64,000 nt of DNA, taken from positions 1 to 64,000 of the forward strand of contig NZ_JANHDH010000004.1 of the NCBI RefSeq assembly GCF_026616195.1, in the 5' to 3' direction. Numbering within the stretch: position 1 is the stretch's first letter; every line of letters starts with the position of its first letter. Of this stretch, positions 1 to 64,000 are shown one piece after another. Below the pieces are notes generated by a model. That model was not told where the DNA came from and made no database searches. It worked only from the letters and a program-made list of their open reading frames with translations. The position numbers and the translations under genes are program-made. The DNA comes from Haloarchaeobius amylolyticus (GTDB taxonomy: Archaea > Halobacteriota > Halobacteria > Halobacteriales > Natrialbaceae).

Positions 1-62
1 CAGCGAAAGAACTGGAATTCGATGATGAAGACTCGGATGACGAGGAGTCGCGTGCGAAATGA
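1..62 (+). CDS. 3' end of a small acidic protein, possible antitoxin partner of the PIN gene
   Basis: The frame is open from the window edge and ends in a TGA that overlaps the ATG of the next gene (ATGA), so the two genes are translationally coupled. Only about 19 residues are visible, and they are nearly all Asp, Glu, Ser, Arg and Lys. PIN genes of the DUF3368 type are commonly preceded by a small UPF0175-type antitoxin gene. The position fits that, but the visible residues are too few to identify a family. Confidence 0.45.
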   Translation, partial: AKELEFDDEDSDDEESRAK

Positions 63-565
63 CAGGTGACGGGATTCCACCGAATCCGAGCGTCCTGAAC
101 ACGACTGTCCTCTCGAATTTTGCGTATCTCGACCAGCTGTGGGTGGTTGCAGGACTCTCTGGAATCTGCGCAGTTCCAGTTGTCCGCGAGGAACTCGAAA
201 ATGGCGTTGCTGCTCATCCATATCTTCAGTCAGCGCTCGATACACTCGACGACGAAATCCCAGTCGCGACGATTTCGGATACGGTCGCAAACAGGGAGGC
301 GGTTGTTAGTGGCCATCTCGACCCTGGTGAAGCACAGGCGTTCGCTCTCGCGGACGCACACGACGGCCGGTTGCTGACTGACGACGGAGATGCTCGGTCG
401 TTTGCGAAAGACCAAGGCGTGACTGTCGTCGGGTCGGTTGGCGTTCTGTTGGCTGCAATCGATGCTGGGAAGATCGATGAAGCCACTGCTGACGAGTGGC
501 TCTCGACGTGGATCGATGAGATCGGCTATTACGTTCCATACCGAACGATCTCAGAGTATCGATGA
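59..565 (+). CDS. PIN-domain protein, DUF3368 type (VapC-like ribonuclease toxin)
   Basis: This 168-residue protein has the PIN layout. It begins with VLNTTVLSNF near residue 13, where the usual first Asp is Asn. It continues with an REELENG acidic motif around residue 44, then GEAQAFALADAHDGRLLTDD around residues 90-109 and a following acidic cluster. Proteins of this type are predicted metal-dependent ribonucleases, usually toxins of toxin-antitoxin pairs. The start overlaps the stop of the upstream gene, as expected for an antitoxin-toxin operon. Asn at the first acidic position could weaken catalysis or be normal for this subgroup. The PIN call is firm. Active toxicity is inferred. Confidence 0.8.
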   Translation: MTGDGIPPNPSVLNTTVLSNFAYLDQLWVVAGLSGICAVPVVREELENGVAAHPYLQSALDTLDDEIPVATISDTVANREAVVSGHLDPGEAQAFALADAHDGRLLTDDGDARSFAKDQGVTVVGSVGVLLAAIDAGKIDEATADEWLSTWIDEIGYYVPYRTISEYR

Positions 566-663
566 CCATTTTTGTCGAAGTTCAAAACAACTGAAGAGCG
601 GCAGCGCTGGGCTGATTCCTTTAAATAATCAGTTCGAGTTGGACGACTAACTGGAATAGGTGT

Positions 664-690
664 CTCGACCCGAGTTTGAAGCGGGTCGAG
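664..690. terminator. 9-bp perfect inverted repeat, possible terminator of the PIN operon
   Basis: CTCGACCCG at 664-672 is followed by a 9-nt loop and CGGGTCGAG at 682-690. It lies 98 bp after the PIN stop codon. It could end that transcript or be a protein-binding site. There is no long T tract, which haloarchaeal terminators usually have, so the function is uncertain. Confidence 0.35.
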
Positions 691-766
691 TTCGTTGGTT
701 CGGCTGAAATCGTGCATCCTGGCGGTCCTTTAGCCCGTGTAGTCTCAACTTCCCAGGCCCGAGATT

Positions 767-784
767 TTGTATAGCGATATACAA
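767..784. promoter_or_regulatory. AT-rich palindrome TTGTATA-gcga-TATACAA
   Basis: This is a perfect 7-bp dyad with a 4-bp centre in an AT-rich patch, about 320 bp upstream of the winged-helix regulator gene. Its size and composition resemble an operator for a dimeric winged-helix regulator, and it also contains TATA-like sequence. Nothing identifies the binding protein. Confidence 0.4.
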
Positions 785-863
785 TATACATTCTACTGTA
801 ATGCGGAGTTCCGACGCTAAGAGACTCTAGACCCCCGAATTCTCCCGATGGCTCAAGTACAAC

Positions 864-899
864 AAGTGGTCCTGATTATGCCAATAATCACGACCACTT
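864..899. promoter_or_regulatory. 36-bp dyad with one central mismatch pair
   Basis: The arm AAGTGGTC-C-TGATTAT (864-879) is matched by ATAATCA-C-GACCACTT (884-899) around the loop GCCA. Fifteen of 16 positions pair, and the only mismatch is a C opposite a C. It is the strongest dyad in the 535-bp gene-free stretch between the PIN gene and the regulator of the integrase module. It could be an operator, a recombination site or a structured RNA. Confidence 0.55.
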
Positions 900-1001
900 T
901 GAAGTACCCCGACGCCGTCCGGTAAGCACGAATAATGCAATCGGCTCAGAACGGCGCTTCCCCCAGGGTAGAGCCGCCGAGACCGGTTTTCAAGTTTTTG
1001 T

Positions 1002-1037
1002 GGTTCCGCTCAGCTCCGTCGAAGAACAAGCGGAACC
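1002..1037. promoter_or_regulatory. 9-bp inverted repeat GGTTCCGCT ... AGCGGAACC
   Basis: The two perfect 9-bp arms are separated by 18 bp and end 64 bp before the likely ATG of the regulator gene. The arm spacing is close to two and a half helical turns between centres. It is a candidate operator for that regulator. Confidence 0.4.
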
Positions 1038-1100
1038 CAGCAGTTCGATATAGAACGAATGCCCTCAATCTATATGGAGATAGAGTGTGAACGGTACCAT

Positions 1101-1640
1101 ATGACCGAAGACGAATCGAACGCCAAGGGGCTGATGGAGCGCCAGACCACGGGTGAAGATCGAGTGCGGATGGCCGCCCGGCAGCTGTCGGAGCCGCGGA
1201 CGGCAAACTGGATCGCCTCCGAAGCGGGCTGGTCACACGAGCCGACCAAGCGCGTCCTCGAACGACTCGTCGACGATGGTATCCTCCACCGTGACGAGAG
1301 CGGAACGCACACGACGTACTACCCTGATTACCGCCGCCAGGCGATGCAGGAAGCGATGCGCCTCCGGGATAGCGGGCACACTGTCGAGGAACTCACGGAC
1401 CGGCTCGCCGATATGAAGGCGCAGATCCGCGACTGGGAGGACGAATTCGACGTCGAGTCACCGAACCAGCTTCGCGGAACGCTCGCCGAGGAGGGGCTCG
1501 ACGCCGACGAAGAAGACCGCCGGCGTGAGATCGCCCGCGAGTGGGAACACCTCCAGCGTCGCATCGACATCGTCGGCTTCGCCATCCGCGAGTGGGACTT
1601 CCTCACTCCAACAAACGAGCCTGCCGAGGCCAGTAGCTGA
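1101..1640 (+). CDS. Winged-helix regulator of the integrase module (DUF7342-like)
   Basis: This is a 179-residue protein if translation starts at the ATG encoding MTEDES. An upstream in-frame ATG at 1059 would add 14 residues that are not acidic and look non-coding. Residues about 20-75 form a winged-helix domain (VRMAARQLSEPRTANWIASE, then an ERLVDDGILHR wing). They are followed by a long charged helical region with heptad character, suggesting dimerisation. It is the first of three tightly packed genes that end in a tyrosine recombinase, an arrangement I recognise from haloarchaeal integrated elements. It probably controls the integrase operon. The dyads upstream are candidate binding sites. 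Confidence 0.75.
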   Translation: MTEDESNAKGLMERQTTGEDRVRMAARQLSEPRTANWIASEAGWSHEPTKRVLERLVDDGILHRDESGTHTTYYPDYRRQAMQEAMRLRDSGHTVEELTDRLADMKAQIRDWEDEFDVESPNQLRGTLAEEGLDADEEDRRREIAREWEHLQRRIDIVGFAIREWDFLTPTNEPAEASS

Positions 1641-1643
1641 CGG

Positions 1644-2101
1644 ATGTCGGTCCCGCATCCCGGTGGCGACCCGAACGCAAACCTCTACGCCCAGCTGAAG
1701 CGGGATGTTCTCGACCGCGTGCCACAGATCACGACGGTCGAGTTCGTTCCTGATGATATCGAGGCCAAGCAGTTGCGGGCCCGTTTTGATCCAGCCCGCC
1801 TTGCCCCTTCGACAGGGCCTGAGTCGCCGGAACTGTCCATCAAGTGGTATCGACAGGACCCACACGATTGGTTCCGTATCAACTACACCGACCCGAACAC
1901 GGGATTTCACGCTGGCTGGCACCAGGACGAAGACCATCCAGATCTCGGACGAACGCATTTCCAGTACTCAGCCGACGATGAGGAAGATCGCTGGGGAATC
2001 ACGTTCGAACACGAGACCCCTCGCTGGTCCTCTGGGAGATCATCGAAGCGCTCCTCGAGGATGTCCGTCCGACCTACCAGTACGGGAACGAGGACTCATG
2101 A
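1644..2101 (+). pseudogene. Conserved haloarchaeal integrase-module protein with a one-base frameshift
   Basis: The frame starts 4 bp after the regulator and reads MSVPHPGGDPN. It is coherent to about residue 126 (FEHETP, near base 2020). It then turns into an Arg/Ser-rich tail that runs out of frame to 2120. In another frame the DNA from about 2028 encodes LVLWEIIEALLEDV and ends NEDS, with a TGA at 2099-2101 that overlaps the integrase ATG. One missing base near 2022-2028 explains both observations. The gene was therefore a protein of about 152 residues, coupled to the integrase. Function unknown. It may be broken, or the base may be missing from the assembly. Confidence 0.7.
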
Positions 2102-3351
2102 CACCACGAGAACGCACTGATCGGTCGCTTGCGAGCTCCTTTGAACGGTATCTCCAGGACAAGGGCAAGGGTCGTGGTGGCGACGGCGGGAACTATCGAC
2201 GAAACGCTGCACGCGAGCTGGAGCGGTTTGCTGAGTGGGCCGCCGGCGAGCGCGGCGACGACGACTGGACCGGGATTGTTCCCGACGATGTCGACCGGGA
2301 GCCCGCTTTCGAGGACCTCGACGAACGCGTCTTCCGGGAGTACGCCCGGCATCTCAGTGGAGATCGCGGACTCAAGCAGAATACCGTACAAACCTATTAT
2401 CGCTATATCTCCGCGTGGTGCGGCTGGTGCGTCAACGAGGGGTATCTCGAAGCGCACTACGCACAGCGGGCGAGTGCGATGGCGCCGCTCCCTGAAGACG
2501 ACGGTCGCAAGCCCGGCGACCAGCAGGCCTGGACGTCCGAACAGCGCCACGCACTCACCCGTCACGTCGACGAGCGAGCCCGTGACGCTATCGAGACGTA
2601 CACGACACTCCCGGAGGACACTGACCCCCTCGACAAGCAGCGAACGCACTACGCGGCGCTGAAGGTGACTCGCGACCGTGCTCTGGTGTTCGTCCTTGCG
2701 TACACCGCCGTTCGCGTCGGTGAGCTTCTCCGTGACCCGAACGACCCGCGCCGGCGCGGCGTCCGCTGGGAGGACCTCTCCCTTGACGACGGGAGTATGG
2801 ACGTCTATCGGAAGAAACAGCAGTGGGACGCCGCTAGTCTCCCTGACCCGGTGATCTCGCCGCTGCGGAGCTATCGCAAGCTGATGGACCCACCGACGGA
2901 GCGCTGGCCGGTATTTCCGACTTTCGACCAACGGACGCTCGCAGGACTCGTCCAGGATGAACTCGCCGACCGAGGGAAACGTCCAGAGGAAATCACTGAC
3001 CGTCGTGAGGCGTACGCTCGTGACCTCCTGCTGGCGCTCGATGAGGATATTCAGCCGCCGTCGATCACGACGGACGGCGCACGGTCGATTCTCCAGCGAC
3101 TCTCTGAGGACGGAGAGATCGACATTGACCATCCGAAACACGACTATCTCGCGCCCCACGGTGGCCGGCGCGGGATGGGTGAGGTCCTTGTCAGAGCCTT
3201 TGGATATACCGTCGCTGCTCGATATCTGGATAACTCCGAAGAGATGGTTCGCGAGCGGTACTCTCACATTGAGGCCGGGGAACTCGGAGATGTGGCGACT
3301 GAGGCACTCGACGAAGTTGATTCAATTTCCAGAGAGGGCGACAATGTTTAG
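2098..3351 (+). CDS. Tyrosine recombinase / phage-type integrase
   Basis: This 417-residue protein cuts and rejoins DNA at attachment sites. The N-terminal SAM-like core-binding domain spans about residues 10-125. The catalytic domain holds Arg206 in the motif AVRVGELL, a Lys around 239-240, His354-x-x-Arg357 in APHGGRRGMGE and the nucleophile Tyr388 in RERYSHI, so the key catalytic set is complete. The start at MTPRERTDRS is fixed by an ATGA overlap with the restored end of the previous gene. The open frame extends upstream to 1705, but that part lies over the previous gene. It is the effector of the module and probably responsible for integration of this region or of a past element. No flanking att repeat or tRNA target is visible nearby. 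Confidence 0.9.
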   Translation: MTPRERTDRSLASSFERYLQDKGKGRGGDGGNYRRNAARELERFAEWAAGERGDDDWTGIVPDDVDREPAFEDLDERVFREYARHLSGDRGLKQNTVQTYYRYISAWCGWCVNEGYLEAHYAQRASAMAPLPEDDGRKPGDQQAWTSEQRHALTRHVDERARDAIETYTTLPEDTDPLDKQRTHYAALKVTRDRALVFVLAYTAVRVGELLRDPNDPRRRGVRWEDLSLDDGSMDVYRKKQQWDAASLPDPVISPLRSYRKLMDPPTERWPVFPTFDQRTLAGLVQDELADRGKRPEEITDRREAYARDLLLALDEDIQPPSITTDGARSILQRLSEDGEIDIDHPKHDYLAPHGGRRGMGEVLVRAFGYTVAARYLDNSEEMVRERYSHIEAGELGDVATEALDEVDSISREGDNV

Positions 3352-3465
3352 CAGGGTGTATACTACTTCAGGACATCCTTAGACAGAATCACAAAGGCGG
3401 TTTACGGCAGGACACTCCGTGTTTGGCAGGTAGCTTGAAGGTGACCCCCTCAGACATGTAGTGGT

Positions 3466-4731
3466 ATGGCGCTTGATCACGAAAAACTATCTAATCTGAA
3501 ATCAAACTTGGAAGAGATTGTAGATAAGGTGCCTGCAAGTGATAAAAACAGTGAGAAAATTGTAAATGAAGTCATGGACCGGCTCGGGTTCGTTGAGGAG
3601 ATCGAAGAGTCTCGTCCGCCCCGACTCTATGTTTTCGGCAGATCTGGTGCTGGAAAATAGTCTCTGATCAATGCCTTAGCCAATCAGACTGTGACCGATG
3701 TTGGGGATATTAAGCCGACGACAGTGGAGTCTGAAATTTATGATATTTCATTCCCAGAACGATATGCTGACTGGCAGGTTGTCGACTCAAGAGGGCTATT
3801 TGAAAGCGTTAGTCCGGATGGAGACGTCCCCGCAGATACTGTGTCGATGATGGAACGAGATTTACGCGAATATCGACCTGATGTTCTGCTTCATGTTATT
3901 ACTCCAGATCAGGCAAGAGCAGGAAAAGATGATTTCGAAGCTGTTGAGAAATTACGGAATCAATTGGGCCCACTTTTCCCGCCAGTTATCTATTGTGTGA
4001 ATAAGGTGGACACGCACATGTCGCCGGGAGGTGACTGGCCGCCGGAGGATAATCTTTCGTTACAAGAGGATATCTACAGCACCCTGAATTTCGTGGCTGA
4101 TGATCTTCTCGAAGAGCACGAGAAGGAGCCGTTTGATAGGGATAAGCCGTATCTGGGGTATCAGTTCAATTCGGAGACGCATATTGGAGCGGTTCCGGTC
4201 TGTCTCAAGGAGGGTTCGTATTGGAATGTCGATAACATCTCATGGCTGATCGGCGATTTTTTGCCAGCTGAAGCCAAGCTCCAGTTCTTTCAAGCACAAC
4301 AGAGGGATGAACTGATGCGGCGGTGGGCACGCAGTAGAACCTGGGAGACGTCTGTTGGGGCAGCCGGAGTTGGTGCAGCGCCGATGCCCGTCGCCGACTT
4401 TGCGATTCTGACCGGGATTCAACTTCTTCTGGTCGCGTTCCTCGGTGCGGCATCGTGCCGTGACTTGGAGTGGTCAACGGTCTCCGACTATCTGAGTGCG
4501 ATGGGAGCGTCAAGTGTAGCTGGCGTCGGTGCACGTGGATTGGCGAGAACCATGATTCAGGTAATTCCAGTTGGTGGAACCGCTATCTCTGCAGCTGTAG
4601 CATTCGGGACAACGTGGGCCATTGGCCGATCCGCCGAGGAGTATTTTTTCAATGACAACGTCGTCAAGCCTTCCGAATTTATGTCCGACGGAAAGGAACT
4701 CTTCCGGGAGCAATTCTCGAGAGAGAACTGA
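3466..4731 (+). pseudogene. Membrane-associated GTPase with DUF697-like C-terminus, interrupted by TAG in the P-loop
   Basis: The frame reads GRSGAGK, then TAG (3658-3660), then SLINAL. The stop replaces the Ser/Thr that binds magnesium in Walker A. Otherwise one continuous 422-codon frame carries the Era/YeeP-like G motifs: G1 as above, G2 in PTT, G3 DSRG and G4 NKVD. The C-terminal third has two glycine- and alanine-rich hydrophobic stretches, starting GAAPMPVADFAILTG and IPVGGTAISAAVAFG, resembling DUF697. A single base change from TCG would give TAG. The region is AT-rich compared with its neighbours, suggesting foreign origin. As read, it can make only a 64-residue peptide or a restart product without P-loop function. 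Confidence 0.8.
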
Positions 4732-4830
4732 GTCAGAGTCCGTGTCTCTCCAGTTTCTTTCTGTATAGTCGGGATGTTTTTGAGAGGACGCTCAGCAAAG
4801 TCTCAGTACCTATAGCTCGAATCCCAGAGT

Positions 4831-5343
4831 ATGCCCTACTGCCCGAATTGCGGGAGCCGGGTCAAAGCGGTTCATCATTACTGTGGCTCTTGTGGACAGG
4901 CATTATCGGAGATCGCTGAATCGGAGAGCGATCCACCGATGGCAGTCGATAGAGACGGATTCCTGTCAGTGCGTTCGCTTTCGTACGTCAATGAGCTACT
5001 GAACGGGGAACGAGAACTCGACCGTGATTCAGTCTCGTACACGCAGCTATCTCGAGAGGTGAGTGCTGCCTTTGCAGACTTCGCTCGACTCGCGATGGTC
5101 AACGACCTCGACCTTCTCCTTCTCTGGGCGGCGGGCTCAAACACAGGTGCATTGAGTATGTCCGTCGACGAAATGAACAGCAATCAGTTCCGAGACTGGC
5201 TCGCTGCGATTGGACTTGGGCGTACTCTTCGAATGTACGATGACGCGCTCCACACTGAGTTCGAGGACGAGTTCAACGACCGACTGCAGAAACTGATCGA
5301 GTTCGCCAACGAAGAACTGGACGACGAAGAGATCTCCAAGTAA
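4831..5343 (+). CDS. Double-CxxC zinc-ribbon protein
   Basis: This 170-residue acidic protein starts with a zinc ribbon, CPNCGS and CGSCGQ at residues about 4-22, that should bind one zinc. The remaining 145 residues are soluble and mainly helical, rich in Glu, Asp and Leu, with no recognised domain. Such N-terminal zinc ribbons are common on haloarchaeal adaptor and regulatory proteins. It follows the broken GTPase by 100 bp and is convergent with the SWIM gene, from which it is only 5 bp away. Role unknown. Confidence 0.7.
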   Translation: MPYCPNCGSRVKAVHHYCGSCGQALSEIAESESDPPMAVDRDGFLSVRSLSYVNELLNGERELDRDSVSYTQLSREVSAAFADFARLAMVNDLDLLLLWAAGSNTGALSMSVDEMNSNQFRDWLAAIGLGRTLRMYDDALHTEFEDEFNDRLQKLIEFANEELDDEEISK

Positions 5344-5348
5344 GAGGC

Positions 5349-5870
5349 TTACAGTTGACTCGCTGGCCCGTATTCCTCGGACAACGCTGTTTTCAAATCG
5401 AAGTCATCCCCTTCTGAGATTTCCTCGATGACATCGTACACGAACTGGAGAGCCTGTCTCTCTGCATCCAGATGAGCGAGCTCCTTCTCTCGACACTGGA
5501 TCTTCGAGAGAAGATGTGATTTGAATCGCACCCCGGAGTCCCTGAGTACGGGTTCAGATTGTCTACCGTCACTTCGCTGCGGAAGGCGTCCATCTGGACG
5601 CGGAATACGACCACCATCTAATTCTAACTCAACCCGCCTGACGTGCTTGCATGGGCTCGGAGTAGACGGGTTTTCCCCGTCGGGACAGTTGCACTGTCTG
5701 TCCAGGAGGTCGACTTCGTATCGCGCGCCTGATTCCGACTGGACTTCGTAGAGGCCACCCTGCCGGAGCAGCGCTACGTCCATATGTTCTTCACGAGCCC
5801 GCCGATCGCGGTCGTCGACTATCGGACTCTGTTCGCCTTCTTGGATTGAGGATGAGTCTGTGACTGCCAT
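5349..5870 (-). CDS. SWIM zinc-finger protein
   Basis: This 173-residue protein has the SWIM signature CxCx(n)CxH: CNCPDG, a spacer of about eight residues, then CKH, around residues 60-76. SWIM domains bind DNA or protein and are frequent in haloarchaeal plasmids. The C-terminal third is helical and charged and looks like a coiled coil. It is one of three SWIM proteins in the window (also 14705-15634 and 41525-42334). The three are otherwise unlike each other. It stands alone on this strand. Function unknown beyond the zinc finger. Confidence 0.8.
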   Translation of the reverse strand: MAVTDSSSIQEGEQSPIVDDRDRRAREEHMDVALLRQGGLYEVQSESGARYEVDLLDRQCNCPDGENPSTPSPCKHVRRVELELDGGRIPRPDGRLPQRSDGRQSEPVLRDSGVRFKSHLLSKIQCREKELAHLDAERQALQFVYDVIEEISEGDDFDLKTALSEEYGPASQL

Positions 5871-6049
5871 GTGGAGTGAGGTGGGAGAACGAATGCAACC
5901 GTTCGCTCCTCCACGCTCTTCAGAGCGATAAAATTCAGAGCCGGCGATATCGACAACAGCAGCAACGGTAGAACCATTAATAACGTTAGAAATCCCGAAT
6001 AGAGAACATGGCCATCAATTCATGGAGAGGATTCCAAATATATCGAAAC

Positions 6050-6988
6050 TTAGAAACTTTCTGGGTAACCGCTCACCAGTGCATCATCGAACGCACAGAG
6101 GTCGGCCTCATCTACGGCACAGTCGCCTAGTTTGTCAGGATCTGTCGAATAGTTTTGCTGTGACTTCACCCTCCATTCAGAGCCATCTGTGGTTGCGACG
6201 ATGTTACCATGTACAGCAGTCCAAAACACTTCACAACCGTACCTCTTAGCATCATTCAAGAATTTCCTACTTGGGTGGTCATACCTCTTATCGTGGTACT
6301 CGTGTGCGCTAGAGACAAATATATAGTCGGGATCACAGTGTTCGAGCAGCGATGAATAATCCACTGTACCACTCCCATGATGAGGTGCGACCAGACAATC
6401 GATTCCTTTTGTTCTTGTATCGCTTGTGACCCAATCTACACCACGTTCTTCAATATCTCCAGGGAATAGGATCGTCTTCTCCTCATATGAAAATATGAGG
6501 CAGAGGCTGTTGTCATTTTTATTCACCGGTGAGGATGGGTTGGAAGGTGGAGAAACGGCGTACATCTTCGCATTGCTGTCTGGTAGTAAGTCCTCTGAAT
6601 ATGTGTTGGACAGCTTTCGAGGGCTGTAACCCGCAGCCATTACCTCGTCGAGCGTGTCAGCAATCCCTCGGCTAACTTGGTTCTTTGTTCTTATTTGGGT
6701 CGGAAAATATACGGACTGGATCGGTAGTTGCTCCAAAAGTTCGGTATGACCGAAATGGTCGATATCAGAGTGTGTCCCAAAGAGTTTCGGGATCTCAGTG
6801 CTAGCAGAGTTTATTTTGACAACTTCAGTTATATATTTCTTTAAATACTGCGTAGCTGATCTGGATATCCGTTTGCCTAGAGATCCTCCTTCAATATCAA
6901 TTACTCCAACGTCGCCGTCAGGGCAAACAAATAGATTACTACTACCTAGTCCCACATTCAAAATATGCGCCTCAATTGTTTCACTCAT
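6050..6988 (-). CDS. ComEC/Rec2-like metallo-beta-lactamase hydrolase, second gene of a two-gene cassette
   Basis: This is a 312-residue protein starting at MSETIEAHIL. The open frame continues 20 codons upstream, but this ATG overlaps the end of the preceding gene by 8 bp and fits the MBL fold (NVGLGSSNLF near the start). Metal ligands are visible: HSDIDH at about 73-78, APHHGSG around residue 200, and a later SAHEYHDKRYDHP motif typical of the free-standing ComEC hydrolase domain. No membrane segments are present, so it is a soluble hydrolase, probably acting on nucleic acid or nucleotides. It is translationally coupled to an unknown upstream protein in an AT-rich segment. The pair resembles a defence-type cassette, but that is an inference. 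Confidence 0.8.
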   Translation of the reverse strand: MSETIEAHILNVGLGSSNLFVCPDGDVGVIDIEGGSLGKRISRSATQYLKKYITEVVKINSASTEIPKLFGTHSDIDHFGHTELLEQLPIQSVYFPTQIRTKNQVSRGIADTLDEVMAAGYSPRKLSNTYSEDLLPDSNAKMYAVSPPSNPSSPVNKNDNSLCLIFSYEEKTILFPGDIEERGVDWVTSDTRTKGIDCLVAPHHGSGTVDYSSLLEHCDPDYIFVSSAHEYHDKRYDHPSRKFLNDAKRYGCEVFWTAVHGNIVATTDGSEWRVKSQQNYSTDPDKLGDCAVDEADLCAFDDALVSGYPESF

Positions 6989-7868
6989 TATTGACACCCC
7001 ATTCTTGTGGTTCAAGAAAAATTTCCTCAAACTGAACCATCGTCTCATTTATCATTTGTTGAACTTCCTCTTTGCGTCCTGGATTAGTAATGAGGAGAAC
7101 AGTTTCATCAGGCCCCAATACGAGATCAAACGTCTCGTTTAATCGAACGTTCCCCAATTCCTCTGCGGTAGTTCCACTCATTGATATTTCATCGACCGCC
7201 GATCCATCATCATACACGATCAGTCTGGGTGTTGGCTCATCAACTTCTTCGACTGTGGCCTCAAGATGGTAATTTGGTGTTCCCTCTTTTATTGTGGGGT
7301 ATTCGTAGAATAGCGTAGCTCGGACAATAGAACGAGGGATGTTTGGGGATTGTTGAGAAATTACTTTTTCAGCTGCGACATCGGCCATTTGATACACTGA
7401 GGGGTCGCCTGAGATGGCGAAAATGTCTGACCCTACGGCTTCGTTGACTTGTGTTACAATCTCCCTTAGATTGGTGAAATCTATTTCCTCTACTAAAGAG
7501 AGTTGACGGTTATTCCTCTTCAAAGCATTTCGCGTCATTTCTCGAAGTCCGGAGAGATCTCCTGCAGGGACTGCAGTTGATTCATCGCCTCCGTAATCGA
7601 TAATCAACACCCTTTGACCCCCTTGATGGATTTTCTCCAGATAGTTTTCTTCGACAAGTGCATTAAGAAGGTTGGTATATTGTAAAGAAGTATATAATTT
7701 TTCTGAATTACCTACGTACGCTCCGATATTGTGTGAATCTTGCGCCACTTCTTCTAATTTACTTCTCTTGAATTCGCTTGTCCCAATTAGGAACGCGATA
7801 GCTGCCGCGACTCGTTTCCTTCCTTCTGTGAGCTGTTCCCACTCTGTAGGCGTAGTATCTGAAGACAT
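6981..7868 (-). CDS. Unknown protein, first gene of the MBL cassette
   Basis: This 295-residue protein has no family I recognise. Residues 1-90 are helical and contain a winged-helix-like segment (SEFKRSKLEEVAQDSHN, then VEENYLEKIHQGGQRVLI). The middle and C-terminal parts alternate beta and alpha (residues about 150-260). No membrane segment or cysteine motif is seen. Codon use is AT-rich like that of the MBL gene that overlaps its 3' end by 8 bp, so the two were probably acquired together. It may be a sensor or DNA-binding partner of the hydrolase. An imperfect palindrome centred on ACACTTTAGTGT (7946-7957) lies about 80 bp before its ATG and could be an operator. Confidence 0.6.
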   Translation of the reverse strand: MSSDTTPTEWEQLTEGRKRVAAAIAFLIGTSEFKRSKLEEVAQDSHNIGAYVGNSEKLYTSLQYTNLLNALVEENYLEKIHQGGQRVLIIDYGGDESTAVPAGDLSGLREMTRNALKRNNRQLSLVEEIDFTNLREIVTQVNEAVGSDIFAISGDPSVYQMADVAAEKVISQQSPNIPRSIVRATLFYEYPTIKEGTPNYHLEATVEEVDEPTPRLIVYDDGSAVDEISMSGTTAEELGNVRLNETFDLVLGPDETVLLITNPGRKEEVQQMINETMVQFEEIFLEPQEWGVNNE

Positions 7869-8122
7869 CTAATCAAATAACATTCATCAACCAGTGCTGT
7901 TGTTGAAGTACAAAGCTATTCAGATTAATACGGTATATTCTATAGACACTTTAGTGTATAGGTCACGTATATCATGATGAACTCCGTTTTAGGGACATAG
8001 GTGGCTTTCCAATGGGTAGGGATGTTCGGATTGATTCATCCGTGGTTAATATATCCCCTTCTTTTTTTGAGTTCTTGACTAATTCGAATAATCCTGTATG
8101 GGCCGGTATTCAATTTCAAAGC

Positions 8123-8533
8123 TCAGTCAGATCCCGCGAGCAACTTCTCACGGGAAGCGTTGATATTCGACCGGACTGCATCTCCGGTCACACCTCGGAT
8201 TTCGGCCCACTGGGCGACAGTGAACCGCTCTGCTTCCTCGACGACGACGACCCAGTCGACAGCCTCGTGAAGCGAGAGTTCCCCGGCGATTAGTTCCGTG
8301 ACTCGTTCGAGGAAGTCCTGGTCGTCCCAAGCGAGATTGACTTCTTCGAACAGGTGGTTCTCAGAGTCGTACGAGGCGACCATCTGGATGGCACCGTGCT
8401 GTTCGAGTTCTGCTCGAACGTGAGCAGGCAGGGAATCCAGTGCAGTCTCTGGTAACGGGTACGCTGGGACATCGTGGAGTGAGGCAACATCGAAGGGTGT
8501 GAGACTGCGGTGTGACTCGTCTCCGAATTTCAT
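8123..8533 (-). CDS. Hypothetical protein with a sigma-70 region 4-like helix-turn-helix at its C-terminus
   Basis: This is a 136-residue protein if started at MKFGDESHRS. The 33 upstream in-frame codons overlap a transposon-end-like hairpin and are probably not translated. Residues about 105-130 (ERFTVAQWAEIRGVTGDAVR) look like a helix-turn-helix. The N-terminal part contains the conserved-looking LTPFDVASLHDVPAYP and an aromatic acidic middle. It faces the TnpB gene divergently and may have lost its original promoter to the insertion there. Role unknown, possibly regulatory. Confidence 0.6.
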   Translation of the reverse strand: MKFGDESHRSLTPFDVASLHDVPAYPLPETALDSLPAHVRAELEQHGAIQMVASYDSENHLFEEVNLAWDDQDFLERVTELIAGELSLHEAVDWVVVVEEAERFTVAQWAEIRGVTGDAVRSNINASREKLLAGSD

Positions 8534-8552
8534 AGAGATTGCGAGGCGGATA

Positions 8553-8583
8553 CCCCGACCCTTGAGGTCAGGGAGGAAGCCAA
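8553..8583 (+). repeat. Solitary right-end-like hairpin of a TnpB element
   Basis: CCC-C-GACC, loop CTTGA, then GGTC-A-GGG, followed by GGAGGAAGCC. The stem, the single mismatch at the same place and the CTTGA loop match the hairpin after the TnpB stop at 9933-9953. The trailing GGAGG resembles the shared right terminus of the other elements. No TnpB lies to its left, so it is either the scar of a lost copy or a left-end structure of the adjacent element. Confidence 0.4.
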
Positions 8584-8676
8584 CACTCGATGACACAACC
8601 CACGCACGATAGCATGGCCGACTCCCCACCATTCCTAATAAATACTTTCAAGTATATTCAACAGTACTAATGAAGC

Positions 8677-9912
8677 ATGGAGGTCGTCCGCAACATCCAA
8701 GTAAAGCTCGACGTTCCCGAGGACGCCCATAGCGTTCTCGATGAGACGTTCGAGCAGTTCCGACAAGCGGCTCAGTACGTCGCAAACACTGGATGGAGCG
8801 ACGACCCTACCCAGATCGAGGACACAAAGAACACGCTCCACGGCCAAACCTACGCTGACGTTCGGGAGCAAACCAGTCTGCAAGCCAGTCTCGTCCAATC
8901 CGCCCGCAACCTCGCCGCAGACGCACTCGGCAACTGCAAAGACCGTATTCTCGAGGACGGCAAGAAAGCCAGCAAGCCTGAGTTTCGTGGAAGCGTCGTC
9001 GTGTACAACGGGCGTACCATCACTTACCACGACGACCACGTCACCCTCGCCACCGTGGACGACCGCGTGACGGCCGAGTTCGTCATGCCCGAAGACGACG
9101 AGGGCACACCGTTCGCGGAGTATTGGACGCCAGAGTGGGAACGCAAGGAATCCACGCTCCACGAACGGGACGGCACGTACTACCTCCACGTCGCAGTCGA
9201 GAAAGAAGTCGAACCTTCGTCTGCTGATTCTGGCGACGAGCAGACCGAGAACGGAGTGGTTCTCGGCGTCGATTTAAACGTGGACGGCTACCTCGCTGTC
9301 ACCAGTACGGGAGCATTCTATGGCAACGCAGACCACCTTAACCACAAGCGCGACGAGTACGAGCGTCGGCGCGGTAACCTGCAACAGACGGGCACTCGCT
9401 CCGCACACCTCACTATCAAGGGCATCGGCTCGCGGTTCGCACGGTGGAGCGCCGACTACCTCCACCGCGTGTCGAAGGCTATCGTCCGTGAAGCCGTAGA
9501 GAACGATTGCACTGCAATCGGGTTCGAGAACCTGAAACATATCCGCGAGCGTATCTCGAACGCCAGCAAGTTCCAGCAGTGGGCGTTCCGCGAACTCCAA
9601 CAACACGTCGAATACAAAGCCGAAGAAGAAGGCATCGATGTGGATGACGTTTCGCCTGCCTATACGAGTCAGCGATGCAGTCACGGTAAGTGCGGATTCA
9701 CGCACGAAGCCAACCGCGACGGTGATGAGTTCGAGTGTCTGAAGTGTGGGAAAGAACTGCACGCCGACTACAACGCCGCCCGGAATATCGGGTGGCGTCT
9801 TGTCCAGCACTGGCTCAAGTCTGGTGCTGGACGGGCCACCAGTCAACTGGCTCTGAAGTCAGGGACGCTGAACGCGAACGGTCGATTCCGACCTACTGCC
9901 CTTCGCAGTTAG
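8677..9912 (+). CDS. tnpB: TnpB, RNA-guided endonuclease of an IS200/IS605-type element
   Basis: This 411-residue protein appears intact. The RuvC-like site is complete: Asp199 in GVDLNVDG, Glu284 in GFENLKHI and Asp364 in HADYNAARNI. A zinc ribbon (C334, C339, C354, C357) sits between the second and third acids, as in the family. TnpB uses an RNA made from the element's 3' end to cut DNA and favour element retention. No tnpA is present, so this is an IS1341-type element that depends on a transposase elsewhere. It is one of five TnpB genes here and the only one on this strand. AT-rich sequence immediately upstream probably holds the left end. Confidence 0.93.
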   Translation: MEVVRNIQVKLDVPEDAHSVLDETFEQFRQAAQYVANTGWSDDPTQIEDTKNTLHGQTYADVREQTSLQASLVQSARNLAADALGNCKDRILEDGKKASKPEFRGSVVVYNGRTITYHDDHVTLATVDDRVTAEFVMPEDDEGTPFAEYWTPEWERKESTLHERDGTYYLHVAVEKEVEPSSADSGDEQTENGVVLGVDLNVDGYLAVTSTGAFYGNADHLNHKRDEYERRRGNLQQTGTRSAHLTIKGIGSRFARWSADYLHRVSKAIVREAVENDCTAIGFENLKHIRERISNASKFQQWAFRELQQHVEYKAEEEGIDVDDVSPAYTSQRCSHGKCGFTHEANRDGDEFECLKCGKELHADYNAARNIGWRLVQHWLKSGAGRATSQLALKSGTLNANGRFRPTALRS

Positions 9913-9961
9913 AGCGAGAGTCCACTGACAAGCCTCAGGGCTTGACCCCGAGGCGGTTGAC
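9913..9961 (+). mobile_element. Right end and putative guide-RNA 3' hairpin of the TnpB element
   Basis: CCTCAGGG, loop CTTGA, CCCCGAGG (9933-9953) forms an 8-bp stem with one A-C mismatch just after the stop. In this family the RNA guide scaffold ends at the right end of the element, so the hairpin probably belongs to it. The exact end, near 9955-9961, cannot be set without an empty site. Confidence 0.5.
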
Positions 9962-10105
9962 TAGGTAGCTCGTTTCCGTGGTAAGCTGATTCCGGCCATC
10001 GAGAAGTAGATCTGTGAGTTCGGGATACTCGCTTCGATCGACTGAGCCAGTTTTGAAGATTGTGACGAAGTCGCGACCACTGCCAGTTCCAGGTTGAGCT
10101 GCCAT
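9935..10105 (-). CDS. Small protein of about 56 residues whose 3' end runs into the TnpB right end, probably truncated
   Basis: The ATG at 10103-10105 opens a frame beginning MAAQPGTGSGRDFV and containing SEYPELTDLLLDGRNQLT, with normal haloarchaeal composition. The last few codons and the stop lie inside the hairpin of the TnpB right end, so the native C-terminus was probably replaced when the element inserted. It follows the next minus-strand gene by 60 bp. No continuation is seen to the left of the element. Function unknown. Confidence 0.4.
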   Translation of the reverse strand: MAAQPGTGSGRDFVTIFKTGSVDRSEYPELTDLLLDGRNQLTTETSYLVNRLGVKP

Positions 10106-10165
10106 TGATATCCTCCGTTGTACGACTCAGATTCGTCGGGAACGAATATCAGTCTGCCTACAATC

Positions 10166-10402
10166 TCATCCCTTGGGCTCTATGTCCGTTTCCAACTCAC
10201 GTAGCGTAGCTGCTCGCTCTGCGAGCATTCTGAGGACCCAGCGTCGTCTTTCATGCTGATTCTCGTAGGCCACGTACTGCTGGACGGTTGGGATATCGTG
10301 CATACAGGCGATTCCGCCTCGCATCAGTCGTTGCTGGTTGGTGCCCAGGAGCTTCTCCGGAGGCAGCGCATCTGTGATTCGCGTAGGTGCCAGTTGGCTC
10401 AT
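10166..10402 (-). CDS. Small conserved-looking plasmid protein, about 78 residues
   Basis: The start at MSQLAPTRITDALP is preferred because the 52 upstream codons run across an inverted repeat and look non-coding. The protein is basic in its C-terminal half (NQHERRRWVLRMLAERAATL, a likely long helix) and has MRGGIACMHDIPTVQQYVAY in the middle. No domain is recognised. The 10-bp inverted repeat at 10463-10503 ends 61 bp before its start and is the obvious candidate for its control. Confidence 0.55.
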   Translation of the reverse strand: MSQLAPTRITDALPPEKLLGTNQQRLMRGGIACMHDIPTVQQYVAYENQHERRRWVLRMLAERAATLRELETDIEPKG

Positions 10403-10462
10403 TGGCCTCTCTCGCTGAGGTCGTGACAGTAACTGATGTCGAAAGGAACTCCCCCAAAGAAA

Positions 10463-10503
10463 GTTACCCCACGAATCGCATTCCGCCGACTTTGTGGGGT
10501 AAC
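10463..10503. promoter_or_regulatory. Inverted repeat GTTACCCCAC - 21 bp - GTGGGGTAAC, copy 1
   Basis: Two perfect 10-bp arms are separated by 21 bp, and the right arm is preceded by TTT. The same arms recur at 47307-47348 and 49536-49577 with 22-bp spacers. Arm centres are 31 bp apart, about three helical turns, so a dimer or tetramer could bind one face of the DNA. It lies upstream of the minus-strand gene at 10402. Confidence 0.75.
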
Positions 10504-10544
10504 TATGACGTGCATCGAAGAGATGTGCGACGACCTCATGCAGA

Positions 10545-10982
10545 CTATTCTCCGTCACCGCCTGTAGTGGACGAGCCGAAAAGCGGCTGAATTGCCGCTA
10601 GCCGTCCGTCCAGTGTACGCTGATCACGGCTTGTCGTTGCGAAGAGGGCCGTCTGATTACCCTCGGTGACGTTGCTACTGTTCTCTATTGGTCTCTCATC
10701 GACGAAGCCTCGGCAGCGAGGCATATCAATACGGCTTGACCGAGACGGTGCGAGTTCGATTCCGTGATCCGAGAGGGTTGATTCGACCGGGCTTTCGTCG
10801 ACGGCGATTCCACTATTATCGAACACTGCCTGCCGAGAGACTGTTCGCTTCAGTGTCGATCGCCTGTCCGCTCGAACTGATTCGTTCTGAGTTTCTTTTT
10901 TGATTGCCATGACTTCGTGGAGAAGCCAGATTCTGTCCGACTCCTCCACTCTGTTTGGATCGATAAACCAGCGCGGATGCAA
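10545..10982 (-). CDS. Hypothetical protein downstream of the lipoprotein gene
   Basis: This is a 145-residue frame beginning MHPRWFIDPNRVEE. An internal ATG (10910, MAIKKETQNES) would give 121 residues. The region from residue 25 on is polar, rich in Ser, Arg and Glu, with no hydrophobic core, so it may be largely disordered. It follows the lipoprotein gene by 32 bp on the same strand and may be cotranscribed. No family is recognised, and there is some chance that only part is real. Confidence 0.45.
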   Translation of the reverse strand: MHPRWFIDPNRVEESDRIWLLHEVMAIKKETQNESVRADRRSTLKRTVSRQAVFDNSGIAVDESPVESTLSDHGIELAPSRSSRIDMPRCRGFVDERPIENSSNVTEGNQTALFATTSRDQRTLDGRLAAIQPLFGSSTTGGDGE

Positions 10983-11014
10983 GCCTTGATCCAGTGATCT
11001 GATCTCCTGTTGAA

Positions 11015-11767
11015 TCAGAATTCCTGGCGGGTATAGGCACCACCACGAGGTCCATCGCCTCGTATGAATTGTCCTTCGAGATGGACCTCCAGCGCGTCAG
11101 GACGTCCACCGTCGAAGCGGCCTGTGACCGAGAATGGTGCGAGCCACGGACCTCGTCCAGCTTTGTTCTCGTTCGTGTGGCAAGCATCGTTCGCGACGGG
11201 TTCGAGGTAGATCTCTCCCACCCGGCCGTTCATGAAGACGTGTTTAAGGCCGAATGTATCGCACTCCCACTCGAGATGGGCATTTCCTTCGACAGTGAAT
11301 TGATCGCCAGCTACTGTCAGTGCTAATACGTCGTCCTCAACTTGGAGGTAATCACGAATCCATTCTGAGCCCATGTGTATAGTGACGTCGGCCAGCCGGA
11401 GAGCATCCTCGGGGTCCTCTATCCAGGGATGCTCATTCGTTGCCGGACTATCGATGGGTCCATCAACAATTTCATCCCCAAGAGTTGCGTCCGGTGACCC
11501 AGATGGACCACCGCTCCCTGACTCGGACTGAGGTCCTACCCCATCATCTCCTGAGATCGATGTCTCGTCTCTCCCTGGATCTCGATTCGAGGACGTACCC
11601 GTTTCTCGGTCAGTGGATGCATCCTGCCCAGATGGGTTGATGAAGTTGAGACAGCCGGAGAGAGCCGAAAGCACAGTGACTGTGCCAGCAGAGAGAACTC
11701 GACGCCGGCGCCAACTACCTATCTGATGAGATTCATCATCTTGAGACCAACTATCGAGGCCTGGCAT
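11015..11767 (-). CDS. Tat-exported lipoprotein of unknown function
   Basis: This 250-residue protein has a twin-arginine signal with a lipobox. RRRRVLSAGTVTVLSALSGC spans about residues 20-39, where Cys39 would be lipid-modified, so the protein should be anchored outside the membrane. A long Ser/Gly/Asp/Glu-rich linker follows (about 45-105), then a compact C-terminal domain of about 140 residues with three cysteines and several predicted beta strands (IHMGSEWIRDYLQV, HVFMNGRVGEIYLEP). Long low-complexity linkers after the lipobox are typical of haloarchaeal surface lipoproteins. The domain is not recognised. Confidence 0.8.
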   Translation of the reverse strand: MPGLDSWSQDDESHQIGSWRRRRVLSAGTVTVLSALSGCLNFINPSGQDASTDRETGTSSNRDPGRDETSISGDDGVGPQSESGSGGPSGSPDATLGDEIVDGPIDSPATNEHPWIEDPEDALRLADVTIHMGSEWIRDYLQVEDDVLALTVAGDQFTVEGNAHLEWECDTFGLKHVFMNGRVGEIYLEPVANDACHTNENKAGRGPWLAPFSVTGRFDGGRPDALEVHLEGQFIRGDGPRGGAYTRQEF

Positions 11768-11805
11768 AGCGATAATCGGAGGAAGGAACGTTAGCGGACA
11801 GGAAG

Positions 11806-11866
11806 TGACATCCTCCCCGCCGTGAACGGCGCGGCTTCCCGTACTGCAGTTGGGATATTTACCGGT
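11806..11866 (-). mobile_element. Right end of the TnpB element, ending at TGACATC
   Basis: Read on the element strand, the sequence after the tnpB stop forms a GC-rich hairpin (GCCGTTCACGGC) and ends GGGGAGGATGTCA. The same GATGTCA end follows the tnpB genes at 35409, 49696 and 56016, so 11806 is probably the outer boundary and the start of the guide segment. Confidence 0.6.
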
Positions 11867-13117
11867 CTACGACACGACTTGCTCTCTCGTGCAAAACGTC
11901 CCGCTCTCGCGGTCGAACAAGTGGGTCGATGGCTGTGCCACACAGCCGTTACTCCTATCCTCACCGTGAGGACTCGGAGTTATCTTCTGGCGCATATTCT
12001 CCGCCCCGTTACAATCCGCGTTCCCGACCAACCCGCATGACGAGCAGACGTACAGCCCACGTTCGACACGGTTCGACTTTGTGGCGTCACCACACCGCGA
12101 GCACGTTTTCGAGGTGTTCCACTCGTTTTCCTTCAGCACATCGACTCCTCGAATCTCGCCTTTGTATTCGAGGTACTGGTAGATGCGGTCGAACGCCCAC
12201 GAGTGCAGTTTCTTGTTGCCGGTCTTGCCCCAATCGGATTCCCGTACGTCTTCAGGCCAACTCACCGCGAGCGTGCCGACACCACGTTCGATACACTCGG
12301 TGATGATGGTGTCCGTGAGAGTGTGGTAGAAGTGCGTCTCGCGGTCAGCGAGTTTCTGACGTGCCCACATCGACTTCTCTGATGGGCCGTTCTCACCTTC
12401 AGTGTCGTACTCGGCCTGCTTGAAGTAGTGCTTGTCTTGCTTGAGCGAGTTGCCCGGATACAGCACGTATTCATCAGGGAACGCGACCGTGGCGATGTTC
12501 TTGATGCCAAGGTCGATGCCTGCAACTTCGTCGCCTGCTGAAGCGTTCGTCTCGAGCTTGACTTTGCAGACGAAGTGCAGTTCCCACTCGTCACCGTTCC
12601 AGACGGCACGAACATTCTGTACGCTGTTGACTTCCGAAAGGTCAATATCAGGGCGGGTCTGGTACTCGCAGAGCAGAAAGTCTGACCAATACTCTTTGAG
12701 GTTCTTTCCCTTGCTGAGTCGGACGCGGTTGTTCTCAGGGTCGTGTTTGAATCCGTCTTCTTTGAACGTGACCGTACTACGTGGTCGTTGGTCACCGTGT
12801 TTGCGGTAGCCGGGCGGATTCGCCTCTGGGTCTCTCTGTCGCAGGTCGAACCACGACTGGAAAGCGTCAGAGAGTTCTTCAATGACTTTCTGACTAGATT
12901 GCGCGTTCAAGTCTTTCCAGCACGAATGGTTTTTCATATACGATTTCAGCACACCTTCGTTTGGGATTTCGCTGGTTGCATCCCAAATTCGGTCTGCTGT
13001 CCATCGTGCGACGTTCCAGATCTTCGAGGCGGAGTCTCCGAGCGAATCGAGGCCATCGCAGACCTGCCGGTGGTTCCGAATAGAACCAACATAAGTTCGA
13101 GTGACCTCAATCGCCAT
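11867..13117 (-). CDS. tnpB: TnpB, copy 1 of a near-identical pair
   Basis: This 416-residue protein is very similar over its full length to the one at 49696-50946. RuvC acids Asp202 (GIDLGIKN) and Asp368 (GNADCNGAEN) are clear, and the zinc ribbon is C339, C342, C358 and C361. At the usual middle-Glu position the motif reads LAVSWPEDV, so the nearest Glu (289) is displaced by about two residues. The copy at 49696 has the same motif, so this is a property of the subgroup rather than damage. No frameshift is visible. No tnpA accompanies it. Confidence 0.9.
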   Translation of the reverse strand: MAIEVTRTYVGSIRNHRQVCDGLDSLGDSASKIWNVARWTADRIWDATSEIPNEGVLKSYMKNHSCWKDLNAQSSQKVIEELSDAFQSWFDLRQRDPEANPPGYRKHGDQRPRSTVTFKEDGFKHDPENNRVRLSKGKNLKEYWSDFLLCEYQTRPDIDLSEVNSVQNVRAVWNGDEWELHFVCKVKLETNASAGDEVAGIDLGIKNIATVAFPDEYVLYPGNSLKQDKHYFKQAEYDTEGENGPSEKSMWARQKLADRETHFYHTLTDTIITECIERGVGTLAVSWPEDVRESDWGKTGNKKLHSWAFDRIYQYLEYKGEIRGVDVLKENEWNTSKTCSRCGDATKSNRVERGLYVCSSCGLVGNADCNGAENMRQKITPSPHGEDRSNGCVAQPSTHLFDRESGTFCTREQVVS

Positions 13118-13351
13118 ACATAGTCTGTGTAGACAAACCTACTTAATGATCAGGAGTAGCCTGAGATATCCAGCCTGTCATAGGCGGTGGTCTGTATAGG
13201 AGTTGTCGTATCCTCTCTCGAAGATTGATAGATTCAGTAGTTGCGGGATACGCAACTGTGCGGAGTCATTCACCGAATATCAAGACGCTGTCGCACTTTC
13301 GCTCGCACAGACTGCAGAAGTCGTCTGGTTCGTATGTCCAAGCGTTGGGGT

Positions 13352-13708
13352 TTAGGCGTTCGTGAATTCTGCGAGTGAGTGATTCAAGCTGCTACTGTTC
13401 CACTTGCCGATCTGAACGAGCTCGAACGTATCGAGGCGAGCGTCAAGTGCAGTGGCGAGCTGATCCCGAACTGCGGTAGGGAGACTGTCGACACGGATCG
13501 CAGTGAGGGCGTGCTGGGTGAGGAAGTAACTCGTTGCGAGGCTCGTCGGAGCGACGACGATGACGTGGGATCCATCGACATCGTCGAGCGCTAGTTGGGC
13601 ATCTCGGTACTGGAGTACCGTCGCATCCAGTTCATCGACGGGGAAGAGACAGCCAGCAGCACCGTACTCGATACTCGCCCCTGCCGACTCAAAATGCCCT
13701 TTGAGCAT
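13352..13708 (-). CDS. Hypothetical acidic protein, about 118 residues
   Basis: The start at MLKGHFESAGASI is chosen over an ATG four codons upstream because it reads straight into a conserved-looking core. The protein is a single alpha/beta unit: two strands around YGAAGCLFPV and SHVIVVAPTSL, then helices (SYFLTQHALTA, VRDQLATALDARLD). No motif points to catalysis. It is divergent from the CBS-HEPN gene, with starts 123 bp apart, so the two may share a control region. No family recognised. Confidence 0.6.
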   Translation of the reverse strand: MLKGHFESAGASIEYGAAGCLFPVDELDATVLQYRDAQLALDDVDGSHVIVVAPTSLATSYFLTQHALTAIRVDSLPTAVRDQLATALDARLDTFELVQIGKWNSSSLNHSLAEFTNA

Positions 13709-13830
13709 AATCGAGTACAAATATATGTCTAATGGGCATTAACTTTGTGGTGCATGAGTGGCTAGATTCGCCACTATCGGGTCGTGCGCTCTCCCCCATT
13801 TTGACTATCTCTGCCTCCCCACCACCCAAC

Positions 13831-14655
13831 ATGCCCCGGGACCTCTACAACTGCACTGCGGCCGAACTCGCAACCCACTCTGTTGAACACCTTGATCAGG
13901 ACACGCCACCAAGCGACGCCGCCGCGTGGCTTGATGAGAACGGCTACGACGCCGCTCCAGTCTACGCTGACGACGATCCAGTCGGATTCCTTCACGAAGA
14001 CGACGTCACGACCGATGACGGCGGTGACAGCCTGGAGAATCAACTCACCCCGCTGACCATCGATTACATGATCAGCGGCGACACATCGTTCACAGACGTT
14101 CTTTCCGCACTCATCGAGCAACCCGTCTACTTCCTCGGCGGCCACAACCACGTCACCGGAATCCTCACCCGCGCCGATCTCAACACCGCCCCCGCACGCA
14201 TCTACCTCTTCGACCGGATCACCTACCTCGAAGAACACCTCCGCGAACTCATCCTGGACAAGAAACCGGACTGGAAAAACACACCAGTCACTGCAGACGA
14301 ACTCGACGACATCGAAGATCGGTACGAAGACGCACAAGCTGCCAACGTCGCCTTAGACGAACTCCACTACGCTCAATTCTCCACGATCGAAACGATCGCC
14401 ACCAGCGTCGACACCTGCTGGCAAACCTGTGGCTTCTCCACGAAAGGCGGTGCAGACTCTCGACTCCACGAAGTCACTGAACTGCGCAACGACGTCGCAC
14501 ATGCTAATCTCCTAGTCGAGAACACGGACAGTAACGAGTTCCTTAGCAGTGGCCGTACCACAGAAAATCTCCACAATACTCTCGAGACCATCCACGACGT
14601 TCTCTCGAACCTCCAGGACGCAGGGTACGACCCAGGGAACGACAAAAGCAAGTAA
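13831..14655 (+). CDS. CBS-domain protein with a C-terminal HEPN-like RNase motif
   Basis: This is a 274-residue protein if started at MPRDLYNCTAA. The longer frame from 13732 has a hydrophobic, non-acidic beginning and is less likely. Residues about 1-120 form a CBS pair (SDAAAWLDENGYDAAPVY in the first half, DVLSALIEQPVYFLGG then VTGILTRADLN in the second), a fold that binds adenosine nucleotides. The C-terminal 140 residues are helical and contain LRNDVAH, where Arg219 and His224 match the HEPN Rx4-6H motif with the usual polar residue after Arg. HEPN domains are often RNases in toxins and defence proteins. Nucleotide-gated RNase activity is an inference. Confidence 0.75.
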   Translation: MPRDLYNCTAAELATHSVEHLDQDTPPSDAAAWLDENGYDAAPVYADDDPVGFLHEDDVTTDDGGDSLENQLTPLTIDYMISGDTSFTDVLSALIEQPVYFLGGHNHVTGILTRADLNTAPARIYLFDRITYLEEHLRELILDKKPDWKNTPVTADELDDIEDRYEDAQAANVALDELHYAQFSTIETIATSVDTCWQTCGFSTKGGADSRLHEVTELRNDVAHANLLVENTDSNEFLSSGRTTENLHNTLETIHDVLSNLQDAGYDPGNDKSK

Positions 14656-14704
14656 ACCAGACACTCTAACTACGATCACAATTTTGGCTGATCTATCAAC
14701 CCTC

Positions 14705-15634
14705 TCAGCTAGTCTCTTGTCTCGACGAGGAAAATCTTGGACTCACGAACCGTCGAGCCCGATGCGGGACATCGAGTCCTCTATTTACTGGTAGAAAGAT
14801 GGAGTCCTGGTCGCCGGCGACGACTGCTGCAAGCAATTCGTGCTTGCAGAGGACTCTCCAGGGTTGATCGTGCTTGTATGGACACGAACAGACAAGGCCA
14901 TCTGACCAGGGGATGAACGGATACCGTCCCCCAGTCGTATACTCTCCCACGAGCAGTGGTGCCGGGAGTTCGATTCCGAACTCGCTTGGGCGTGCTGCCG
15001 CAGAGCTCTCACTGCAGGACAGGTCTGCTTCTCGAATGACGTCCTTCGCTGGGAGGTTGTGGGATCGGGCATACTTGGAAGGTGTTTGATCGTCATCTCC
15101 GAGGACAACCATCCCGACAAGTGTGTTCTGCCTGGTAAGGGCCTCAGCGTTTGGCTGTGCCCCGAGGACACCCTCTAAGAGCGTCCCGTACGACGATTCT
15201 TTCAGAACTTGGTACAGATTGAGCCAGGGAATCAGCTTCCTGTACCAGTTCGCACGGCGCTTGCGTTCAGAGTGAAGCGCTTTTCCCGGATCTGTCGCTG
15301 ACCGACACTGCCGCAAGCGGTGAGTGAGAAACGCAGGTGCCTCACTGAGTGCTTGATCATCCTCGAAGAGATCGTAGTATCGCTCTTCTTCGTTGAACGT
15401 CCGACGGCACGTCTCTTCGGCGTATTTCAGACCGACTGGTTTCGTCTTCCCTGACTGTTTCCAGGGATCTGCGTTCTCAGGACTGCCCTTCCAAGAGTTG
15501 TAGTTCTCCAGTAATTGATCGCGGCGGATTGGACCGCCAGCCATGAAATCGAGCCGAATACGGTGTTCGACTGGTTCAACTGCCGGAGGATCAATTTCAA
15601 CATCGTAGTCGTGTAGAGCGTCGGTTCCACTCAT
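14705..15634 (-). CDS. SWIM zinc-finger protein downstream of the VWA gene
   Basis: This is a 309-residue protein if started at MSGTDALHDYD. An earlier in-frame ATG at 15709 would add 25 Arg-rich residues. A SWIM-type finger lies near the C-terminus: CSCPYK, spacer, LCKHE. The N-terminal 200 residues are unassigned, with many Arg, Glu and aromatic residues. It lies 137 bp after the VWA gene on the same strand and is probably the last gene of that series. The SWIM finger is seen directly. The role is unknown. Confidence 0.7.
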   Translation of the reverse strand: MSGTDALHDYDVEIDPPAVEPVEHRIRLDFMAGGPIRRDQLLENYNSWKGSPENADPWKQSGKTKPVGLKYAEETCRRTFNEEERYYDLFEDDQALSEAPAFLTHRLRQCRSATDPGKALHSERKRRANWYRKLIPWLNLYQVLKESSYGTLLEGVLGAQPNAEALTRQNTLVGMVVLGDDDQTPSKYARSHNLPAKDVIREADLSCSESSAAARPSEFGIELPAPLLVGEYTTGGRYPFIPWSDGLVCSCPYKHDQPWRVLCKHELLAAVVAGDQDSIFLPVNRGLDVPHRARRFVSPRFSSSRQETS

Positions 15635-15771
15635 TGACCCTGGTGGTAGTCGAAGGGGCGGTAGCGTCGATGACGCGGCATGGATGTTTCTTCGTTGCAT
15701 TCGTCTCACGGGCTGAACTGGACGCCGCCCTGTACCCCATTCGGGTGGATAAACCGAGGTGAGCGTGGAGT

Positions 15772-18285
15772 TCAGAAGCCGACGAGGAGGCTGGCGAACT
15801 GATCGAGTCGGTTGTCTAACTGGTCCCCATCGTAGATCGTCGCTTCCCGCTCGTAATATGCGGCGAGTTCTGAGGCATCAGCCGATAGCTTTCCTGTCTG
15901 AGTGTCAGTGGCGATCGTGAGAGCACAGATCGGTGCAGGAGAGGCGCGGATCTGTTCGATGACGTCGTCGACGCTACTGGGCTCTCCGTCGGTCACGGCC
16001 ACAATAAGCGGTTCGTCGCGGTGGTCCTCGACGAGCTGACTTGCAAGTTTGAGTGCGTCTGCCAACGGCGTGCCCCCGCCACAGTCTGTGTCCAGTAGCG
16101 TCGCCTGGATGTGTCGCGTCTCGACTGAGAACGGCTTTACGAGCCGGGCTTGGCTGTCGATGAAATCGACGATCGCGACATCGATCCCCAGCCCTTCGGC
16201 GGCGACGGCGAACCGCGCTAGTGCCTTCGTTGCGACCTCGATCTTCGGGGGGTCGCCGTTCCGCATTGAGCCAGACCGGTCGAGAACCAACACTAGTGCA
16301 TATCGTTTCTCACGCCCCGGCGTGTCGACCTTGCAGACCCGAGGGTCACCAATCAAAAGCCGATGTCCTGCAGTGGTATCGTAGCTGCCGGCGGTCAAGC
16401 CTCGCCGGACACCACGTTGACGGTCGAGACGGAGCTGTTTCTCGAGCGTGCCAGCAACCTGGGCAGCGCCGTCTTCGATGTCGGCCCATACCCCTGGAGA
16501 TGCCGGGTCGTCATTGACTGGGACGATCTCCAATTCGTCGAGCTGGCCTGGGCCCCCAGCAGTGCCGCCGGCTGCTTGATCGTCTGAATTATCTCGGTCG
16601 AGTCGTCGGGCGAGGCCTTCCAGTTCGCGCTCTAGGGCGTCAGTGTCGATACCCTCTCGATCTGCTTCGTCGTGAGCCGCCCTCCGGTCCGCTTCGAGTG
16701 CCCCTTCGTAGGCGTCTTCCTCGTCAGCGGAATTCCGGTCGAGTGCCTCCGCGTGCGCTGGGACGGGATCGGCTGCCGAGTCTATCTCCTCGTGGGGTGA
16801 GGGACTCGTAACCGGTAGCTCTCTTCCGTTATGATCCTGTTCCAGACCTTCTCGAGAGTCGGTTGTCTCTCTCGTTTCGCGGTCGTTCTGAGAAGCGTCG
16901 GCAGCGTCGAAGTCTCCGATGGTCGACTGACGTGCAGCAATAGAATCGTCATCCCTCTTCTCCTCCGCTGGGGACTGTCCACGTTGCGGGGAATCGAGGT
17001 GTGATCCAGGTTGCTCAATGGTGCGAGCGAGTGCCCGCGCTCTCGTGTCTGTGGGGTTCGAGGTCTGCGACGGCTGGTCTTCATCGCCGTCGGTCGGGCT
17101 TGGTGTCTCGTCGGGGCCGGTAGCTGACGTATCGGTGCCATGAGAACCAGGGGCCTGAGGAGACGGTGGTGCTTGGAGCTCCTCGTCGAATGAATCCGGA
17201 GTAATCGAGGGCTGGCTGAGGACGTCCTGGAATGGATCGTCAGTTGCGCTCCTGTCGAGTTGCGGGTATTCGTCGGTTCCGGAAGATTCAGATTCTGAGG
17301 AGGGATTGGAGTCTACATCAGATTCCTCAGACTCGCCCTGATCTGGGGACTGTGTTGATCCTTCGGAGCGCTCCTCTAGGAGTGGGAAAATTGCTGACTG
17401 CCACGTCTCGACGACCAATTGGGCTCGCCGTACAGATGCCGTCTTGTCGTGGCTGTGGGTGATATCGTCTGGTTCTGCACTCCGGATTGCGAGGGCATCC
17501 CGCGCTAACGTTTGGAGTGACTCCTGAACAGTGTCGAATCCCGAGGCATCCGTCTCCGACGCGAAGAGTATACGCTCATCATCTTCGTCGAGAAGAACCT
17601 CTGTGATACCCGTCGGAAAGATTGCCCACTCGTAGAGGGCGCTCGTCACTGCATCCCAGAACGAGAAGAGGACTTGCTCGTCGGCAGGGATATCATCGGG
17701 AACCTGCGAGTGGATTCTACGGGTGAGTTCGAGGCGTATCTCGGCGTTGTCGCTGAAGTTTGCTCCCTCGATCGCTTCCTGTTCGATGGCACCGTCCTCG
17801 ATGATATTGACGAGGTCGTGAACCTGCTGGCGATAGTCGGAATCAATCTCGGATTCGAGGAGTTCTGCGATGGGGGCGATGGCTGTTTTGAGAATATGGA
17901 GTAGTTCGTGAAAGGCGAGACCGAACTGGTGGGCGTGGTCGGCTGTCAGCTGATCGTTCACCGGAATTCGGTCTATCGGTGCTGGTTCCGTCGTCACTAG
18001 AATGAGGAATTCAGCGTCGACACTTTCGAGTAACTGTGCGGCCTGCTGCCGTTCAAAATCGGTCGCATCACTTCTTGCGAGCGCATCGGGTTCTGCAGGG
18101 AGGACCGCCGCGGTCTTGACGGCTGGCGTAAGAACGACTTCTACGTCGACACCTGAAGGCAGATGCCCGCAGATGAACGCCCGGAGCCTGTCGGCCCTAC
18201 TAGCCGAGGTGCGAACGCGAGAGGCGGTATCGGGTGTGAGCCTCTCTAATTGAAGTATTGTATCGGCTGAATGAGTATCGGACAT
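15772..18285 (-). CDS. VWA-domain protein with N-terminal HExxH motif (CobT-like architecture)
   Basis: This is an 837-residue protein. The N-terminal domain (about 1-330) contains FHELLH (His126, Glu127, His130), matching HExxH, and a following IIEDGAIEQEAI helix as in CobT-like or metallopeptidase-like VWA proteins. A very acidic, Ser/Pro/Asp-rich linker of about 300 residues comes next. The C-terminal VWA domain (about 640-837) has the MIDAS elements DRSGSM, a GGGTPLADAL threonine loop and TDGEPS, so it should bind a divalent metal and a partner protein. VWA proteins of this kind normally work with a MoxR-type AAA ATPase. One is encoded at 24423-26033 on the same strand, separated from this gene by the defence island. 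Confidence 0.85.
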   Translation of the reverse strand: MSDTHSADTILQLERLTPDTASRVRTSASRADRLRAFICGHLPSGVDVEVVLTPAVKTAAVLPAEPDALARSDATDFERQQAAQLLESVDAEFLILVTTEPAPIDRIPVNDQLTADHAHQFGLAFHELLHILKTAIAPIAELLESEIDSDYRQQVHDLVNIIEDGAIEQEAIEGANFSDNAEIRLELTRRIHSQVPDDIPADEQVLFSFWDAVTSALYEWAIFPTGITEVLLDEDDERILFASETDASGFDTVQESLQTLARDALAIRSAEPDDITHSHDKTASVRRAQLVVETWQSAIFPLLEERSEGSTQSPDQGESEESDVDSNPSSESESSGTDEYPQLDRSATDDPFQDVLSQPSITPDSFDEELQAPPSPQAPGSHGTDTSATGPDETPSPTDGDEDQPSQTSNPTDTRARALARTIEQPGSHLDSPQRGQSPAEEKRDDDSIAARQSTIGDFDAADASQNDRETRETTDSREGLEQDHNGRELPVTSPSPHEEIDSAADPVPAHAEALDRNSADEEDAYEGALEADRRAAHDEADREGIDTDALERELEGLARRLDRDNSDDQAAGGTAGGPGQLDELEIVPVNDDPASPGVWADIEDGAAQVAGTLEKQLRLDRQRGVRRGLTAGSYDTTAGHRLLIGDPRVCKVDTPGREKRYALVLVLDRSGSMRNGDPPKIEVATKALARFAVAAEGLGIDVAIVDFIDSQARLVKPFSVETRHIQATLLDTDCGGGTPLADALKLASQLVEDHRDEPLIVAVTDGEPSSVDDVIEQIRASPAPICALTIATDTQTGKLSADASELAAYYEREATIYDGDQLDNRLDQFASLLVGF

Positions 18286-18673
18286 ACGAATGCACGAGAT
18301 GTTGTGCTCTCCTCAATCTCTTATGCGAGATAAACTGCTATAGAGAGTAGGTGCCTCAGAATTCACCGACCTGAAAGACTGAGAAATTAACGGGTCTGCT
18401 CTTCATCGAGTATCGGAGAGAGGGCTGTCAACCGTTTTAGATGAGGCACTTGTCGTGGGGTGAACCCGTGTTCTATCGTAGAAGGCAACAATCATCAATT
18501 CTGACTAAGCGAGTTCCTTTCGATTCTGTCCTGCCGGGAGGTCGAATTCGATGGTTTTGGCGGGCCTAGAAGACTGAATTCAAATTCACTTCCTCGCCAC
18601 TTTTATACGGGTGGATACTCTATGACTCTCTGTTCCCCGATAGAAAACGACCCGGGAACCACGAGGTCGATCA
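18286..18673. other. 388-bp gene-free stretch at the left edge of the defence island
   Basis: No convincing coding frame is seen. A TTTTATAC box at 18601-18608 is a likely archaeal TATA element for the gene starting at 18674. The rest is mixed-composition DNA without clear repeats. It is one of the two places to look for an insertion junction of the island (the other is 24278-24422). Confidence 0.5.
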
Positions 18674-19507
18674 ATGAGTTCGTATTCGACGCCCCCGAGC
18701 ACTTGTAGAGGCCAGCAAACACTGCACGATGTCGCTACTTCTCACCTGATCCGTCAGTTCCCTGCCGGTGTTATCCTACGTTACGAGGCCGACAATGACC
18801 GTCTGGAGGAGTTTATTCTCAGGAACACGCTCATCACCTACGTGATGTTCAACTTCTGTGACGCGATGGAACTTATCGGAGAGCATGGATCTCTGCACGC
18901 TTACCTTTCCGACTGGCAGATCCCCATAGTCACCGCGACCGAGAAGGACGAGATCCTCAAGAACCGAACGCGGGACGATATCCGCCATCTTCTAAAGCGA
19001 ATCCAGCCTGCGGTCTACGTCCCGGACGCTGGGAAGGTCTACGGCAACGATCTGGAGTACAAGCAGCGTGGCGGCCTACAAGAATACCGAGTCCGAGTTG
19101 ACTGGGTCGTCAACGAGATTGAACGGCAGGGGTGGGAAATCGAAGTTCTACCCCTCGCCAAGGCGATGGAGCCGTGGCAGTTCAAGGAGATGCTCCCATG
19201 GTATCGGGAGCATGATTTCCAGAACTTCGCCTTCTACGCACGACAGTACTACACTCACGGGAATCGATTCAACGCCCTTAGGAAGCACACGAACAATCTC
19301 GTGGACATCGTTGATCCCGAGAACGTCTTCATGATTGCTCTCCACGGCAAAACCCACTTGCGGAAGCTCCCGTCTCGGGTCAACGGTGCGAGTGGTCTCA
19401 AGCAGTTCATCGACAACTGCGACTACGACAACGAACAGTTCGAGCAGTGGCGGACTGACCTCGAAGCGAATTCCCTGAACGCAGGCGACGACCTCCTGGA
19501 GTATTAA
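18674..19507 (+). CDS. Unknown protein, first gene of a cassette with a DsbA-like protein
   Basis: This is a 277-residue soluble protein. Strands and helices alternate regularly: PAVYVPDAGK, WEIEVLPLAKAM, NFAFYARQYYT, VFMIALHGKTH. The pattern is compatible with a TIM barrel, and the motifs faintly recall the tRNA-guanine-transglycosylase/DpdA group, but no catalytic signature can be confirmed. The N-terminal 100 residues are helical. The next gene starts 2 bp after its stop, so they form one operon. It lies beside the two CBASS operons in a defence-like block. Confidence 0.6.
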   Translation: MSSYSTPPSTCRGQQTLHDVATSHLIRQFPAGVILRYEADNDRLEEFILRNTLITYVMFNFCDAMELIGEHGSLHAYLSDWQIPIVTATEKDEILKNRTRDDIRHLLKRIQPAVYVPDAGKVYGNDLEYKQRGGLQEYRVRVDWVVNEIERQGWEIEVLPLAKAMEPWQFKEMLPWYREHDFQNFAFYARQYYTHGNRFNALRKHTNNLVDIVDPENVFMIALHGKTHLRKLPSRVNGASGLKQFIDNCDYDNEQFEQWRTDLEANSLNAGDDLLEY

Positions 19508-19509
19508 CA

Positions 19510-20577
19510 ATGGGTAAGGGTCCTACTGGAACGAGCGAGAGCACCGACAACGAACCAGAAGAGGAAGAACCCAAGGTCCACCCGGACCAGACGGACTTCG
19601 ACGAACACGACACTCTCGAGAACGACGATCCCGACCAAGAGGAAACCCCAACGCCGCCCGCTGGAGGCGGCGGTGGTAGAGGTGGTGCAGGTGGTGGAGG
19701 AGGGCCTGGTGCCGCTCCTGTTACCCCCGGCGGTGAGGAGGCTCCTGAAACAGACGAACCCGAAGATGAGCCAGAAAAGAAGTCGCCCGAAGCGGACGAG
19801 CCGCCAGAGCCACCCGAGGAGACGGAGCAGTCCGAGGAGACGGATGACACCGAAGACGAAGAAGAGGACGAGGAGCCAGAGGAAAAGGAGGCGGAGATAA
19901 TCGTCTACACCGACCCCTGGGACATCACGGGCTGGGGCAACGAACCGGATCTCCGTCGCCTGCAGGAGACGTTCGGAGACAAACTCACGATCGAGTACGA
20001 CGTCCTCCCAGCTCGTACGATTGAAGAGTGGAAGGGCGACACCGAGATGCCCACCGTCGACGGCCCGGACCTTCCCGAATCCACGGCGGATTCATACCGG
20101 GCGCTCACCGCTGCTCAGGAGCAGGGTCTCGCCCGCGAGTACCTCCGACGACTCCGGATCGCAGCGTTATCTGAGGGCCGTGACATCGAGAGCGAGGACA
20201 TCCTTGTCGAGCTCGCCGCAGAGGTCGGACTCGACGCCGGCCAACTCCGAGAGGATATGGCGAACGTCGATATCGAGGTCCCAGAACCCGTCGAGGAGAC
20301 GCCCCATATGGAGGTCACGATTGCCGACATCCCGCACTTCTGGACTGAGAACATCGAATTCGGTCGGATCTTCGGACGAATGGTTGGTGAGGGTGTTCAG
20401 CCACAGCCGACGGGACGGATGATTCCTCAGTTCGTTGCCGAGTACGAACCGGTCACTACCGCCGAGGTGGCGGAGACCTTTGAGCTGGACCAAGTCCAAG
20501 CAGCCGAGGAACTCCGGCAGCGGGAGAACGTCGTGTCCCGCGACTTCGGATCCGGAACATTCTGGTTCCCAATCTAA
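19510..20577 (+). CDS. DsbA/FrnE-like thioredoxin-fold protein lacking CXXC, with a disordered acidic N-terminus
   Basis: This is a 355-residue protein. Residues about 1-130 are low complexity: Glu/Asp/Pro-rich with a Gly-rich patch (AGGGGGRGGAGGGGGPG). From about 131 the sequence follows the DsbA-like oxidoreductase fold: IIVYTDPWDITGWGNEPDLR, then a helical insert with LTAAQEQGLAREYLRRLRIA and AEVGLDAGQLREDMA. The place where the family has CPWC reads WDITGW and contains no Cys, so redox activity is not expected. A winged-helix-like tail (TTAEVAETFELDQVQAAEEL) ends the protein. Coupled to the unknown gene upstream, it may act as a binding or adaptor module. Confidence 0.75.
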   Translation: MGKGPTGTSESTDNEPEEEEPKVHPDQTDFDEHDTLENDDPDQEETPTPPAGGGGGRGGAGGGGGPGAAPVTPGGEEAPETDEPEDEPEKKSPEADEPPEPPEETEQSEETDDTEDEEEDEEPEEKEAEIIVYTDPWDITGWGNEPDLRRLQETFGDKLTIEYDVLPARTIEEWKGDTEMPTVDGPDLPESTADSYRALTAAQEQGLAREYLRRLRIAALSEGRDIESEDILVELAAEVGLDAGQLREDMANVDIEVPEPVEETPHMEVTIADIPHFWTENIEFGRIFGRMVGEGVQPQPTGRMIPQFVAEYEPVTTAEVAETFELDQVQAAEELRQRENVVSRDFGSGTFWFPI

Positions 20578-20696
20578 GGACACCTGCACAGTATATGGCG
20601 AAGACTGATAGGGACACTCCGAGCTGAGTACTTACCAATAATTAGCCGGTTAGCGCACTTGTCTGGAGGGGGTAATCGATCGGTCGGATAATCGGT

Positions 20697-21383
20697 TTAC
20701 TGCTGGGGCTCATCGCGATCTCGAGTGAACTCCATCGTTCCATACGTCGTTTTCTGGCTGCCGTCCTGCTCGGAGGCACGGGCAGGTCCAGTGTAGTAGT
20801 AGCCTGCCAGTCGGTCTATCGACTCGCGGTATGTGAGCCGCGCCGTCCCGTCGTATGGTCCTTCATCTTCTGACTGCTCGTCCACGTCTGCACCCTCGTT
20901 CTCGTACAGATAGGAGACCTTCGTGTGCAGCGTTCCCTCGGTCTGGAAGCTGGCTCCCGTGCTCACCGAGGGCGACCGTTCAGTCTCAAAGTGCACGATA
21001 ATCTTGCTCCACGTCTGCTCGATATCCAGTGTGGCCGGCATCGGTTGGTAGCCGCCATCAGCGAGGTAGTCGTCTGGAATCTCGCCTTCGTAGTTGGATT
21101 TTATTTCTCCTTCCCAGTGTCCGGTGAGGTCGGGGACGGCTACTATGAAATTGGGCATCCAGGGCTTGTTCCACAGTCGACGATCGAACACTCGATGGAT
21201 CAGGCCGAACACGACCCCGAACGCCAGACCAGGAATCAACAGTGGTGGCATCTCGAACGGGATTTGCTGGTAGAGCCACGGGAAAACGTAGACGTTCAGC
21301 ACAAACACGATGACGAACGCGATGACGCCCAAGATTGCCAGCAACGTCGATCGGAACTCGTTATCGCTGGAATAGACGTGCAT
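20697..21383 (-). CDS. cap15: Cap15 membrane effector of CBASS operon A
   Basis: This is a 228-residue protein. Two N-terminal transmembrane segments (about residues 11-33 and 44-62) are followed by a C-terminal beta-rich domain with DLTGHWEGEI, LDIEQTWSKIIVHFET and YYYTGP. This is the Cap15 (two-TM beta-barrel) layout. Cap15 proteins sit in the membrane, bind the cyclic nucleotide made by the partner CD-NTase, oligomerise and disrupt the membrane, killing the infected cell. The ATG overlaps the end of the CD-NTase gene by 23 bp. A paralogue with the same motifs lies at 23319-23963. The family call rests on architecture, motifs and the neighbour. Confidence 0.85.
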   Translation of the reverse strand: MHVYSSDNEFRSTLLAILGVIAFVIVFVLNVYVFPWLYQQIPFEMPPLLIPGLAFGVVFGLIHRVFDRRLWNKPWMPNFIVAVPDLTGHWEGEIKSNYEGEIPDDYLADGGYQPMPATLDIEQTWSKIIVHFETERSPSVSTGASFQTEGTLHTKVSYLYENEGADVDEQSEDEGPYDGTARLTYRESIDRLAGYYYTGPARASEQDGSQKTTYGTMEFTRDRDEPQQ

Positions 21384-22275
21384 TCATCTGGTTGGACTCG
21401 GCGTTCTCCCAGTACGTTTCCAGGGCATCGACAAACAGCTTGGCGTGCCAGGTGTCCCACTTCGTAGACCCACTGCCGAAAAGGTCCGTTACTTTATTCT
21501 GGCACTTCCAATCGGAGTAGTCAGTTTCCTGCAAATAGTCCACGATCTTGACGAACCGCTCCTGAAGGTCATCGGTGTACCGGCCCGGTGGGACATTGTA
21601 GAGGAGACACTCGATGAAATAGGACGCGACGATGTCGTCGGTGATGTAGTCGTCCTCGACGACCTCCTTGCGAGTGTTCTTGAACATCCGCACGGTCTCC
21701 TTGAACCGATCATCGGTCTCGTCCTGCTTGTCTGCGCCGTGATTTCGGTGGCGCGTTGGGTAATTCACAACTGAGGAGTTCGATCCCGTAGGCCAGAAGA
21801 TAATCCCCTCGTAGTAGCCCTGCGGGAAGTTGTAGTAGTGCTTGTACTTGACGCACACCACAACGTCAGCGTCGAGCGGGAGACCTGGAGCCGAGATCTC
21901 GATAGCATTCCCAGATGGATCGAAGGTACCCTCCGGGTAGGTGTTCTGGAGGACGCTCAGGACGTCGTCGCGGAACTCGTCGTACCCGTAGTCGAAGTCC
22001 TCGTCGTCGATATCTTCCTGGTCTTCCGGATCGAGGTCGTGGAGATTGAAGTACTCGAACTCGTCGAGGCGAACGACGATATCAACGTCACTCGAGTCGC
22101 GGATGATTGTGTTGTTCGCGTACGACCCTTGCAGAAAATCGTGGAATTCGACATCATCGAGTGTGCCGCTATCGTTGAGTGCGTTCCGGATCTTCGTATG
22201 TGTGTCCTGCGCGGACTGGAGGGCAGCCCGTTTTGGGTCGGTCCAGCTTTCGAGCGTGTCCTCATCGATCGCCAT
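21361..22275 (-). CDS. CD-NTase (cGAS/DncV-like nucleotidyltransferase) of CBASS operon A
   Basis: This is a 304-residue protein if started at MAIDEDTLESW, the start supported by alignment with its paralogue. It belongs to the pol-beta-type nucleotidyltransferases. Gly50-Ser51 in LQGSYANNT begins the motif, Asp63 and Asp65 in SSDVDIVV are the first two metal ligands, and Asp137 in LDADVVVC is the third, so the active site is complete. CD-NTases sense infection and make cyclic oligonucleotides that switch on the effector, here the overlapping Cap15. No ancillary genes (E1/E2, HORMA/TRIP13) are present, so the operon is of the minimal two-gene type. The clade and product cannot be told from this. 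Confidence 0.9.
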   Translation of the reverse strand: MAIDEDTLESWTDPKRAALQSAQDTHTKIRNALNDSGTLDDVEFHDFLQGSYANNTIIRDSSDVDIVVRLDEFEYFNLHDLDPEDQEDIDDEDFDYGYDEFRDDVLSVLQNTYPEGTFDPSGNAIEISAPGLPLDADVVVCVKYKHYYNFPQGYYEGIIFWPTGSNSSVVNYPTRHRNHGADKQDETDDRFKETVRMFKNTRKEVVEDDYITDDIVASYFIECLLYNVPPGRYTDDLQERFVKIVDYLQETDYSDWKCQNKVTDLFGSGSTKWDTWHAKLFVDALETYWENAESNQMNARLFQR

Positions 22276-22433
22276 AGCAGCCTCCAAAAGAAACTGACAT
22301 CGTTTCGAGGTTAGGCGCGATAATCACGACTCAAGATGCCTTCTACTGCTCCTTAACCGTTCGCAGAGCAAGGTGAAAGTGGAACCGGGAAGATTTTGAC
22401 GTTTGGTCAGGAAGGGTCTGTAACTCCCTCTCC
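22276..22433. promoter_or_regulatory. Shared divergent promoter region of the two CBASS operons
   Basis: The 158 bp between two CD-NTase starts in opposite directions must hold both promoters. No perfect long palindrome or obvious operator is seen. Expression of both operons is probably linked through this spacer. Confidence 0.55.
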
Positions 22434-23315
22434 ATGGCGATAGACTCAGGGACATTGGAATCGTGGGCGCAGTACGATAGCGGCCCTATTGATTCCGCAA
22501 AGCGCACCCACAACCGAATCCAGAACGAGCTGCAGGCCAGCGACACGCTCGCCGACGCGAATTTCGAGACGTATCTGCAGGGGTCGTACGCGAACTACAC
22601 CATCGTCCGGGCGAGCAGCGATGTCGACATTGTGGTCCAGCTCAAAGATGTGTACTACGTCGACCTCTCCGGTCTCACGTCAGATGAACGGGACAAATGG
22701 CGGCGGCACTCCGGCGACCCGGATTACAGCTGGCAAGCGTTCCGAACCGATGTCGCCGACTTTCTGGAGTCTCGCTTCGGATCCCCGGCTGTCGACCCGG
22801 TCGGGAAAGCCATCGAGGTCGATACAAGCAAACTACCGCTCAACGCCGACGTGCTCGTCTGTGCGGATCACCGAGACTACTACAACTACCCGAACGGCTA
22901 CCACTCGGGTATCGCGTTCTTCGACCTCACCAACACAAAAATAGTCAATTATCCGAAACAGCACATCAGTAAGGGGAGCACCAAGCAGTCGAGCACGAAC
23001 GACCGGTTCAAGGAGACCGTCCGCATCTTCAAACGAGCACGGAACTATCTCGTTGACAACAATGCGCTAAATAAGGAGAACGTACCGTCGTACTTCATCG
23101 AGAACCTGCTTTACAACGTCCCGGACGGTCGATATACTTACGACAAGCAGGACCGCGTCAAGAAAATCCTTCGCTATCTCAATACGACAGACTACAGCGA
23201 TTGGACGTGCCAAAACGGCATCACCGACATGTTTGGGTCGGGAACCGCTGAGTGGAACACGCGGTACGCGGACCAGTACGTCAACGCGATGGTCAAACTC
23301 TGCGACAACTGGTAA
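22434..23315 (+). CDS. CD-NTase of CBASS operon B
   Basis: This 293-residue protein is clearly paralogous to the one at 21361-22275 over its whole length (shared TLESW, LQGSYAN, SSDVDIVV, RFKETVR, YFIE, LLYNVP and TDYSDW). The active site is complete: Gly50-Ser51, Asp63, Asp65 and Asp139. By eye roughly half the positions are identical, so this is an old duplication or two independently acquired relatives, not a recent copy. The Cap15 gene begins 3 bp after its stop. It should make a cyclic nucleotide for that effector. Whether it is the same product as that of operon A is unknown. Confidence 0.9.
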   Translation: MAIDSGTLESWAQYDSGPIDSAKRTHNRIQNELQASDTLADANFETYLQGSYANYTIVRASSDVDIVVQLKDVYYVDLSGLTSDERDKWRRHSGDPDYSWQAFRTDVADFLESRFGSPAVDPVGKAIEVDTSKLPLNADVLVCADHRDYYNYPNGYHSGIAFFDLTNTKIVNYPKQHISKGSTKQSSTNDRFKETVRIFKRARNYLVDNNALNKENVPSYFIENLLYNVPDGRYTYDKQDRVKKILRYLNTTDYSDWTCQNGITDMFGSGTAEWNTRYADQYVNAMVKLCDNW

Positions 23316-23318
23316 CCC

Positions 23319-23963
23319 ATGCACACATACTCTACAGACAACGACCTCCGGCCGAAAGTCTACGGTGTTCTGGCACTGCTCGCCTACGGGATTACGGTCC
23401 TCGTCGAGTTGGTGACCACGGCGCTTTCGACGGTCCTCCCATTTGCGGCAGGGTTCGTTGTCTCGTGGGGACTTGCATTCGCCATCATCTGGAAAATCCA
23501 CGATCGATGGTTCTGGAAGACCCGTATTGCACGAGCACTCGGGTTCACTCGCGTCCCGAACCTCAACGGCAAATGGGAGGGATGGATCGTCACCTCGTAC
23601 GAGGGAGACATAGACGACCAGGCGCTCCATCCGGATAACGATCCTACTGAGGACGGCCAGAAAATGAAAGCGTGGCTCGATATCGACCAGACGTGGCGGA
23701 AGATCAACGTCCACTTCGAGACTATCCAGACGCCGTCGGACAGTAACGGTGCAACGATGCTAACTGAGGAAGGGAAGTGGCCCAGCCTCAGCTACCAATA
23801 CGAAAACCCAGGCTCTCCACTTGTTGAGGGGTTGGATATGCACTTCGGGACTGCGTCTCTGGAGTACCGCGACGATGGCAACAGGGAGACGCTTGAAGGG
23901 CTCTACTACACTGGCCCAGGACGCGATAACAATGGTCTGATGTACTTCGAGCAGGTCGATTGA
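23319..23963 (+). CDS. cap15: Cap15 membrane effector of CBASS operon B
   Basis: This is a 214-residue protein. It starts MHTYSTDNDL, matching MHVYSSDNEF of the Cap15 in operon A. Two transmembrane segments lie at about residues 14-35 and 40-60. The beta-rich domain has NLNGKWEGWI, LDIDQTWRKINVHFET and LYYTGP. Predicted role: membrane disruption after binding the signal made by the adjacent CD-NTase. The gene follows the CD-NTase with a 3-bp gap, and a zinc-finger/glycine-rich gene follows 38 bp later on the same strand. The soluble domain differs enough from copy A that ligand preference may have diverged. Confidence 0.85.
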   Translation: MHTYSTDNDLRPKVYGVLALLAYGITVLVELVTTALSTVLPFAAGFVVSWGLAFAIIWKIHDRWFWKTRIARALGFTRVPNLNGKWEGWIVTSYEGDIDDQALHPDNDPTEDGQKMKAWLDIDQTWRKINVHFETIQTPSDSNGATMLTEEGKWPSLSYQYENPGSPLVEGLDMHFGTASLEYRDDGNRETLEGLYYTGPGRDNNGLMYFEQVD

Positions 23964-24001
23964 CCGGAACATCTTTGCGTTCCTGACAGCTAACGTGAGC
24001 T

Positions 24002-24277
24002 ATGACCGAGACGAAGAAGTGCCCTACCTGTGATGGAAGTGGTGCTACAGCTGATCCGCAGACGGGATTTGGAAACTGTCCGAAGTGCGACGGGACTGGA
24101 ACGGTTTCCCGAGGAATGCACGAAAATCTCACTCAGGGTCAGCGACAGGCTCTCGGGACCGGTGGTGGGGCTATTGCTGGCTTCGCAGCTGGCGGACCGG
24201 TAGGCGCAATAATTGGCGGAGGCCTCGGACTGATTTTCTCGACGGACGACGACGATGACGGTATTGGCGGCGCATGA
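24002..24277 (+). CDS. DnaJ-type zinc-finger plus glycine-zipper small protein
   Basis: This is a 91-residue protein. Two CxxCxGxG repeats (CPTCDGSG and CPKCDGTG) at about residues 7-33 form a DnaJ-like zinc centre. The C-terminal half is Gly/Ala-rich and hydrophobic (GAIAGFAAGGPVGAIIGGGL), like a glycine zipper that could enter or associate with membrane, and ends in an Asp run. It lies 38 bp after Cap15 of operon B and could be cotranscribed. Similar small proteins occur widely, so a CBASS role is only suggested by position. Confidence 0.65.
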   Translation: MTETKKCPTCDGSGATADPQTGFGNCPKCDGTGTVSRGMHENLTQGQRQALGTGGGAIAGFAAGGPVGAIIGGGLGLIFSTDDDDDGIGGA

Positions 24278-24422
24278 TTGAGAATTGATCTATTAGCTAA
24301 CTGCCTCCGAATCGAGACCAACTAACATAGGAGCTGACAAGGGGACAATCCACGGGGGTCCCACCGCTGTACATCTTGGATACTTTCGGCACGACATGCT
24401 TGAATTCTCGCCCGGTCACTCC

Positions 24423-26033
24423 TTACAGATAGTCATTCAGTGTCTCGTAGGTGTCCTCCGGATACTGATTCGGCTCGGCGACCGCCCACACCTCGTTCTT
24501 GACCGCCGCCTTCGGTGAAGCACCGTCCTCAATGTGCTCACAGAGAATCGTCAGATTCCGAGTCGAGAGAGTTGGCCAGCTCTCGTTCTGCCGGCTCTGA
24601 TGAGCGAACTGGACGATCTTCCTGAGCGTCCCGCGATCCACAACTTCGTGACTGGTATTCACCTGTGCATCCAGCGTGACGACCTCTTCCTCGACGTCCT
24701 GAATGTAGGGCTGCTCCAGCGCTCGGAACCGGCCACGAGTGGCCGAGTTCATCGGCTCGGAATCACGGTACTCCCTGGTCGGTGGGTTCATCGTAATCAC
24801 AATTCGCGCAGACGGATGAGGTTCGACCAACTCACCGTGGGCCTTCACGAGGAGTTTCCCCTCATTGAGCAGGCGGTGTAGAGACATCGCGGCGCCGGCT
24901 CGCATCACTGGAAACTCATTGAGCACCAGCACCGACCCGTTCAGAAGCGCTTGCTTTGCGGGACCGTTCCGCGGTGCAATTAGCCCGTCCTCGGTGGGGG
25001 TGAGCGGTCCGAAGAGATCCTCCGTGTGGGTTGCCTCGTCACAGTCTACCGAGACGTAGCCCCGATTCGTCCGGTGACACAGGTACTTGACCAGATAGTT
25101 CTTCCCGGAGCCTCGAGGGCCAACAACCCGAACTGGAACCAGCCCACGAGCGAGTTTCTTCGCGAGGAGTTCGTCCAGCGGAAGTTGAAGCCGTGGTTCG
25201 GTCGGAGCTGCTGGCGGGACGACGTCGCCCGCTTCGTCGACTGGGAGGGCGTCATCACCGGCGTCAGGATGTGTCGCTGCCTTCGGTACGTCAGGATGGT
25301 CAGGGTTATCGAGGATGTGGAGGCCTGTTGGGACAGGATCCTGTGCATTCCGCCCGATATCGGACACATACTGTGCGTCGACGGCATCAGGCGATAAGCC
25401 ATCCGTGCGGTAGCGGGGTTCCCCCACGGCCTCGTTGGCAGTCGTAATGTCGAGGACCTGAGCGACACCATGCTGCCCAGTTTCATCGAGTCGTCGAGAG
25501 TATCGGGCGTCAGCAACTCGCGCAAGCCACACACCGACCGGAACGTGCCGGGGAGCGGCCTGAAGAATCGCCTCTGCTCGGCTCTCTGTTAGCGTGCCAG
25601 TCAGATTCGCGAGGTCAGCAACTTCCGCGTCGACTAGCTCGGTGAACGTCGTGTAGCCTGCGTTTCTGAGTGCAGTCGCAATGCTTTCGGTGACGACATC
25701 GAGAATTTCGAAATCGTCACCCGCAGACGCGCCAGCGGGACCACCGAACGCTTCCGTAATCACGGGCGGTTCTGGACCCTGTGGAGAGACGCCGACGATT
25801 GTCGTGCTCCCACCAGACCCCCGGTCGAGCGTGAACGTCCCATCCGCTGCTCCAGCATCGAGGAGATCGGCGGCCTCTTGCTCACCGATATCGACGTAAT
25901 CACAGACTCGAAGCGTAACGCGTTCGACCGGGACCGTCCCGCCCTCGCGCTTGAGGAGGCGATGCACCAGGTGCGAAAGGACGACGAGCGGTTCTGGCGA
26001 GTCGATCGTCGAGTCGGGTTCTGATGAAGACAT
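24423..26033 (-). CDS. MoxR-like AAA+ ATPase with helix-hairpin-helix N-terminal region
   Basis: This is a 536-residue protein. Residues about 115-160 contain a helix-hairpin-helix-like segment (LRNAGYTTFTELVDAEVADL). The AAA+ core (about 290-500) has a P-loop GPRGSGKN (305-312), a Walker B VLVLNEF (about 368-374) and a sensor-1 TMNP (Asn416). Asn replaces Ser/Thr after the P-loop Lys, and Asn replaces the Walker B Asp, although Glu373 is kept, so ATP hydrolysis may be altered. MoxR-type ATPases remodel targets together with VWA proteins. The likely partner is the VWA gene at 15772-18285. It follows the gene at 26097-27593 by 63 bp. Confidence 0.85.
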   Translation of the reverse strand: MSSSEPDSTIDSPEPLVVLSHLVHRLLKREGGTVPVERVTLRVCDYVDIGEQEAADLLDAGAADGTFTLDRGSGGSTTIVGVSPQGPEPPVITEAFGGPAGASAGDDFEILDVVTESIATALRNAGYTTFTELVDAEVADLANLTGTLTESRAEAILQAAPRHVPVGVWLARVADARYSRRLDETGQHGVAQVLDITTANEAVGEPRYRTDGLSPDAVDAQYVSDIGRNAQDPVPTGLHILDNPDHPDVPKAATHPDAGDDALPVDEAGDVVPPAAPTEPRLQLPLDELLAKKLARGLVPVRVVGPRGSGKNYLVKYLCHRTNRGYVSVDCDEATHTEDLFGPLTPTEDGLIAPRNGPAKQALLNGSVLVLNEFPVMRAGAAMSLHRLLNEGKLLVKAHGELVEPHPSARIVITMNPPTREYRDSEPMNSATRGRFRALEQPYIQDVEEEVVTLDAQVNTSHEVVDRGTLRKIVQFAHQSRQNESWPTLSTRNLTILCEHIEDGASPKAAVKNEVWAVAEPNQYPEDTYETLNDYL

Positions 26034-26096
26034 AGTGCGTATGCGAGACTCTGTTAGGAGCCCCGTCGCCCGCTTTCGGGCTGATAAATACCAGCC

Positions 26097-27593
26097 TCAA
26101 GACGAGCCTTCGATGTCGTCGAGGCGGTGCTGAACCCGGTCGTGGAGTCGTTGGGCGGCCCCGTCAGTGAGATTCGCTTCAGTATCTACCTCGATGCCAG
26201 GAATATCGATGACGTCTTCGAGCGCGTCGCTGAGCGTCTGCTGACTGGCTGGCAGAACACGCTCTTCGGGTTCGTCGGTTTGCCGGTCGTGTTCTTTCAT
26301 CGCCAGTTGAATCATCATCGCTGGTTTTCGAAGCAGTTCGCCAGCGACCTCGAGATACTCTTGATGGGTATTCGATGCCCAGGACCCCTCGTACTCATCG
26401 AGGAGTGCGATCAACAGGGAGAGCTGGAGATTGTACACGGTTGGTCGCGACGATGGAGACGCCAGCGTCGTGGCTCGGTCCGCAGCGGCCTCGGCGTACC
26501 TGTTGGCGACGCCCCAGTAGCGGTAGCAGGTAGCCGCATCGAACGGAAGGTCGTCGAAGTCGTAGGCGATGGCCCGCGTTCTTCGGATCGCCAAATCGAC
26601 TCTCACCAGGCGGTCGGCGATGTCGTCATAGATCGCCTTCCACCACTCGTTGATCGGAACTCTGTCGTTCGCCCGTTCGTGGTCGGCGTCGGTGGCCCGA
26701 CCGTAGTGACGGCGAGTGTACCGCTTGCCCGTGTCGGGGACGATAGTCCCGGTCTCGGGGAAGTAGAGGATCGGTTTCGCCCACAGCGTCTGTGTCCCCC
26801 GGAAATCGTAGCCGGTCTCGAATCCCCCATAGACGACGAGATCTGGCTCGGTTGCCCCAGAGACGCTGGTGACACCGTCGATATCCTCCTCTACCTCAGG
26901 CTCTTCACTTGCCGTGACGGTGTGTTCGAGACTGGGACAGACGACGAACATCTTGAGGAGTCCACCCCAGTCGCGGTAGCTTGCCCAGCCGAATGCCTCA
27001 GTCTCACCGCGCTGCTGGAGTGCTCCCACGATTGGAAGGTACGCCTCTTGCGGATTGATGATAGAGTATCGATCCGAGGCGATCTGCCAGCGGAACTTGA
27101 CATCGAAGCCCAGCGCACACAGCGCCTTGCGGCGTTCGTCGACGATATCCTTGTGATCTCGGACACGAACCAACGGGTCGGACGACGAGTCTGTGGCGAT
27201 CTCCGAGAGGGACTGACCGGTCGCCGTCTCCAGCGTATCGATATCCAGACCCTCGACATTGCGGAGAGCTTCGATGTTGATGGTCCCGTCGACGCCGACG
27301 AACTCGTTTGTGGCCCAGAGTTCTCCCGAACTCGCTTGTGGGAGGACGTTGAGAACGTCTTTCAGGGAACGAGGGTTCGGATCGAGACACCCCGTTTCTG
27401 GTGAAACGCCGTCTGGATACTCCGCGTCGTCTGCCGGCGTCAACCCTGCAAACGCGTGCGTTGCTTCCTGTTCTAGGAGGTCGAGGACCGAAATGGATGC
27501 AGCAACTGATTGGTGGTTATCCTCGCCTGAACGGGAGTTCGACGTGGAGTTCTCTCGCTCACGGCTCGCTTCTGACTGTGTATGTGTCGACAT
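26097..27593 (-). CDS. Large haloarchaeal protein, DUF932-like, upstream of the MoxR gene
   Basis: This is a 498-residue acidic protein. The middle part (about 165-215) reads GFDVKFRWQIASDRYSIIN, EAYLPIVGALQQRGETEAFG and GGLLKMFVV, which resembles DUF932-type plasmid proteins. A helical C-terminal half has conserved-looking Trp, Tyr and Arg (NEWWKAIYDDIADRL, CYRYWGVANRYAEAA). DUF932 proteins are common on plasmids and viruses and their function is unknown. It starts the minus-strand series with the MoxR and VWA genes. The long opposite-strand open frame here is a GC-codon shadow. The family assignment is tentative. Confidence 0.65.
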   Translation of the reverse strand: MSTHTQSEASRERENSTSNSRSGEDNHQSVAASISVLDLLEQEATHAFAGLTPADDAEYPDGVSPETGCLDPNPRSLKDVLNVLPQASSGELWATNEFVGVDGTINIEALRNVEGLDIDTLETATGQSLSEIATDSSSDPLVRVRDHKDIVDERRKALCALGFDVKFRWQIASDRYSIINPQEAYLPIVGALQQRGETEAFGWASYRDWGGLLKMFVVCPSLEHTVTASEEPEVEEDIDGVTSVSGATEPDLVVYGGFETGYDFRGTQTLWAKPILYFPETGTIVPDTGKRYTRRHYGRATDADHERANDRVPINEWWKAIYDDIADRLVRVDLAIRRTRAIAYDFDDLPFDAATCYRYWGVANRYAEAAADRATTLASPSSRPTVYNLQLSLLIALLDEYEGSWASNTHQEYLEVAGELLRKPAMMIQLAMKEHDRQTDEPEERVLPASQQTLSDALEDVIDIPGIEVDTEANLTDGAAQRLHDRVQHRLDDIEGSS

Positions 27594-27866
27594 GGCGAAT
27601 CAGATGGGAAACAGTCGAGGCCAGCCGTAGTGGACACTCGACGAGTCTTCCCCTCAACCCATTGAGGAGGGTAAAATGGGGCGGCGCTGTCTCATACAGC
27701 ACTACCCCGAAACGGATGCCGATGAGTCTCCTGTCGCGCCTGTTTGCTCTTCATCATCGCTGGCATGCGCGTCATTCGGCGTAACTCAGATTGAGCTGAG
27801 ATAGCGCAGATTGGCAAGCTGGCGAAAGCTATATTCGTGTAGGTCCCAGATTTAGATATAGGTAGA

Positions 27867-28010
27867 ATGGTGCTGGAAGACATCCCTTCGATTGAGGAGC
27901 TGGCTGAGATTACTGGCCAGACCGAAGAGCAGCTCCAGAAAGATCGGGAAGCATCTACCCGGATGGCCCGGTCGAGTTCTGAGGAGCCTCGGCACCACGC
28001 AGACGACTAA
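27867..28010 (+). CDS. 47-residue acidic protein upstream of the HEPN gene
   Basis: The ATG follows an AT-rich patch (TTAGATATAGG). The product, starting MVLEDIPSIEELAEITGQ, has two short amphipathic helices and a polar tail, and resembles small antitoxins in size and charge. The next gene starts 11 bp after its stop, so the two are probably one operon. It has no recognised family. Confidence 0.55.
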   Translation: MVLEDIPSIEELAEITGQTEEQLQKDREASTRMARSSSEEPRHHADD

Positions 28011-28021
28011 ATCCTTCTTCA

Positions 28022-28675
28022 ATGAGCGGCTCTGGGTCTACAAACACTATTGACCAACTACTGGGTCATACAGATGGACCCTCGTCAGAAATCACAGACA
28101 GAGACTTGGTCCGTGCGCGGTCCTCAGCGTACATCGTCCACGGGAATTTCCGTGACTTGGCCGAGATGTGTGATGACATCGCGACCACAGGGCTGGTGAA
28201 AACCTCGAAAGAAGCCGACAATACTGATGTGGAAAATGAGGTGTATCGGAGAGTCCATAATTATGTCTCATCTCTCTATTCGTACAATGAACACATTCGA
28301 GAGATTCTCAATAGGCGTCTTGGCCAACACATAGGGAAGCGATATTTTCTGCCGGGAAAAGACAACAGGGCAGCTCCAGACTATACCAAACGGGGTGCGT
28401 TTCTGTGGGGACTACGAAACGATTTCCAACACGGTGACTACTGGTGCCTGTCTGTAGAGAAGGCGAATCAGGACCAAGACTACGCGTTCTACCATTTGCG
28501 CTTCGAAAAGCAGGATTTCAATGCGACACCAAAGGGAGGGATCGAAGACGCAGGTGGATATGTCGCTCATGCCCCGGATGGTGAATACGAGTATCCACTT
28601 CCGTATATCGCTCATTTCCATCGCAATCTGTTTAATGACTTTGAGAGTGACTTCGAATCCTGGTGCGATCAATGA
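28022..28675 (+). CDS. HEPN-like protein, possible toxin of a small TA-like pair
   Basis: This is a 217-residue protein. The helical body carries LRNDFQH, where Arg132 and His137 fit the HEPN Rx4-6H motif, the catalytic pair of HEPN ribonucleases. Before it, the long helices typical of the fold (NEVYRRVHNYVSSLYSYNEH and EILNRRLGQHI) are visible. The C-terminal 60 residues are aromatic and acidic. Its partner is the 47-residue protein 11 bp upstream. A toxin-antitoxin or abortive-infection role is inferred from the motif and gene pairing. Confidence 0.65.
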   Translation: MSGSGSTNTIDQLLGHTDGPSSEITDRDLVRARSSAYIVHGNFRDLAEMCDDIATTGLVKTSKEADNTDVENEVYRRVHNYVSSLYSYNEHIREILNRRLGQHIGKRYFLPGKDNRAAPDYTKRGAFLWGLRNDFQHGDYWCLSVEKANQDQDYAFYHLRFEKQDFNATPKGGIEDAGGYVAHAPDGEYEYPLPYIAHFHRNLFNDFESDFESWCDQ

Positions 28676-28735
28676 GTTCTGAGGCGGTCGTGGTTTTCTA
28701 GACTGGTATGCCCATCGCAACAGCTAACGAGGCAA

Positions 28736-28945
28736 TTATGACCTCAACCACCCATCTCGGCAGTCATGACTCGCGATACGCTCTGGGAGCCCGATGCATC
28801 CACAGATAGGACATTGCATTAGTGGAGTCGGCGGGAGCCTTTCCCACTCACAAAGAGCTGCGCGGATGTGTTCACGAGTATCCGGAGAATCCGACCGAGT
28901 AAGCGCCTGCACAAGGTGCATCCGAAGTCGCTCACGGGCCGTCAT
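28736..28945 (-). CDS. Small zinc-finger protein, paralogue of 57457-57708
   Basis: This is a 69-residue protein. The N-terminal helix TARERLRMHLVQALTR is followed by a linker and a zinc site CPIC plus HDC (CPICG ... ASHDC), giving a C2HC-type finger. The gene at 57457-57708 has the same order of motifs (TARERLAMHLAQALTR, PLMECPNCG, GLPERIC, HLC), so they are paralogues about 29 kb apart. Small proteins of this size and design are usually DNA-binding or adaptor proteins in haloarchaea. No operon partner is evident. Confidence 0.7.
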   Translation of the reverse strand: MTARERLRMHLVQALTRSDSPDTREHIRAALCEWERLPPTPLMQCPICGCIGLPERIASHDCRDGWLRS

Positions 28946-29130
28946 TCAACATCCAGTCGACGCACTCCCCACAAGTGTGGTCGGCATTGTCGAAGGAATT
29001 GCAGATATCTTCTTGAGGCTGCCTTGCCTGAGAGGTAGCTTTTCGCTTCATCGCAGGGCCGTCTGAAGCGGTATTGTACTTAAAGTCGTAGAAGAATAGC
29101 TCGCTCTGCTGTTCAATGTATATTTTTCGT

Positions 29131-29931
29131 CTAACCGCTCACCAGCATCTCCTGCTCATCGTCGTAGCGTGGGATGTACTCCTCACCGCCGAACCAGCGA
29201 ATGAGAGTTGACCGAAGACTTCGAATTCTCTCCTCGGTCGACTCGCCAACGTGATCGACGGTTCTGAGCGTCGTGGCGTAGCAGGCCCAAGCCGCGAACT
29301 CGCCCATCGTCTCGAACTCCTCAGCGATGGCCCGCTTGGCGGCAGCGGACGTCAGTCGGCCATGTGTCGAAAGCCACTGCTCCGGCAGTGATTCGGCAGC
29401 AGGATCACGGTTCCCCAGTCGGATTTCCTGAAGTCGATGCAGGTTTCCCCTGGTGTTTCCCTTCTTCCAGAGGACTGCGTCGTATCGACGGACCAGGGCA
29501 AGTTCATCAGCGTAAGTGATCGAATCCAAGTCGATCGTTTCGATGTCGACGTCGTCCGGTTGGGGTGCGGTGTTCTCGGGATAGTCCCTATGGAGGTACT
29601 GTTCACGGAAGCTCAAATCTCGGAAGTCTTGCAGCCGTATCGACCACTCAGTACCGCTCAGTTCGCGTTTGACGAAGTTCTCTGCGAACAGATGATAGTC
29701 ATCGATTGCGACTTCAACCCCGAAAGCGGAAGCAAGCAGGGCAATAGCGAGTTGGCAAGCGCGTTCTGGTGACGCGTCCGGCCCCCAATCGAACCCGCCC
29801 GGCGACACAGTATGCACCATCAGGTGTTTGTCAAGGAGATCGTCGCCAGCGTAGACGAGACAGCCCCCAAGTGTGCGTTCTCCGCGATACCGCCGCGCTC
29901 GGTACTTTGACTGTGAGTAGCTCGTTTTCAT
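29131..29931 (-). CDS. DUF6166-like protein
   Basis: This is a 266-residue protein. Residues about 45-100 read GGFDWGPDASPERACQLAIA, then ALLASAFG and a DYHLFAENFVKREL helix, ending in SGTEWSIRL. This matches the layout of DUF6166 (WG-x-SP...LAxALL ... W). The C-terminal half is helical and Arg/Glu-rich. DUF6166 proteins are common in haloarchaea, often on plasmids, with unknown function. It appears to be a single-gene unit with its promoter facing the degenerate region at 29.96-30.2 kb. Confidence 0.65.
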   Translation of the reverse strand: MKTSYSQSKYRARRYRGERTLGGCLVYAGDDLLDKHLMVHTVSPGGFDWGPDASPERACQLAIALLASAFGVEVAIDDYHLFAENFVKRELSGTEWSIRLQDFRDLSFREQYLHRDYPENTAPQPDDVDIETIDLDSITYADELALVRRYDAVLWKKGNTRGNLHRLQEIRLGNRDPAAESLPEQWLSTHGRLTSAAAKRAIAEEFETMGEFAAWACYATTLRTVDHVGESTEERIRSLRSTLIRWFGGEEYIPRYDDEQEMLVSG

Positions 29932-29959
29932 AGATCCTCAATCAATTATTTCAGATAAA

Positions 29960-30211
29960 TGGCTCTGTTGAAGAGCTACGCCGCTGATACCTTTTTCAGG
30001 CCGTGCTGGATACAGGGGGCGCGTATCTCGCACCAGTGGGACGGATTAGGCCACCTCTTCGAGTATAGACACGCCACTGCCATCTTCTAACTCCCATTCT
30101 CACTCGTCTTCGACACGAACGCGGATGTCCTCGAACAGTTCTACGGTGCCCACCGAAAGCCCGATGGCAGTTTCTGCCTTCGACTGTGAGTTCCAGCGCC
30201 AGTGATTTTAT
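29960..30211 (-). pseudogene. Decayed region with the N-terminal remnant of a bat-type HTH regulator
   Basis: Codons from 30211 leftwards read ATA-AAA-TCA and encode IKSLALELTVEG, matching MKSITLEITVEGG, the N-terminus of the intact regulator at 30983-31624. The start codon has become ATA and the frame is lost after about a dozen residues. The DNA further left contains another short coherent peptide (VELFEDIRVRVEDE) and a string starting GGCTCTGTTGAA near 29963 that looks like a transposon-end scar. With the duplicated promoter beside it, this is the ruin of a second regulator module. Confidence 0.65.
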
Positions 30212-30232
30212 CGCTTGGACTCCCACGGAGAG

Positions 30233-30270
30233 TATATAAACAAGCCTTTCAGGGTGAGGCAGCGCTGATA
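30233..30270 (+). promoter_or_regulatory. Promoter element, copy 1: TATATAAA followed by AGCCT..TC and GTGAGGCAGCGC
   Basis: A TATA box (30233-30240) and the following 30 bp match the block at 31648-31685 at 32 of 38 positions. The GTGAGGCAGCGC core begins about 21 bp after the TATA box start, near the expected transcription start, so it could be initiator and leader or a regulator site. It drives the membrane gene starting at 30297. Confidence 0.7.
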
Positions 30271-30296
30271 GGGGACCTCCACCCGGACTATGACCG

Positions 30297-30830
30297 ATGA
30301 CCAGTACGACGAAGTCTACGGCAGATCTCGACCGCGGCCACGCACGGGCACTCGCTACCCGACTTCGAGCAGTTCCTACCCTCGCATGGATTGCCGCGGC
30401 AGTCGGCGGCTTCATCGGGAGCATCCCGCTCGGCCTGATGATGCAGTACGGGAACCCCGAACCCTTGATCGCGCTCGCTCTGCCGATGATGTACGGCCTC
30501 TCCGGACCAGACCTGCTCGCTGGATGGACGATTCACCAGTTTCACGGCGTCGCACTCGCAGTGATGTACGTTGCCGCCGTCCAGTGGGAACCACTCACCG
30601 AGCGCGCCAAGACGCTCCGGGGGGCCGCTGTCCTCGCCGTTATCGTCGGCGTCGTCTCGACGGCGCTACTGTCGGTGCTGTTGATGCCGCTCTGGCTCGG
30701 TGCGGTCGGCTACCCGTTCACGCCACCGTTCCCCGACCTCACGATGCCCGAGAAGCTATGGAGTGTCCTCGGTCACGTCATCTACGCGCTCCCGGTGACG
30801 ATCGGGTACGCGCTCGTGATGAGGCGGTGA
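30297..30830 (+). CDS. Membrane protein with about four transmembrane segments
   Basis: This is a 177-residue protein. Hydrophobic segments lie at about 27-48 (TLAWIAAAVGGFIGSIPLGL), 78-96, 108-130 and 155-174. Conserved-looking polar residues in or near the membrane include HQFHG (about 81-85) and GHVIYALP. The start at 30297 gives the normal acidic/Ala-rich beginning. An ATG at 30290 belongs to a different, Arg-rich frame. The gene uses the same promoter block as the HXXEE operon 1.4 kb away, so the two are probably co-regulated by the bat-type regulator. Function unknown. Confidence 0.7.
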   Translation: MTSTTKSTADLDRGHARALATRLRAVPTLAWIAAAVGGFIGSIPLGLMMQYGNPEPLIALALPMMYGLSGPDLLAGWTIHQFHGVALAVMYVAAVQWEPLTERAKTLRGAAVLAVIVGVVSTALLSVLLMPLWLGAVGYPFTPPFPDLTMPEKLWSVLGHVIYALPVTIGYALVMRR

Positions 30831-30982
30831 CGCTACTGTGGTTGCTGAGGACATCACCCTTGGCCTCCACATCCTCACCGAATTTGCGGCGCTGTTCACT
30901 GGGAAAAGCCTCTAGTTAGCTCCTTGACTGATGTGTGGCTCTCGGGTGCCTGGATTGGTCAGTGGAACTTTCGAAAATACGG

Positions 30983-31624
30983 TCATCTGATAAGTGCAGA
31001 GAAAACACGTTGTTCGATTTTCCGGAGATGCTCGCTCACAGTCGTGGTTGCGACACCGATCTGAGTCGCAATCTTCTCGTGAGTGGTTCCTCTCGGTGTT
31101 TCGTAGTATCCATCCTCAACTGCCAGGGTGAGTACCTCCACCTGTCGCTCAGTCAGTAGTGAGATGATCTCACTCTCCCCTGGCTTGCGCTCTCCCTTTC
31201 TGAGGAGTGTGAGTTCAATATCTGACGGGATTTCCGAGATGACACGATGAAGCGTTTGTTCATCTCCGCTCATCGTGATTTTGAGTCCGTCATCGGTATG
31301 TGTTATGGGTGTCTCGAACACGACTCCGTGTGACCGGCCAAGAGAGAAAAATTCACGAATCGGCTCAATTGGGCGACCATGGATGTACACGAGCCCACTT
31401 TCGTTCTCTGGCACATCACAGGAGATGACCTCTTCGTGGTCCGTGAGGTACGTTCTTACCTGGGTGAGGTCGCCTCGAAGATGGTAGAGCAGAACAATCG
31501 TCCCATCTTCGAGAATAGTAACGTGGTGAAGCGATTCACGGATTATCGACGGATCCGCTGCGAGTAATTGATTCGCCGGATGGAACCCGCCTTCGACCGT
31601 AATTTCCAGCGTAATCGACTTCAT
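30983..31624 (-). CDS. Bat-type HTH_10 transcription regulator
   Basis: This is a 213-residue protein. The C-terminal HTH_10 domain is clear: LTERQVEVLTLAVEDGYYE, PRGTTHEKIATQIGVA and TVSEHLRKIE. The N-terminal 140 residues form a beta-rich sensor-like domain seen in haloarchaeal Bat/DmsR-type regulators. It is divergent from the HXXEE membrane operon, and the conserved promoter block 31648-31685 lies between the two starts, 24 bp from its ATG. It probably controls that operon, itself and the membrane gene at 30297. A decayed paralogue lies at about 30.2 kb. Confidence 0.85.
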   Translation of the reverse strand: MKSITLEITVEGGFHPANQLLAADPSIIRESLHHVTILEDGTIVLLYHLRGDLTQVRTYLTDHEEVISCDVPENESGLVYIHGRPIEPIREFFSLGRSHGVVFETPITHTDDGLKITMSGDEQTLHRVISEIPSDIELTLLRKGERKPGESEIISLLTERQVEVLTLAVEDGYYETPRGTTHEKIATQIGVATTTVSEHLRKIEQRVFSALIR

Positions 31625-31647
31625 GATACTACTCCTATTGCCTTAGA

Positions 31648-31685
31648 TATATAAATGAGCCTGTCTGAGTGAGGCAGCGCCGATA
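31648..31685 (+). promoter_or_regulatory. Promoter element, copy 2: TATATAAA plus GTGAGGCAGCGC
   Basis: It is identical to copy 1 at 32 of 38 positions, with the same spacing from TATA box to core. It reads toward the HXXEE operon (first ATG 32-135 bp later) and sits next to the start of the divergent regulator. Conservation beyond the TATA box implies a bound regulator or a shared leader. Confidence 0.7.
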
Positions 31686-31716
31686 TGCAAATTCCAGTCT
31701 AACGATAATTTGCCTC

Positions 31717-31818
31717 ATGAAAAGACAAATCCTTGTTTGGAATCAGTTGCATACCGGACAGTTACGGAGAGCAGTATCCGTTCCCTTTGTAAGTAACAGT
31801 ACAAGCGGGGGGATTTGA
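31717..31818 (+). CDS. Possible 33-residue leader peptide of the HXXEE operon
   Basis: The ATG opens a frame MKRQILVWNQLHTG that ends in TGA one base before the ATG of the HXXEE gene. The tight spacing suggests translational coupling, and it lies within the leader expected from the promoter block. The peptide is basic, unlike typical proteins of this genome, so it may be chance. Confidence 0.3.
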   Translation: MKRQILVWNQLHTGQLRRAVSVPFVSNSTSGGI

Positions 31819-31819
31819 G

Positions 31820-32473
31820 ATGGGTGTTCGAATCAACGATTTCGGGGGTATTCCCGCCACGTTACGTAGCCGCGACGCAATTCTCCCGGGGGTGATGACG
31901 CTGATTTTGGTTGCGACCTTTACGTATCTCTCCCCAGGGTTATCACTGATTGTCACGTTCGTTCCCGCGATTATTCTTGCGTATGTGTGCTATCTACTGA
32001 CGAGCTATCAACGAATGCCCGACCCAAGTCGGGTGCTCCCCGTCTATCTGGTCGCATTTGCTGTTCAGTTCCTGCACTTCGCCGAGGAATTCTCGACTGA
32101 GTTCTACACTCGCTGGCCGGTCGAGGTCTTCAACGCCGCTCCGTTCGAGCTCACGACGTTCGTTCAGATCAATATGGTCTCGTACGCTGCGTTCGCTCTC
32201 GGTGCGGTCGCCATCTACCGTGGTATCAAGGGTCCGATGCTCATCGTCTGGTTCTTCACGCTCATGGGAGTCATCGGAAACGGCGTTCTCCATCCCGTTT
32301 ATCCGATCCTCGCGACCGGTGAGTTCGGCTACTTCTCCGGACTTTACACGTCCGTCCTCTATCTGATCCTCGGCCCAATCCTGTTTTCCCGTCTGTGGGA
32401 GGTTCGAAGCGATAGAGGCAGTGCTGTGAACCATGAGGTCGAGACGAACAGCAAAACGGGGAGCAGTCAATGA
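31820..32473 (+). CDS. HXXEE-domain membrane protein
   Basis: This is a 217-residue protein with six or so hydrophobic segments. The defining motif HFAEE appears in QFLHFAEEFSTEF (about residues 78-90), and the second family motif NGVLHPVYP lies around residue 155. The family is of unknown function and the His/Glu residues suggest metal binding within the membrane. The polar tail after residue 195 is cytoplasmic. The next gene overlaps its end (ATGA), so it begins a three-gene operon with two further small proteins. Confidence 0.8.
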   Translation: MGVRINDFGGIPATLRSRDAILPGVMTLILVATFTYLSPGLSLIVTFVPAIILAYVCYLLTSYQRMPDPSRVLPVYLVAFAVQFLHFAEEFSTEFYTRWPVEVFNAAPFELTTFVQINMVSYAAFALGAVAIYRGIKGPMLIVWFFTLMGVIGNGVLHPVYPILATGEFGYFSGLYTSVLYLILGPILFSRLWEVRSDRGSAVNHEVETNSKTGSSQ

Positions 32474-32952
32474 GGGTCAACAGATGGGTGGCGGCTGGCA
32501 TCGCAGGAAGTATCGGTATCTTCGTTGCAAATCTCGTCAGTCAGGTCCTGTTCTTCCAGCTAGGCGAGGAAATACTATTCCATTCCGACCAGCAGAGTGA
32601 CAAACTGATCGCCGTCATGACGCAGATGGAACCGCTGCCAGTGATGGAAACGAATCCGGCGGTGTACATGACCATCTCGTTGTTCATCGGTGCACTTCAC
32701 GGCGGTATTTTCGCGTACATTCGCGATTCGCTTCCGGAGAACACCATCAAGAGCGGACTGGCTTATGGCGGGATCCTCTGGGCGCTGATGGCCCTCTACT
32801 TCGAGTTTCATGCACCCTTCAACATGTTCGGTGAACCTCTCCCACTTCTGGGACTGGAACTGTTCTTCTGGGTCATCGTCGTTAGCGTGGAGGGTGTGAT
32901 TATCAGTACACTCCATAATCGCTTTGGCAATTCGGGGATGCTCGACCGATGA
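32470..32952 (+). CDS. Membrane protein of the HXXEE operon
   Basis: This is a 160-residue protein. Transmembrane segments lie at about 6-27, 66-85, 97-115 and 124-147, with an extracytoplasmic-looking stretch in between (EILFHSDQQSDKLIAVMTQM). Its start overlaps the HXXEE stop by 4 bp and its stop overlaps the next ATG by 4 bp, so all three are translated together. It has weak resemblance to the membrane protein at 30297 in layout only. Function unknown. Confidence 0.75.
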   Translation: MRVNRWVAAGIAGSIGIFVANLVSQVLFFQLGEEILFHSDQQSDKLIAVMTQMEPLPVMETNPAVYMTISLFIGALHGGIFAYIRDSLPENTIKSGLAYGGILWALMALYFEFHAPFNMFGEPLPLLGLELFFWVIVVSVEGVIISTLHNRFGNSGMLDR

Positions 32953-33092
32953 GAGTCGAACTGGACCTGGCGTACCGGATCGGAGGCGACAGTGAGTGTG
33001 AACATACGAAACTGTCATACCTCGGTCAGATGGGCCTGACAGAGATGTATAAGTGCAACCGTTGTAGTGGCGTCCTTACGACCCGTGGATAG
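32949..33092 (+). CDS. 47-residue zinc-binding protein, third gene of the HXXEE operon
   Basis: The ATG overlaps the previous stop (ATGA). The product starts MRVELDLAYRIGGDS and has CEH (residues 17-19) and CNRC (36-39), a plausible CHC2 zinc site. A normal-looking end before the stop and the coupling support a real gene. The function may be as an adaptor for the membrane proteins. Confidence 0.6.
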   Translation: MRVELDLAYRIGGDSECEHTKLSYLGQMGLTEMYKCNRCSGVLTTRG

Positions 33093-33216
33093 CAACGGAA
33101 ATCAGCTGAAGAAAGTGATGATACGCATGTCGAAACATCCGATGACTATCAGTGAGAGAGACACCGTAGCGACGGTAAAACGTGATACAATAAAACGCCA
33201 AGAGGGTTAATGTTAG

Positions 33217-33921
33217 ATGTCGAATGAGATAGACAATATGAACTTCGTTGATCTGAGTCACACGTTCGAGGATGGGATGCCCGGGTTCCGTCACGAGAAC
33301 GATGACGGGACGCACACGGAGTATACTGCGGAAGTGTCTCCGTTCTTCTCCCACGAGGAGTCACGAGAGAAGTACGACGGCAAAGCCGCGTTCGAGGTCA
33401 CCGAAATGCAGTTCCAGACCTCTATCGGGACGTACCTCGATTCACCGTACCATCGGCATCCGGAAGGGCGCGACATCGGTGAACTGGAAATAGGCGAACT
33501 GATACACCCAGGAACGGTGGTCGATGCCCGAGAACTTGATAGCGACAAGGAACTAACCATCGACGCACTTCCCAGCGAAGCCGACCTCGCAGGGACCGCC
33601 GTCCTGTTCAATTTTGGATGGGACAAATACTGGGGCTCAGAGCAGTACCGATCCTACCCATACATCTCTGAGGCCGTCATTGAGAGACTGATTGACGCAG
33701 ACGTTTCTCTGGTCGGAGTGGACACGTTGAACGCCGACGACCACCATAATCCCGCCCGCCCGGCTCACACCCGTCTCCTCAAAGAGGAAATCTTCATCGT
33801 CGAGAATCTCCGCAACCTTGATTCTCTTGTCGGTGAGTCATTCCGATTCTTCGCTGTGCCGATCAAAGCCAAAGACACTGCTGCAATGCCCATTCGTGCG
33901 TTTGCCGAAGTCGATCAGTGA
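33217..33921 (+). CDS. Cyclase family protein (kynurenine-formamidase-like)
   Basis: This 234-residue protein could start 21 bp later, at MNFVDLSHTF. The family fold is clear: VDLSHTFEDGMPGF at the beginning, the central signature read here as TSIGTYLDSPYHRHP, and VGVDTLNADDHH followed by HTRLL. In the canonical signature HxGTHxDxPxH two His ligands are replaced (Ser and Tyr), while Asp, Pro and the last His remain. This is seen in one subgroup of the family, so it may still act as a metal-dependent amidohydrolase. No biosynthetic partner genes are adjacent. Substrate unknown. Confidence 0.8.
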   Translation: MSNEIDNMNFVDLSHTFEDGMPGFRHENDDGTHTEYTAEVSPFFSHEESREKYDGKAAFEVTEMQFQTSIGTYLDSPYHRHPEGRDIGELEIGELIHPGTVVDARELDSDKELTIDALPSEADLAGTAVLFNFGWDKYWGSEQYRSYPYISEAVIERLIDADVSLVGVDTLNADDHHNPARPAHTRLLKEEIFIVENLRNLDSLVGESFRFFAVPIKAKDTAAMPIRAFAEVDQ

Positions 33922-34117
33922 GGCAAGAAGACGGTATTCGCAATGTGTGGCAGGATCTAAGGTCTGTATCTCGCACGACATCTCTATTAGTTTCTAAGGA
34001 TTTCAACAGAGGCTCATAAATCAAAGTTAGTAGTCGAATACAGGACCGTGCTAGCTTATTTATTCTCAAAGATTTTGACGCAACCTTCACATTGCTAATT
34101 CCTAACAAAGCGTGCTA

Positions 34118-35054
34118 ATGACTTTACGACCAGACGAGATATTAGGTGAAAATGACGACCTACATTCCTTCGTATCTTCGAGCGTTGAGCCAAATACGCA
34201 CGGGTACTCACTCTGGGGTTGACCAGAAGACGGATGACGTGGAGGCCGTCAGTTGCCCCAATATCGAGGCGTTAGAGTTTGAACAGCAGGAGACGGTCAA
34301 TCTCTGGGTCAATAAGCAGGCCTACCACGGGAAGCAAGTGGTTACAAGCGATAGACAAACTCGTGTCGACAAAACGGTTGATCATCCGGAACGTCACTGG
34401 TGGATCATCGCCCACGGTCTATTAGAAAACACCGACCCCCCTCTCCGGGACCACGCAGATATCTTTGATTTTCTGATTGCTCTCAACCTAAGCACAGAGG
34501 ATCCAGTATTCTTCTCCCAGAACCCCGGTCAAGTGACTGGAGGCGCATATTCTTACAATAGAGGAGCACTAGACTACCGAGACGACCTCTCGCCAGGAAA
34601 CATCGCTACGGCATTACTCGGGTTGAACGAGATACCAGATAAAATCAAGATTACGGGCGACGTGATATCGGTCTACGAAGACGTGAGAGAATACAGGTCA
34701 AAGCAAATTGAGACAGATGCCGAGATGGATCTTCGTGTTGCCCTCCACATGTACGACGACGCACTATCCTCTGATATTTGGACAGCTATGACAAATTTGT
34801 ATTTCGTCTGTGAGAACCTACTCTCCTCTGGGAGACGTGGCGATAAAGATCAGCGCATCGCGGACAGCACAATCCTGAGCGTGGATGACGCTGAGGCTTG
34901 GCGTGAAATGGTGAACAGAATCAAGCATCCCGACAAGGGAGAGAAAATTGAGGGACTACTTAACCAAGACGATCTGGAGGTTCCCACTTTGAGAAGAATG
35001 AGAACCGCTACAAATACCGTTCTTAAGGAATCCATGAACGAGACTACTACATAG
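34118..35054 (+). pseudogene. Unknown protein with a probable one-base frameshift, HEPN-like C-terminus
   Basis: The best beginning is the ATG at 34118 (MTLRPDEILGENDDL), whose frame stops at about 34221. Deleting one G from the GGGG at 34215-34218 joins it as SLWVDQK to the long downstream frame. That frame is otherwise open only from a GTG at 34146 with an un-acidic start. The joined protein has about 310 residues. The C-terminal helices contain REMVNRIKHPDKG, reminiscent of HEPN/Abi-type motifs but not decisive. Composition is AT-rich. It is either inactivated or an assembly error. Confidence 0.55.
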
Positions 35055-35175
35055 ATGCTATTTTCGATGGAACAACAGGACGGACATTGTCATCACTCCG
35101 TATCTCAATGCTAAAGGCTTGGAGGTGGTTTGGATTTTCGTCTGTCATAAGCGGACGATCTTCTTCATTTGACAT
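35047..35175 (-). pseudogene. 3' remnant of a gene cut by the TnpB right end, PIN-like tail
   Basis: The frame reads EEDRPLMTDENPNHLQAFSI, then ends VVPSKIASM at a stop. Its first codons lie in the TGACATC terminus of the element, so the gene's beginning was removed. The DRPLMTDEN motif resembles the end of VapC-type PIN domains. No matching 5' part is visible beyond the element's other side. Confidence 0.45.
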
Positions 35176-35408
35176 CCTCCCAGTCCAAGCGACTGGGATT
35201 CCCCAAAGGGGAGTTTGAAGTTGCACGTTTCCTCGGACCACAGGTACGCTTTCGCGTGGGCCGTCGTTGGTTGCCACCGAATTGTGACCGACGGTGTGCG
35301 TTCCAGTGCGTACAGCCGTGTCAATACGGCCTTCCTCTCTGCATCCAGCAGACAATTGAGGCGGGGTTTTCAGCCCGCGAGGTAGCACGAATTTCGTCAG
35401 CTGAACTG
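35170..35408 (-). mobile_element. Right end and putative guide-RNA region of the TnpB element
   Basis: This is a 239-bp gene-free stretch after the tnpB stop. On the element strand it ends with hairpins (CCCC-TTTGG-GGAA type, then CCAGTCGCTTGGACTGG) and GGAGGATGTCA, the same terminus as two other elements here. This length suits the family's guide-RNA scaffold. The 20 or so bases left of 35170 would be the guide. Confidence 0.6.
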
Positions 35409-36461
35409 TTACGTCGTGCATGGTTCTCCCTTTCTGCTCGCAATGTTCTCTGCGGCGTTCAAATCGGCGTGCCGACCACGACCACAGTTTGGACAGGAGA
35501 AATGGTCAGCGGACCGATTCCCAGTAGCTCCACACGCCGAACATCGTTGGCTGGTATACGATGGATCAACTTTCTCGACAGGGATTCCCTCCACTGCGGC
35601 TTTGTAGATGATGAACCGCTGGAGTTGGCCGAAGGGCCACGAATGAACTCCGGGCCACGGACACCGTTCTTGGATTCCGTCTAGGTTCTCAATTCGGAGT
35701 ACTGGATCTTCGAATTGAGCCGTGAACTCAACGAGGCGTCGAGAGAGCGTGTGGTTCAAAGTCGTCATCCGACGATGTTCTTTCTTACCTACACGGTTGA
35801 GTGCGCGAAGCGCACCCGCTTCCTGCAGCGACTCGCGTAGGGAACGATACTTACGTCGAAGATATTTCGCCTCGCGACCAGAGACAAGGAGAGATTCATC
35901 CTCTGTGGGGGCGACAGCAGCGAGAATATGCCGCTCGCCGATATCGACCCCAACAGGAGTTTTCCCCTCCAATGGCTTCTCCTGAGTGACAGTGAATGAA
36001 CAGTACCACTCGCTACCCCGGCGGTAGACCTGAAGAAGTGATTTCTTTAGTTCACCGGCTAGTAGCTGCTGGAGGACATCTTCGATTTCGTCATAGACAG
36101 CGATCGGCGTGTACCACCACCGCGAGATACACGGGAAACCGATTACGACGGTCCCATTCTCAGTCTGGTCAACTTCCCAGTTTTGGTTGTTAATCCCAAA
36201 TGGAATGCTATTGTTGTACTGGACAGCACCATCCTTCGAATACTCCGATTTCGCTTCGCGGATCGCCTGAGACTGGATTACTGCATACAGACCATTCTCG
36301 ATGCCAGCCGAAGTGATCGACTGTACCAACTCACCGCTTTCCCAGCCATCAATCAGCCACTGCTTGGTTTCTGCATAGAGGTGACTGGCTCGCTGCCATC
36401 CCCGGCGGCGGGCCCACGAAGGATTGTGAAATTTCGTCGTGATAGTCGATGTCGTCATCAA
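35409..36461 (-). CDS. tnpB: TnpB, compact type
   Basis: This is a 350-residue protein, shorter than the other four here. Its RuvC acids are all in place: Asp173 (GVDIGERH), Glu258 (RIENLDGI) and Asp333 ([10 protein letters not shown]). The zinc ribbon is C307, C310, C323 and C326. It appears complete and active. It belongs to a different subgroup from the other TnpBs, showing that several IS1341-type lineages have entered this replicon. Its right end cut a PIN-like gene. No transposase gene accompanies it. Confidence 0.92.
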
Positions 36462-36614
36462 ATCACTTCCTCCAGATGCGGTAGACCACTGATGTTTGAC
36501 TCTTTCAGATGTGACCTCTGGTGGTACGGGGCCGCATAGAGCGAAATCATATATAAACCTGTGTTCAGGAAGGTCAGTAGAGGATTGGGGCCCCTGAAAG
36601 CTCCAACTACTCCG

Positions 36615-37721
36615 TCACGTTTCGATACGTGGAGCAAACATCCGGGTCATCAACCCTGCACCATCATTGAGGTCGTACGAGAGAACGATGGGGAACTCAC
36701 TCCCAAACTCCATCGTCACACAGGCTCCCCTCGGAATAGTTCGCACAATCCGTTTCATGTAGTCGAGGCTGAACAGCGACGACGCATCGGCGAACCTGAC
36801 CTGGTCGAGTTCCTCTTCATCAAGCTGGAAGTCGACAGCGTCAGTATCGCCTTCTGCTTCGATTGTGAGGACCTCATTGTCGGCATCCATCCGGAATCCG
36901 ACGTGGTCGGCAACGAGGTCAGCGGCTTTGACCCCTTGCTGAAGGACGTCGCGGTCGAGCGTAGCGCTCGCTGGGAGTTTCAGCTCAGGGAGCTTCGGCT
37001 CTGCTCTGATGGTCGCTGGATCGAGGCAAGCCATTCGGAACTCGATGCCGTCGACGAAAACAACCAGCTTGCGTGTCTCTCTATCGAGACTGAACTGGAC
37101 CAGATCGTCTTTCTTTGCGAGGTTCACGGGATCAGCGAAGCGGTCCAAGTCAAGACCAAGGACACCCGGACTAGCATCGTACGACTCGAATGCTGAGGCA
37201 TTCAGAGTGAGATCGTCCATCGCGACGTTGGCGGGATCGACTGCACGGACGCGAATTCCGGATTCGTCGATCTTGAATCGGGCTTCGTCGACGTTCGCCC
37301 GAAGTGCTTTGAGGATAGCCTTTAGAGGACTTGCCTGGATGGTTGCTCGGAACGTCGACGGTGGCTCTGAAGCAATCTCATCCGTTGCTTCCTCCCCATC
37401 AGTATCGACATCTGCTTTTGATTCTGCCTCTGTCTTGGGTTCGAGCTCTCGGGCTTGCTCCAGCCAGTCTACAGCCTGTTCCACGCTGACGTTTGCAAAC
37501 TCCGCGATTGTCTCGGAGTCAGCGGCTTCGAGAGCCTCGATCGTTTTGATTCCCTGTTCGCGCAGACGGGTCGCTTGTTCCGTGTCGAGACCAGAGATGT
37601 CGACGAAATCTGCTAGTTGTTCGGAGGGTTCCGCGACAGTCTCTGGCTGTGCGGACGCATCTGAACGGCTGTTTTCAGTCTGTTCTTCGTCAGAACGGTC
37701 TGTGGATGTTTCTATACTCAT
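36615..37721 (-). CDS. PCNA sliding clamp fused to an N-terminal helix-hairpin-helix domain
   Basis: This is a 368-residue protein. Residues 1-37 are a disordered acidic leader. Residues about 38-93 form an HhH module (VDISGLDTEQATRLREQGIK, then FANVSVEQAVDWLEQARELE). A Glu/Asp linker leads to a full-length PCNA of about 247 residues (122-368): FRATIQASPLKAILKALRAN, VDPANVAMDDL, GLDLDRFADPVNLAKKDD and the end MTRMFAPRIE. PCNA forms a ring on DNA and tethers polymerases and nucleases. Chromosomal haloarchaeal PCNA lacks this extension, so this is probably a plasmid- or virus-borne paralogue with extra DNA or protein binding. The gene stands alone. Confidence 0.9.
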   Translation of the reverse strand: MSIETSTDRSDEEQTENSRSDASAQPETVAEPSEQLADFVDISGLDTEQATRLREQGIKTIEALEAADSETIAEFANVSVEQAVDWLEQARELEPKTEAESKADVDTDGEEATDEIASEPPSTFRATIQASPLKAILKALRANVDEARFKIDESGIRVRAVDPANVAMDDLTLNASAFESYDASPGVLGLDLDRFADPVNLAKKDDLVQFSLDRETRKLVVFVDGIEFRMACLDPATIRAEPKLPELKLPASATLDRDVLQQGVKAADLVADHVGFRMDADNEVLTIEAEGDTDAVDFQLDEEELDQVRFADASSLFSLDYMKRIVRTIPRGACVTMEFGSEFPIVLSYDLNDGAGLMTRMFAPRIET

Positions 37722-37926
37722 AGCGTTCTATGGTGCGATAGAGCGAAAGCACGAGTCCGACGGGCAATCGTTGAGTCAACTCGCCTTCCCCTCAGTCTCT
37801 TGAGGGAAGATAAATCTCGACTCGGGAATGCTAGCCGAGATATGGCACAGGACGCAGCAAAACCAGCAATCTGGTATTACTGGCTTCAGACAGTAGTCGC
37901 GTTGAGCTACAGAATCCTTGGTTCAC

Positions 37927-38877
37927 TTACGAGACACCGTACTGCTCTTTGAGGGCAGTAAATTCTGATTCACTCGGGAGGACCACTGGGAGGTCGTCAG
38001 CAACCCCGAACTCTCCGTGAAGGGGTCGGTACATCGCGGCCACTGCGGTCTCCAAGTCGTACCACGTTGCCGTGTCTGTGAGGGTATCTTGGTCGATGTC
38101 CAGCTTCTCGATCAACAGCATCGAGTAACTGACGCGGCGAGAGCCACTATCGAGGACGAGGGTGTGACACACCACCTCCGATGGTGTGAGATCCTCGTCG
38201 GGGGCGTACCAGAATGCGGGTTCGCCAGCGAGGAAGAACTGCAGGCCGTACTCCTGGAATCGTGCGAGTCCAGTCACCCGCCAGTCAGCGGCCGACTCTA
38301 GTGCGGACGTATCCTCCGACGTTTGGACGCGAATGAGCGTCCGCTTCGGGTCGCACCATTCGACAGTCGCACTCGGAGCGAGTTCTCGAGCCCGGGAGCG
38401 ATGTTCATGGGTAACGACTTCTCGTGCGAACGTTAGCAGTGGTGAGAGGTCTTCAACCAACGCATATTCGGGCCCAAATGGCGACAGCATCGCTCGGTGC
38501 TTGAGCGGTGACAACGCGTTGTAGACGCCCTGCCGGGTGATGTCAAGTCGATCTGCGATCTCAGTCACCCGGCGTGGTTCATCCAGAAACCAGCACACCT
38601 GTAGCGTAGCTGGCGAAAGGATCTCAATCCAGTCGACGTGGCCGAGCTTCGAACGGAGGTTTCGATACGACTCAACGACTGGATGGTTAGTCACTCGGAC
38701 GAGACGTCGGTTCTTCGAACCACGGGTTTCGGTGAGCAAGCCGTCCTCGAGCAACTCATCGAGGACGTGGTAGATATGACCCTGAGAATATTCGGTTTCA
38801 GTCGCGAGTTCATCTGGCGTTGACTCACGGCCAGCGCTAAGCTCGTCTAGCAGTGCAAGGCCGGCCTTCGTCAGCAT
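37927..38877 (-). CDS. Transcription regulator with two winged-helix domains
   Basis: This is a 316-residue protein if started at MLTKAGLALLDEL. The open frame runs 109 codons further upstream, but that part is Arg/Ser-rich and antisense to other sequence. Winged helix 1 spans about 1-75 (STPDELATETEYSQGHIYHV and LEDGLLTETRG). Winged helix 2 spans about 95-150 (LDEPRRVTEIADRLDITRQG, VYNALSPLKHR). The C-terminal 150 residues are a probable effector domain with an EYGLQFFLAGEPAFWY strand pair. It is a haloarchaeal MarR/ArsR-like regulator type. Target unknown; the small zinc protein and TFB lie upstream on the same strand. Confidence 0.75.
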   Translation of the reverse strand: MLTKAGLALLDELSAGRESTPDELATETEYSQGHIYHVLDELLEDGLLTETRGSKNRRLVRVTNHPVVESYRNLRSKLGHVDWIEILSPATLQVCWFLDEPRRVTEIADRLDITRQGVYNALSPLKHRAMLSPFGPEYALVEDLSPLLTFAREVVTHEHRSRARELAPSATVEWCDPKRTLIRVQTSEDTSALESAADWRVTGLARFQEYGLQFFLAGEPAFWYAPDEDLTPSEVVCHTLVLDSGSRRVSYSMLLIEKLDIDQDTLTDTATWYDLETAVAAMYRPLHGEFGVADDLPVVLPSESEFTALKEQYGVS

Positions 38878-38974
38878 TTCTGTAAATAATAGAATCAGTT
38901 CGTATAAATGTGTTTTTGGGTTTCTGTTTACAGACTGCCTGTGTAACGTCTGCCCACCTGCGGACGAAGTCCTG

Positions 38975-39217
38975 CTACATCGAAACCGGTGGAAGCCAGT
39001 CACAGGACGGACAGAACGCTTCGTATACAGCCAGTGTTTCGTCGAACTCCCAACTCCCATCGTCACGGAAGAGTACGCCTGCTCGAACGATGGCGTGAAC
39101 CGCCCCGTGACCACAGTTAGGGCATTCGTCACCAGGAGCCCATCCCGCCCGCTCGAAATCAATCGTCCACTCCGCGTCAGTGACCGGCGGCGACGACCGT
39201 TCACCGCAAGAAGTCAT
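38975..39217 (-). CDS. Small zinc-binding protein coupled to the TFB gene
   Basis: This is an 80-residue protein starting at MTSCGERSSPPV. The ATG overlaps the TFB stop (ATGA), which selects this start over one 20 codons upstream. Two CxxC pairs (ECPNCGHG and FCPSCDW) separated by about 35 residues form a likely zinc ribbon, with acidic surroundings. Such small zinc-ribbon proteins are frequent in haloarchaea. Coupling to a TFB paralogue suggests it may act in the same regulatory event. No family name is certain. Confidence 0.7.
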   Translation of the reverse strand: MTSCGERSSPPVTDAEWTIDFERAGWAPGDECPNCGHGAVHAIVRAGVLFRDDGSWEFDETLAVYEAFCPSCDWLPPVSM

Positions 39218-40204
39218 CCGTGTACCTCCATTCCTGAGTCCGCTGGGTGTTCGAGCATCGATTGGAGTTTCTTCCATTGCTCACGGAGCGTCATAGCGGA
39301 GACACTCGCGAGCTCGGCGAGACTCGTTTGGGTGACGTTCTCGTCAGCCTCACGAGCAGCCTCGTAGATGCAGGCAGCGGCAACGCCGGTTGGTCGACAG
39401 CCGTTCCCGAGACCGACTTCGGACGCTTCTCGGGCCAACTCCAGGGCGCGTTGGCGCACTTCTCGTGAGAGATCGAGGTCCGATGCGAATCGTGGGACAT
39501 ACTGAACGGGAGCCATCGGAACTGCCGGGAGATTCAGTTCGTGATTCAACACGCTGTACGCGTTGCTGACCCGCTCTCTGGAGACAGTCGACACCTCTCC
39601 GACCTCGTCGATTGTCCGAGGGAGTCCCGAACATCGACAGGCTGCATACACGCCGGCAGCCGCCATTGCTTCGATCGAGCGACCACGGATGAGGTCCTCG
39701 TTCGCAGCAGTCCGATAGAGGGCGCATGCCTGCGTACAGATGCTCTCGGGGAGATCAAGTGCACCGACGATCCGCCGGATTTCCGAGAGTCCATGCGCGA
39801 GGTTCTGCTCAGCTTTCCCTTCGAACCGAGCTTGGCGGTCCCATCGCCGAAGCCGGTGCAGTTTCCGACGTTTCGCGGCCGGAAGCTGTTGCCCTCGTGC
39901 ATCCCGATATCGGCCGATCTCTGCAGAGATGCCCCAGTCGTGCCGGGCGTTCGTCACTGGCCCACCAACGCGACGTCGATCTTCGGCGTCGTATGGCGTC
40001 CATTCAGGTCCGTAGTCGATACAGTCCTCGTCGACGACGAGCCCACACTCAGGACAGTACCTCTCAGTACCGTCTCGTCTGAGCTTGACCGCAGAGCACT
40101 CAGGGGCACTGGTCGGTCGTAGAGAGTCGTTCGTGAGTCTCAACACCGTTCCTCTCGGGCTGTTCAGTGTGCTTCGTCGCGACGCTGGTTGAGTCTGTAG
40201 ACAT
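39214..40204 (-). pseudogene. tfb: Transcription initiation factor TFB with a one-base frameshift in the zinc ribbon
   Basis: The ATG at 40204 opens a frame starting MSTDSTSVATKHTE that reads STTDQCP and then stops at TGA. Removing one base of the GGGG run at 40103-40106 (CCCC on the coding strand) restores QCPECSAVKLRRDGTERYC, the TFB zinc ribbon CPEC ... CPEC. The rest is a full TFB: the B-finger/linker region, then two cyclin-like repeats (EIRRIVGALDLPESICTQAC and VPRFASDLDLSREVRQ). TFB recruits RNA polymerase to TATA/TBP, and haloarchaea carry many variant copies. As read, the only open path from upstream gives a 479-residue frame with an implausible antisense N-terminus. Confidence 0.8.
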
Positions 40205-40235
40205 GGTTGATCGAAGGAAGGGCTCTGGGAGCGGA

Positions 40236-40763
40236 TTACTCGGAGTCTGGGCCAGTCAGGTTGGGCGGAAGTTCCGGATTGAATTCGCGGTGGAATGCGC
40301 GGAGAACTTGATTCTGCCACGCTGCGTATTCGCCAGGAGTTGAGGCTTCGAACCGTGTCACACCGAGGTCGTATTTTCGCGCAAACGCTTCGAGATCGAC
40401 TGCTTCGATACTCGTAATCGCGTCTGTCGTGGGATCTGGAGCAGCGGCTGCAGGAAGTGGTCGTTCCACCCACGCATCGAAGCACCCATCCACGGAGCTG
40501 ATCACGAGGACGCCGTCGGTTGCTCCGACGAACAGGCTGGTCGAAATCCGAGCGAGATTTCGGTACAGATCCGACGGAACAACCAGGAGCAGGTTCTCGG
40601 CATCCACTGAGGATAGGTGGCTGTGTCCTCCAGACCGACCGTCGGTTCTCCACCGGTTCTCCGTGTCGAGCCAGCCTCCATGTCGTAACTTGTCGAGTGC
40701 GGCATCGAGGAACGTCTGGCTTCGGTACTGAATGTACCCGACTACGGTCGCATAGAAGCTCAT
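40236..40763 (-). CDS. Haloarchaeal hypothetical protein
   Basis: This is a 175-residue protein if started at MSFYATVVGYIQ, chosen because it opens directly into a regular alpha/beta pattern. It has four beta-rich stretches (YATVVGYIQYR, AENLLLVVPSDLYR, LFVGATDGVLVIS, GCFDAWVE) and a helical end (AAWQNQVLRAFHREF). It lies 32 bp upstream of the TFB start on the same strand and may be cotranscribed with it. No domain recognised. An immunity-like or regulatory role cannot be judged. Confidence 0.6.
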   Translation of the reverse strand: MSFYATVVGYIQYRSQTFLDAALDKLRHGGWLDTENRWRTDGRSGGHSHLSSVDAENLLLVVPSDLYRNLARISTSLFVGATDGVLVISSVDGCFDAWVERPLPAAAAPDPTTDAITSIEAVDLEAFARKYDLGVTRFEASTPGEYAAWQNQVLRAFHREFNPELPPNLTGPDSE

Positions 40764-40850
40764 CGATCCTCCACGGAGAACTCCGGAGTCAGTGGGGCCA
40801 AAGTACACGACCAACACCGATTCATCGAAGATAAAATCCGGATAGAAGGC

Positions 40851-41348
40851 TCAGTAGTGGACATCAGCAGGAACCACCCAGAACTCGTCATCACTGTTGT
40901 GTTCGAGATGCTGTTCGACCGCTGACCGAGAGCGAAGACCGGCGCCGTGTTGGTCGTAGATCCAGACGGACGGCCCGGCAAACTGGCCGAGTCGATAACA
41001 ATCGAACCGAGTAAGATCGACGTCGTCCATCACGGACTTACAATCGAGAGACTCGAGTTTCATTCGCAGCTTGTCGAGTGTCTCACGGAACCACGCTTCT
41101 TGTGCCTCGACGGCGTCTTCGAGGAGTTGTCTCCCCGTCTCTGACTGCAGGGGTAGCGCTGGATCGAGGCCATCGTAGCGGGGATGGTCTCGATACCGAG
41201 CCGTCGATTCATCTAGGGTTTTGTAGTAGTCGAACGCCGTCGACGCTCCGTCACCGATTCCAATCAATCGGTCGAGTGCGTACCGAGCCGTACTAACTGC
41301 CTCTGAGCTATCGACCGCCGGAACGAGAACTCTGATAAGCATGTGCAT
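40851..41348 (-). CDS. Haloarchaeal hypothetical protein
   Basis: This is a 165-residue protein that could start two codons later (MLIRVLVPAV). It combines a beta strand start, a long helical middle (RQLLEDAVEAQEAWFRETLD) and an aromatic acidic tail (FWVVPADVHY). An Arg/Asp/Tyr-rich stretch (RYRDHPRYDGLDP) may be a ligand site. It is upstream of the hypothetical gene at 40236-40763, with an 87-bp gap. No family identified. Confidence 0.6.
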   Translation of the reverse strand: MHMLIRVLVPAVDSSEAVSTARYALDRLIGIGDGASTAFDYYKTLDESTARYRDHPRYDGLDPALPLQSETGRQLLEDAVEAQEAWFRETLDKLRMKLESLDCKSVMDDVDLTRFDCYRLGQFAGPSVWIYDQHGAGLRSRSAVEQHLEHNSDDEFWVVPADVHY

Positions 41349-41524
41349 TTCCTATTCCTCACCCCTTTCGGGGTCGATAAACTCGGGTGTCGAAGACGAA
41401 ATCAATGTACGACAGGGAAAATTGCGAAACAAGGAGGGATATCGAGGATGAACTCCTTCCTGAGTGATCCGCCTTCGAGGAATTGACGGAGGAACGACGA
41501 CGTACCTCTCTGGTAAGATCCACA

Positions 41525-42334
41525 ATGCCGATAACTCAATCCGACATCCGAGATCTCTGTACCGACGCGGTGTTCGACCGCGGGCAGAACTACTACGCCG
41601 AGGGGCACATTCACGAGCAACGACGTGTCGACGACATCATCACCGCGACAGTCGAAGGATCGAAGCTGTACGACGTGACGCTCTCACTCGCCGAGCCCGA
41701 TTTCGAGCCATCCTGTACGTGTCCATACGATGGGCCCGGGGAGTGCAAACACGTCGTTGCCGTACTCTTGTCGCTGAGCGACGATCTACCGGAAGATGAG
41801 GGAGAGCGTCTCGACGCCGTCTTCGAAGATATCGACACCACCGAGTTACAGGCATTTGTACGCGAGGAACTCGCTCGTGACGATGCGATGCTGGATCGGT
41901 TCTTCGCAACGTTCGATGCAACGTCAGGAAAATCTCACGAAGCGTATCGGGACGACGTCACCCAACTGTTCGAAGAACACACCAGAGAGTACCCTGTCGT
42001 CATCGATGCAATCGATTTCAGCCAACTCACGGATCTCGGGGAACGATACCAATATCGAGGCCGTTATCGCCAGGCAGCAGCGGTCTATCGTGGACTCGTG
42101 GCTGGAATCGACGACAACATCGAAATCGTCGATGGAGCCTACGACCACTATGCAAGGGTTTTCCGTGAGAGCTTAGACGCCTACGTCGACTGCGTCACAG
42201 CAGCTGACCTCTCCTCGACTGAGTACGACGCGTACGAACAGTTCATAGTCGAGAGAATCGAGTCTGGGTCACATATCCATCGCGAACAGTTCGAGCGAAC
42301 GCTATCGACTCTGCAAGCCGCAATCGAAGAGTGA
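41525..42334 (+). CDS. SWIM zinc-finger protein with a helical C-terminal domain
   Basis: This is a 269-residue protein if started at MPITQSDIRDLCT. An ATG 14 codons earlier is less likely. The N-terminal part has the pattern YYAEGHIHEQ, followed by the SWIM finger CTCPYDGPGECKH at about residues 63-75 and VVAVLLSLSDDL. This arrangement is common to haloarchaeal SWIM proteins and to SWI2/SNF2-associated ones. The C-terminal 150 residues are helical and repeat-like (RYQYRGRYRQAAAVYRGLV). It stands alone between minus-strand genes. Role unknown. Confidence 0.8.
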   Translation: MPITQSDIRDLCTDAVFDRGQNYYAEGHIHEQRRVDDIITATVEGSKLYDVTLSLAEPDFEPSCTCPYDGPGECKHVVAVLLSLSDDLPEDEGERLDAVFEDIDTTELQAFVREELARDDAMLDRFFATFDATSGKSHEAYRDDVTQLFEEHTREYPVVIDAIDFSQLTDLGERYQYRGRYRQAAAVYRGLVAGIDDNIEIVDGAYDHYARVFRESLDAYVDCVTAADLSSTEYDAYEQFIVERIESGSHIHREQFERTLSTLQAAIEE

Positions 42335-42390
42335 GGCACGGTTGGTGTTTCAGCCAACACGGGCGTAGGGGGAAGGCATAAGAGGAGCGA

Positions 42391-42720
42391 TTAGAGTTCC
42401 TTCACCCACCCAATTTCCCCTGAACGCTTTTCGAATCCTTCTGTCTCTAAGATATGCTCCATAGCTGGGTGCGTAGCATTGTTCGTCGACACTTCACTAC
42501 ACCCCTCTGTCCGACTCAACTCAAGGAATTCATTGAGGGCTGCCCGGCCCACACCCTTGTCCTCCCAGTGTAGCTCCACAGTGAGATACTCTAACTCACC
42601 GGGGACACCTTCGATTGCACCCGCGTACTCACCGTCGACAAGAATATCGTATCCCAGCATCGCCTCGGTGAGCGAGAGAGCTTCTGGGTCAACGGTATTG
42701 ACATCGTCCGCGGCAGTCAT
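42391..42720 (-). CDS. GNAT-family acetyltransferase-like protein
   Basis: This is a 109-residue protein. The short GNAT core is visible: a strand pair (YDILVDGEYAGAI, LEYLTVEL), then the acetyl-CoA loop DKGVGRAALNEFLEL (consensus R/QxxGxG/A), then a helix-strand end (AMEHILETEGFEKR). At this length the N-terminal strands are missing, as in small GNATs. It is the last gene on this strand after the PIN operon and may be cotranscribed with it. Substrate unknown. Confidence 0.75.
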   Translation of the reverse strand: MTAADDVNTVDPEALSLTEAMLGYDILVDGEYAGAIEGVPGELEYLTVELHWEDKGVGRAALNEFLELSRTEGCSEVSTNNATHPAMEHILETEGFEKRSGEIGWVKEL

Positions 42721-42747
42721 CGTATTCGATTAGTGAATAATCACTCT

Positions 42748-42852
42748 TCAATCTTGGAGCTTCGCAGCCATTCGGCCAGCCTCTTCGGCTTCCTCGCTCC
42801 GGGACAAATCGTATCTGGCGAGCGCTTCTTCGACCGCCTCATCGAGCTTCAT
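42748..42852 (-). CDS. 34-residue helical protein at the end of the PIN operon
   Basis: The ATG lies 8 bp after the stop of the HTH gene. The peptide starts MKLDEAVEEALARYD and contains SRSEEAEEAGRMAAK, a fully helical, acidic/alkaline-patterned sequence like a small antitoxin or the linker helix of one. Its position inside a four-gene run supports a real gene, though chance cannot be excluded. Confidence 0.5.
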   Translation of the reverse strand: MKLDEAVEEALARYDLSRSEEAEEAGRMAAKLQD

Positions 42853-42860
42853 TCGTACTC

Positions 42861-43319
42861 CTACGGCGCTGCAGCCGCTGTGTCTCCAGTTCCGGTTTGG
42901 AACGAGAGGGTGATGACGAGTTTATCGAACCAGACGACAGGACGCTTGCTCTGGCCGACTTCCTCGAAGAAGATGATTCCCAGCTGTGCAAGTCGCCTGA
43001 GTTCCTCGTGGACATTTGTGACGTCACGGTCCACAACTCGGGCAGTTTCGTTGATGCTGGAGGGGGCCTCCTGACGAACAGCCTCGAGGAGTTCGAGCGT
43101 ACGCGGCGGCAGCGTCTCCATGAGATCGTCGTAGCTTGTGAACGAGAGCGTCGGTGTCGTATCCACTGAATCGCCGTGTTCCAGTGACTCGATGTCGTCA
43201 GTGACGTCGTCGTGGAACTCGTCGGACGATTTGACCGTCACAACGAGGGTCGACGCAGCCCGAAGCTGTTCGCGTTCCATCGGATGCAGCGGTGGCGTTA
43301 ATTCAGCCATTGCGCTCAC
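42861..43319 (-). CDS. Winged-helix regulator, HVO_A0114-like
   Basis: This is a 152-residue protein. The winged-helix domain spans about residues 65-140 (LPPRTLELLEAVRQEAPSSI, TNVHEELRRLAQLGIIFFEE and a PVVWFDKLVI wing). The N-terminal 60 residues are beta-rich and acidic, as in the haloarchaeal HVO_A0114-type DNA-binding proteins. The start overlaps the PIN stop by 4 bp (ATGA), so it is translated with the toxin. It probably controls the toxin-antitoxin operon. Confidence 0.75.
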   Translation of the reverse strand: MSAMAELTPPLHPMEREQLRAASTLVVTVKSSDEFHDDVTDDIESLEHGDSVDTTPTLSFTSYDDLMETLPPRTLELLEAVRQEAPSSINETARVVDRDVTNVHEELRRLAQLGIIFFEEVGQSKRPVVWFDKLVITLSFQTGTGDTAAAAP

Positions 43320-43813
43320 TCGGGTCTCCGATAGGGGAGCGTCGTCACGTCGAAAGCGTCGTAATGTCGGTCGTACGTGAGGATGTGGTCGATCTCTAAC
43401 TCGGCCATGTGTGACGCGACGATGAAATCAGTCAGGGATGCATCGAGGTCGGTCCACTCAATAAACGTGTCCGTTGCATCACTGAAGACCTCCGGAGTAA
43501 CTGATTCGAGTTGATAGAGATCACTCTTATCGAGCGTCGTCAGAAACGTCGCGGCGTTTCGCATCGACGCCTGTTTTTTGAGGCGGGTCGCAGCCTCGTC
43601 GACGATATGGTCGTTCACGACCAGTCGTCGATAGGGGAGATCGCCGTCGCGGACAAAATCCATGAATGCACGTGAGACGGGATGCATCTGATCCTGCGGA
43701 TTAAACAGCGCATAGAGGAACTTCGGGCCACAGACGACTTGGTGACGAATCGAACCCGGTCGAAAGTGTTCAGCGGTCACCGTGCCAATCGGTGTCTCAA
43801 CTGATTCTGCCAT
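43316..43813 (-). CDS. PIN-domain toxin (VapC-like)
   Basis: This is a 165-residue protein. The PIN core has a VVCGPKFLYALFNPQDQMHP beginning in place of the usual DTS motif, then VVNDHIVDEAATRL, a central helical part, LDASLTDFIVASHMAELEID and the ending HILTYDRHYDAF, where acidic residues are grouped as in the family. VapC-type PINs cleave RNA. Five bp separate it from the antitoxin gene upstream. The normal first Asp is not obvious, so catalysis may depend on the remaining acids. Confidence 0.75.
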   Translation of the reverse strand: MAESVETPIGTVTAEHFRPGSIRHQVVCGPKFLYALFNPQDQMHPVSRAFMDFVRDGDLPYRRLVVNDHIVDEAATRLKKQASMRNAATFLTTLDKSDLYQLESVTPEVFSDATDTFIEWTDLDASLTDFIVASHMAELEIDHILTYDRHYDAFDVTTLPYRRPE

Positions 43814-43818
43814 CAGAG

Positions 43819-44130
43819 TTAGGAGTTCGAGGAGGGGTCCTCAGCGAGAACGAACGATTCATCGTTGCCGTGCCACTCCTCAACGAGATCGTCTTCTTCT
43901 CTGGCGTCTGTCTGTGCTGTCCGTGGAAGCGACGAATCATCGAGTTCATCGAGAACTGTAAAGGCTGCATCGTTCGGATCGGCCTGTTGCTGGCGTTCGA
44001 CCCACTCGATCAACGCCTCGTGACTGGCTTCTTTAAGCGATAGTCCGTGTTCCTCAGCGAACTCTCGAAATCGCTCGTACTCCTCCTCGTTCAACTCAGT
44101 TTGGACGTGTTTGGTATCGTGGCTACTCAT
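43819..44130 (-). CDS. Antitoxin-like protein with an N-terminal DNA-binding helix pair
   Basis: This is a 103-residue protein if started at MSSHDTKHVQTEL. The longer frame from 44175 has a basic, implausible start. Residues 1-45 read as a ribbon-helix-helix-like domain (VQTELNEEEYERFREFAEEH, SLKEASHEALIEWVERQ). The rest is a disordered acidic tail, as in antitoxins that wrap the toxin (LVEEWHGNDESFVLAEDPS). It begins the operon and lies 5 bp before the PIN gene. Confidence 0.75.
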   Translation of the reverse strand: MSSHDTKHVQTELNEEEYERFREFAEEHGLSLKEASHEALIEWVERQQQADPNDAAFTVLDELDDSSLPRTAQTDAREEDDLVEEWHGNDESFVLAEDPSSNS

Positions 44131-44617
44131 GTTGACCCTCCTGAGGTTGTGTGGATGTAGCGTCTCATGAAGCATAAGATGTTCGCATGTAGTAGTTCAT
44201 GAAATAGGGCTCGACCAGGGCCCTTCACACCTTGAAAACGGTATCGAGAGCAGTCGAAAACCGAGCGTCGAAGTTAGAGGCGGCGTAGCCGTCGATCAAC
44301 ACATACTGGAGAGCGATCTCGGGGGGCTCATCCAAGAATTCGATTAATGCGATACGTCGGCGATTGGAACCATCTGGCTCTGTTGGGATCCTTAGCCGCT
44401 GACAGCTTATTGAGGCCGTGCTAAATACAGAGACTGTATGCAGGACAGTATCCTCGTTTCTTGCAGACATACCCTTCTGAATCAGGTGCTCATGAGATGT
44501 GCAACTCCTCATCAGCAACCACAACCGGCACTACCCCCAAGAGAACCTTTATCCATCAGCCAACCACAAGGAAGGACAATAGCCGACCGTGACACATCAC
44601 AAGAGAGGGATACGGAT
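44131..44617. other. Gene-poor 487 bp with remnant sequences
   Basis: A minus-strand frame around 44225-44390 encodes ALIEFLDEPPEIALQYVLID and ends DTVFKV. It lacks a start and looks like the tail of a decayed gene. The string AGGCCGTGCTAAATACAGAG at about 44413 resembles AGGCCGTGCTGGATACAGGG at about 29999 and is probably the end of an old insertion sequence. The promoter of the gene at 44618 must lie in the right part. Confidence 0.4.
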
Positions 44618-45718
44618 ATGGAGATAGAGCAGGGTAGTTACACGCTTGAGCAACTCTGTCAGGAGGTCATAGACCACACTGAAAGCGCGTTTGAGCAGTA
44701 CCACGTCAAGCATCTCAAGTTCTACTTCTACATCGCAGACGAGGACTGGAATTCGAACTTCCCAGACAGGTACGAAACACAGGATTACGGGGAGATGACG
44801 AAGGTTTCTGCCGAGTATACGAATCGGTTCGGAGCGGAAGATCGCGCGGACTTCTTCATCGGCCCATACGGCGACGAGAGCGAGATCATCACAATCCTGA
44901 CTGCAGAGACGCAGGAGGCTATCGATCAAGCTCTCCTCCCCATGCTAGGCCGGAGGGACGACATCTCTCTCATGCCAATCATGCTGGAAGACTTCCAGCG
45001 CATGAACGAACTCGTTCTGGAGCACAACGATGTCCGAATTACCGAATTCAAGTCCAAGCGAGTTCCCGACCTGGCGGAGGCCGAGATCCGACCTAGCGTA
45101 CAGCGCTCTATTGAGTACAAAGGTCGGGATGGGAAGGAAGCAATTGAGGAACTCCGAAGCGGGTACGGTGTCGTACCCGTCCGAATCCAGTACGAGCATC
45201 AGAACCTCTCCCTGAAAATCGACTCCCGTGGGAAGTTCACGCTGAAGAAAATAAACTCGAAAAACTTTGATCTCCTCTTTGAGCTTGTCGAAGAAGTCAT
45301 CGAGAACGTTCTGGAACTGAAGGACATCACTCAAGAGATCCGATTTACCGAGGAGGAGGTGGAATCGGGAAATTTGTCGATTACGGTGCCCAAAGTTGAA
45401 GCGGGTGAAGTCACCTTCGACCGTGAATTCACTCGCGTACTAGCGGAGGATTTTGTCGAGGGCACCAGAAATCGCGACCGGGTCGACTTCAGTTTCACAG
45501 ATGTGACAATGCAGGCCGGTTCACTCGACTTCTCCGCTCAGGTAGTCGACGAGAATCGGAACTCGTTCTTCAACATCAGCGCCACTGCGGACGAGATGCG
45601 GATCGTCCCCGAGACGAACTGCTCGTTTCCTTCCCTGATCGAGTTCTACTTCTGTGTGTTGCAGCTCGTCGACGGGAACGCCGAGCTGGACCTGCACAAT
45701 TCTCAGACTGCTTCATAG
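44618..45718 (+). CDS. Unknown protein, first gene of a PD-(D/E)XK cassette
   Basis: This is a 366-residue protein if started at MEIEQGSYTLEQL. The frame is open 60 codons further upstream, but that part is Pro/Gln-rich, non-acidic and covers the remnant region. Strands and helices alternate throughout (HLKFYFYIADEDW, TLKKINSKNFDLLFELVEEV, NSFFNISATADEMR), with a roughly duplicated organisation of two beta-rich halves. No catalytic motif or membrane segment is seen. The nuclease gene starts directly after its TAG. It may be a sensor or recognition subunit. Confidence 0.6.
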   Translation: MEIEQGSYTLEQLCQEVIDHTESAFEQYHVKHLKFYFYIADEDWNSNFPDRYETQDYGEMTKVSAEYTNRFGAEDRADFFIGPYGDESEIITILTAETQEAIDQALLPMLGRRDDISLMPIMLEDFQRMNELVLEHNDVRITEFKSKRVPDLAEAEIRPSVQRSIEYKGRDGKEAIEELRSGYGVVPVRIQYEHQNLSLKIDSRGKFTLKKINSKNFDLLFELVEEVIENVLELKDITQEIRFTEEEVESGNLSITVPKVEAGEVTFDREFTRVLAEDFVEGTRNRDRVDFSFTDVTMQAGSLDFSAQVVDENRNSFFNISATADEMRIVPETNCSFPSLIEFYFCVLQLVDGNAELDLHNSQTAS

Positions 45719-46795
45719 ATGGTCAATATCGAGCCTCCCTCCGACCTACCGGACCATCACACGAGTGAATTCAGAAGTGCATATCGAGAGTGCATAATAC
45801 CCAAGAACAGGGATTTCGACCGCGAAGGCTACAAGGATGACCTTGAGAACTTCATCGACCAGGAGCGAGAGCACAGGAGACTGATTAATTTCTGTGTCTT
45901 CCCGTTCGTGCAGTCTGCACCGGAGGGGTACCAATTCGTCCGTGCCGATCCACTAGAGGAGTGTGGAGTCAAGAATTTCGACTTCCTCCTGCACGACTTA
46001 GAGGGGAAGGTCATCTTTGGAGAAGCAAAGGCCAGCCTCCCAACAAATGTTGGCAGTGAGATTAACGATCTCCTTGAGCAGCGAGAGACGGTCGAGGCGT
46101 GGCAAGACTATATCGAGGAGAACTACCTCGGACAAGAGATGGTGTTCGCAGAGTATGTGCTAGCGACGTACGATAACTACGCAACTACCGCATCTCGGAA
46201 AATGTTGGCGAGAGGCGAGGATGTGAAGGTCTGGGGCGTGAACAGAACGGAGAAAGAACTCAATCTCAAGAAGAGTCTGCCAGACGAAACCCCTGATAAT
46301 CTCCCGGGTGACGACCCCATCGCCGAACTCTCTAAGCTAGCCAAACACTCCATTGGTCCACTCAACTCGGTACTAGAGAATTGTAGGACTGCGACGGGAG
46401 CAGTTAGCGTTCTACCCGAATCGGCAGACATTGACCAGCTCCGGGTGATCACTCGCGCCTATTCCTCAAGAGGGAGAGACACGTTCATCGATCGCACAGA
46501 CATCAGACGTGAGATCAAGGCGGGTGCGCGGAATTATGGATCTGAGCGGATTGATGAGATCACCAACCAATTGATCGAATTGGGACAGGAGGTCGGCCTA
46601 CTCAAGGACTGGAGAGACGGTCCTGCGGATTACCGAGTTGTCTCTCAGTACACTTCCAGAAAGGGTATCGAGAAGACGCTGAAGAAGAAGTGGAAAGAAC
46701 ACAAAGTCAAAGAGAGGTACAGCAAGATGCAGGAGGCATGCCGAGAGTACGCTCGGGAAGAGGTAGGTAAGCAGACGCAGCTGAGTGAGTTCTGA
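45719..46795 (+). CDS. PD-(D/E)XK nuclease-fold protein with a C-terminal winged-helix-like region
   Basis: This is a 358-residue protein. Around residues 88-104 the nuclease core reads NFDFLLHD, spacer, VIFGEAKAS, giving D ... ExK, with Glu101 and Lys103 estimated from the count and an upstream acid in DPLEECG. This is the metal-binding set of restriction-endonuclease-like folds. A helical middle follows, then a region near 255-330 with a winged-helix look (ERIDEITNQLIELGQEVGLL). The end is basic and helical. It begins at the base after the preceding stop, so the two genes form one unit. A defence or DNA-processing role is inferred. Confidence 0.75.
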   Translation: MVNIEPPSDLPDHHTSEFRSAYRECIIPKNRDFDREGYKDDLENFIDQEREHRRLINFCVFPFVQSAPEGYQFVRADPLEECGVKNFDFLLHDLEGKVIFGEAKASLPTNVGSEINDLLEQRETVEAWQDYIEENYLGQEMVFAEYVLATYDNYATTASRKMLARGEDVKVWGVNRTEKELNLKKSLPDETPDNLPGDDPIAELSKLAKHSIGPLNSVLENCRTATGAVSVLPESADIDQLRVITRAYSSRGRDTFIDRTDIRREIKAGARNYGSERIDEITNQLIELGQEVGLLKDWRDGPADYRVVSQYTSRKGIEKTLKKKWKEHKVKERYSKMQEACREYAREEVGKQTQLSEF

Positions 46796-47067
46796 GACTC
46801 TTCAACTACTCTACCCTCCTGCTCTCCCTCGCTTGTGCCTTCACAATCAACTCGCCGCGGTAGTGGTTTAGGAACGTATCGACTCTTGGGCTTCGTCGAC
46901 GCGCTCAACCACGGAGAAATGAGCACCGCGGGATTTGTACTGACCGATCTGATTCGGTGAGGCCGTGTGCCGAGTGACTGACCGATACGTGCTCTGGCTC
47001 TCGTACGACAATCATGTCAGAATCACATTCCTTTAACAGGACTATTAATCCAGTCTATGTTATCTAC

Positions 47068-47262
47068 CTACTCGTCGCTAGACTTGAATTCGACACGGTC
47101 GCGTGAAAGCAGCGGATCTTCACCATTCCGAAGCGGCGGCTCACCGAGCGTTTCTGGGTCGATACCAGACCCATCCAGGAACGCTTCAAGCGAACTCATA
47201 GAAGTATCTTCGTCGCCAGTCATCGAATATACCTCGTGCCATCTCGTAGTGGCTGGTTCCAT
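47068..47262 (-). CDS. Small acidic protein under one of the inverted repeats
   Basis: This is a 64-residue protein. It starts MEPATTRWHEVYSM and contains SLEAFLDGSGIDPETLGE, a normal haloarchaeal acidic composition with little hydrophobic core. The ATG is preceded by AT-rich sequence (TTAATA), and the GTTACCCCAC repeat ends 45 bp upstream, matching the arrangement at 10402. It is probably the gene controlled by that site. No family recognised. Confidence 0.55.
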   Translation of the reverse strand: MEPATTRWHEVYSMTGDEDTSMSSLEAFLDGSGIDPETLGEPPLRNGEDPLLSRDRVEFKSSDE

Positions 47263-47306
47263 ATTAATGAATTTGTTCTGGGGACTCGGTTCTAATCTCG
47301 GAGAGT

Positions 47307-47348
47307 GTTACCCCACATATTACGACAACAAGTGGTTTGTGGGGTAAC
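47307..47348. promoter_or_regulatory. Inverted repeat GTTACCCCAC - 22 bp - GTGGGGTAAC, copy 2
   Basis: Both 10-bp arms are perfect and the right arm is preceded by TTT, as in copies 1 and 3. It lies between divergent genes, 45 bp from the small minus-strand gene and 183 bp from the OB-fold gene. Confidence 0.75.
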
Positions 47349-47488
47349 ATCAGTATCAATTCGAGGACACAGATCCGCTGTGGAAACGAGAACGAGAGTG
47401 TGGGGAAACTGTGGGGGTTTCCTGGAAAAACACCGATACTGGCCGCTCAGTCGGCGATATACCTATGCTCCGCTACGCAGTGTAGAGT

Positions 47489-47510
47489 GTGAGGCTGACT
47501 AGAGCCTCAC
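47489..47510. promoter_or_regulatory. 8-bp dyad GTGAGGCT-gactag-AGCCTCAC before the OB-fold gene
   Basis: A perfect 8-bp dyad ends 21 bp before the ATG at 47532. At this distance it could be an operator over the start region or a hairpin in the leader that affects translation. Confidence 0.5.
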
Positions 47511-47531
47511 GAACGGAATTGGTGTATTCCA

Positions 47532-49448
47532 ATGAACAGTAGCAACACTGAGGATAAGAACCTATCGGCGACGATAGAGGCGACGAAGCAGACGAACGAA
47601 CGACATGGGACCGCAACGACGCGGACTGAAGACGGTCGCTCGCCCTACTTCCGGACCTACCGGGAGGACCAGGAGCAGCGCCGCTCCACCACTGAGCCAA
47701 CGACGAGAACTCGGCTGGTCGCAAGACTGGCAGGACTCCTCTGGACGCTCATGGACGCCCCATCCGACGCTGACTCCCGAAACGACCCCGAGGTCACGAC
47801 GGACCAGCACGAAGACGGTGACGCCTACACGGAGCGGACCGCAGCGAAGACCGACTTCGGGACGCGTGCAGAACCCGTCGATGGACTGTACGGGTACACG
47901 TCTGATGGCTACCCCATCGTCCCAGAACGAGGACAGCTCATGAGAGCCCGAACGAACGCGAACGGCCAGCCCGCTGACGCGCTCATCGAGCCCGATTCAG
48001 CAGGCGATCTCGCATCGTGGCACCCTGGTAACGCCAGCTCAAAATTCGTCGATCCGACCGGCGAACAAGTCGTTGGTGTCGCCAGTGGCCTCGACGAATC
48101 CGCCGGCCGCACGACTGCACACACGCCGTCGACGCCCACTTCGAAGGCTGTCGACCACCGAGTGACGACCACTAGCCGCCACTCGAGCTCGGCTCCACTC
48201 GGCTCAGCCGAAAGCCGACTGCAAGCGTACGACCGACCGGACGACGCAGAGACCCACGACCACGCTGAGCGGACGGAGACAACCACGGGACTCGAGACCG
48301 CCGACCTGGAGGTCTTGCTCCCCGATGGCGAATACGTCCGTCTCGGTGACCTGGTCACCGAGCCCGAGCAGTTCGCAGGCAGCTCTCTGGAGTCCATCGA
48401 GCGATCACTCGCATTGGAGGCCGAGAAACGGAAAGTCACGGATGGCATCTGCCACCCTGGCGAGCTGAGCGACGACGTCGAGCTAGTCGGTCACGCGAAG
48501 TGGCTGAACAACCGATTCGACGAACTCGCAGCGACCCGGCCCACTGCGGCTGAACTCGCCGAGGCCCGAGAGAAACGAGCGAAGCAGGCCCACAAGGACC
48601 GCCTTCGTCCGTTGCTCGAGCTGGACCCTGACGAACACGAGGAAGTCTGTGCGATGGCGCACCGACTCCTGAGTGACGACTTCGAGAAGGTCTACGAGGT
48701 GCGCAAGAGTCCGCTGACGCTCGCACTCGCGCTCGCGAAGCGTGTCAACCGCGACGTCGAGCCGACGAATGCGCTGCTCAGACAGGCCGAAGACGAAGCG
48801 AACGATCCCCAGAACGTCCAGAAGATCGGCAACGTCCGATATATGTCGACTGCACAGACGAAGGGGAGGTTCTCCACGCAGGGTCGTGTTTCGATCCTCT
48901 TCGAGAACACTCACCCCGGAATCAAGCAGGCCGGCGTGCTTCAGGACGAGACCGGGACGATCCGTTTTGCAATTTGGGCGAAAAGCGAGTGGGATGAGAC
49001 GCGACCAACGCCGGATCCAACGGATTTCGGCGGTCGAACGCTCATCCGATCACACCGCTTCCCTGAACTGCAGGTCGGAGACGTTGTCCGTGTTGATAAT
49101 GTCGTGAAAGGATGGTACGGCAACGAAGCCACCTTCGAGACTCGTCGGGACAGCGAACTCACAATTCTGGAACGTACCAGTGACGAATCAAAGCGTGACG
49201 TACCTACGTCCGATGCTGTGACGACTCAGAAGTCGAGACAGCACAGACATCGTCAGCGAACTGGCCCTAAGACGATTGGCAAACCAGTGCCGAAGAATCC
49301 CATTGCGTACTGGCGGGGTTCTGAGAGCTGGGTGTTCCCGGTGACGGACTGGACACCTGACTGGTGGCTCGCACAGGAAAACGTTGAGAGCGTTGGAACG
49401 TCTGATGCGGAGACGATGACTGGCAGGAAGGTAACCACTGAACCGTAA
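47532..49448 (+). CDS. Large plasmid protein with a C-terminal OB-fold (RPA-like)
   Basis: This is a 638-residue protein. The first 240 residues are low-complexity Thr/Asp/Arg/Ser-rich. Residues about 300-430 are helical and charged. Residues about 440-545 form an OB-fold resembling single-stranded DNA-binding domains: FSTQGRVSILFENTHPGIKQ, VLQDETGTIRFAIWAKSEW, LQVGDVVRVDNVVKGWYGNE. The tail is basic, then Trp-rich (WVFPVTDWTPDWW). Proteins of this kind occur on haloarchaeal plasmids and probably act in replication or repair. It is flanked by two copies of the GTTACCCCAC repeat, which may control it. Confidence 0.75.
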   Translation: MNSSNTEDKNLSATIEATKQTNERHGTATTRTEDGRSPYFRTYREDQEQRRSTTEPTTRTRLVARLAGLLWTLMDAPSDADSRNDPEVTTDQHEDGDAYTERTAAKTDFGTRAEPVDGLYGYTSDGYPIVPERGQLMRARTNANGQPADALIEPDSAGDLASWHPGNASSKFVDPTGEQVVGVASGLDESAGRTTAHTPSTPTSKAVDHRVTTTSRHSSSAPLGSAESRLQAYDRPDDAETHDHAERTETTTGLETADLEVLLPDGEYVRLGDLVTEPEQFAGSSLESIERSLALEAEKRKVTDGICHPGELSDDVELVGHAKWLNNRFDELAATRPTAAELAEAREKRAKQAHKDRLRPLLELDPDEHEEVCAMAHRLLSDDFEKVYEVRKSPLTLALALAKRVNRDVEPTNALLRQAEDEANDPQNVQKIGNVRYMSTAQTKGRFSTQGRVSILFENTHPGIKQAGVLQDETGTIRFAIWAKSEWDETRPTPDPTDFGGRTLIRSHRFPELQVGDVVRVDNVVKGWYGNEATFETRRDSELTILERTSDESKRDVPTSDAVTTQKSRQHRHRQRTGPKTIGKPVPKNPIAYWRGSESWVFPVTDWTPDWWLAQENVESVGTSDAETMTGRKVTTEP

Positions 49449-49535
49449 CGAACTGTAGCAACCAGAGTCCCCTACGGACTCAGAAATCTAACCCCTCTTT
49501 CCGAACACCTGAACGGGAGCAATTGTAGACAAGCA

Positions 49536-49577
49536 GTTACCCCACCTAAACAGATACACTGCAATTTGTGGGGTAAC
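49536..49577. promoter_or_regulatory. Inverted repeat GTTACCCCAC - 22 bp - GTGGGGTAAC, copy 3
   Basis: Perfect 10-bp arms, with TTT before the right arm. It lies 87 bp after the OB-fold gene and 58 bp before the right end of a TnpB element. No gene starts close by, so either the element separated it from its target or it acts with copy 2 across the OB-fold gene. Confidence 0.7.
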
Positions 49578-49635
49578 GGTTGAGTTGGTAGCACGCTTTC
49601 CTGTCTTATCTAGATGGACTCCTCAGGGACGAGCG

Positions 49636-49695
49636 TGACATCCTCCTCGCCGTAAACGGAGAGGCTTCCCGTACGCAGTTGGGATATTTGCTGGT
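49636..49695 (-). mobile_element. Right end of the TnpB element, copy 2
   Basis: The 60 bp after the stop closely match the right end at 11806-11866, with a hairpin of GGCTTCCC type and the terminal GGAGGATGTCA. Differences between the two copies are small and scattered. Confidence 0.6.
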
Positions 49696-50946
49696 CTACG
49701 ACATGAATTGCTCTCTCGTACGAAACGTCCCGCTCTCGCGGTCGAACAACTGTGTCGATGGCTGTGCCACACAGCCGTTACTCCTATCCTCGCCGTGAGG
49801 ACTCGGAGTTATCTTCTGGCGCATATTCTCCGCCCCGTTACAATCCGCGTTCCCGACCAATTCGCACGACGAGCAGACGTACAAGCCACGTTCTACACGG
49901 TTTGATTTCGTATCGTCACCGCATCGTGAGCACGTCTTACTGGTATCCCACTCGTTCTCCTTCAGCACCGCAACACCACGAATCTCCCCCTTGTACGCGA
50001 GGTACTGGTAGATGCGGTCGAACGCCCACGAGTGCAGTTTCTTGTTGCCGGTCTTACCCCAATCCGACTCTCGCACATCTTCTGGCCAACTCACCGCGAG
50101 CGTGCCTACACCGCGTTCGACACACTCCGTGATGATGGTGTCTGTGAGAACGTGGTAGAAGTGCCTCTCACGCTCTGTGAGTTTCTTGCGTGCCCACATC
50201 GACTTCTCTGACGGGCCATTCTCACCCTCTGTATCGTACTCGGCTCGCTTGAAGTAGTGCTTGTCTTGCTTGAGCGAGTTGCCGGGATACAGGACGTATT
50301 CGTCGGGAAATGCGACTGTAGCGATGTTCTTGATGCCAAGGTCGATGCCTGCAACTTCGTCGCCTGGTGAGTCGTTCGTTTCGAGTTCGACTTTACAGAC
50401 GAAGTGCAGCTCCCATTCGTCGCCGTTCCAGACTGCTCGGACGTTCTGCACCGAGTTGACTTCTGAGAGGTCAACATCCGGGCGAGTCTGGTACTCACAG
50501 AGCAGGAAGTCCGAGAAGTGATCTTTCAGATTCGAGCCTTTCGAGAGGCGAACGCGGTTGTTCTCGGTATCGTGTTTGAATCCGTCTTCTTTGAATGTGA
50601 CCGTGCTCCGTGGTCGTTTGTCACCGTGTTTGCGGTAACCGGGCGGATTCGCCGCGTCGTCTTTCTGTCGCAGGCCGAACCATGACTGAAAAGCGTCGGA
50701 AAGTTCTTCGATGACTTTCTGACTGGATTGTGCGTTCAAATCTTTCCAGCACGCCTGGTTCTTCATATACGATTTCAGCACGCCCTCATCTGGTATTTCG
50801 CCAGTTGCATTCCAAATTTGGTCGGCTGTCCATCGTGCGACGTTCCAAATTTTGGAGGCGGAATCTCCGAGCGAATCGAGGCCGCCACAGACCTGCCGGT
50901 GGTTCTGGATAGAACCAACATAGGTTCGAGTGGCCTCAATCGCCAT
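49696..50946 (-). CDS. tnpB: TnpB, copy 2 of a near-identical pair
   Basis: This 416-residue protein has the same length as the one at 11867-13117 and differs at only a few dozen scattered positions by eye (for example QKDDAANPPG for QRDPEANPPG). Asp202, Asp368 and the zinc ribbon are conserved, as is the displaced middle Glu (SWPEDV). The differences are spread through the whole gene, so the two copies entered separately or are an old duplication, not a recent transposition. No frameshift is seen. It stands between the OB-fold gene and the RPA remnant. Confidence 0.9.
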   Translation of the reverse strand: MAIEATRTYVGSIQNHRQVCGGLDSLGDSASKIWNVARWTADQIWNATGEIPDEGVLKSYMKNQACWKDLNAQSSQKVIEELSDAFQSWFGLRQKDDAANPPGYRKHGDKRPRSTVTFKEDGFKHDTENNRVRLSKGSNLKDHFSDFLLCEYQTRPDVDLSEVNSVQNVRAVWNGDEWELHFVCKVELETNDSPGDEVAGIDLGIKNIATVAFPDEYVLYPGNSLKQDKHYFKRAEYDTEGENGPSEKSMWARKKLTERERHFYHVLTDTIITECVERGVGTLAVSWPEDVRESDWGKTGNKKLHSWAFDRIYQYLAYKGEIRGVAVLKENEWDTSKTCSRCGDDTKSNRVERGLYVCSSCELVGNADCNGAENMRQKITPSPHGEDRSNGCVAQPSTQLFDRESGTFRTREQFMS

Positions 50947-51153
50947 ACATAGCCTATGTCGGTAATATTACTTAATGACTCGCATTACCGGTGAATATCC
51001 GGGCTGATATCAACGGTAGTTGGCGTCAAGGTTGTCGGATTCACTCCCGTGGTAAACGTCGGATTTTTCTGCTCGAAAAAAGATAGACTGAGTTTGTAAA
51101 GAGCATCATATAGCTGAGGGGGAGGAGAAGTAACAGATTCTGAACGACTGCGA

Positions 51154-51372
51154 CTATTCTTCGCTGTCGTGAGAGTTGCCTTCCGCAATAGCGACGACAG
51201 CCTCTCGGAGATCATCGAGGCTTGCACCGTATTCGTCCTGTGCCTGAGCACCGAACGGGGCCTCCTCAGCCTCGAATGCCTCGATTCGGTCACTGGTCTG
51301 AGCCGCCGCTTCAGCAACCCACGCTTCTCGAGTCGACTCATCGACCTCGGTGATCGACTCTGACACGAATTG
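51154..51372 (-). pseudogene. C-terminal remnant of an RPA-like single-strand DNA-binding protein
   Basis: The frame reads FVSESITEVDESTREAWVAE, QTSDRIEAFEAEEAPFGAQA and so on to the stop. This matches the tail of the RPA-like protein at 57768-59327 (HIISVDAETRDAWLDEAVAH, ARLDAYEVGESPFTDEAEEA). The N-terminal OB folds are missing, and upstream codons turn into unrelated sequence overlapping the start of the STAND gene. It is therefore a truncated copy, cut when the STAND gene or its neighbours arrived. Confidence 0.75.
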
Positions 51373-51421
51373 AAACCCAACGGCCAAACCTATACGGGGA
51401 TAGCAAAGAGAATGATTGTCA

Positions 51422-54400
51422 ATGATCCCTGACCCGGTTCTTTTCTCCATCGTATACGACTCAGGAACGGAGATTTTCAGCAGGTTCCGAAAAGGAAGAA
51501 CATTTCGCAAGGCCGTTGCTGACGCAGCGGAGGCGACTGCGGCTGATACCCCCGGAATCTCTTCAGACGATCTTCTCGATATTTTTCAGGCTGAACTTGA
51601 CGAAGAAGCGACGGCTTCTGCAGATACTGATGAGATACTCTCAGACCTTGCTTATGCGCTAAAGGTGCGAGCGAATACGACCGAAGATGTCGATTTCGAG
51701 GCGACAATCGAACGGTTCCTTGTTCATCTCGAAGAAAACCTCGTTGCTGGGGGACAGACCCACGAGATCTACCAAATCCTCTACGAATACGTCCGCCACA
51801 CAAACACCCTCACAGAAACGCTGGTCGAAGAGATTGAGCAACGCCATGAGCGATACTACGATGATCTCGACGCGTTGTCACGGTGGAGCAATCGAATGGC
51901 CCCGTCCGAGACGGCGTACCAAATTCCAGAAATCGACCAACACGTCGCGGTTTCAGGCGTTTCGACAGTTGAGTCTGAACTATCTGCTGGAGAAAACGTT
52001 ATTCTTACCGGGCCTGCAGGTGTCGGGAAAACGGGTGTGCTGGCAGAGCAATACGCCACACTGGCGGACGAGCATCCGGTCTACTTCATTGATGCACGTG
52101 AATTCGGTCAGTTCGAGGCAATCTCCGATGTCGAAGCGGAGTTCGGCATCACGAACAGCCTCCGAGATCTGTTTCAGGAGGTCGCTGACCGGAACGGTCG
52201 TTGTACGGTGGTGGTTGATCAGCTCGATAACATCCGAATAGAAACTGCAGCCACCGTATTCCAACATCTACTCCTCGACTTGAGCGAGATGGACCAGGTT
52301 GGCGTCCTCTGTGCATGCCGGACATGGGATCTGGAACAACCGGAATATCAGCGTTTGAATGAGGCGTCTCAGTTCACCCAGATTGAGCTTGAACCCCTGG
52401 ACGAGGCCAAGGTGTCATCGCTACTGTCAGAACTCGGTGTGGACTCTGAGGAGCAACCACCGGCACTACTTGACCTGTGTCAGCGACTACTGAACCTGAC
52501 GCTACTCGCTGACGTGATAGCAGCCGACGCTGCCATCGATCCTAGTTCGCTTACTACGGAAACCGCACTGTGGGACGCATACCGGGAGTCGCTTGACACT
52601 GAGGGGAGCGGCCCGTCGGGTACCATCCCAACGAGCTGGGAGGACAGCCCGGTCGACCGCTGTGTATACCACGCACGGTCTTCCCTCCGTGATCGGACGA
52701 CCACGTTCGAAATCGAAGAACGAAATCCCGGTGACGGACGGCTGCGAAGCAGGGGGACGATCGTCAATGACTGGCGCCGCCGATATCGGTTCAAACACGA
52801 CCAATTACAATCGTATTTCTACGCGTGGGACGCGGTTTGTGGGGATTTCTCCGTTGAAAACGTTCTTGAGGACGGCATCGATGAACGCGTCGCAGCGGAT
52901 GTCTTCGACTGGATGTTTCGTATGTATCTAGCGGACGCCAGCAGGAGTACCTCATTCATTAGGGATGGGCTCGGTTCAGATTCCGATCTCGGGTTCTACG
53001 CAAAGTCGATCCTCGCGGAATCAGCACGGGACCTCGGTCCGAAACAGTTGCCAGACGAAACTTCCCGGGCACTCCTAGACTCCTTGAACACAGACCAGAA
53101 CCTCACACGAGAGTTCTATCGAAATCTCTCGTCGCCTGCATGGGCGAGATACTTGGTCGACAATGAACGAGTCTCGGAATTTGGTAGCCATTCCGCAGCG
53201 TATGTCTCCGAACTCGCCGGGACACACCCAGAACTCGTGATTGATGCACTAGCGACGTATGACACGCCCGATCGTTCTCAGTTACACCCCTACCTCTCCG
53301 TCGTCGATTCCTTGCCACCCACCCAACTTACCGGACTGACGTCTCTGATAGTGAAATACCTCGCCGATTTGGATCGAGAGACATCGAAGCGAATGCATTC
53401 GAATCTTTCGACACTGGTAGGTGCGTTAATCCGCGAGAGCCAAGCAGACGCCACGCTGGAGTTGCTTTCCGCTCTCCTTGAATCGGCAGTAAGCGAGACA
53501 ACCGAGGTTGAACGAGGGGAATATTCAGGAACGAGGACAGAGGTTCACTGTCGGCTCCGGCCGAGGTCGGTCCAATCGTTGTTCGACGAGTACGGTGACG
53601 AGTTAGTCGCAACCTGTGGGATGGACCTTCTCGACGTCCTTGACGAACAATTCCGGAGCTGTCTGGACCGGGTTGTCTCGCAGTCAGCAGATGAGCTTCC
53701 GCCGGAACGCCTCCTCCGTCGTCGGTTAGTTGCCAACCGACTCAATCCCACGAAGATAGAGGTAGTCTTCGTCCAAGTGATCGAAGACGTTCTGGGATCG
53801 CTGCTCGTTCACGACGCGTCAGCTGGGTCTGCATGGGTGCGTCGCTACTTAGAGGACGACGGAATCTTCAAGCAAATGGCGATAAGCGTCCTCGCGCGGC
53901 ATCCCGAACGAGCGCCGGAACTCGTTAGCGAGGTTCTGACAACCGCTAAAAACGTTGTCGACCACGAGATCTCAACGGAATACATCTCCCTGCTGGATAG
54001 CGGGTTCGGTGTCATTTCAGAGGTGGATCAAAAGACCGTCCTCAAGCACATCGACGAGGCACCCGACGAAGAGGACATTCGCGAGCGGTTGTCCGATCGG
54101 CGCGAGTTCGATTCCACGGACGAACTCGACCGGATGGTCGACGCTCAGATCGATCGTTGGAAACTGAAACGGCTATATCACGTTCGTGATGCAGTGTCGA
54201 ACTCACGGCAGACAGACATTCAGTCGTTAATTGATGAGTATGGTGAGATCGAATACCAAGCCGGGACCGGCTACCACTTTCCATTCCAATGGGGAGACGA
54301 CGATGACGGCACCCCATTCGATCCTTCCGAATTAGACGCTGATGCGTTCATCTCTGCTTGTAGGGAGCACGCGGTCCCGCATCATTTTGAAGAAGAGTCA

Positions 54401-55942
54401 AAAGAGGACACGGATGAACTCCGCGCACTACTCAACGAGGAGCTCCATGACCGTCTCCGCAATGACCCGGCGACGTATCTTCCACACCTTCCCGAAATAG
54501 TCCGTGCGGGTGACGACGAGTTCGTCAATACAGCCTTCGAGGCAGTAAAGTCTCTGATCACGAATACCGACTACCGTGACACCACGATCGAAGCGTGGGG
54601 TTCGATCCTCGAAGCACTTGCTATGGTCACTGACATCGGGACCGACGAGCGACTGTGGCCCCGGGATACGCGACGGACCGCTGCAGAACTTGTTCAGACG
54701 ATCATCTCACATACACGGAGCTCGCTCCCGGTCGCCGAATACGAGGAGGTTCTGTCGGAAGTCCTCATGCGGCAGCTCCAAGATCCAGACCCTGAGCGAA
54801 CAGACGCGGGGTGGAATCAGTCGATTGCGCCACAGAATCCCATCTTCGTCAAAGGGGTTCGGCCGACTGGCGTCGTTGCAACGACATACTTCTTCGCCTC
54901 GCTAAACACTGATACCTCGGGAACTCACCAAGACTTGTGGGACCGGATAATAGCGCTGTTTGAAGACTCTGCACGACCAGTCCGTTTTGCCCTCGGAATG
55001 CGACTACCGCTACTATTCTACCTCAACGACTCGTTAGTTCGAGCACATATGGATGCGCTCTTTCCCGAAGACAGCTCTCCCGAGGCAATTCGACGCTTTA
55101 CTTCGGCTTGGGAGGGATATCTCACAATTACTCGTCTATCACAAGACCTGTTCGCCGATCTGCGTTCAAAGTATGAACGAGCGATTGATTTCTATACAGC
55201 TGACAGGCCGGACGCTGTCAAGGAAGATGAAAACGGCATTAGCGCATATTTGGTCGACAACACTGCCGATACCTACGATGAGCGGACGTACGAACGAGTG
55301 TGCTCGCACCTCGCAAGTGCATATGCACAAGAATTCATTGAGGCTTCTGACCCACTCATTGAGAGGGCATTTGCTTTACGCGTCGCTGAATTAGATGGTG
55401 AAAACATCAAGTCAGCCGATCTCGCATTCGCCCGGACGTTCACTGACCTACTGAACAATACAGATAACCGTGAGTTTGAGACGATGTGTTGGGAGCGGGC
55501 AATCGAGTTCTGGGAGATACGGCTTGAATACCACGATACACCAGCGTGCGAAGGATTTCGGGGGTACGCCGAACTGTTAGAGCATGCCCCGCCATCGGCG
55601 AGCGTAACAGAAATCACAGACCACCTCGTTCGGAGCGCCCCTTGTCTATCCTCATCGTTCCCGTTCCAGCAGGTAATCGAATTCTTGGCAAACGAGGTGA
55701 ATTCCAGTCCGACCTCCGCAGCTATAGACGATGCAACCAGTGTACTCGTCGCGCTCGTTGACCAATGGGATACTTCGTTCACCTATCCAGCGAGCGACGA
55801 CCGTTGGACTATCGTGAAAGTAGCAGCGGCAAACGGCAATGATCAAGCAATAAAGCTCGCCGAGCGTTTCTATGAATCTGGCGAGTCAGAGTATCGCCGA
55901 ATAATCGACCAGCACAAGACAGCCGACTCAGAAACTTCGTGA
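51422..55942 (+). CDS. Giant STAND-type NTPase with a long helical C-terminal region (candidate antiviral sensor)
   Basis: This is a 1506-residue protein from the ATG MIPDPVLFSI. A TTG two codons earlier is in frame but less likely. An N-terminal helical part of about 165 residues could be an effector or adaptor. The NTPase has Walker A GPAGVGKT (about 197-204) and Walker B VVVDQLDN (about 263-270), followed by a winged-helix-like end with RYRFKHDQLQSYFYAWDAV, typical of STAND proteins. The remaining 1000 residues are mostly helical and repeat-like, fit for ligand recognition. This resembles Avs-like antiviral NTPases. No partner gene is seen, so the output domain is unknown. Confidence 0.75.
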   Translation: MIPDPVLFSIVYDSGTEIFSRFRKGRTFRKAVADAAEATAADTPGISSDDLLDIFQAELDEEATASADTDEILSDLAYALKVRANTTEDVDFEATIERFLVHLEENLVAGGQTHEIYQILYEYVRHTNTLTETLVEEIEQRHERYYDDLDALSRWSNRMAPSETAYQIPEIDQHVAVSGVSTVESELSAGENVILTGPAGVGKTGVLAEQYATLADEHPVYFIDAREFGQFEAISDVEAEFGITNSLRDLFQEVADRNGRCTVVVDQLDNIRIETAATVFQHLLLDLSEMDQVGVLCACRTWDLEQPEYQRLNEASQFTQIELEPLDEAKVSSLLSELGVDSEEQPPALLDLCQRLLNLTLLADVIAADAAIDPSSLTTETALWDAYRESLDTEGSGPSGTIPTSWEDSPVDRCVYHARSSLRDRTTTFEIEERNPGDGRLRSRGTIVNDWRRRYRFKHDQLQSYFYAWDAVCGDFSVENVLEDGIDERVAADVFDWMFRMYLADASRSTSFIRDGLGSDSDLGFYAKSILAESARDLGPKQLPDETSRALLDSLNTDQNLTREFYRNLSSPAWARYLVDNERVSEFGSHSAAYVSELAGTHPELVIDALATYDTPDRSQLHPYLSVVDSLPPTQLTGLTSLIVKYLADLDRETSKRMHSNLSTLVGALIRESQADATLELLSALLESAVSETTEVERGEYSGTRTEVHCRLRPRSVQSLFDEYGDELVATCGMDLLDVLDEQFRSCLDRVVSQSADELPPERLLRRRLVANRLNPTKIEVVFVQVIEDVLGSLLVHDASAGSAWVRRYLEDDGIFKQMAISVLARHPERAPELVSEVLTTAKNVVDHEISTEYISLLDSGFGVISEVDQKTVLKHIDEAPDEEDIRERLSDRREFDSTDELDRMVDAQIDRWKLKRLYHVRDAVSNSRQTDIQSLIDEYGEIEYQAGTGYHFPFQWGDDDDGTPFDPSELDADAFISACREHAVPHHFEEESKEDTDELRALLNEELHDRLRNDPATYLPHLPEIVRAGDDEFVNTAFEAVKSLITNTDYRDTTIEAWGSILEALAMVTDIGTDERLWPRDTRRTAAELVQTIISHTRSSLPVAEYEEVLSEVLMRQLQDPDPERTDAGWNQSIAPQNPIFVKGVRPTGVVATTYFFASLNTDTSGTHQDLWDRIIALFEDSARPVRFALGMRLPLLFYLNDSLVRAHMDALFPEDSSPEAIRRFTSAWEGYLTITRLSQDLFADLRSKYERAIDFYTADRPDAVKEDENGISAYLVDNTADTYDERTYERVCSHLASAYAQEFIEASDPLIERAFALRVAELDGENIKSADLAFARTFTDLLNNTDNREFETMCWERAIEFWEIRLEYHDTPACEGFRGYAELLEHAPPSASVTEITDHLVRSAPCLSSSFPFQQVIEFLANEVNSSPTSAAIDDATSVLVALVDQWDTSFTYPASDDRWTIVKVAAANGNDQAIKLAERFYESGESEYRRIIDQHKTADSETS

Positions 55943-56000
55943 TCTTAGGGTCTGACGCAAGCCCCAGAATATACACATCTGGTACTGGCCAGCGTAGACG

Positions 56001-56028
56001 TGACATCTATCCCACCTAATCGTGGGAT
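56001..56028 (-). mobile_element. Right end of the TnpB element with hairpin ATCCCAC-ctaatc-GTGGGAT
   Basis: A 7-bp dyad at 56009-56028 spans the tnpB stop codon. The element then ends with GATGTCA (TGACATC at 56001-56007 on the plus strand), the terminus shared with the other three minus-strand elements. Confidence 0.5.
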
Positions 56029-57359
56029 CCCCTCGCGCGAGGATTGACCGTATTCGATCCTCCGGAGGTGGCGTTCCCCTCACAGGTACTCCAGTTCGTG
56101 CGCTCCTCGTTGGGGTTTGTCTGCCGTAGCGGCGGGGCGGGTGTGATAGGCCGCCATTCGTGATTGTCCCACGTAAGTCGCACGGGCCGTGCCATCGGCC
56201 GTGTGATGTCGGTTTGTTGTTTCAGAAACGATTCAGAGGCGCTCAGATCCGCGTGGCCCTCAAATCCACACGTGCAGGTGATTGTATCCTCGTGACGCAT
56301 GGTACGTTCGGTAGACCCACAGGCCGGACAGATCTGACTCGTCCACGCCTCCGAGCGTTCCTCGATCTCGATACCGTATTCCTCTGCAGCGCAACTGAGC
56401 CGATCGGTAAACGTCCGAAACGCCCAGAAGCTGTGTGTCTTCGTGTTCACCTCCACCGACCAGTGGGCTTCGAGGATATCAGTGAGGTCACCCACATAGA
56501 TTTTAGCAACACCTTGTTCGTAGAGACGTTCCACGAGATCCCTAATGAGGGTCCGCTGAGCGTGATCGCGTTGGCGTGTCCGTCGGCGATATAGCCGACG
56601 AATCCGTTTACTACTGTGCTGGTCGTCAGCTAACAGTGATTGTAATCGGCCGATTTCTTCCGTGGTCGCCCGGTACCGTTCGAAGAGCGCCCGTCCCCCG
56701 TACAGATATCGCTGCCCGGTGGTCGTCGTACAGGCGACAAGCGTGTTCGCACCGATGTCCAGTGCCGCTGATTCGTCTCCCATCGGTGTGTCCAAGTACG
56801 TCTCGTCGACAGTGACTGACTGATAGGCTCTAAAGCGGGCCTTCACTTCATCGTACTCAAGAACCAATCGGCCCTGCTTATTGTAGTCGGTCCACCGCGG
56901 AGCGCCACGGATTTCGAGTCGGAACCGGTCACGGCGATCAAGTCCGTACTCCGATTTCAGCTCCTGGCCGACCAGTACGTCTAGCCGGGATCGGTCACCC
57001 CACTCAATGGTGTACGAATCGGTACGAATGGTCGTCCGAAGTTCTCGGCCGTCCTCCCGGTTTCCCCAGAACCCAGGCTTGCTAGGGGCTTCGCCCTTCT
57101 TTCTGAGCGCGAAGTACGACCGCCACGCCATCGCGTTCTGTCGCTCTATTTGTTGGACGGTCGCTGCACCAAGAACACCGGCGTAGCGCTCGCCGTAGTT
57201 ACTAAGATCCCAGATGTCGCGATCGGGGTCGGCGTAGCGGTGGCGGCGTTCGTAGTTGATTTCGTTCCAGAGTGCAGCAGAGGCGTCCAACAGCCGGAAC
57301 AAGAGTTCCTCGTCGGCATCGGACATTGGGACGACATCGAACGTGTTGGTCCGCCTCAT
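56016..57359 (-). CDS. tnpB: TnpB, subgroup without the canonical middle Glu
   Basis: This is a 447-residue protein, the longest TnpB here. RuvC Asp201 (LDIGANTL) and Asp371 (GHADLSASE) are in place, with a zinc ribbon C344, C347, C362 and C364. The middle motif reads [14 protein letters not shown]: Gly290 stands where Glu is expected, and the nearest acids are Asp291, Asp294 and Glu297. Either catalysis uses a displaced acid or the nuclease is inactive, as in TnpB-derived repressors. The C-terminal 60 residues beyond the RuvC end are polar and include [15 protein letters not shown]. No frameshift is visible. Confidence 0.88.
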
Positions 57360-57456
57360 CGGAGGTTACTCTCCTCGTTTTCTGTTATAAAGGTGTGTAT
57401 GAGACCACAGAGAAACCGAATTTGTGGTACGGTCCGGACAACCGTGTAAGCGACGT

Positions 57457-57708
57457 TCATCGCTCATGCAACCTGGGTGAACAGAGATGGTCACAAATCC
57501 GTTCAGGAAGGCCAACGCGTCCACAATTCGGACACTCCATCAGCGGAGTTCCCGGAAGCTTTCTACACTCTTCTAGAGCCGCTTCGAGATGGCGTCGTAC
57601 ATCGGTTGACTCCGCGCGAGTCAAGGCTTGTGCGAGATGCATTGCGAGACGTTCTCGGGCGGTCGTACCGTCAGTGGGGCCTCTATTCTCAGTCATCTCT
57701 CCACCCAA
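57457..57708 (-). CDS. Small zinc-finger protein, paralogue of 28736-28945
   Basis: This is an 83-residue protein, with a second possible start at residue 5. The helix TARERLAMHLAQALTR is followed by RRHLEAALEECRK and PLMECPNCGRVGLPERIC with a final HLC, giving a zinc site like that of its paralogue. It lies between the RPA-like gene and a TnpB element, 60 bp after the RPA stop on the same strand, so it may be cotranscribed with it. Function unknown. Confidence 0.7.
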   Translation of the reverse strand: MGGEMTENRGPTDGTTARERLAMHLAQALTRAESTDVRRHLEAALEECRKLPGTPLMECPNCGRVGLPERICDHLCSPRLHER

Positions 57709-57767
57709 TTAGCTTCGATAAACTTCACACGGTCCCAGACACCGACGAGGAGGAGAATCGTGGGTCG

Positions 57768-59327
57768 CTACTTGTCTCCATGGTCGTCAAGCGAACTGAC
57801 GACCTCGACGAGTTCGTCTACGTTATCATCGTATGCCTCCTCTGCCTCATCGGTGAACGGCGACTCACCCACCTCATAAGCGTCGAGTCGGGCGCGAGTG
57901 TGTGCGACCGCCTCATCGAGCCACGCGTCTCGCGTCTCCGCATCGACGGAAATGATGTGTTCAGGTTCAACTGCGACATTCGTTCGGTCACCGGACTCGT
58001 ACGCCCGGTGCTTGCCAATGACGGCGACGTACGATGGCGTCTCTGCGTTCCGTAGCGTGTCCATCGCGTCTGGTTGATATTGCCCCGCGTAGACGAATAC
58101 AGGCTCGGAGCCAGCGTAGACACGTCCTTGCCAGTACTCACTGTCCGACCCGACATCCCGAACTTCAGTGAGCGTCCCAACAATCAACACACGGTTGAGC
58201 GCCGCACCCATCGGAGAGAGTCCGAAGACTGGCGCTCGCTCGTCATCCGACTCCTGAAACGTCTGTGTCGAAGCGTTCAATTCCTGTGCGAGGACTCGGC
58301 GAGCAGGCTGTCGAGCAGTCAGGGCAGGCTCAAGTACGTCGTCACTGAGGTCGCTCTCGTCGGAACATCGCTCCGCGTTGTCCACGAGGAAGTACGTCCC
58401 GAAGACGCTGCCAGTAAGGCGGAACCGGCGACCCAGAAGCTGGTCGCTGATCTCGTCGGCGACGACATCGGTCGAGAGTGCGTCCATCGCCATCGTCGTC
58501 GCATCATCCAACGAGATGCCGGTGACCGCTTCCGTCGCTTCCTCGTTGAACAGCACGCTGACCGACCGCTCACCGTCGTCGAGGATCGCCTTGATTCGGA
58601 GGTCGAAGTCGCCGTCTCGCTGCCCGTGTTCGGCACACCGGCCGTTCCGGAGAACGCGAGTGCAGTCGTCCTGTCCACAGCGCTTGATGAGGCCCGATCC
58701 TTCCTGAACGTCGACGATGCTCCCGACGACTTCGATCGTGCCGTCGCTGACCTCGACGGACTGGTCTGTCTCGCTGATCGAGGTAGCGGAGTTGCAACTC
58801 ACCGAGAACCGGCCCTGGTACTCGTCGGTGACGACGCTCTCGAATTCGTAGGTGCCACCCTCTTCGAGTTCGGGCAGGTCGGCGCTGGCCCATACGACGA
58901 ACTTGAGTCGGCCGGACTCGTCGCCCAGCAGTCCGACTTGGGCTATCTTCTCGCTCCGGGGCTCCCACAGTTCGACGACTTCGGCGACGACGTCGACCCA
59001 CTTGTCGGCTTCATCGATGCTGTTGAGCATCGTTCGAGTGGCTTTCTGGGGACGTCCGCCGTAGCCCGCCAGTTTGGCGAGGTCATCAGTGAGATCGTCT
59101 CGGTCGAGGTCGGCATCGGTGCAGGCCTTCCGAACGATGGTTCGAACAGCCTCGTCCATCGGAACTCGGTAGGCGCACATCCGCTCCAGTTGGTCCTCTA
59201 TATCGAGCTGGTCGAGGGCGAACGTCGGGTCGCTTCCGCCGGCAACTCGGGATTCGTCGAACGCCGCGAATGCGTCGCTGATGGTCTGGATACGATCCTG
59301 CAGGTCTGGGGCAACAGTGCTGGACAT
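57768..59327 (-). CDS. rpa: RPA-like single-stranded DNA-binding protein with several OB folds
   Basis: This is a 519-residue protein if started at MSSTVAPDLQDRI. The N-terminal part is helical (1-105). OB fold 1 spans about 110-215 (KIAQVGLLGDESGRLKFVVW). A second region has a zinc-finger-like set of three Cys plus Cys/His (RCGQDDCTRVLRNGRCAEHG, about 235-255), as in haloarchaeal Rpa. The third part (about 360-470) contains VFGLSPMGAALNRVLIVGTL and WQGRVYAGSEPVFVYAGQY, resembling the RPA-associated domain, here fused in one chain. The tail matches the remnant at 51154-51372. It protects single-stranded DNA in replication and repair. Confidence 0.85.
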   Translation of the reverse strand: MSSTVAPDLQDRIQTISDAFAAFDESRVAGGSDPTFALDQLDIEDQLERMCAYRVPMDEAVRTIVRKACTDADLDRDDLTDDLAKLAGYGGRPQKATRTMLNSIDEADKWVDVVAEVVELWEPRSEKIAQVGLLGDESGRLKFVVWASADLPELEEGGTYEFESVVTDEYQGRFSVSCNSATSISETDQSVEVSDGTIEVVGSIVDVQEGSGLIKRCGQDDCTRVLRNGRCAEHGQRDGDFDLRIKAILDDGERSVSVLFNEEATEAVTGISLDDATTMAMDALSTDVVADEISDQLLGRRFRLTGSVFGTYFLVDNAERCSDESDLSDDVLEPALTARQPARRVLAQELNASTQTFQESDDERAPVFGLSPMGAALNRVLIVGTLTEVRDVGSDSEYWQGRVYAGSEPVFVYAGQYQPDAMDTLRNAETPSYVAVIGKHRAYESGDRTNVAVEPEHIISVDAETRDAWLDEAVAHTRARLDAYEVGESPFTDEAEEAYDDNVDELVEVVSSLDDHGDK

Positions 59328-59585
59328 CGTTGTTCTCCGAGGAGGCATTGGAGAGAGCATTCGAGACACACCGATTCGCTATCAGGGTGTGTTTTCGTCG
59401 CTCACTCTCTGATTCTCCTCATCCCCTTGGGTATGATAAATCCCAGAATCAGTCGCCAGCAGGCCATGAAGTCTGAGAGCAGCCAGAGAGAAGTAGTCCT
59501 GCGGAAGCACGCGGAAAGTGACAATACAGTCGTGCGAGATACAGAGGATGAGTTCAGCACGATAGCAGCGAGATACGAGTTGATT

Positions 59586-59993
59586 TTACCTCTTAGCTGC
59601 CAGCAGTTTCAACAGCAACAGCACAAGGATAATTTCTGCAACTGCCGCTCCAATTCCAGCCAGGTCAATATTGAGTTGTGCAGACCCGGTGATGGCGGGA
59701 AGGCTCACAATCCTAGTAGTGATCCAAACTGTAACGATCAGGGCATTGAGTAAGATACCGATACCTAGAGTCCATTTACCTGGTCTAAACAGTAGGCTCA
59801 CTCCGAGCAGTCCCTGGCTCATCCCTACAAAGAGGAAGAACAAGCCGGGCAAGAGTGTCACTACAAATGCTTCTGGGAGTATCCACAAGTGTATTGCTTG
59901 GGACGTGAACGCGAGCCCTGCTGCGAGGTAGCGAACAGTTGTGATTTTAGCCGATGCTGATTGATCATGGCGGTTCCGATTTACGATGCCCAT
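59586..59993 (-). CDS. Membrane protein downstream of the multicopper oxidase
   Basis: This is a 135-residue protein. Hydrophobic segments lie at about 22-40, 43-69, 74-93 and 108-131, giving four transmembrane helices. A His in AIHLWILPEAF near the first helix may be functional. The start is one base after the oxidase stop, so the two are cotranscribed. It may anchor or supply the oxidase. No family identified with confidence. Confidence 0.75.
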   Translation of the reverse strand: MGIVNRNRHDQSASAKITTVRYLAAGLAFTSQAIHLWILPEAFVVTLLPGLFFLFVGMSQGLLGVSLLFRPGKWTLGIGILLNALIVTVWITTRIVSLPAITGSAQLNIDLAGIGAAVAEIILVLLLLKLLAAKR

Positions 59994-61553
59994 TCAGACC
60001 ACCTCGAAATTTGCCATCATCATCATGTCCTCGTGTTCCAGGTTGTGGCAGTGGAAGACGTACTTGCCGCGATAGGGGGTGAACTTGGCGACCACCCGTA
60101 CGTTGCCGCCGTCCAGGAAGACAGTATCTTTCCACCCGGCATCGTAGGGACCGGGTGGGCCGCCATCACGGGATATGACCTTGAAGTGAACGAGATGCAT
60201 GTGGATTGGGTGAGCTGGGTCGGCGTCAAACTCCCAGATTTCAGTGGAACCGAGGCGAGGGTTTGCATCAATTCTCTCTGGGTCGTACCCGTTGCCGTTG
60301 ATTGTTGACATCCCGCCAAGCACACCTGCGAGGAAAAAGAATCGTCGGGTCACTTCCGCATCCTCGGGACTTGGGAACTCGAGTTCTGGCGCGAGTTGAG
60401 CTGGAATTTCGCTCTCCTCCTTCTCTTCACGGACGACTTCAAACCGCATTACATCGGACACCCGCCCAGTTCCACGTCGGTTAACGAGAGTCACCTCCGA
60501 TCCCACCGAGTATTGTGAGAAGTCGACGACGACATCGAACCGTTCTGCGGGGGAGATGAGGAGTTTGTCATGGCGGATCGGTTCCGAGAGCAGGCCGCCG
60601 TCACTGCCTACTTGGACGAAGGAGTTCCCTTCCGACGGTGAGGGTTCAATGGCGAGTTCGTACGTTCGCGCGTTCGACGCGTTCAGAATGCGGAAGCGGT
60701 ACTTCGTGTTAGAAACCTCCATCCGCGGCCACGGCGCACCGTTGACGAGAATCGTATCCCCGAAGACTCCGGTGTGGGGCCCGAAACTCGTTGAGGCGAG
60801 TACGCCATGCTCGCCCATGAGTGACGGATCAACCGATGGATAGTACATCTCTCCGTCGTCGGTGAACGTCCGATCTGCGATCATAAGCGGTACCTCCTTC
60901 TCCCCGTCGGGAAGCGGAAGCTCATCCTCGATGCCGTCGCGGATGATATAGAAGCCTGCCAACCCTTTGTAGACCTGTGGCCCGGTGAAATCCATCCGGT
61001 GGTCGTGATACCACAGCGTCGCTGCCCGTTGCTGGTTCGGATATGTGTACTCCTTGGAACCGTGTGAAATGCCGGCGACGGTGCCGGAGATATGCCCTGG
61101 GAGGTCTTCCACTGAGAGATCGGGCGGGAGGATGAGATCCGTAGGGAACCCGTCACTTTCTGGGGGTGTTACCCCACCATGCAAGTGCGTAGAAACAGGG
61201 ACGGGGAGTTCGTTCCGGTGCTCGATTACTACTTCCCGGCCGCTTCTCGCCTCGATGGTCGGGCCCGGGAAGAGACCATTGTATCCCCAAACCGTGGTTT
61301 CGTATCCTGGGAGGATTTCGACTGTCCCCTCTTGTTGTGTGATTTCGTAGTAGTCCGTCGTCTCGTCGGTTCGACTCGGTTCAAGAACTGGAGGCACAGG
61401 AAGTGGGGCCTCGAACTGTTCTACACGAGGACTCGTCACAGTGGCGGATTCAACGAGACGGCCAACAGGTCCTGCAGTCCTTCCAAGAGGGATTCCAAGT
61501 CCCACACCGGCCATCAGACCTAGTTTCGAGAACTTTCTTCGGCTGAACTTCAT
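59994..61553 (-). CDS. Tat-exported multicopper oxidase (CotA/laccase-like)
   Basis: This is a 519-residue protein. The N-terminus MKFSRRKFSKLGLMAGVGLG is a twin-arginine signal, so the enzyme folds with copper before export. All four copper-binding blocks are present: STHLHG, LWYHDH, HPIHMH and FHCHNLEHED with the Met of the T1 site in the following MMMM. It oxidises phenols, metal ions or similar substrates with oxygen as acceptor. Three cupredoxin domains fit the length. It is followed by a small membrane protein. Substrate is unknown (copper or manganese tolerance and pigment oxidation are possible). Confidence 0.92.
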   Translation of the reverse strand: MKFSRRKFSKLGLMAGVGLGIPLGRTAGPVGRLVESATVTSPRVEQFEAPLPVPPVLEPSRTDETTDYYEITQQEGTVEILPGYETTVWGYNGLFPGPTIEARSGREVVIEHRNELPVPVSTHLHGGVTPPESDGFPTDLILPPDLSVEDLPGHISGTVAGISHGSKEYTYPNQQRAATLWYHDHRMDFTGPQVYKGLAGFYIIRDGIEDELPLPDGEKEVPLMIADRTFTDDGEMYYPSVDPSLMGEHGVLASTSFGPHTGVFGDTILVNGAPWPRMEVSNTKYRFRILNASNARTYELAIEPSPSEGNSFVQVGSDGGLLSEPIRHDKLLISPAERFDVVVDFSQYSVGSEVTLVNRRGTGRVSDVMRFEVVREEKEESEIPAQLAPELEFPSPEDAEVTRRFFFLAGVLGGMSTINGNGYDPERIDANPRLGSTEIWEFDADPAHPIHMHLVHFKVISRDGGPPGPYDAGWKDTVFLDGGNVRVVAKFTPYRGKYVFHCHNLEHEDMMMMANFEVV

Positions 61554-61730
61554 TTCTCAGCCCAAGGAAAGGCCCGATCAGCGGTCAAGCTTCACGTAAA
61601 CATGTTGCCCTCGATGCCTCCACCTCTACCCATACACGGTGGGGAACACCAGGTGAAGACTGAGTTTTCGATAATGAGAAGGTGAACATGTGTACGTCAA
61701 GCCTGATTCATCGACACGGACTCTTCCTAT

Positions 61731-62135
61731 GTGATGACGTCAGTAACTGACCTACAGTGGAAACAGATCGTCGTTGGTGGCATCGCACCCTACGTTATCT
61801 CGACAGGGTTGCTCATTGCAGGAATCGTCGTATACACGTTCGTCGTTGCGTTCGGAACGGGAGGAGAGCCCGCCCCTAATGCATTACAGCAGTTCAACAC
61901 AGTTTCGGGTACGATACTCTTCCCCATCGCGACGATCTTACTGACTGTCGTCGCATCGGGCTGGGTTGCTCGTCAAGCAGACCCTGATGCAGTAACGTCC
62001 CACGGCATTGCAGTAGGTATCCTTGCGGGGATCGTGGGCCTAGCCTTTGGAGCCCTCGATCCGATGATGTTCTTGCGCTTCGTCGTCATCGTTGGTGCGG
62101 GATTACTCGGGGCGAGGCTATTTTCTGCCTCTTAG
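61731..62135 (+). CDS. Membrane protein with four transmembrane segments
   Basis: This is a 134-residue protein. Hydrophobic stretches lie at about 17-40, 57-78, 88-108 and 113-131, with a short acidic loop (TGGEPAPNALQQ) between the first two. The start has two Met codons in a row. It is 16 bp before the hydrolase gene on the same strand and may be cotranscribed. No family recognised. Confidence 0.7.
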   Translation: MMTSVTDLQWKQIVVGGIAPYVISTGLLIAGIVVYTFVVAFGTGGEPAPNALQQFNTVSGTILFPIATILLTVVASGWVARQADPDAVTSHGIAVGILAGIVGLAFGALDPMMFLRFVVIVGAGLLGARLFSAS

Positions 62136-62151
62136 GATTGGTAACTCAGCT

Positions 62152-62883
62152 ATGAATAATTCGATCGACTCCCTTAATGAGGACATCGGATTCGTCCTGG
62201 TTCATGGGGCAGGGTTTGATGTGTGGATCTGGGAGAACGTAGCTCCGCTTATCGAGGCCCCAACGCTATCGGCTTCGTTCCCTGCCCGGAAGGCAGACCA
62301 ATCTGCGCGAGACAGTCTTCGATTGGTCGGTTACACGGGTGCGATCCTTGAACAAGTAGATGAGTGGGACGTTCGACGCGTTGTTCTCGTCGGACATTCT
62401 GTTGGTGGGACGGTTTGCGTTGAGCTCGCCGACTGCCTCTCTGAACGAGTTGTAGGTCTTGTCGGTGTGTGTGCGGGAATCCCAGCTCCCGGCCAGTCTT
62501 TCCTCTCCAGTTTCCCGTTGCATCAACGAATCGTTCAGAAGTTCATACTACGCTTTAGCGGAACGAGGCCTCCGGAAAGTGTCATCCGACTCTCACTCTG
62601 TGCAGAATTGAGCGACACACAAACAGACTACATCGTCTCTGAATTCATCCCGGAATCACGTCATCTCTTTACCGATGCGGTGAAAGGAGAAATCCCAGAG
62701 ATACCAACCAGATACATTCGAACGCGCTCCGATAAGTCGATCTCCGCTAACCAGCAGGACAAGATAGTTGATGCTATGGGTGCTGACGATGTTGTCACGC
62801 TTGACACGGGCCACCTGCCGATGCTGAGCAGTCCTGCCGAGTTGGCGTCTGCGCTTACTGACTTCGCAGATCAAATTCGGTGA
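62152..62883 (+). CDS. Alpha/beta hydrolase
   Basis: This is a 243-residue protein if started at MNNSIDSLNEDIG. The frame is open for 20 codons upstream, overlapping the previous gene in a less likely sequence. The fold is clear: FVLVHGAGFDVWIWENV (oxyanion loop HGAG), nucleophile elbow VLVGHSVGG and a catalytic His in LDTGHLPMLS near the end. The catalytic acid is probably within RTRSDKSI. It resembles esterases and haloperoxidase-like or MenH-like hydrolases. Substrate unknown. Confidence 0.85.
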   Translation: MNNSIDSLNEDIGFVLVHGAGFDVWIWENVAPLIEAPTLSASFPARKADQSARDSLRLVGYTGAILEQVDEWDVRRVVLVGHSVGGTVCVELADCLSERVVGLVGVCAGIPAPGQSFLSSFPLHQRIVQKFILRFSGTRPPESVIRLSLCAELSDTQTDYIVSEFIPESRHLFTDAVKGEIPEIPTRYIRTRSDKSISANQQDKIVDAMGADDVVTLDTGHLPMLSSPAELASALTDFADQIR

Positions 62884-63196
62884 CAATAAAATCTGCTACG
62901 AGGGTTCGCTAAACGAGCCTCCACAGGCTTCGCCTAGCGGCTCAGGATACTCTTCTATTGTTACCTGGGAAAGAAATAATTTCACATTGACGTTTACAGA
63001 TGCTCGTAAGACGAGACAGTTACTCTTGGACCCACACCGGATCATCTTCGTAAACATGTTCATCTGAATACTGATGCAAAAACGCGTACAGATATCTGCT
63101 GATGAGCTGCTTAACGAAACTCAAGAGAGACGCTGTGAGACACGGTTCCAGATCGGGAACCCAACTACCCAAGCTTGTCATCAGCGGGGGACTACA
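62884..63196. other. 313-bp intergenic region with a hairpin and a possible 53-codon frame
   Basis: CGCTA at about 62908 pairs with TAGCG at about 62934, with an inner AGCCT/AGGCT pair, making a cruciform-like structure after the hydrolase stop that may be a terminator. A minus-strand frame from an ATG at 63181 to 63020 (starting MTSLGSWVPDLEPC) looks moderately coding but has no context to support it. The promoter of the FAD gene must lie on the right. Confidence 0.4.
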
Positions 63197-64000
63197 ATGA
63201 GCCAATCTGGACCGAATCAAAAGGCTTTGATCATCGGCTGCGGGGTCGCCGGACCGGTCCTCGCGCTGTACCTCCAGCGAATCGGGATCACGCCAGTGAT
63301 ATACGAAGGACGACCAGAGCCACAAGACGACGCGGGATTCTTCCTCAACCTCGCTGAGAACGGAACGGATGTTCTGGAGACGCTCGGAATCAGGGAGGAA
63401 GTCCTCAGCGAGGGCCACGAATCGAACCGACTAGTCTTCCAGAACCACAAGCAAAACGAGCTCGGTGAAAATCACTCTGAGACGGTGCTGATCAAGCGAG
63501 GACTCCTGACCAAAGGTCTCCGCGAAGCGGCGACAGATCAGGGTATCACTGTGAAGTTTGGCAAGCGTCTCACGGACGTCCAGATTCCACACAATGACAT
63601 GGTTATCGCGTATTTCGACGATGGCACAGAAGTCCACGGAGATCTCCTCATCGGCTGTGATGGAATTCATTCACAAACTCGGCGCTCCATTCTCCCCAAC
63701 GCACCCGATCCCGAATATACGGGAATCATAGACTCCGGGGCGTTCACCAGAAATGACTCGATTCCACCGTCGGATGGAGTGATGAAGATGACGTTTGGTG
63801 TGGACGGGTTCTTCGGCTATCAGAAGGTTCCGACGGGCGAAATCTACTGGTTCGAGAATCACGAACGCGAGAAGGCTCCAGATCGGGCGGAACTGGACGC
63901 GATTTCGCAATCGGAGTGGAGAGAGAAGCTACTCCGACTCCACGAGGACGACCACGACGAAGTAACTGAAATCATTCGCTCAACTGACAGTGAAATCGGC
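63197..64000 (+). CDS. FAD-dependent monooxygenase, 3' end beyond the window
   Basis: 268 codons are visible from the ATG MSQSGPNQKALIIG. The Rossmann dinucleotide motif is GCGVAG (GxGxxG, about residues 14-19), followed by YLQRIGITPVIYEGRPEPQ. The DG motif for FAD binding is LLIGCDGIHSQTRR at about residues 149-162. This is the aromatic-hydroxylase/UbiH-like group, which hydroxylates aromatic or similar substrates using NAD(P)H and oxygen. The next regions (GVDGFFGYQKVPTGEIYWF) continue the substrate domain. The active-site end is outside the window. Confidence 0.9.
   Translation, partial: MSQSGPNQKALIIGCGVAGPVLALYLQRIGITPVIYEGRPEPQDDAGFFLNLAENGTDVLETLGIREEVLSEGHESNRLVFQNHKQNELGENHSETVLIKRGLLTKGLREAATDQGITVKFGKRLTDVQIPHNDMVIAYFDDGTEVHGDLLIGCDGIHSQTRRSILPNAPDPEYTGIIDSGAFTRNDSIPPSDGVMKMTFGVDGFFGYQKVPTGEIYWFENHEREKAPDRAELDAISQSEWREKLLRLHEDDHDEVTEIIRSTDSEIG

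Follow-up and report, generated by a model that had tools for sequence, protein, structure and literature searches.

The gene pair and the replicon that carries it

We analyzed the first 64 kb (hereafter, the window) of contig C4, which is 253,758 bp long and belongs to a haloarchaeal genome of 4.6 Mb. On the minus strand of the window, a gene encoding a protein of 295 amino acids (hereafter, the partner) is directly followed by a gene for a ComEC-type hydrolase of the metallo-beta-lactamase (MBL) fold. The features of the locus are as follows.

6981-7868, minus strand: partner gene, 295 aa, ORF intact
7374-7868, minus strand: winged-helix-like family part of the partner, residues 1-165, stand-alone in other genomes
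7023-7259, minus strand: possible diverged DUF3006 domain of the partner, residues ~204-282, weak profile match
6981-6988, minus strand: overlap of the partner stop and the MBL start, 8 bp, read from the sequence
6050-6988, minus strand: ComEC-type MBL-fold hydrolase gene, 312 aa, ORF intact
6755-6772, minus strand: metal motif HSDIDH (HxDxDH), residues 73-78, aligned with HPDADH of 9ic4
6455-6457, minus strand: metal ligand D178 (GD motif), invariant in 13 sequences
6371-6385, minus strand: PHHGS motif, residues 202-206, with HHGS invariant in 13 sequences and PHHGS identical in 9ic4
5993-8137, no strand assigned: variable segment with the pair, 2145 bp here, 117 bp of unrelated DNA in replicon G399:C3

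The 8-bp overlap, which reads ATGAGTGA on the minus strand, had already been noted in a first-pass annotation made from the sequence alone, and the gene boundaries confirm it. The mechanically called ORF of the MBL extends to position 7048 (332 aa); however, the ATG at 6988 (312 aa) is the most likely start, because alignments with relatives show similarity from residues 3-5 onward. Given the overlap, translation of the two genes is probably coupled. A palindrome upstream of the partner gene was not above chance, as 612 of 1,000 shuffles matched it.

The first-pass annotation had also claimed that the codons of both genes are unusually AT-rich compared with the neighbours. We found GC contents of 0.437 for the partner and 0.456 for the MBL, and third-position values (GC3) of 0.382 and 0.441, respectively. 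The latter are the two lowest among the 48 window genes that a simple ORF caller predicted with a product length of 150 aa or more (mean 0.629, SD 0.082), which agrees with the claim and supports a foreign composition of the pair.

From these observations the annotation had suggested transfer as a unit, and a replicon lacking the pair supports this independently. A DNA search over 125 genomes of the same family yielded one matching replicon, G399:C3, similar to much of the window between 867 and 25,571 at 91-97% identity. The flanks of the pair are preserved there (95.0% identity for window positions 4793-5992 on the left and 93.2% for 8138-8533 on the right), as are a SWIM-finger gene and an HTH gene, one on each side of the 117 bp. 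The 117 bp are no more similar to the pair than shuffled sequences; a 10-base coincidence with the 3' end of the MBL gene, spotted by eye, was rejected, its alignment score being 21 against a mean of 19 and a maximum of 28 for shuffles. Since 117 bp in G399:C3 stand against 2145 bp in the window, the pair comes or goes as one unit, in agreement with its composition, through either a gain here or a loss there (two genomes compared).

Two TnpB-bearing insertions, at 8534-9961 and 11805-13227 of the window, are absent from G399:C3, where their flanks join directly. The first of them truncates or re-starts the HTH gene at 8123-8632; like the end of an insertion element, the ~30 residues at the start of this gene product recur at many sites across the family genomes. 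A second variable slot, at 3376-4792, carries a GTPase-like gene (3691-4731, weak match to PDC-S29) in the window and a different protein of 372 aa, CoiA-like by eye, in G399. A PIN-like protein encoded at 59-565 has a PADLOC candidate match to PDC-S70 (66 bits).

The first-pass annotation had recommended a search for the pair in other genomes; none of the MBL relatives seen has this partner. The pair did not turn up a second time in 392 genomes of the order, 125 genomes of the family, viral contigs, plasmids or a limited scan of genome_contigs. In particular, the viral contigs searched held no close relatives of the pair, the plasmids held relatives but none with the whole pair, the phages held relatives of the MBL alone, and the limited genome_contigs scan gave four relatives of the partner N-terminus and nothing else.

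The MBL and the companions of its relatives

All motifs of ComEC-type MBL domains (HxDxDH, GD, and HHGS) are present in the window MBL, and H73, D77, and H78 are invariant in 13 sequences, that is, the MBL and 12 haloarchaeal relatives. Three solved ComEC beta-lactamase domains, 9ic4, 9vc6, and 30bt, match it with E-values from 3e-9 to 6e-7, residues 68-275 aligning with 62-263 of 9ic4 (208 vs. 202 residues) with short gaps. The structure model of the MBL is poor (pLDDT 37.1), and insertions were judged by sequence comparison. Identity with the ComEC/Rec2 DNA-uptake channel, which shares the MBL domain, was rejected: the TIGR00361 score is 43.3 bits, coming from the MBL part alone, far below the cut-off of 190.05, Pfam finds no Competence (membrane channel) domain in the protein, and there are no signs of competence. 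No lipobox was detected in the MBL, and neither a hydrophobic N-terminus nor a lamin tail was seen by eye. Hence the protein is apparently non-exported and free-standing, and the motifs, the matches to solved domains and the missing channel domain bear out its earlier description as a free-standing ComEC-type MBL with a partner. Judging by these features, it would be a cytoplasmic metal-dependent hydrolase, probably a DNase.

Enzymes of the MBL fold differ widely in function, and their substrates cannot be read from sequence. Rather than being a nuclease, the window MBL could cleave some other phosphodiester or ester, such as a nucleotide second messenger, and the partner would then be a transcriptional regulator. 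We regard this as very unlikely, since ComEC MBL domains are its nearest relatives of solved structure and all motifs of the ComEC branch are kept.

Relatives of the MBL occur in 252 of the 392 order genomes, including its own, the best of them being 33-34% identical. Identity to an exported MBL family ranges from 26 to 34%, and in a tree of 24 MBLs the window MBL forms a very long branch with no placement. The exported haloarchaeal relatives have the same motifs and, similar to the window MBL, are coupled to a small partner gene. A DUF3006 gene lies on the same strand in all 31 loci first examined, 29 of them in other genomes and two being paralogs from the own genome; this count leaves out a weak own-genome match (L004, E 0.04) and further MBL loci, including L095 and L096. 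In 30 of the 31 loci, the DUF3006 gene was scored downstream of the MBL gene. L095 and L096, which are also exported MBL loci, gave no DUF3006 match. The MBL-DUF3006 pair is annotated in records of the Geobacillus plasmid pGYMC5201, the Geobacillus phage GBSV1, Haloprofundus, and Natrinema, while the term DUF3006 does not occur in the literature searched. An MBL found widely alone and having a clear housekeeping role had been named as the case that would speak against the first-pass annotation; instead, the relatives are widespread, and most of those examined are exported and stand beside DUF3006. The DUF3006 proteins of the exported MBLs have no visible signal sequence, and therefore an internal inhibitor protecting the producer would make sense.

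Many of the exported relatives have a lamin tail domain, and their DUF3006 is a separate downstream gene. By contrast, the window MBL is not visibly exported, and its partner lies upstream and has an extra winged-helix-like part. The exported family, with its lamin-tail and lipoprotein MBLs, has been discussed in connection with extracellular DNA metabolism and biofilms in PMC3929857 and PMC5118699. Given the 26-34% identity, the pair could derive from this family and now work inside the cell in the metabolism of plasmid or incoming DNA, being non-toxic and having the partner as a regulator. We consider this unlikely, as the window MBL has no visible signal, lipobox or lamin tail domain and is too diverged for its origin inside the exported family to be resolved.

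Closer in arrangement are six non-exported haloarchaeal MBLs with a DUF3006-like gene upstream (the second locus of L102, L180, L181, L182, L183 from Halocatena salina, and L185 from Halocatena marina). Like the window MBL, they have no visible export signal and a partner gene directly upstream. The two genes overlap by 1-4 bp in four of the six loci and are separated by 21 bp in L185; in L182, the start of the MBL is uncertain. The window partner occupies the same upstream, overlapping position. Unlike it, these companions are ~90-120 aa long and have no winged-helix part, and their MBLs are longer (~450-590 aa) and 22-25% identical to the window MBL. Pfam gave weak matches or none for four of the upstream DUF3006-like proteins. 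In one genome, 6 kb of sequence (L102:4559-9940) hold two MBLs, one exported and one not, and each has a DUF3006-like gene to itself.

The two parts of the partner

The N-terminal part of the partner (residues 1-165) belongs to a haloarchaeal family present in 17 of the 392 order genomes, the own genome included, with E-values down to 1e-25. Elsewhere, its members are stand-alone proteins of ~175-250 aa. An alignment of 15 sequences has 16 invariant columns. Sub-threshold Pfam matches of the family, each found in one to three of the 15 members, include MUS81-like WH, MksE, DUF6293_C, Nse1, and MAGE, which we take to be winged-helix families. In the partner model, residues 105-161 follow the order helix-helix-helix-strand-strand, and residues 101-150 are the best-modelled region (pLDDT 77-86). 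The possible winged-helix start proposed by the first-pass annotation is therefore plausible, and the fold order fits it, but the profile matches are weak and the model is of low confidence. Matches of the partner to MtrA (E 0.0005) and to a methyltransferase (E 0.002), both below curated cut-offs, were rejected as chance, because they are seen in one of the 15 family members, this partner alone.

No MBL relative detectable by BLASTP was found near the stand-alone homologs in any of 16 neighbourhoods. In seven of the 16, a conserved gene of ~215 aa lies divergently beside the homolog, an arrangement like that of a regulator. The ORF caller used did not call the homolog in L064 and L065. In genomes G243 and G411 (L058 and L130), the stand-alone homolog adjoins a SWIM-finger gene resembling the one at 5349-5870 of the window, downstream of the pair. 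A second winged-helix subgroup (L063-L066) is located near uncharacterised conserved genes; the neighbours in L063 include a SocA/Panacea-domain protein, which may mark a toxin-antitoxin region.

For the C-terminal part, a search of 392 genomes with the last 125 residues produced matches of at most 20 bits, with E-values calculated per genome, which we took as noise. Pfam did not detect DUF3006 here. A profile HMM built from nine DUF3006 sequences matched the C-terminus end-to-end with 9.3 bits, a score reached by nine of 20,000 shuffles and by 10 of 3,528 real segments of 90-120 residues, all 10 being DUF3006-type proteins. The match depends on the profile: that of the upstream subgroup was not significant (868 of 20,000 shuffles), whereas a combined profile (30 of 20,000) and one of 41 sequences (37 of 20,000) were intermediate, the latter ranking the partner third among the 411 ORFs of the window. 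An hhalign comparison with DUF3006 gave P 0.0018 and outscored 60 shuffles. As the likeness had been spotted by eye before testing, these P-values are somewhat generous. The structure model is of little help in this part (mean pLDDT 49.7 for the partner, with most of residues 167-295 falling under 50), and a Foldseek search with the partner model returned nothing at E 0.001 or below. Taken together, DUF3006 ancestry of the C-terminus is likely, yet unproven. The argument from gene order is independent of it.

A winged-helix-like partner that lies upstream and has a possibly DUF3006-derived domain is new among all genomes and contigs searched; the ComEC-type MBL is of a known kind.

Possible roles of the pair

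We suggest that the pair comprises a regulator or inhibitor and a nuclease, has an anatomy like that of type II toxin-antitoxin systems, and forms part of the accessory cargo carried by a plasmid-like replicon of haloarchaea; we give this reading as a whole a probability of about 0.4. It draws on the gene order, the overlap, the intact motifs, the lack of a visible export signal, the foreign composition, the presence or absence of the pair as a unit, and the DUF3006 genes beside the relatives. The partner would be translated first, in coupling with the MBL hydrolase. Its C-terminal part would bind and restrain the hydrolase, taking the place of the usual DUF3006 companion, while the winged-helix part may control the operon or sense DNA. 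The nuclease would be released once the partner is lost or displaced, much as happens in abortive-defence pairs or type II toxin-antitoxin systems. Similar to type II systems, the operon is small, the partner gene lies upstream, and the genes overlap. DNA binding by the partner, as expected of an antitoxin, is a prediction from its winged-helix-like features. The DNase activity, the binding, the inhibition, and the regulation are all predictions from sequence.

A further possibility is an anti-virus defence module: the winged-helix partner would detect the DNA of an invader or some product of a virus, and the MBL nuclease would be activated in response. In bacteria, nucleases of the ComEC-type MBL kind have come to be known as effectors of immunity. 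ComEC-like MBLs are effectors in Hachiman, AVAST, and canu, where a protease activates the gated nuclease by cutting its long insertions (PMC12799240). The branch of the MBL superfamily concerned includes Avs1a, LmuA, RTasMBL, and PDC-M48B, to which the window MBL has weak and partial matches. The best PADLOC match is PDC-M48B, with 34.6 bits over the C-terminal half, the others being similarly partial and weak. In addition, the pair, as mobile cargo, occupies a variable slot of the plasmid-like replicon, not far from other candidate genes of defence type, namely those of the PDC-S29-like GTPase (3691-4731) and the PDC-S70-like PIN protein (59-565). As in the gated pro-nucleases of Hachiman (HamM), AVAST (Avs1a), Lamassu (LmuA), DRT, and canu (CanC), a ComEC-like MBL stands beside a partner gene. 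However, in these pro-nucleases the active site is blocked by two long insertions that are disordered, whereas the window MBL appears to have short ones by comparison with 12 haloarchaeal relatives, and none of such length relative to 9ic4 (208 vs. 202 residues). The gated pro-nucleases also have a trypsin-like or caspase-like protease as partner; no match to any protease family was found in three libraries for the window partner and four neighbours (genes at 3691, 4831, 5349, and 8123), nor is there a known sensor. A complete PDC-M48 (A and B proteins) is absent from the pair, as the partner has no PADLOC match, and the pair was not found in the other genomes searched. Altogether, we regard this defence role as rather doubtful.

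A bolder extension of the partner-controlled nuclease reading is that DUF3006 proteins are the cognate inhibitors of these enzymes, so that a pairing of ComEC-type MBL nuclease and inhibitor would span archaea, Geobacillus plasmids, and phages. The window locus would then be a fusion of the inhibitor and a DNA-binding regulator, by which an exported pair of enzyme and inhibitor became an intracellular module that regulates itself and serves as a toxin-antitoxin or in defence. This extension is speculative and probably does not hold. If DUF3006 and the winged-helix partner are indeed inhibitors or regulators of nucleases, a widespread unexplained gene pair gains a testable function, and the locus illustrates how an MBL-DUF3006-like pair could give rise to a mobile defence or toxin-antitoxin device.

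A minor observation concerns an exported MBL-DUF3006 pair, that of an MBL paralog, on the same contig, C4. About 1 kb from it lies a CRISPR-array-like stretch (L097:7566-8378), which was called as an ORF; the ORF is false, and its translation repeats FNPVVGFLAAST.

Follow-up and report, generated by a model that had tools for sequence, protein, structure and literature searches.

The conjugation of a nucleobase to a protein became known in 2025 from one type of CBASS (Wassarman et al. 2025, PMC11996544). In type IV CBASS, Cap9 is reported to attach 7-carboxy-7-deazaguanine to the Gly2 residue in an MGGS motif (PMC11996544; PMC13279940), and Cap10, an essential accessory of the system, is a remodelled TGT-family protein that binds the NDG-modified N-terminus of the CD-NTase (PMC11996544). 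N-terminal glycine motifs, MGGS in the CD-NTase and MGTS in QatB, are required together with an unstructured tail (PMC13279940).

Here we analyse a gene pair in a stretch of 64,000 nucleotides of Haloarchaeobius amylolyticus DNA (contig NZ_JANHDH010000004.1, positions 1 to 64,000), called the window below, in whose numbering coordinates are given unless a locus is named. We propose, at a probability of roughly 0.45, that the pair forms a Cap10-type antiviral module in which the CBASS cyclase has been exchanged for an adaptor. The first part of this proposal, a Cap10-like protein with an exchanged partner, merits more confidence than the whole.

The gene pair and its local context

The preliminary description of this DNA reported a two-gene cassette at the edge of a CBASS block. 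Indeed, two intact ORFs separated by 2 bp were found at the coordinates it gave, adjoining two CD-NTase/2TM CBASS cassettes:

18674-19507, + strand: gene 1 (P0001), TGT-fold (TIM-barrel), Cap10-like protein, 277 aa (PADLOC, AF2 model and fold match)
19510-20577, + strand: gene 2 (P0002), tailed Cys-less protein of YjbH/DsbA fold, 355 aa (Pfam, AF2 model and fold match)
20697-21383, - strand: 2TM effector (PADLOC 2TM Effector, E<=6.5e-38 for the effectors)
21361-22275, - strand: CD-NTase (PADLOC Cyclase, E<=1.6e-89 for the cyclases)
22434-23315, + strand: CD-NTase (PADLOC Cyclase, same bound)
23319-23963, + strand: 2TM effector (PADLOC 2TM Effector, same bound)

Comparison with the copy in Haloplanus ruber gives pN/pS values of 0.093/0.643 for gene 1 and 0.196/0.606 for gene 2, indicating purifying selection on both. 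Because this sibling pair, whose gene 1 is 81% identical, has no CBASS beside it, the gene pair evidently travels on its own. Dependence on the adjacent CBASS is ruled out by the same observation, the Haloplanus pair being the nearest sibling, and the two CBASS cassettes at 20697-23963 are probably systems separate from the gene pair. These are divergent and paralogous, each with one CD-NTase and one 2TM effector; the best PADLOC model of either cyclase is PDLC00788, the class of the cyclase with a long MG tail that stands behind a gene 1 relative in locus L155.

In the window the gene pair and both CBASS cassettes sit between a MoxR ATPase gene and a VWA gene. Genes for a SWIM-like protein, a VWA protein, a MoxR AAA protein and a 498-aa protein (14705-27593) are split by the block at 18286-24422; in genome G101 (L144, 6655-14759) the same four flanking homologues are grouped together in the same order. 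Since G101 keeps these homologues together, the block looks inserted, and the defence cassettes have apparently entered a MoxR-VWA operon. A small ORF adjoining the CBASS block (24002-24277) encodes repeats of the form CxxCxGxG, zinc-finger-like in character, along with a segment that resembles a glycine zipper. TnpB-like ORFs occur across the window (8677-9912, 11867-13117, 35409-36461, 49696-50946 and 56016-57359), those starting at 11867 and 49696 being near-identical.

Gene 1, a TGT-fold protein

Gene 1 had been taken for a possible TIM barrel of no recognisable family; the predicted structure, which matches the TGT fold, bears out the barrel, and together with a PADLOC TGT match it shows the second statement to be wrong. 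Residues 24-263 match PADLOC model PDLC00912 TGT (E=6.3e-30), which we take to represent the TGT of type IV CBASS; its scores of 250-463 bits on gene 1 relatives in CD-NTase operons support that assignment. Searches of Pfam, NCBIfam and PHROGs gave nothing significant, there was no match to PF01702 (TGT/DpdA) up to E 5, and no profile of a known metabolic enzyme, an outcome that would have spoken against a novel system, matched gene 1. When the AF2 model (pLDDT 76, pTM 0.79; the one good model among five) was re-aligned with VIA-align, all 50 matches listed were TGT structures, the best with Z 17.1 and rmsd 3.4 over 247 aligned residues at 4% identity. Foldseek's own ranking put generic TIM barrels first, so that it is the PADLOC match and this re-alignment that support the assignment to TGT. 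Sequence searches of solved structures with gene 1, the family profile and a CD-NTase-class relative gave no meaningful match; solved Cap10 had no sequence match to gene 1 and was absent among the 50 fold matches listed.

Residues conserved round the putative pocket are D92, P117, Y123, P160, K163, Q191 and G241. The principal sites of gene 1 are:

18713-18724, + strand: QQTL motif, residues 14-17, in the N-terminal tail (alignments)
18947-18949, + strand: Asp92, near-invariant, kept in 48/49 members
19160-19162, + strand: Lys163 of P-x-x-K-[GA], 92% conserved; Q in L160
19379-19396, + strand: residues 236-241, VNGASG, last barrel strand (family alignment and predicted secondary structure)

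The QQTL motif is present in nearly the whole class of gene 1 proteins with DsbA-fold partners and absent in the other partner classes. In TGT enzymes the catalytic Asp is located on the last barrel strand. Residues 236-241 of gene 1 would be the equivalent site, an assignment made from strand order, since the family profile could not be aligned to those of haloarchaeal TGT and DpdA-like proteins. In the family alignment this strand reads [VI]xxA[ATSC]G, with no conserved acidic residue, and gene 1 lacks a CxCxxC zinc motif, having three scattered Cys only; it is thus a protein with neither a catalytic Asp nor a zinc site in evidence.

The same fold could belong to a DpdA-like base-exchange enzyme that places 7-deazaguanine in DNA or tRNA, whether the cell's own or viral, and to which gene 2 would contribute an accessory subunit; halovirus DNA does carry 7-deazaguanine, for which a host DpdA was suspected (PMC6884629). 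Against this stand the altered last strand, the missing CxCxxC motif and PF01702 match, the presence in the window genome of other, genuine TGT-family genes that carry FDS motifs, and the exchange of partners with CD-NTases, which a base-exchange enzyme hardly explains; we consider such a role very unlikely.

Gene 2, a YjbH-like fold without its redox site

The preserved DsbA/FrnE-like fold attributed to gene 2 is borne out as a DsbA fold, to which YjbH comes closer than FrnE. Its core matches Pfam DSBA (6e-9) and Thioredoxin_5 (1e-7) and is modelled by AF2 at pLDDT 92.3, and the closest solved fold is YjbH (6ghb_B, Z 24.4, 229/230 residues aligned); FrnE and other oxidoreductases reach Z ~16, mostly over the first 174 residues only. 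Because the YjbH match exceeds the oxidoreductases, we regard gene 2 as an adaptor-type fold whose redox site has been lost. Its parts are:

19510-19884, + strand: residues 1-125, the acidic, disordered Gly/Pro tail with MGKGPTGTSE at its start (composition and N-terminus comparison)
19921-19932, + strand: lost CxxC, Asp138-Ile-Thr-Gly141 (alignment with solo relatives, TDP[FM]CTW[CS]WG)
20302-20304, + strand: Pro265, invariant among the paired set (alignment column P140)
20404-20574, + strand: C-terminal winged-helix-like segment (YjbH matches cover 1-230, most others stop near 174)

The winged-helix-like segment is present in YjbH and lies outside the region that most other DsbA relatives match. 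The reported loss of Cys at the CxxC-type site is confirmed by alignment with solo relatives, where TDPMCTWCWG corresponds to TDPWDITGWG in gene 2: the two Cys have become Asp138 and Gly141, the core contains no Cys, and none of the paired gene 2 relatives has Cys in these columns. A redox role is rejected, there being no CxxC. Pro265 is probably the cis-Pro of a thioredoxin-type binding groove. Several of the closest CxxC-bearing relatives (L057-L063) adjoin GST-like genes, and these relatives are the likely housekeeping origin. The acidic Gly/Pro-rich extension of about 130 residues also proved real, the tail measuring 125-129 residues with 39% D/E; composition and N-terminus were compared across 24 paired relatives and 49 loci.

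Distribution and exchange of partners

Relatives of gene 1 were found in 56 of 392 genomes of the order. A search for the pair elsewhere brought its distinct loci to 25 (the window and 24 others), a recurrence that makes it more than chance, and gene 1 lies directly upstream of every full-length Cys-less gene 2 relative except L039, which is solitary and tail-less. Viral contigs, scanned twice, yielded no relative.

In other loci (L009, L011-L017 and others) a SMODS CD-NTase (E about 1e-19) stands downstream of the gene 1 relative together with a SLATT/2TM effector, and in plasmid records the CD-NTase behind gene 1 relatives is labelled by NCBI as 'CBASS oligonucleotide cyclase'; this set is a type IV-like CBASS whose operon carries no QueC. 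A third set has a small GDIV domain (YGDIVHD...VVNLP) downstream of gene 1, and plasmid records add proteins of ~100 residues, one of ~1000 residues and a second, long-tailed class of CD-NTase. Among these unannotated partners are the ~1000-aa protein L158:3472-5744 and the ~90-120-aa proteins L154:3292-3657, L159:3291-3644 and L160:3293-3565, all of which start MGGR[YF]GG or MGGRYGA. A maximum-likelihood tree built from 39 gene 1 proteins resolves the DsbA (n=25), CD-NTase (n=9) and GDIV (n=5) sets as one group each, with support of 98/94, 100/99 and 88/82, respectively, and two partner changes in all, the fewest possible, account for the three. The pattern suggests that an antiviral trick of the Cap10 kind uses exchangeable partner proteins.

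A shared N-terminus and PIP-box-like motifs

What these unrelated partner bodies mostly have in common is an N-terminal Met-Gly and a disordered acidic tail. The partner begins with exactly MG in 26/49 loci and has MG within six residues in 41/49, compared with a background of 16/193 neighbouring ORFs (8%) that begin MG. In many loci gene 1 and its partner overlap, the partner's ATGGG lying within the terminal ..HG stop of gene 1. The window's gene 2, with MGKGPTGTSE ahead of its 125-residue tail, fits the combination of MG and unstructured tail. Five DsbA-class partners read MFVFLGSYS, so by that start Gly is not their second residue. Three GDIV partners start MA, MP or MT, and their gene 1 proteins have lost K163, I221, A239 and W245; because these three members form one clade, the correlation between MG and K163 counts as one evolutionary event.

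A second shared feature is the motif Q-x-x-[ILMV]-x-x-[FYW], found within the last 45 residues of 34/39 gene 1 proteins (background 10/193) and within the first 60 residues of 19/25 DsbA-class partners (shuffled mean 0.27), and many pairs carry such PIP-like motifs on both proteins. A typical PIP motif is QXXhXXaa, where h is moderately hydrophobic and a aromatic (PMC4929162), and the FEN1 of the window genome has a C-terminal QTGLDNWT. The motifs of the window copy are degenerate: its gene 1 has no Q near the C-terminus, and QTDFDEH in gene 2 (residues 27-33; 19588-19608, + strand) is a degenerate form of the relatives' QT[GS][LIV]D[DE][YF]. Given the enrichment, the similar FEN1 tail and the known consensus, PCNA tethering is plausible for the family on sequence grounds.

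Regulators and deazaguanine genes

In many loci the gene just upstream is divergent and encodes either a CARF-winged-helix protein (Pfam HFX_2341_N; PADLOC CARF3 at up to E 1e-115) or a TrmB-like regulator. Examples of the former (CARF-wHTH, DUF6293/HFX_2341) are L095:8075-8986, L026:577-1488 and L076:2402-3286, among others. Divergent regulators, and those of the CARF type in particular, occur in all three main partner classes, the Haloplanus sibling included; the window cassette lacks such a neighbour and has no divergent CARF gene. The CARF regulators suggest cyclic-nucleotide control. Neighbours of gene 1 loci include Pbe, BREX, type II/IIG R-M and CBASS genes.

These regulators bear on a further explanation, namely that plasmid or island maintenance is served by the pair as a toxin-antitoxin or regulatory unit, in which gene 1 neutralises an adaptor-fold protein directed at a host factor. 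The two-gene operon with tight or overlapping junctions, the patchy spread with several copies on plasmids and the lack of a separate effector in loci of the adaptor form would all suit such a unit. However, simple toxin-antitoxin pairs do not have dedicated divergent CARF or TrmB regulators of this kind, and gene 1 relatives are parts of CBASS operons, which leaves this explanation quite unlikely.

No Cap9-like QueC was found in gene 1 operons. In the window genome PF06508 matches are confined to contig C1, the window being on C4, and the one full-length canonical QueC is off the window's contig. Neither QueC nor QueE was found in genome G131, which carries the CD-NTase form (L027); an archaeal TGT is present there. 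On the window's own contig another TGT-family gene, single-domain and with its FDSSAF motif intact (G000:C4:183364-184272, L130), is a candidate DpdA-like enzyme.

The missing QueC ligase nearby and the state of G131 are what one would see if gene 1 and gene 2 formed a complex through the tail with no nucleobase at all, the TGT pocket being a plain peptide site for a free glycine tail and the module a PCNA-tethered adaptor complex. The conserved MG and pocket, and the PIP-like motifs on both proteins, would fit such a complex equally. Haloarchaea nevertheless make deazaguanines for tRNA, and a TGT pocket is built for 7-deazaguanine. Cap10 of type IV CBASS, moreover, is reported to bind an NDG-modified tail (PMC11996544), and on balance we think a complex free of nucleobase rather doubtful.

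A proposed mechanism

In the reading we prefer, a Cap10-like module with an adaptor in place of the cyclase, the first Met of gene 2 would be removed and the tail would insert its N-terminal Gly, probably bearing 7-deazaguanine, into the TGT pocket of gene 1. Gene 1 would thereby hold or license its partner, which is the cyclase in type IV CBASS and the adaptor in the window cassette, and the adaptor would bind a target protein via its thioredoxin-type groove and winged-helix domain. We would guess that infection, possibly signalled by cyclic nucleotides, raises or releases the adaptor, and that the complex might be drawn by its PIP-box-like motifs to the PCNA of replicating viral DNA. We infer both the capture of the tail and its deazaguanylation from the published Cap9/Cap10 and QatB work. 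Confidence in the whole proposal is limited by the absence of a nearby Cap9, by a genome (G131) without QueC/QueE and by an adaptor without a visible effector.

More tentatively still, haloarchaea may possess a general 'reader plus tailed client' module in which a TGT-fold protein captures N-terminal glycine tails, probably nucleobase-modified, of clients that would comprise cyclases, YjbH-like adaptors, GDIV-domain proteins and proteins of ~100 and ~1000 residues. If so, CBASS would be just one user of nucleobase-protein conjugation, of which QatB is a suspected second substrate. Should tail and TGT-like reader act alike, the chemistry would serve many clients, one of them without any cyclase. 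The system lies in genetically tractable archaea and bears on deazaguanylation as a general immune mark, and many unannotated haloarchaeal pairs of 'hypothetical protein' and 'DsbA family' would gain a testable role.

Comparison with known systems

Unlike the DsbA/FrnE oxidoreductases, gene 2 has no CxxC. It shares its whole-length fold, including the winged-helix-like part, with YjbH/SpxH, the ClpXP adaptor for Spx (PDB 6ghb, 6gho), and differs in lacking CxxC, in its long acidic tail and in being archaeal. With TGT, ArcTGT and DpdA, gene 1 has in common the TIM-barrel fold (Z 17), and it departs from them in lacking a PF01702 match and in showing no clear catalytic Asp, zinc motif or PUA domain. 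Neither ClpXP nor Spx would be expected in haloarchaea, the setting of the gene 2 adaptor fold.

The qatABCD system offers a parallel in QatB, whose N-terminus combines the glycine motif MGTS with a long unstructured tail; QatB is, however, alpha-helical whereas gene 2 is thioredoxin-like, and the cassette contains neither a QueC-like QatC nor QatA or QatD. The window operon differs from type IV CBASS (Cap9/Cap10) in having no Cap9/QueC and no CD-NTase, its partner being a Cys-less adaptor of YjbH-like fold, and in most of the CD-NTase relatives found here the tail is far shorter than that of gene 2. Like type IV CBASS, it places a TGT-fold accessory next to a partner with an N-terminal Met-Gly, and haloarchaeal relatives of gene 1 accompany a CD-NTase and a 2TM effector. 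Of the undescribed system that the preliminary description suspected, one half stands, since a literature search found no description of the gene pair and it is apparently undescribed; it does not come from nowhere, gene 1 being related to a type IV CBASS accessory, and the cassette is better described as a relative of that accessory with a new partner.
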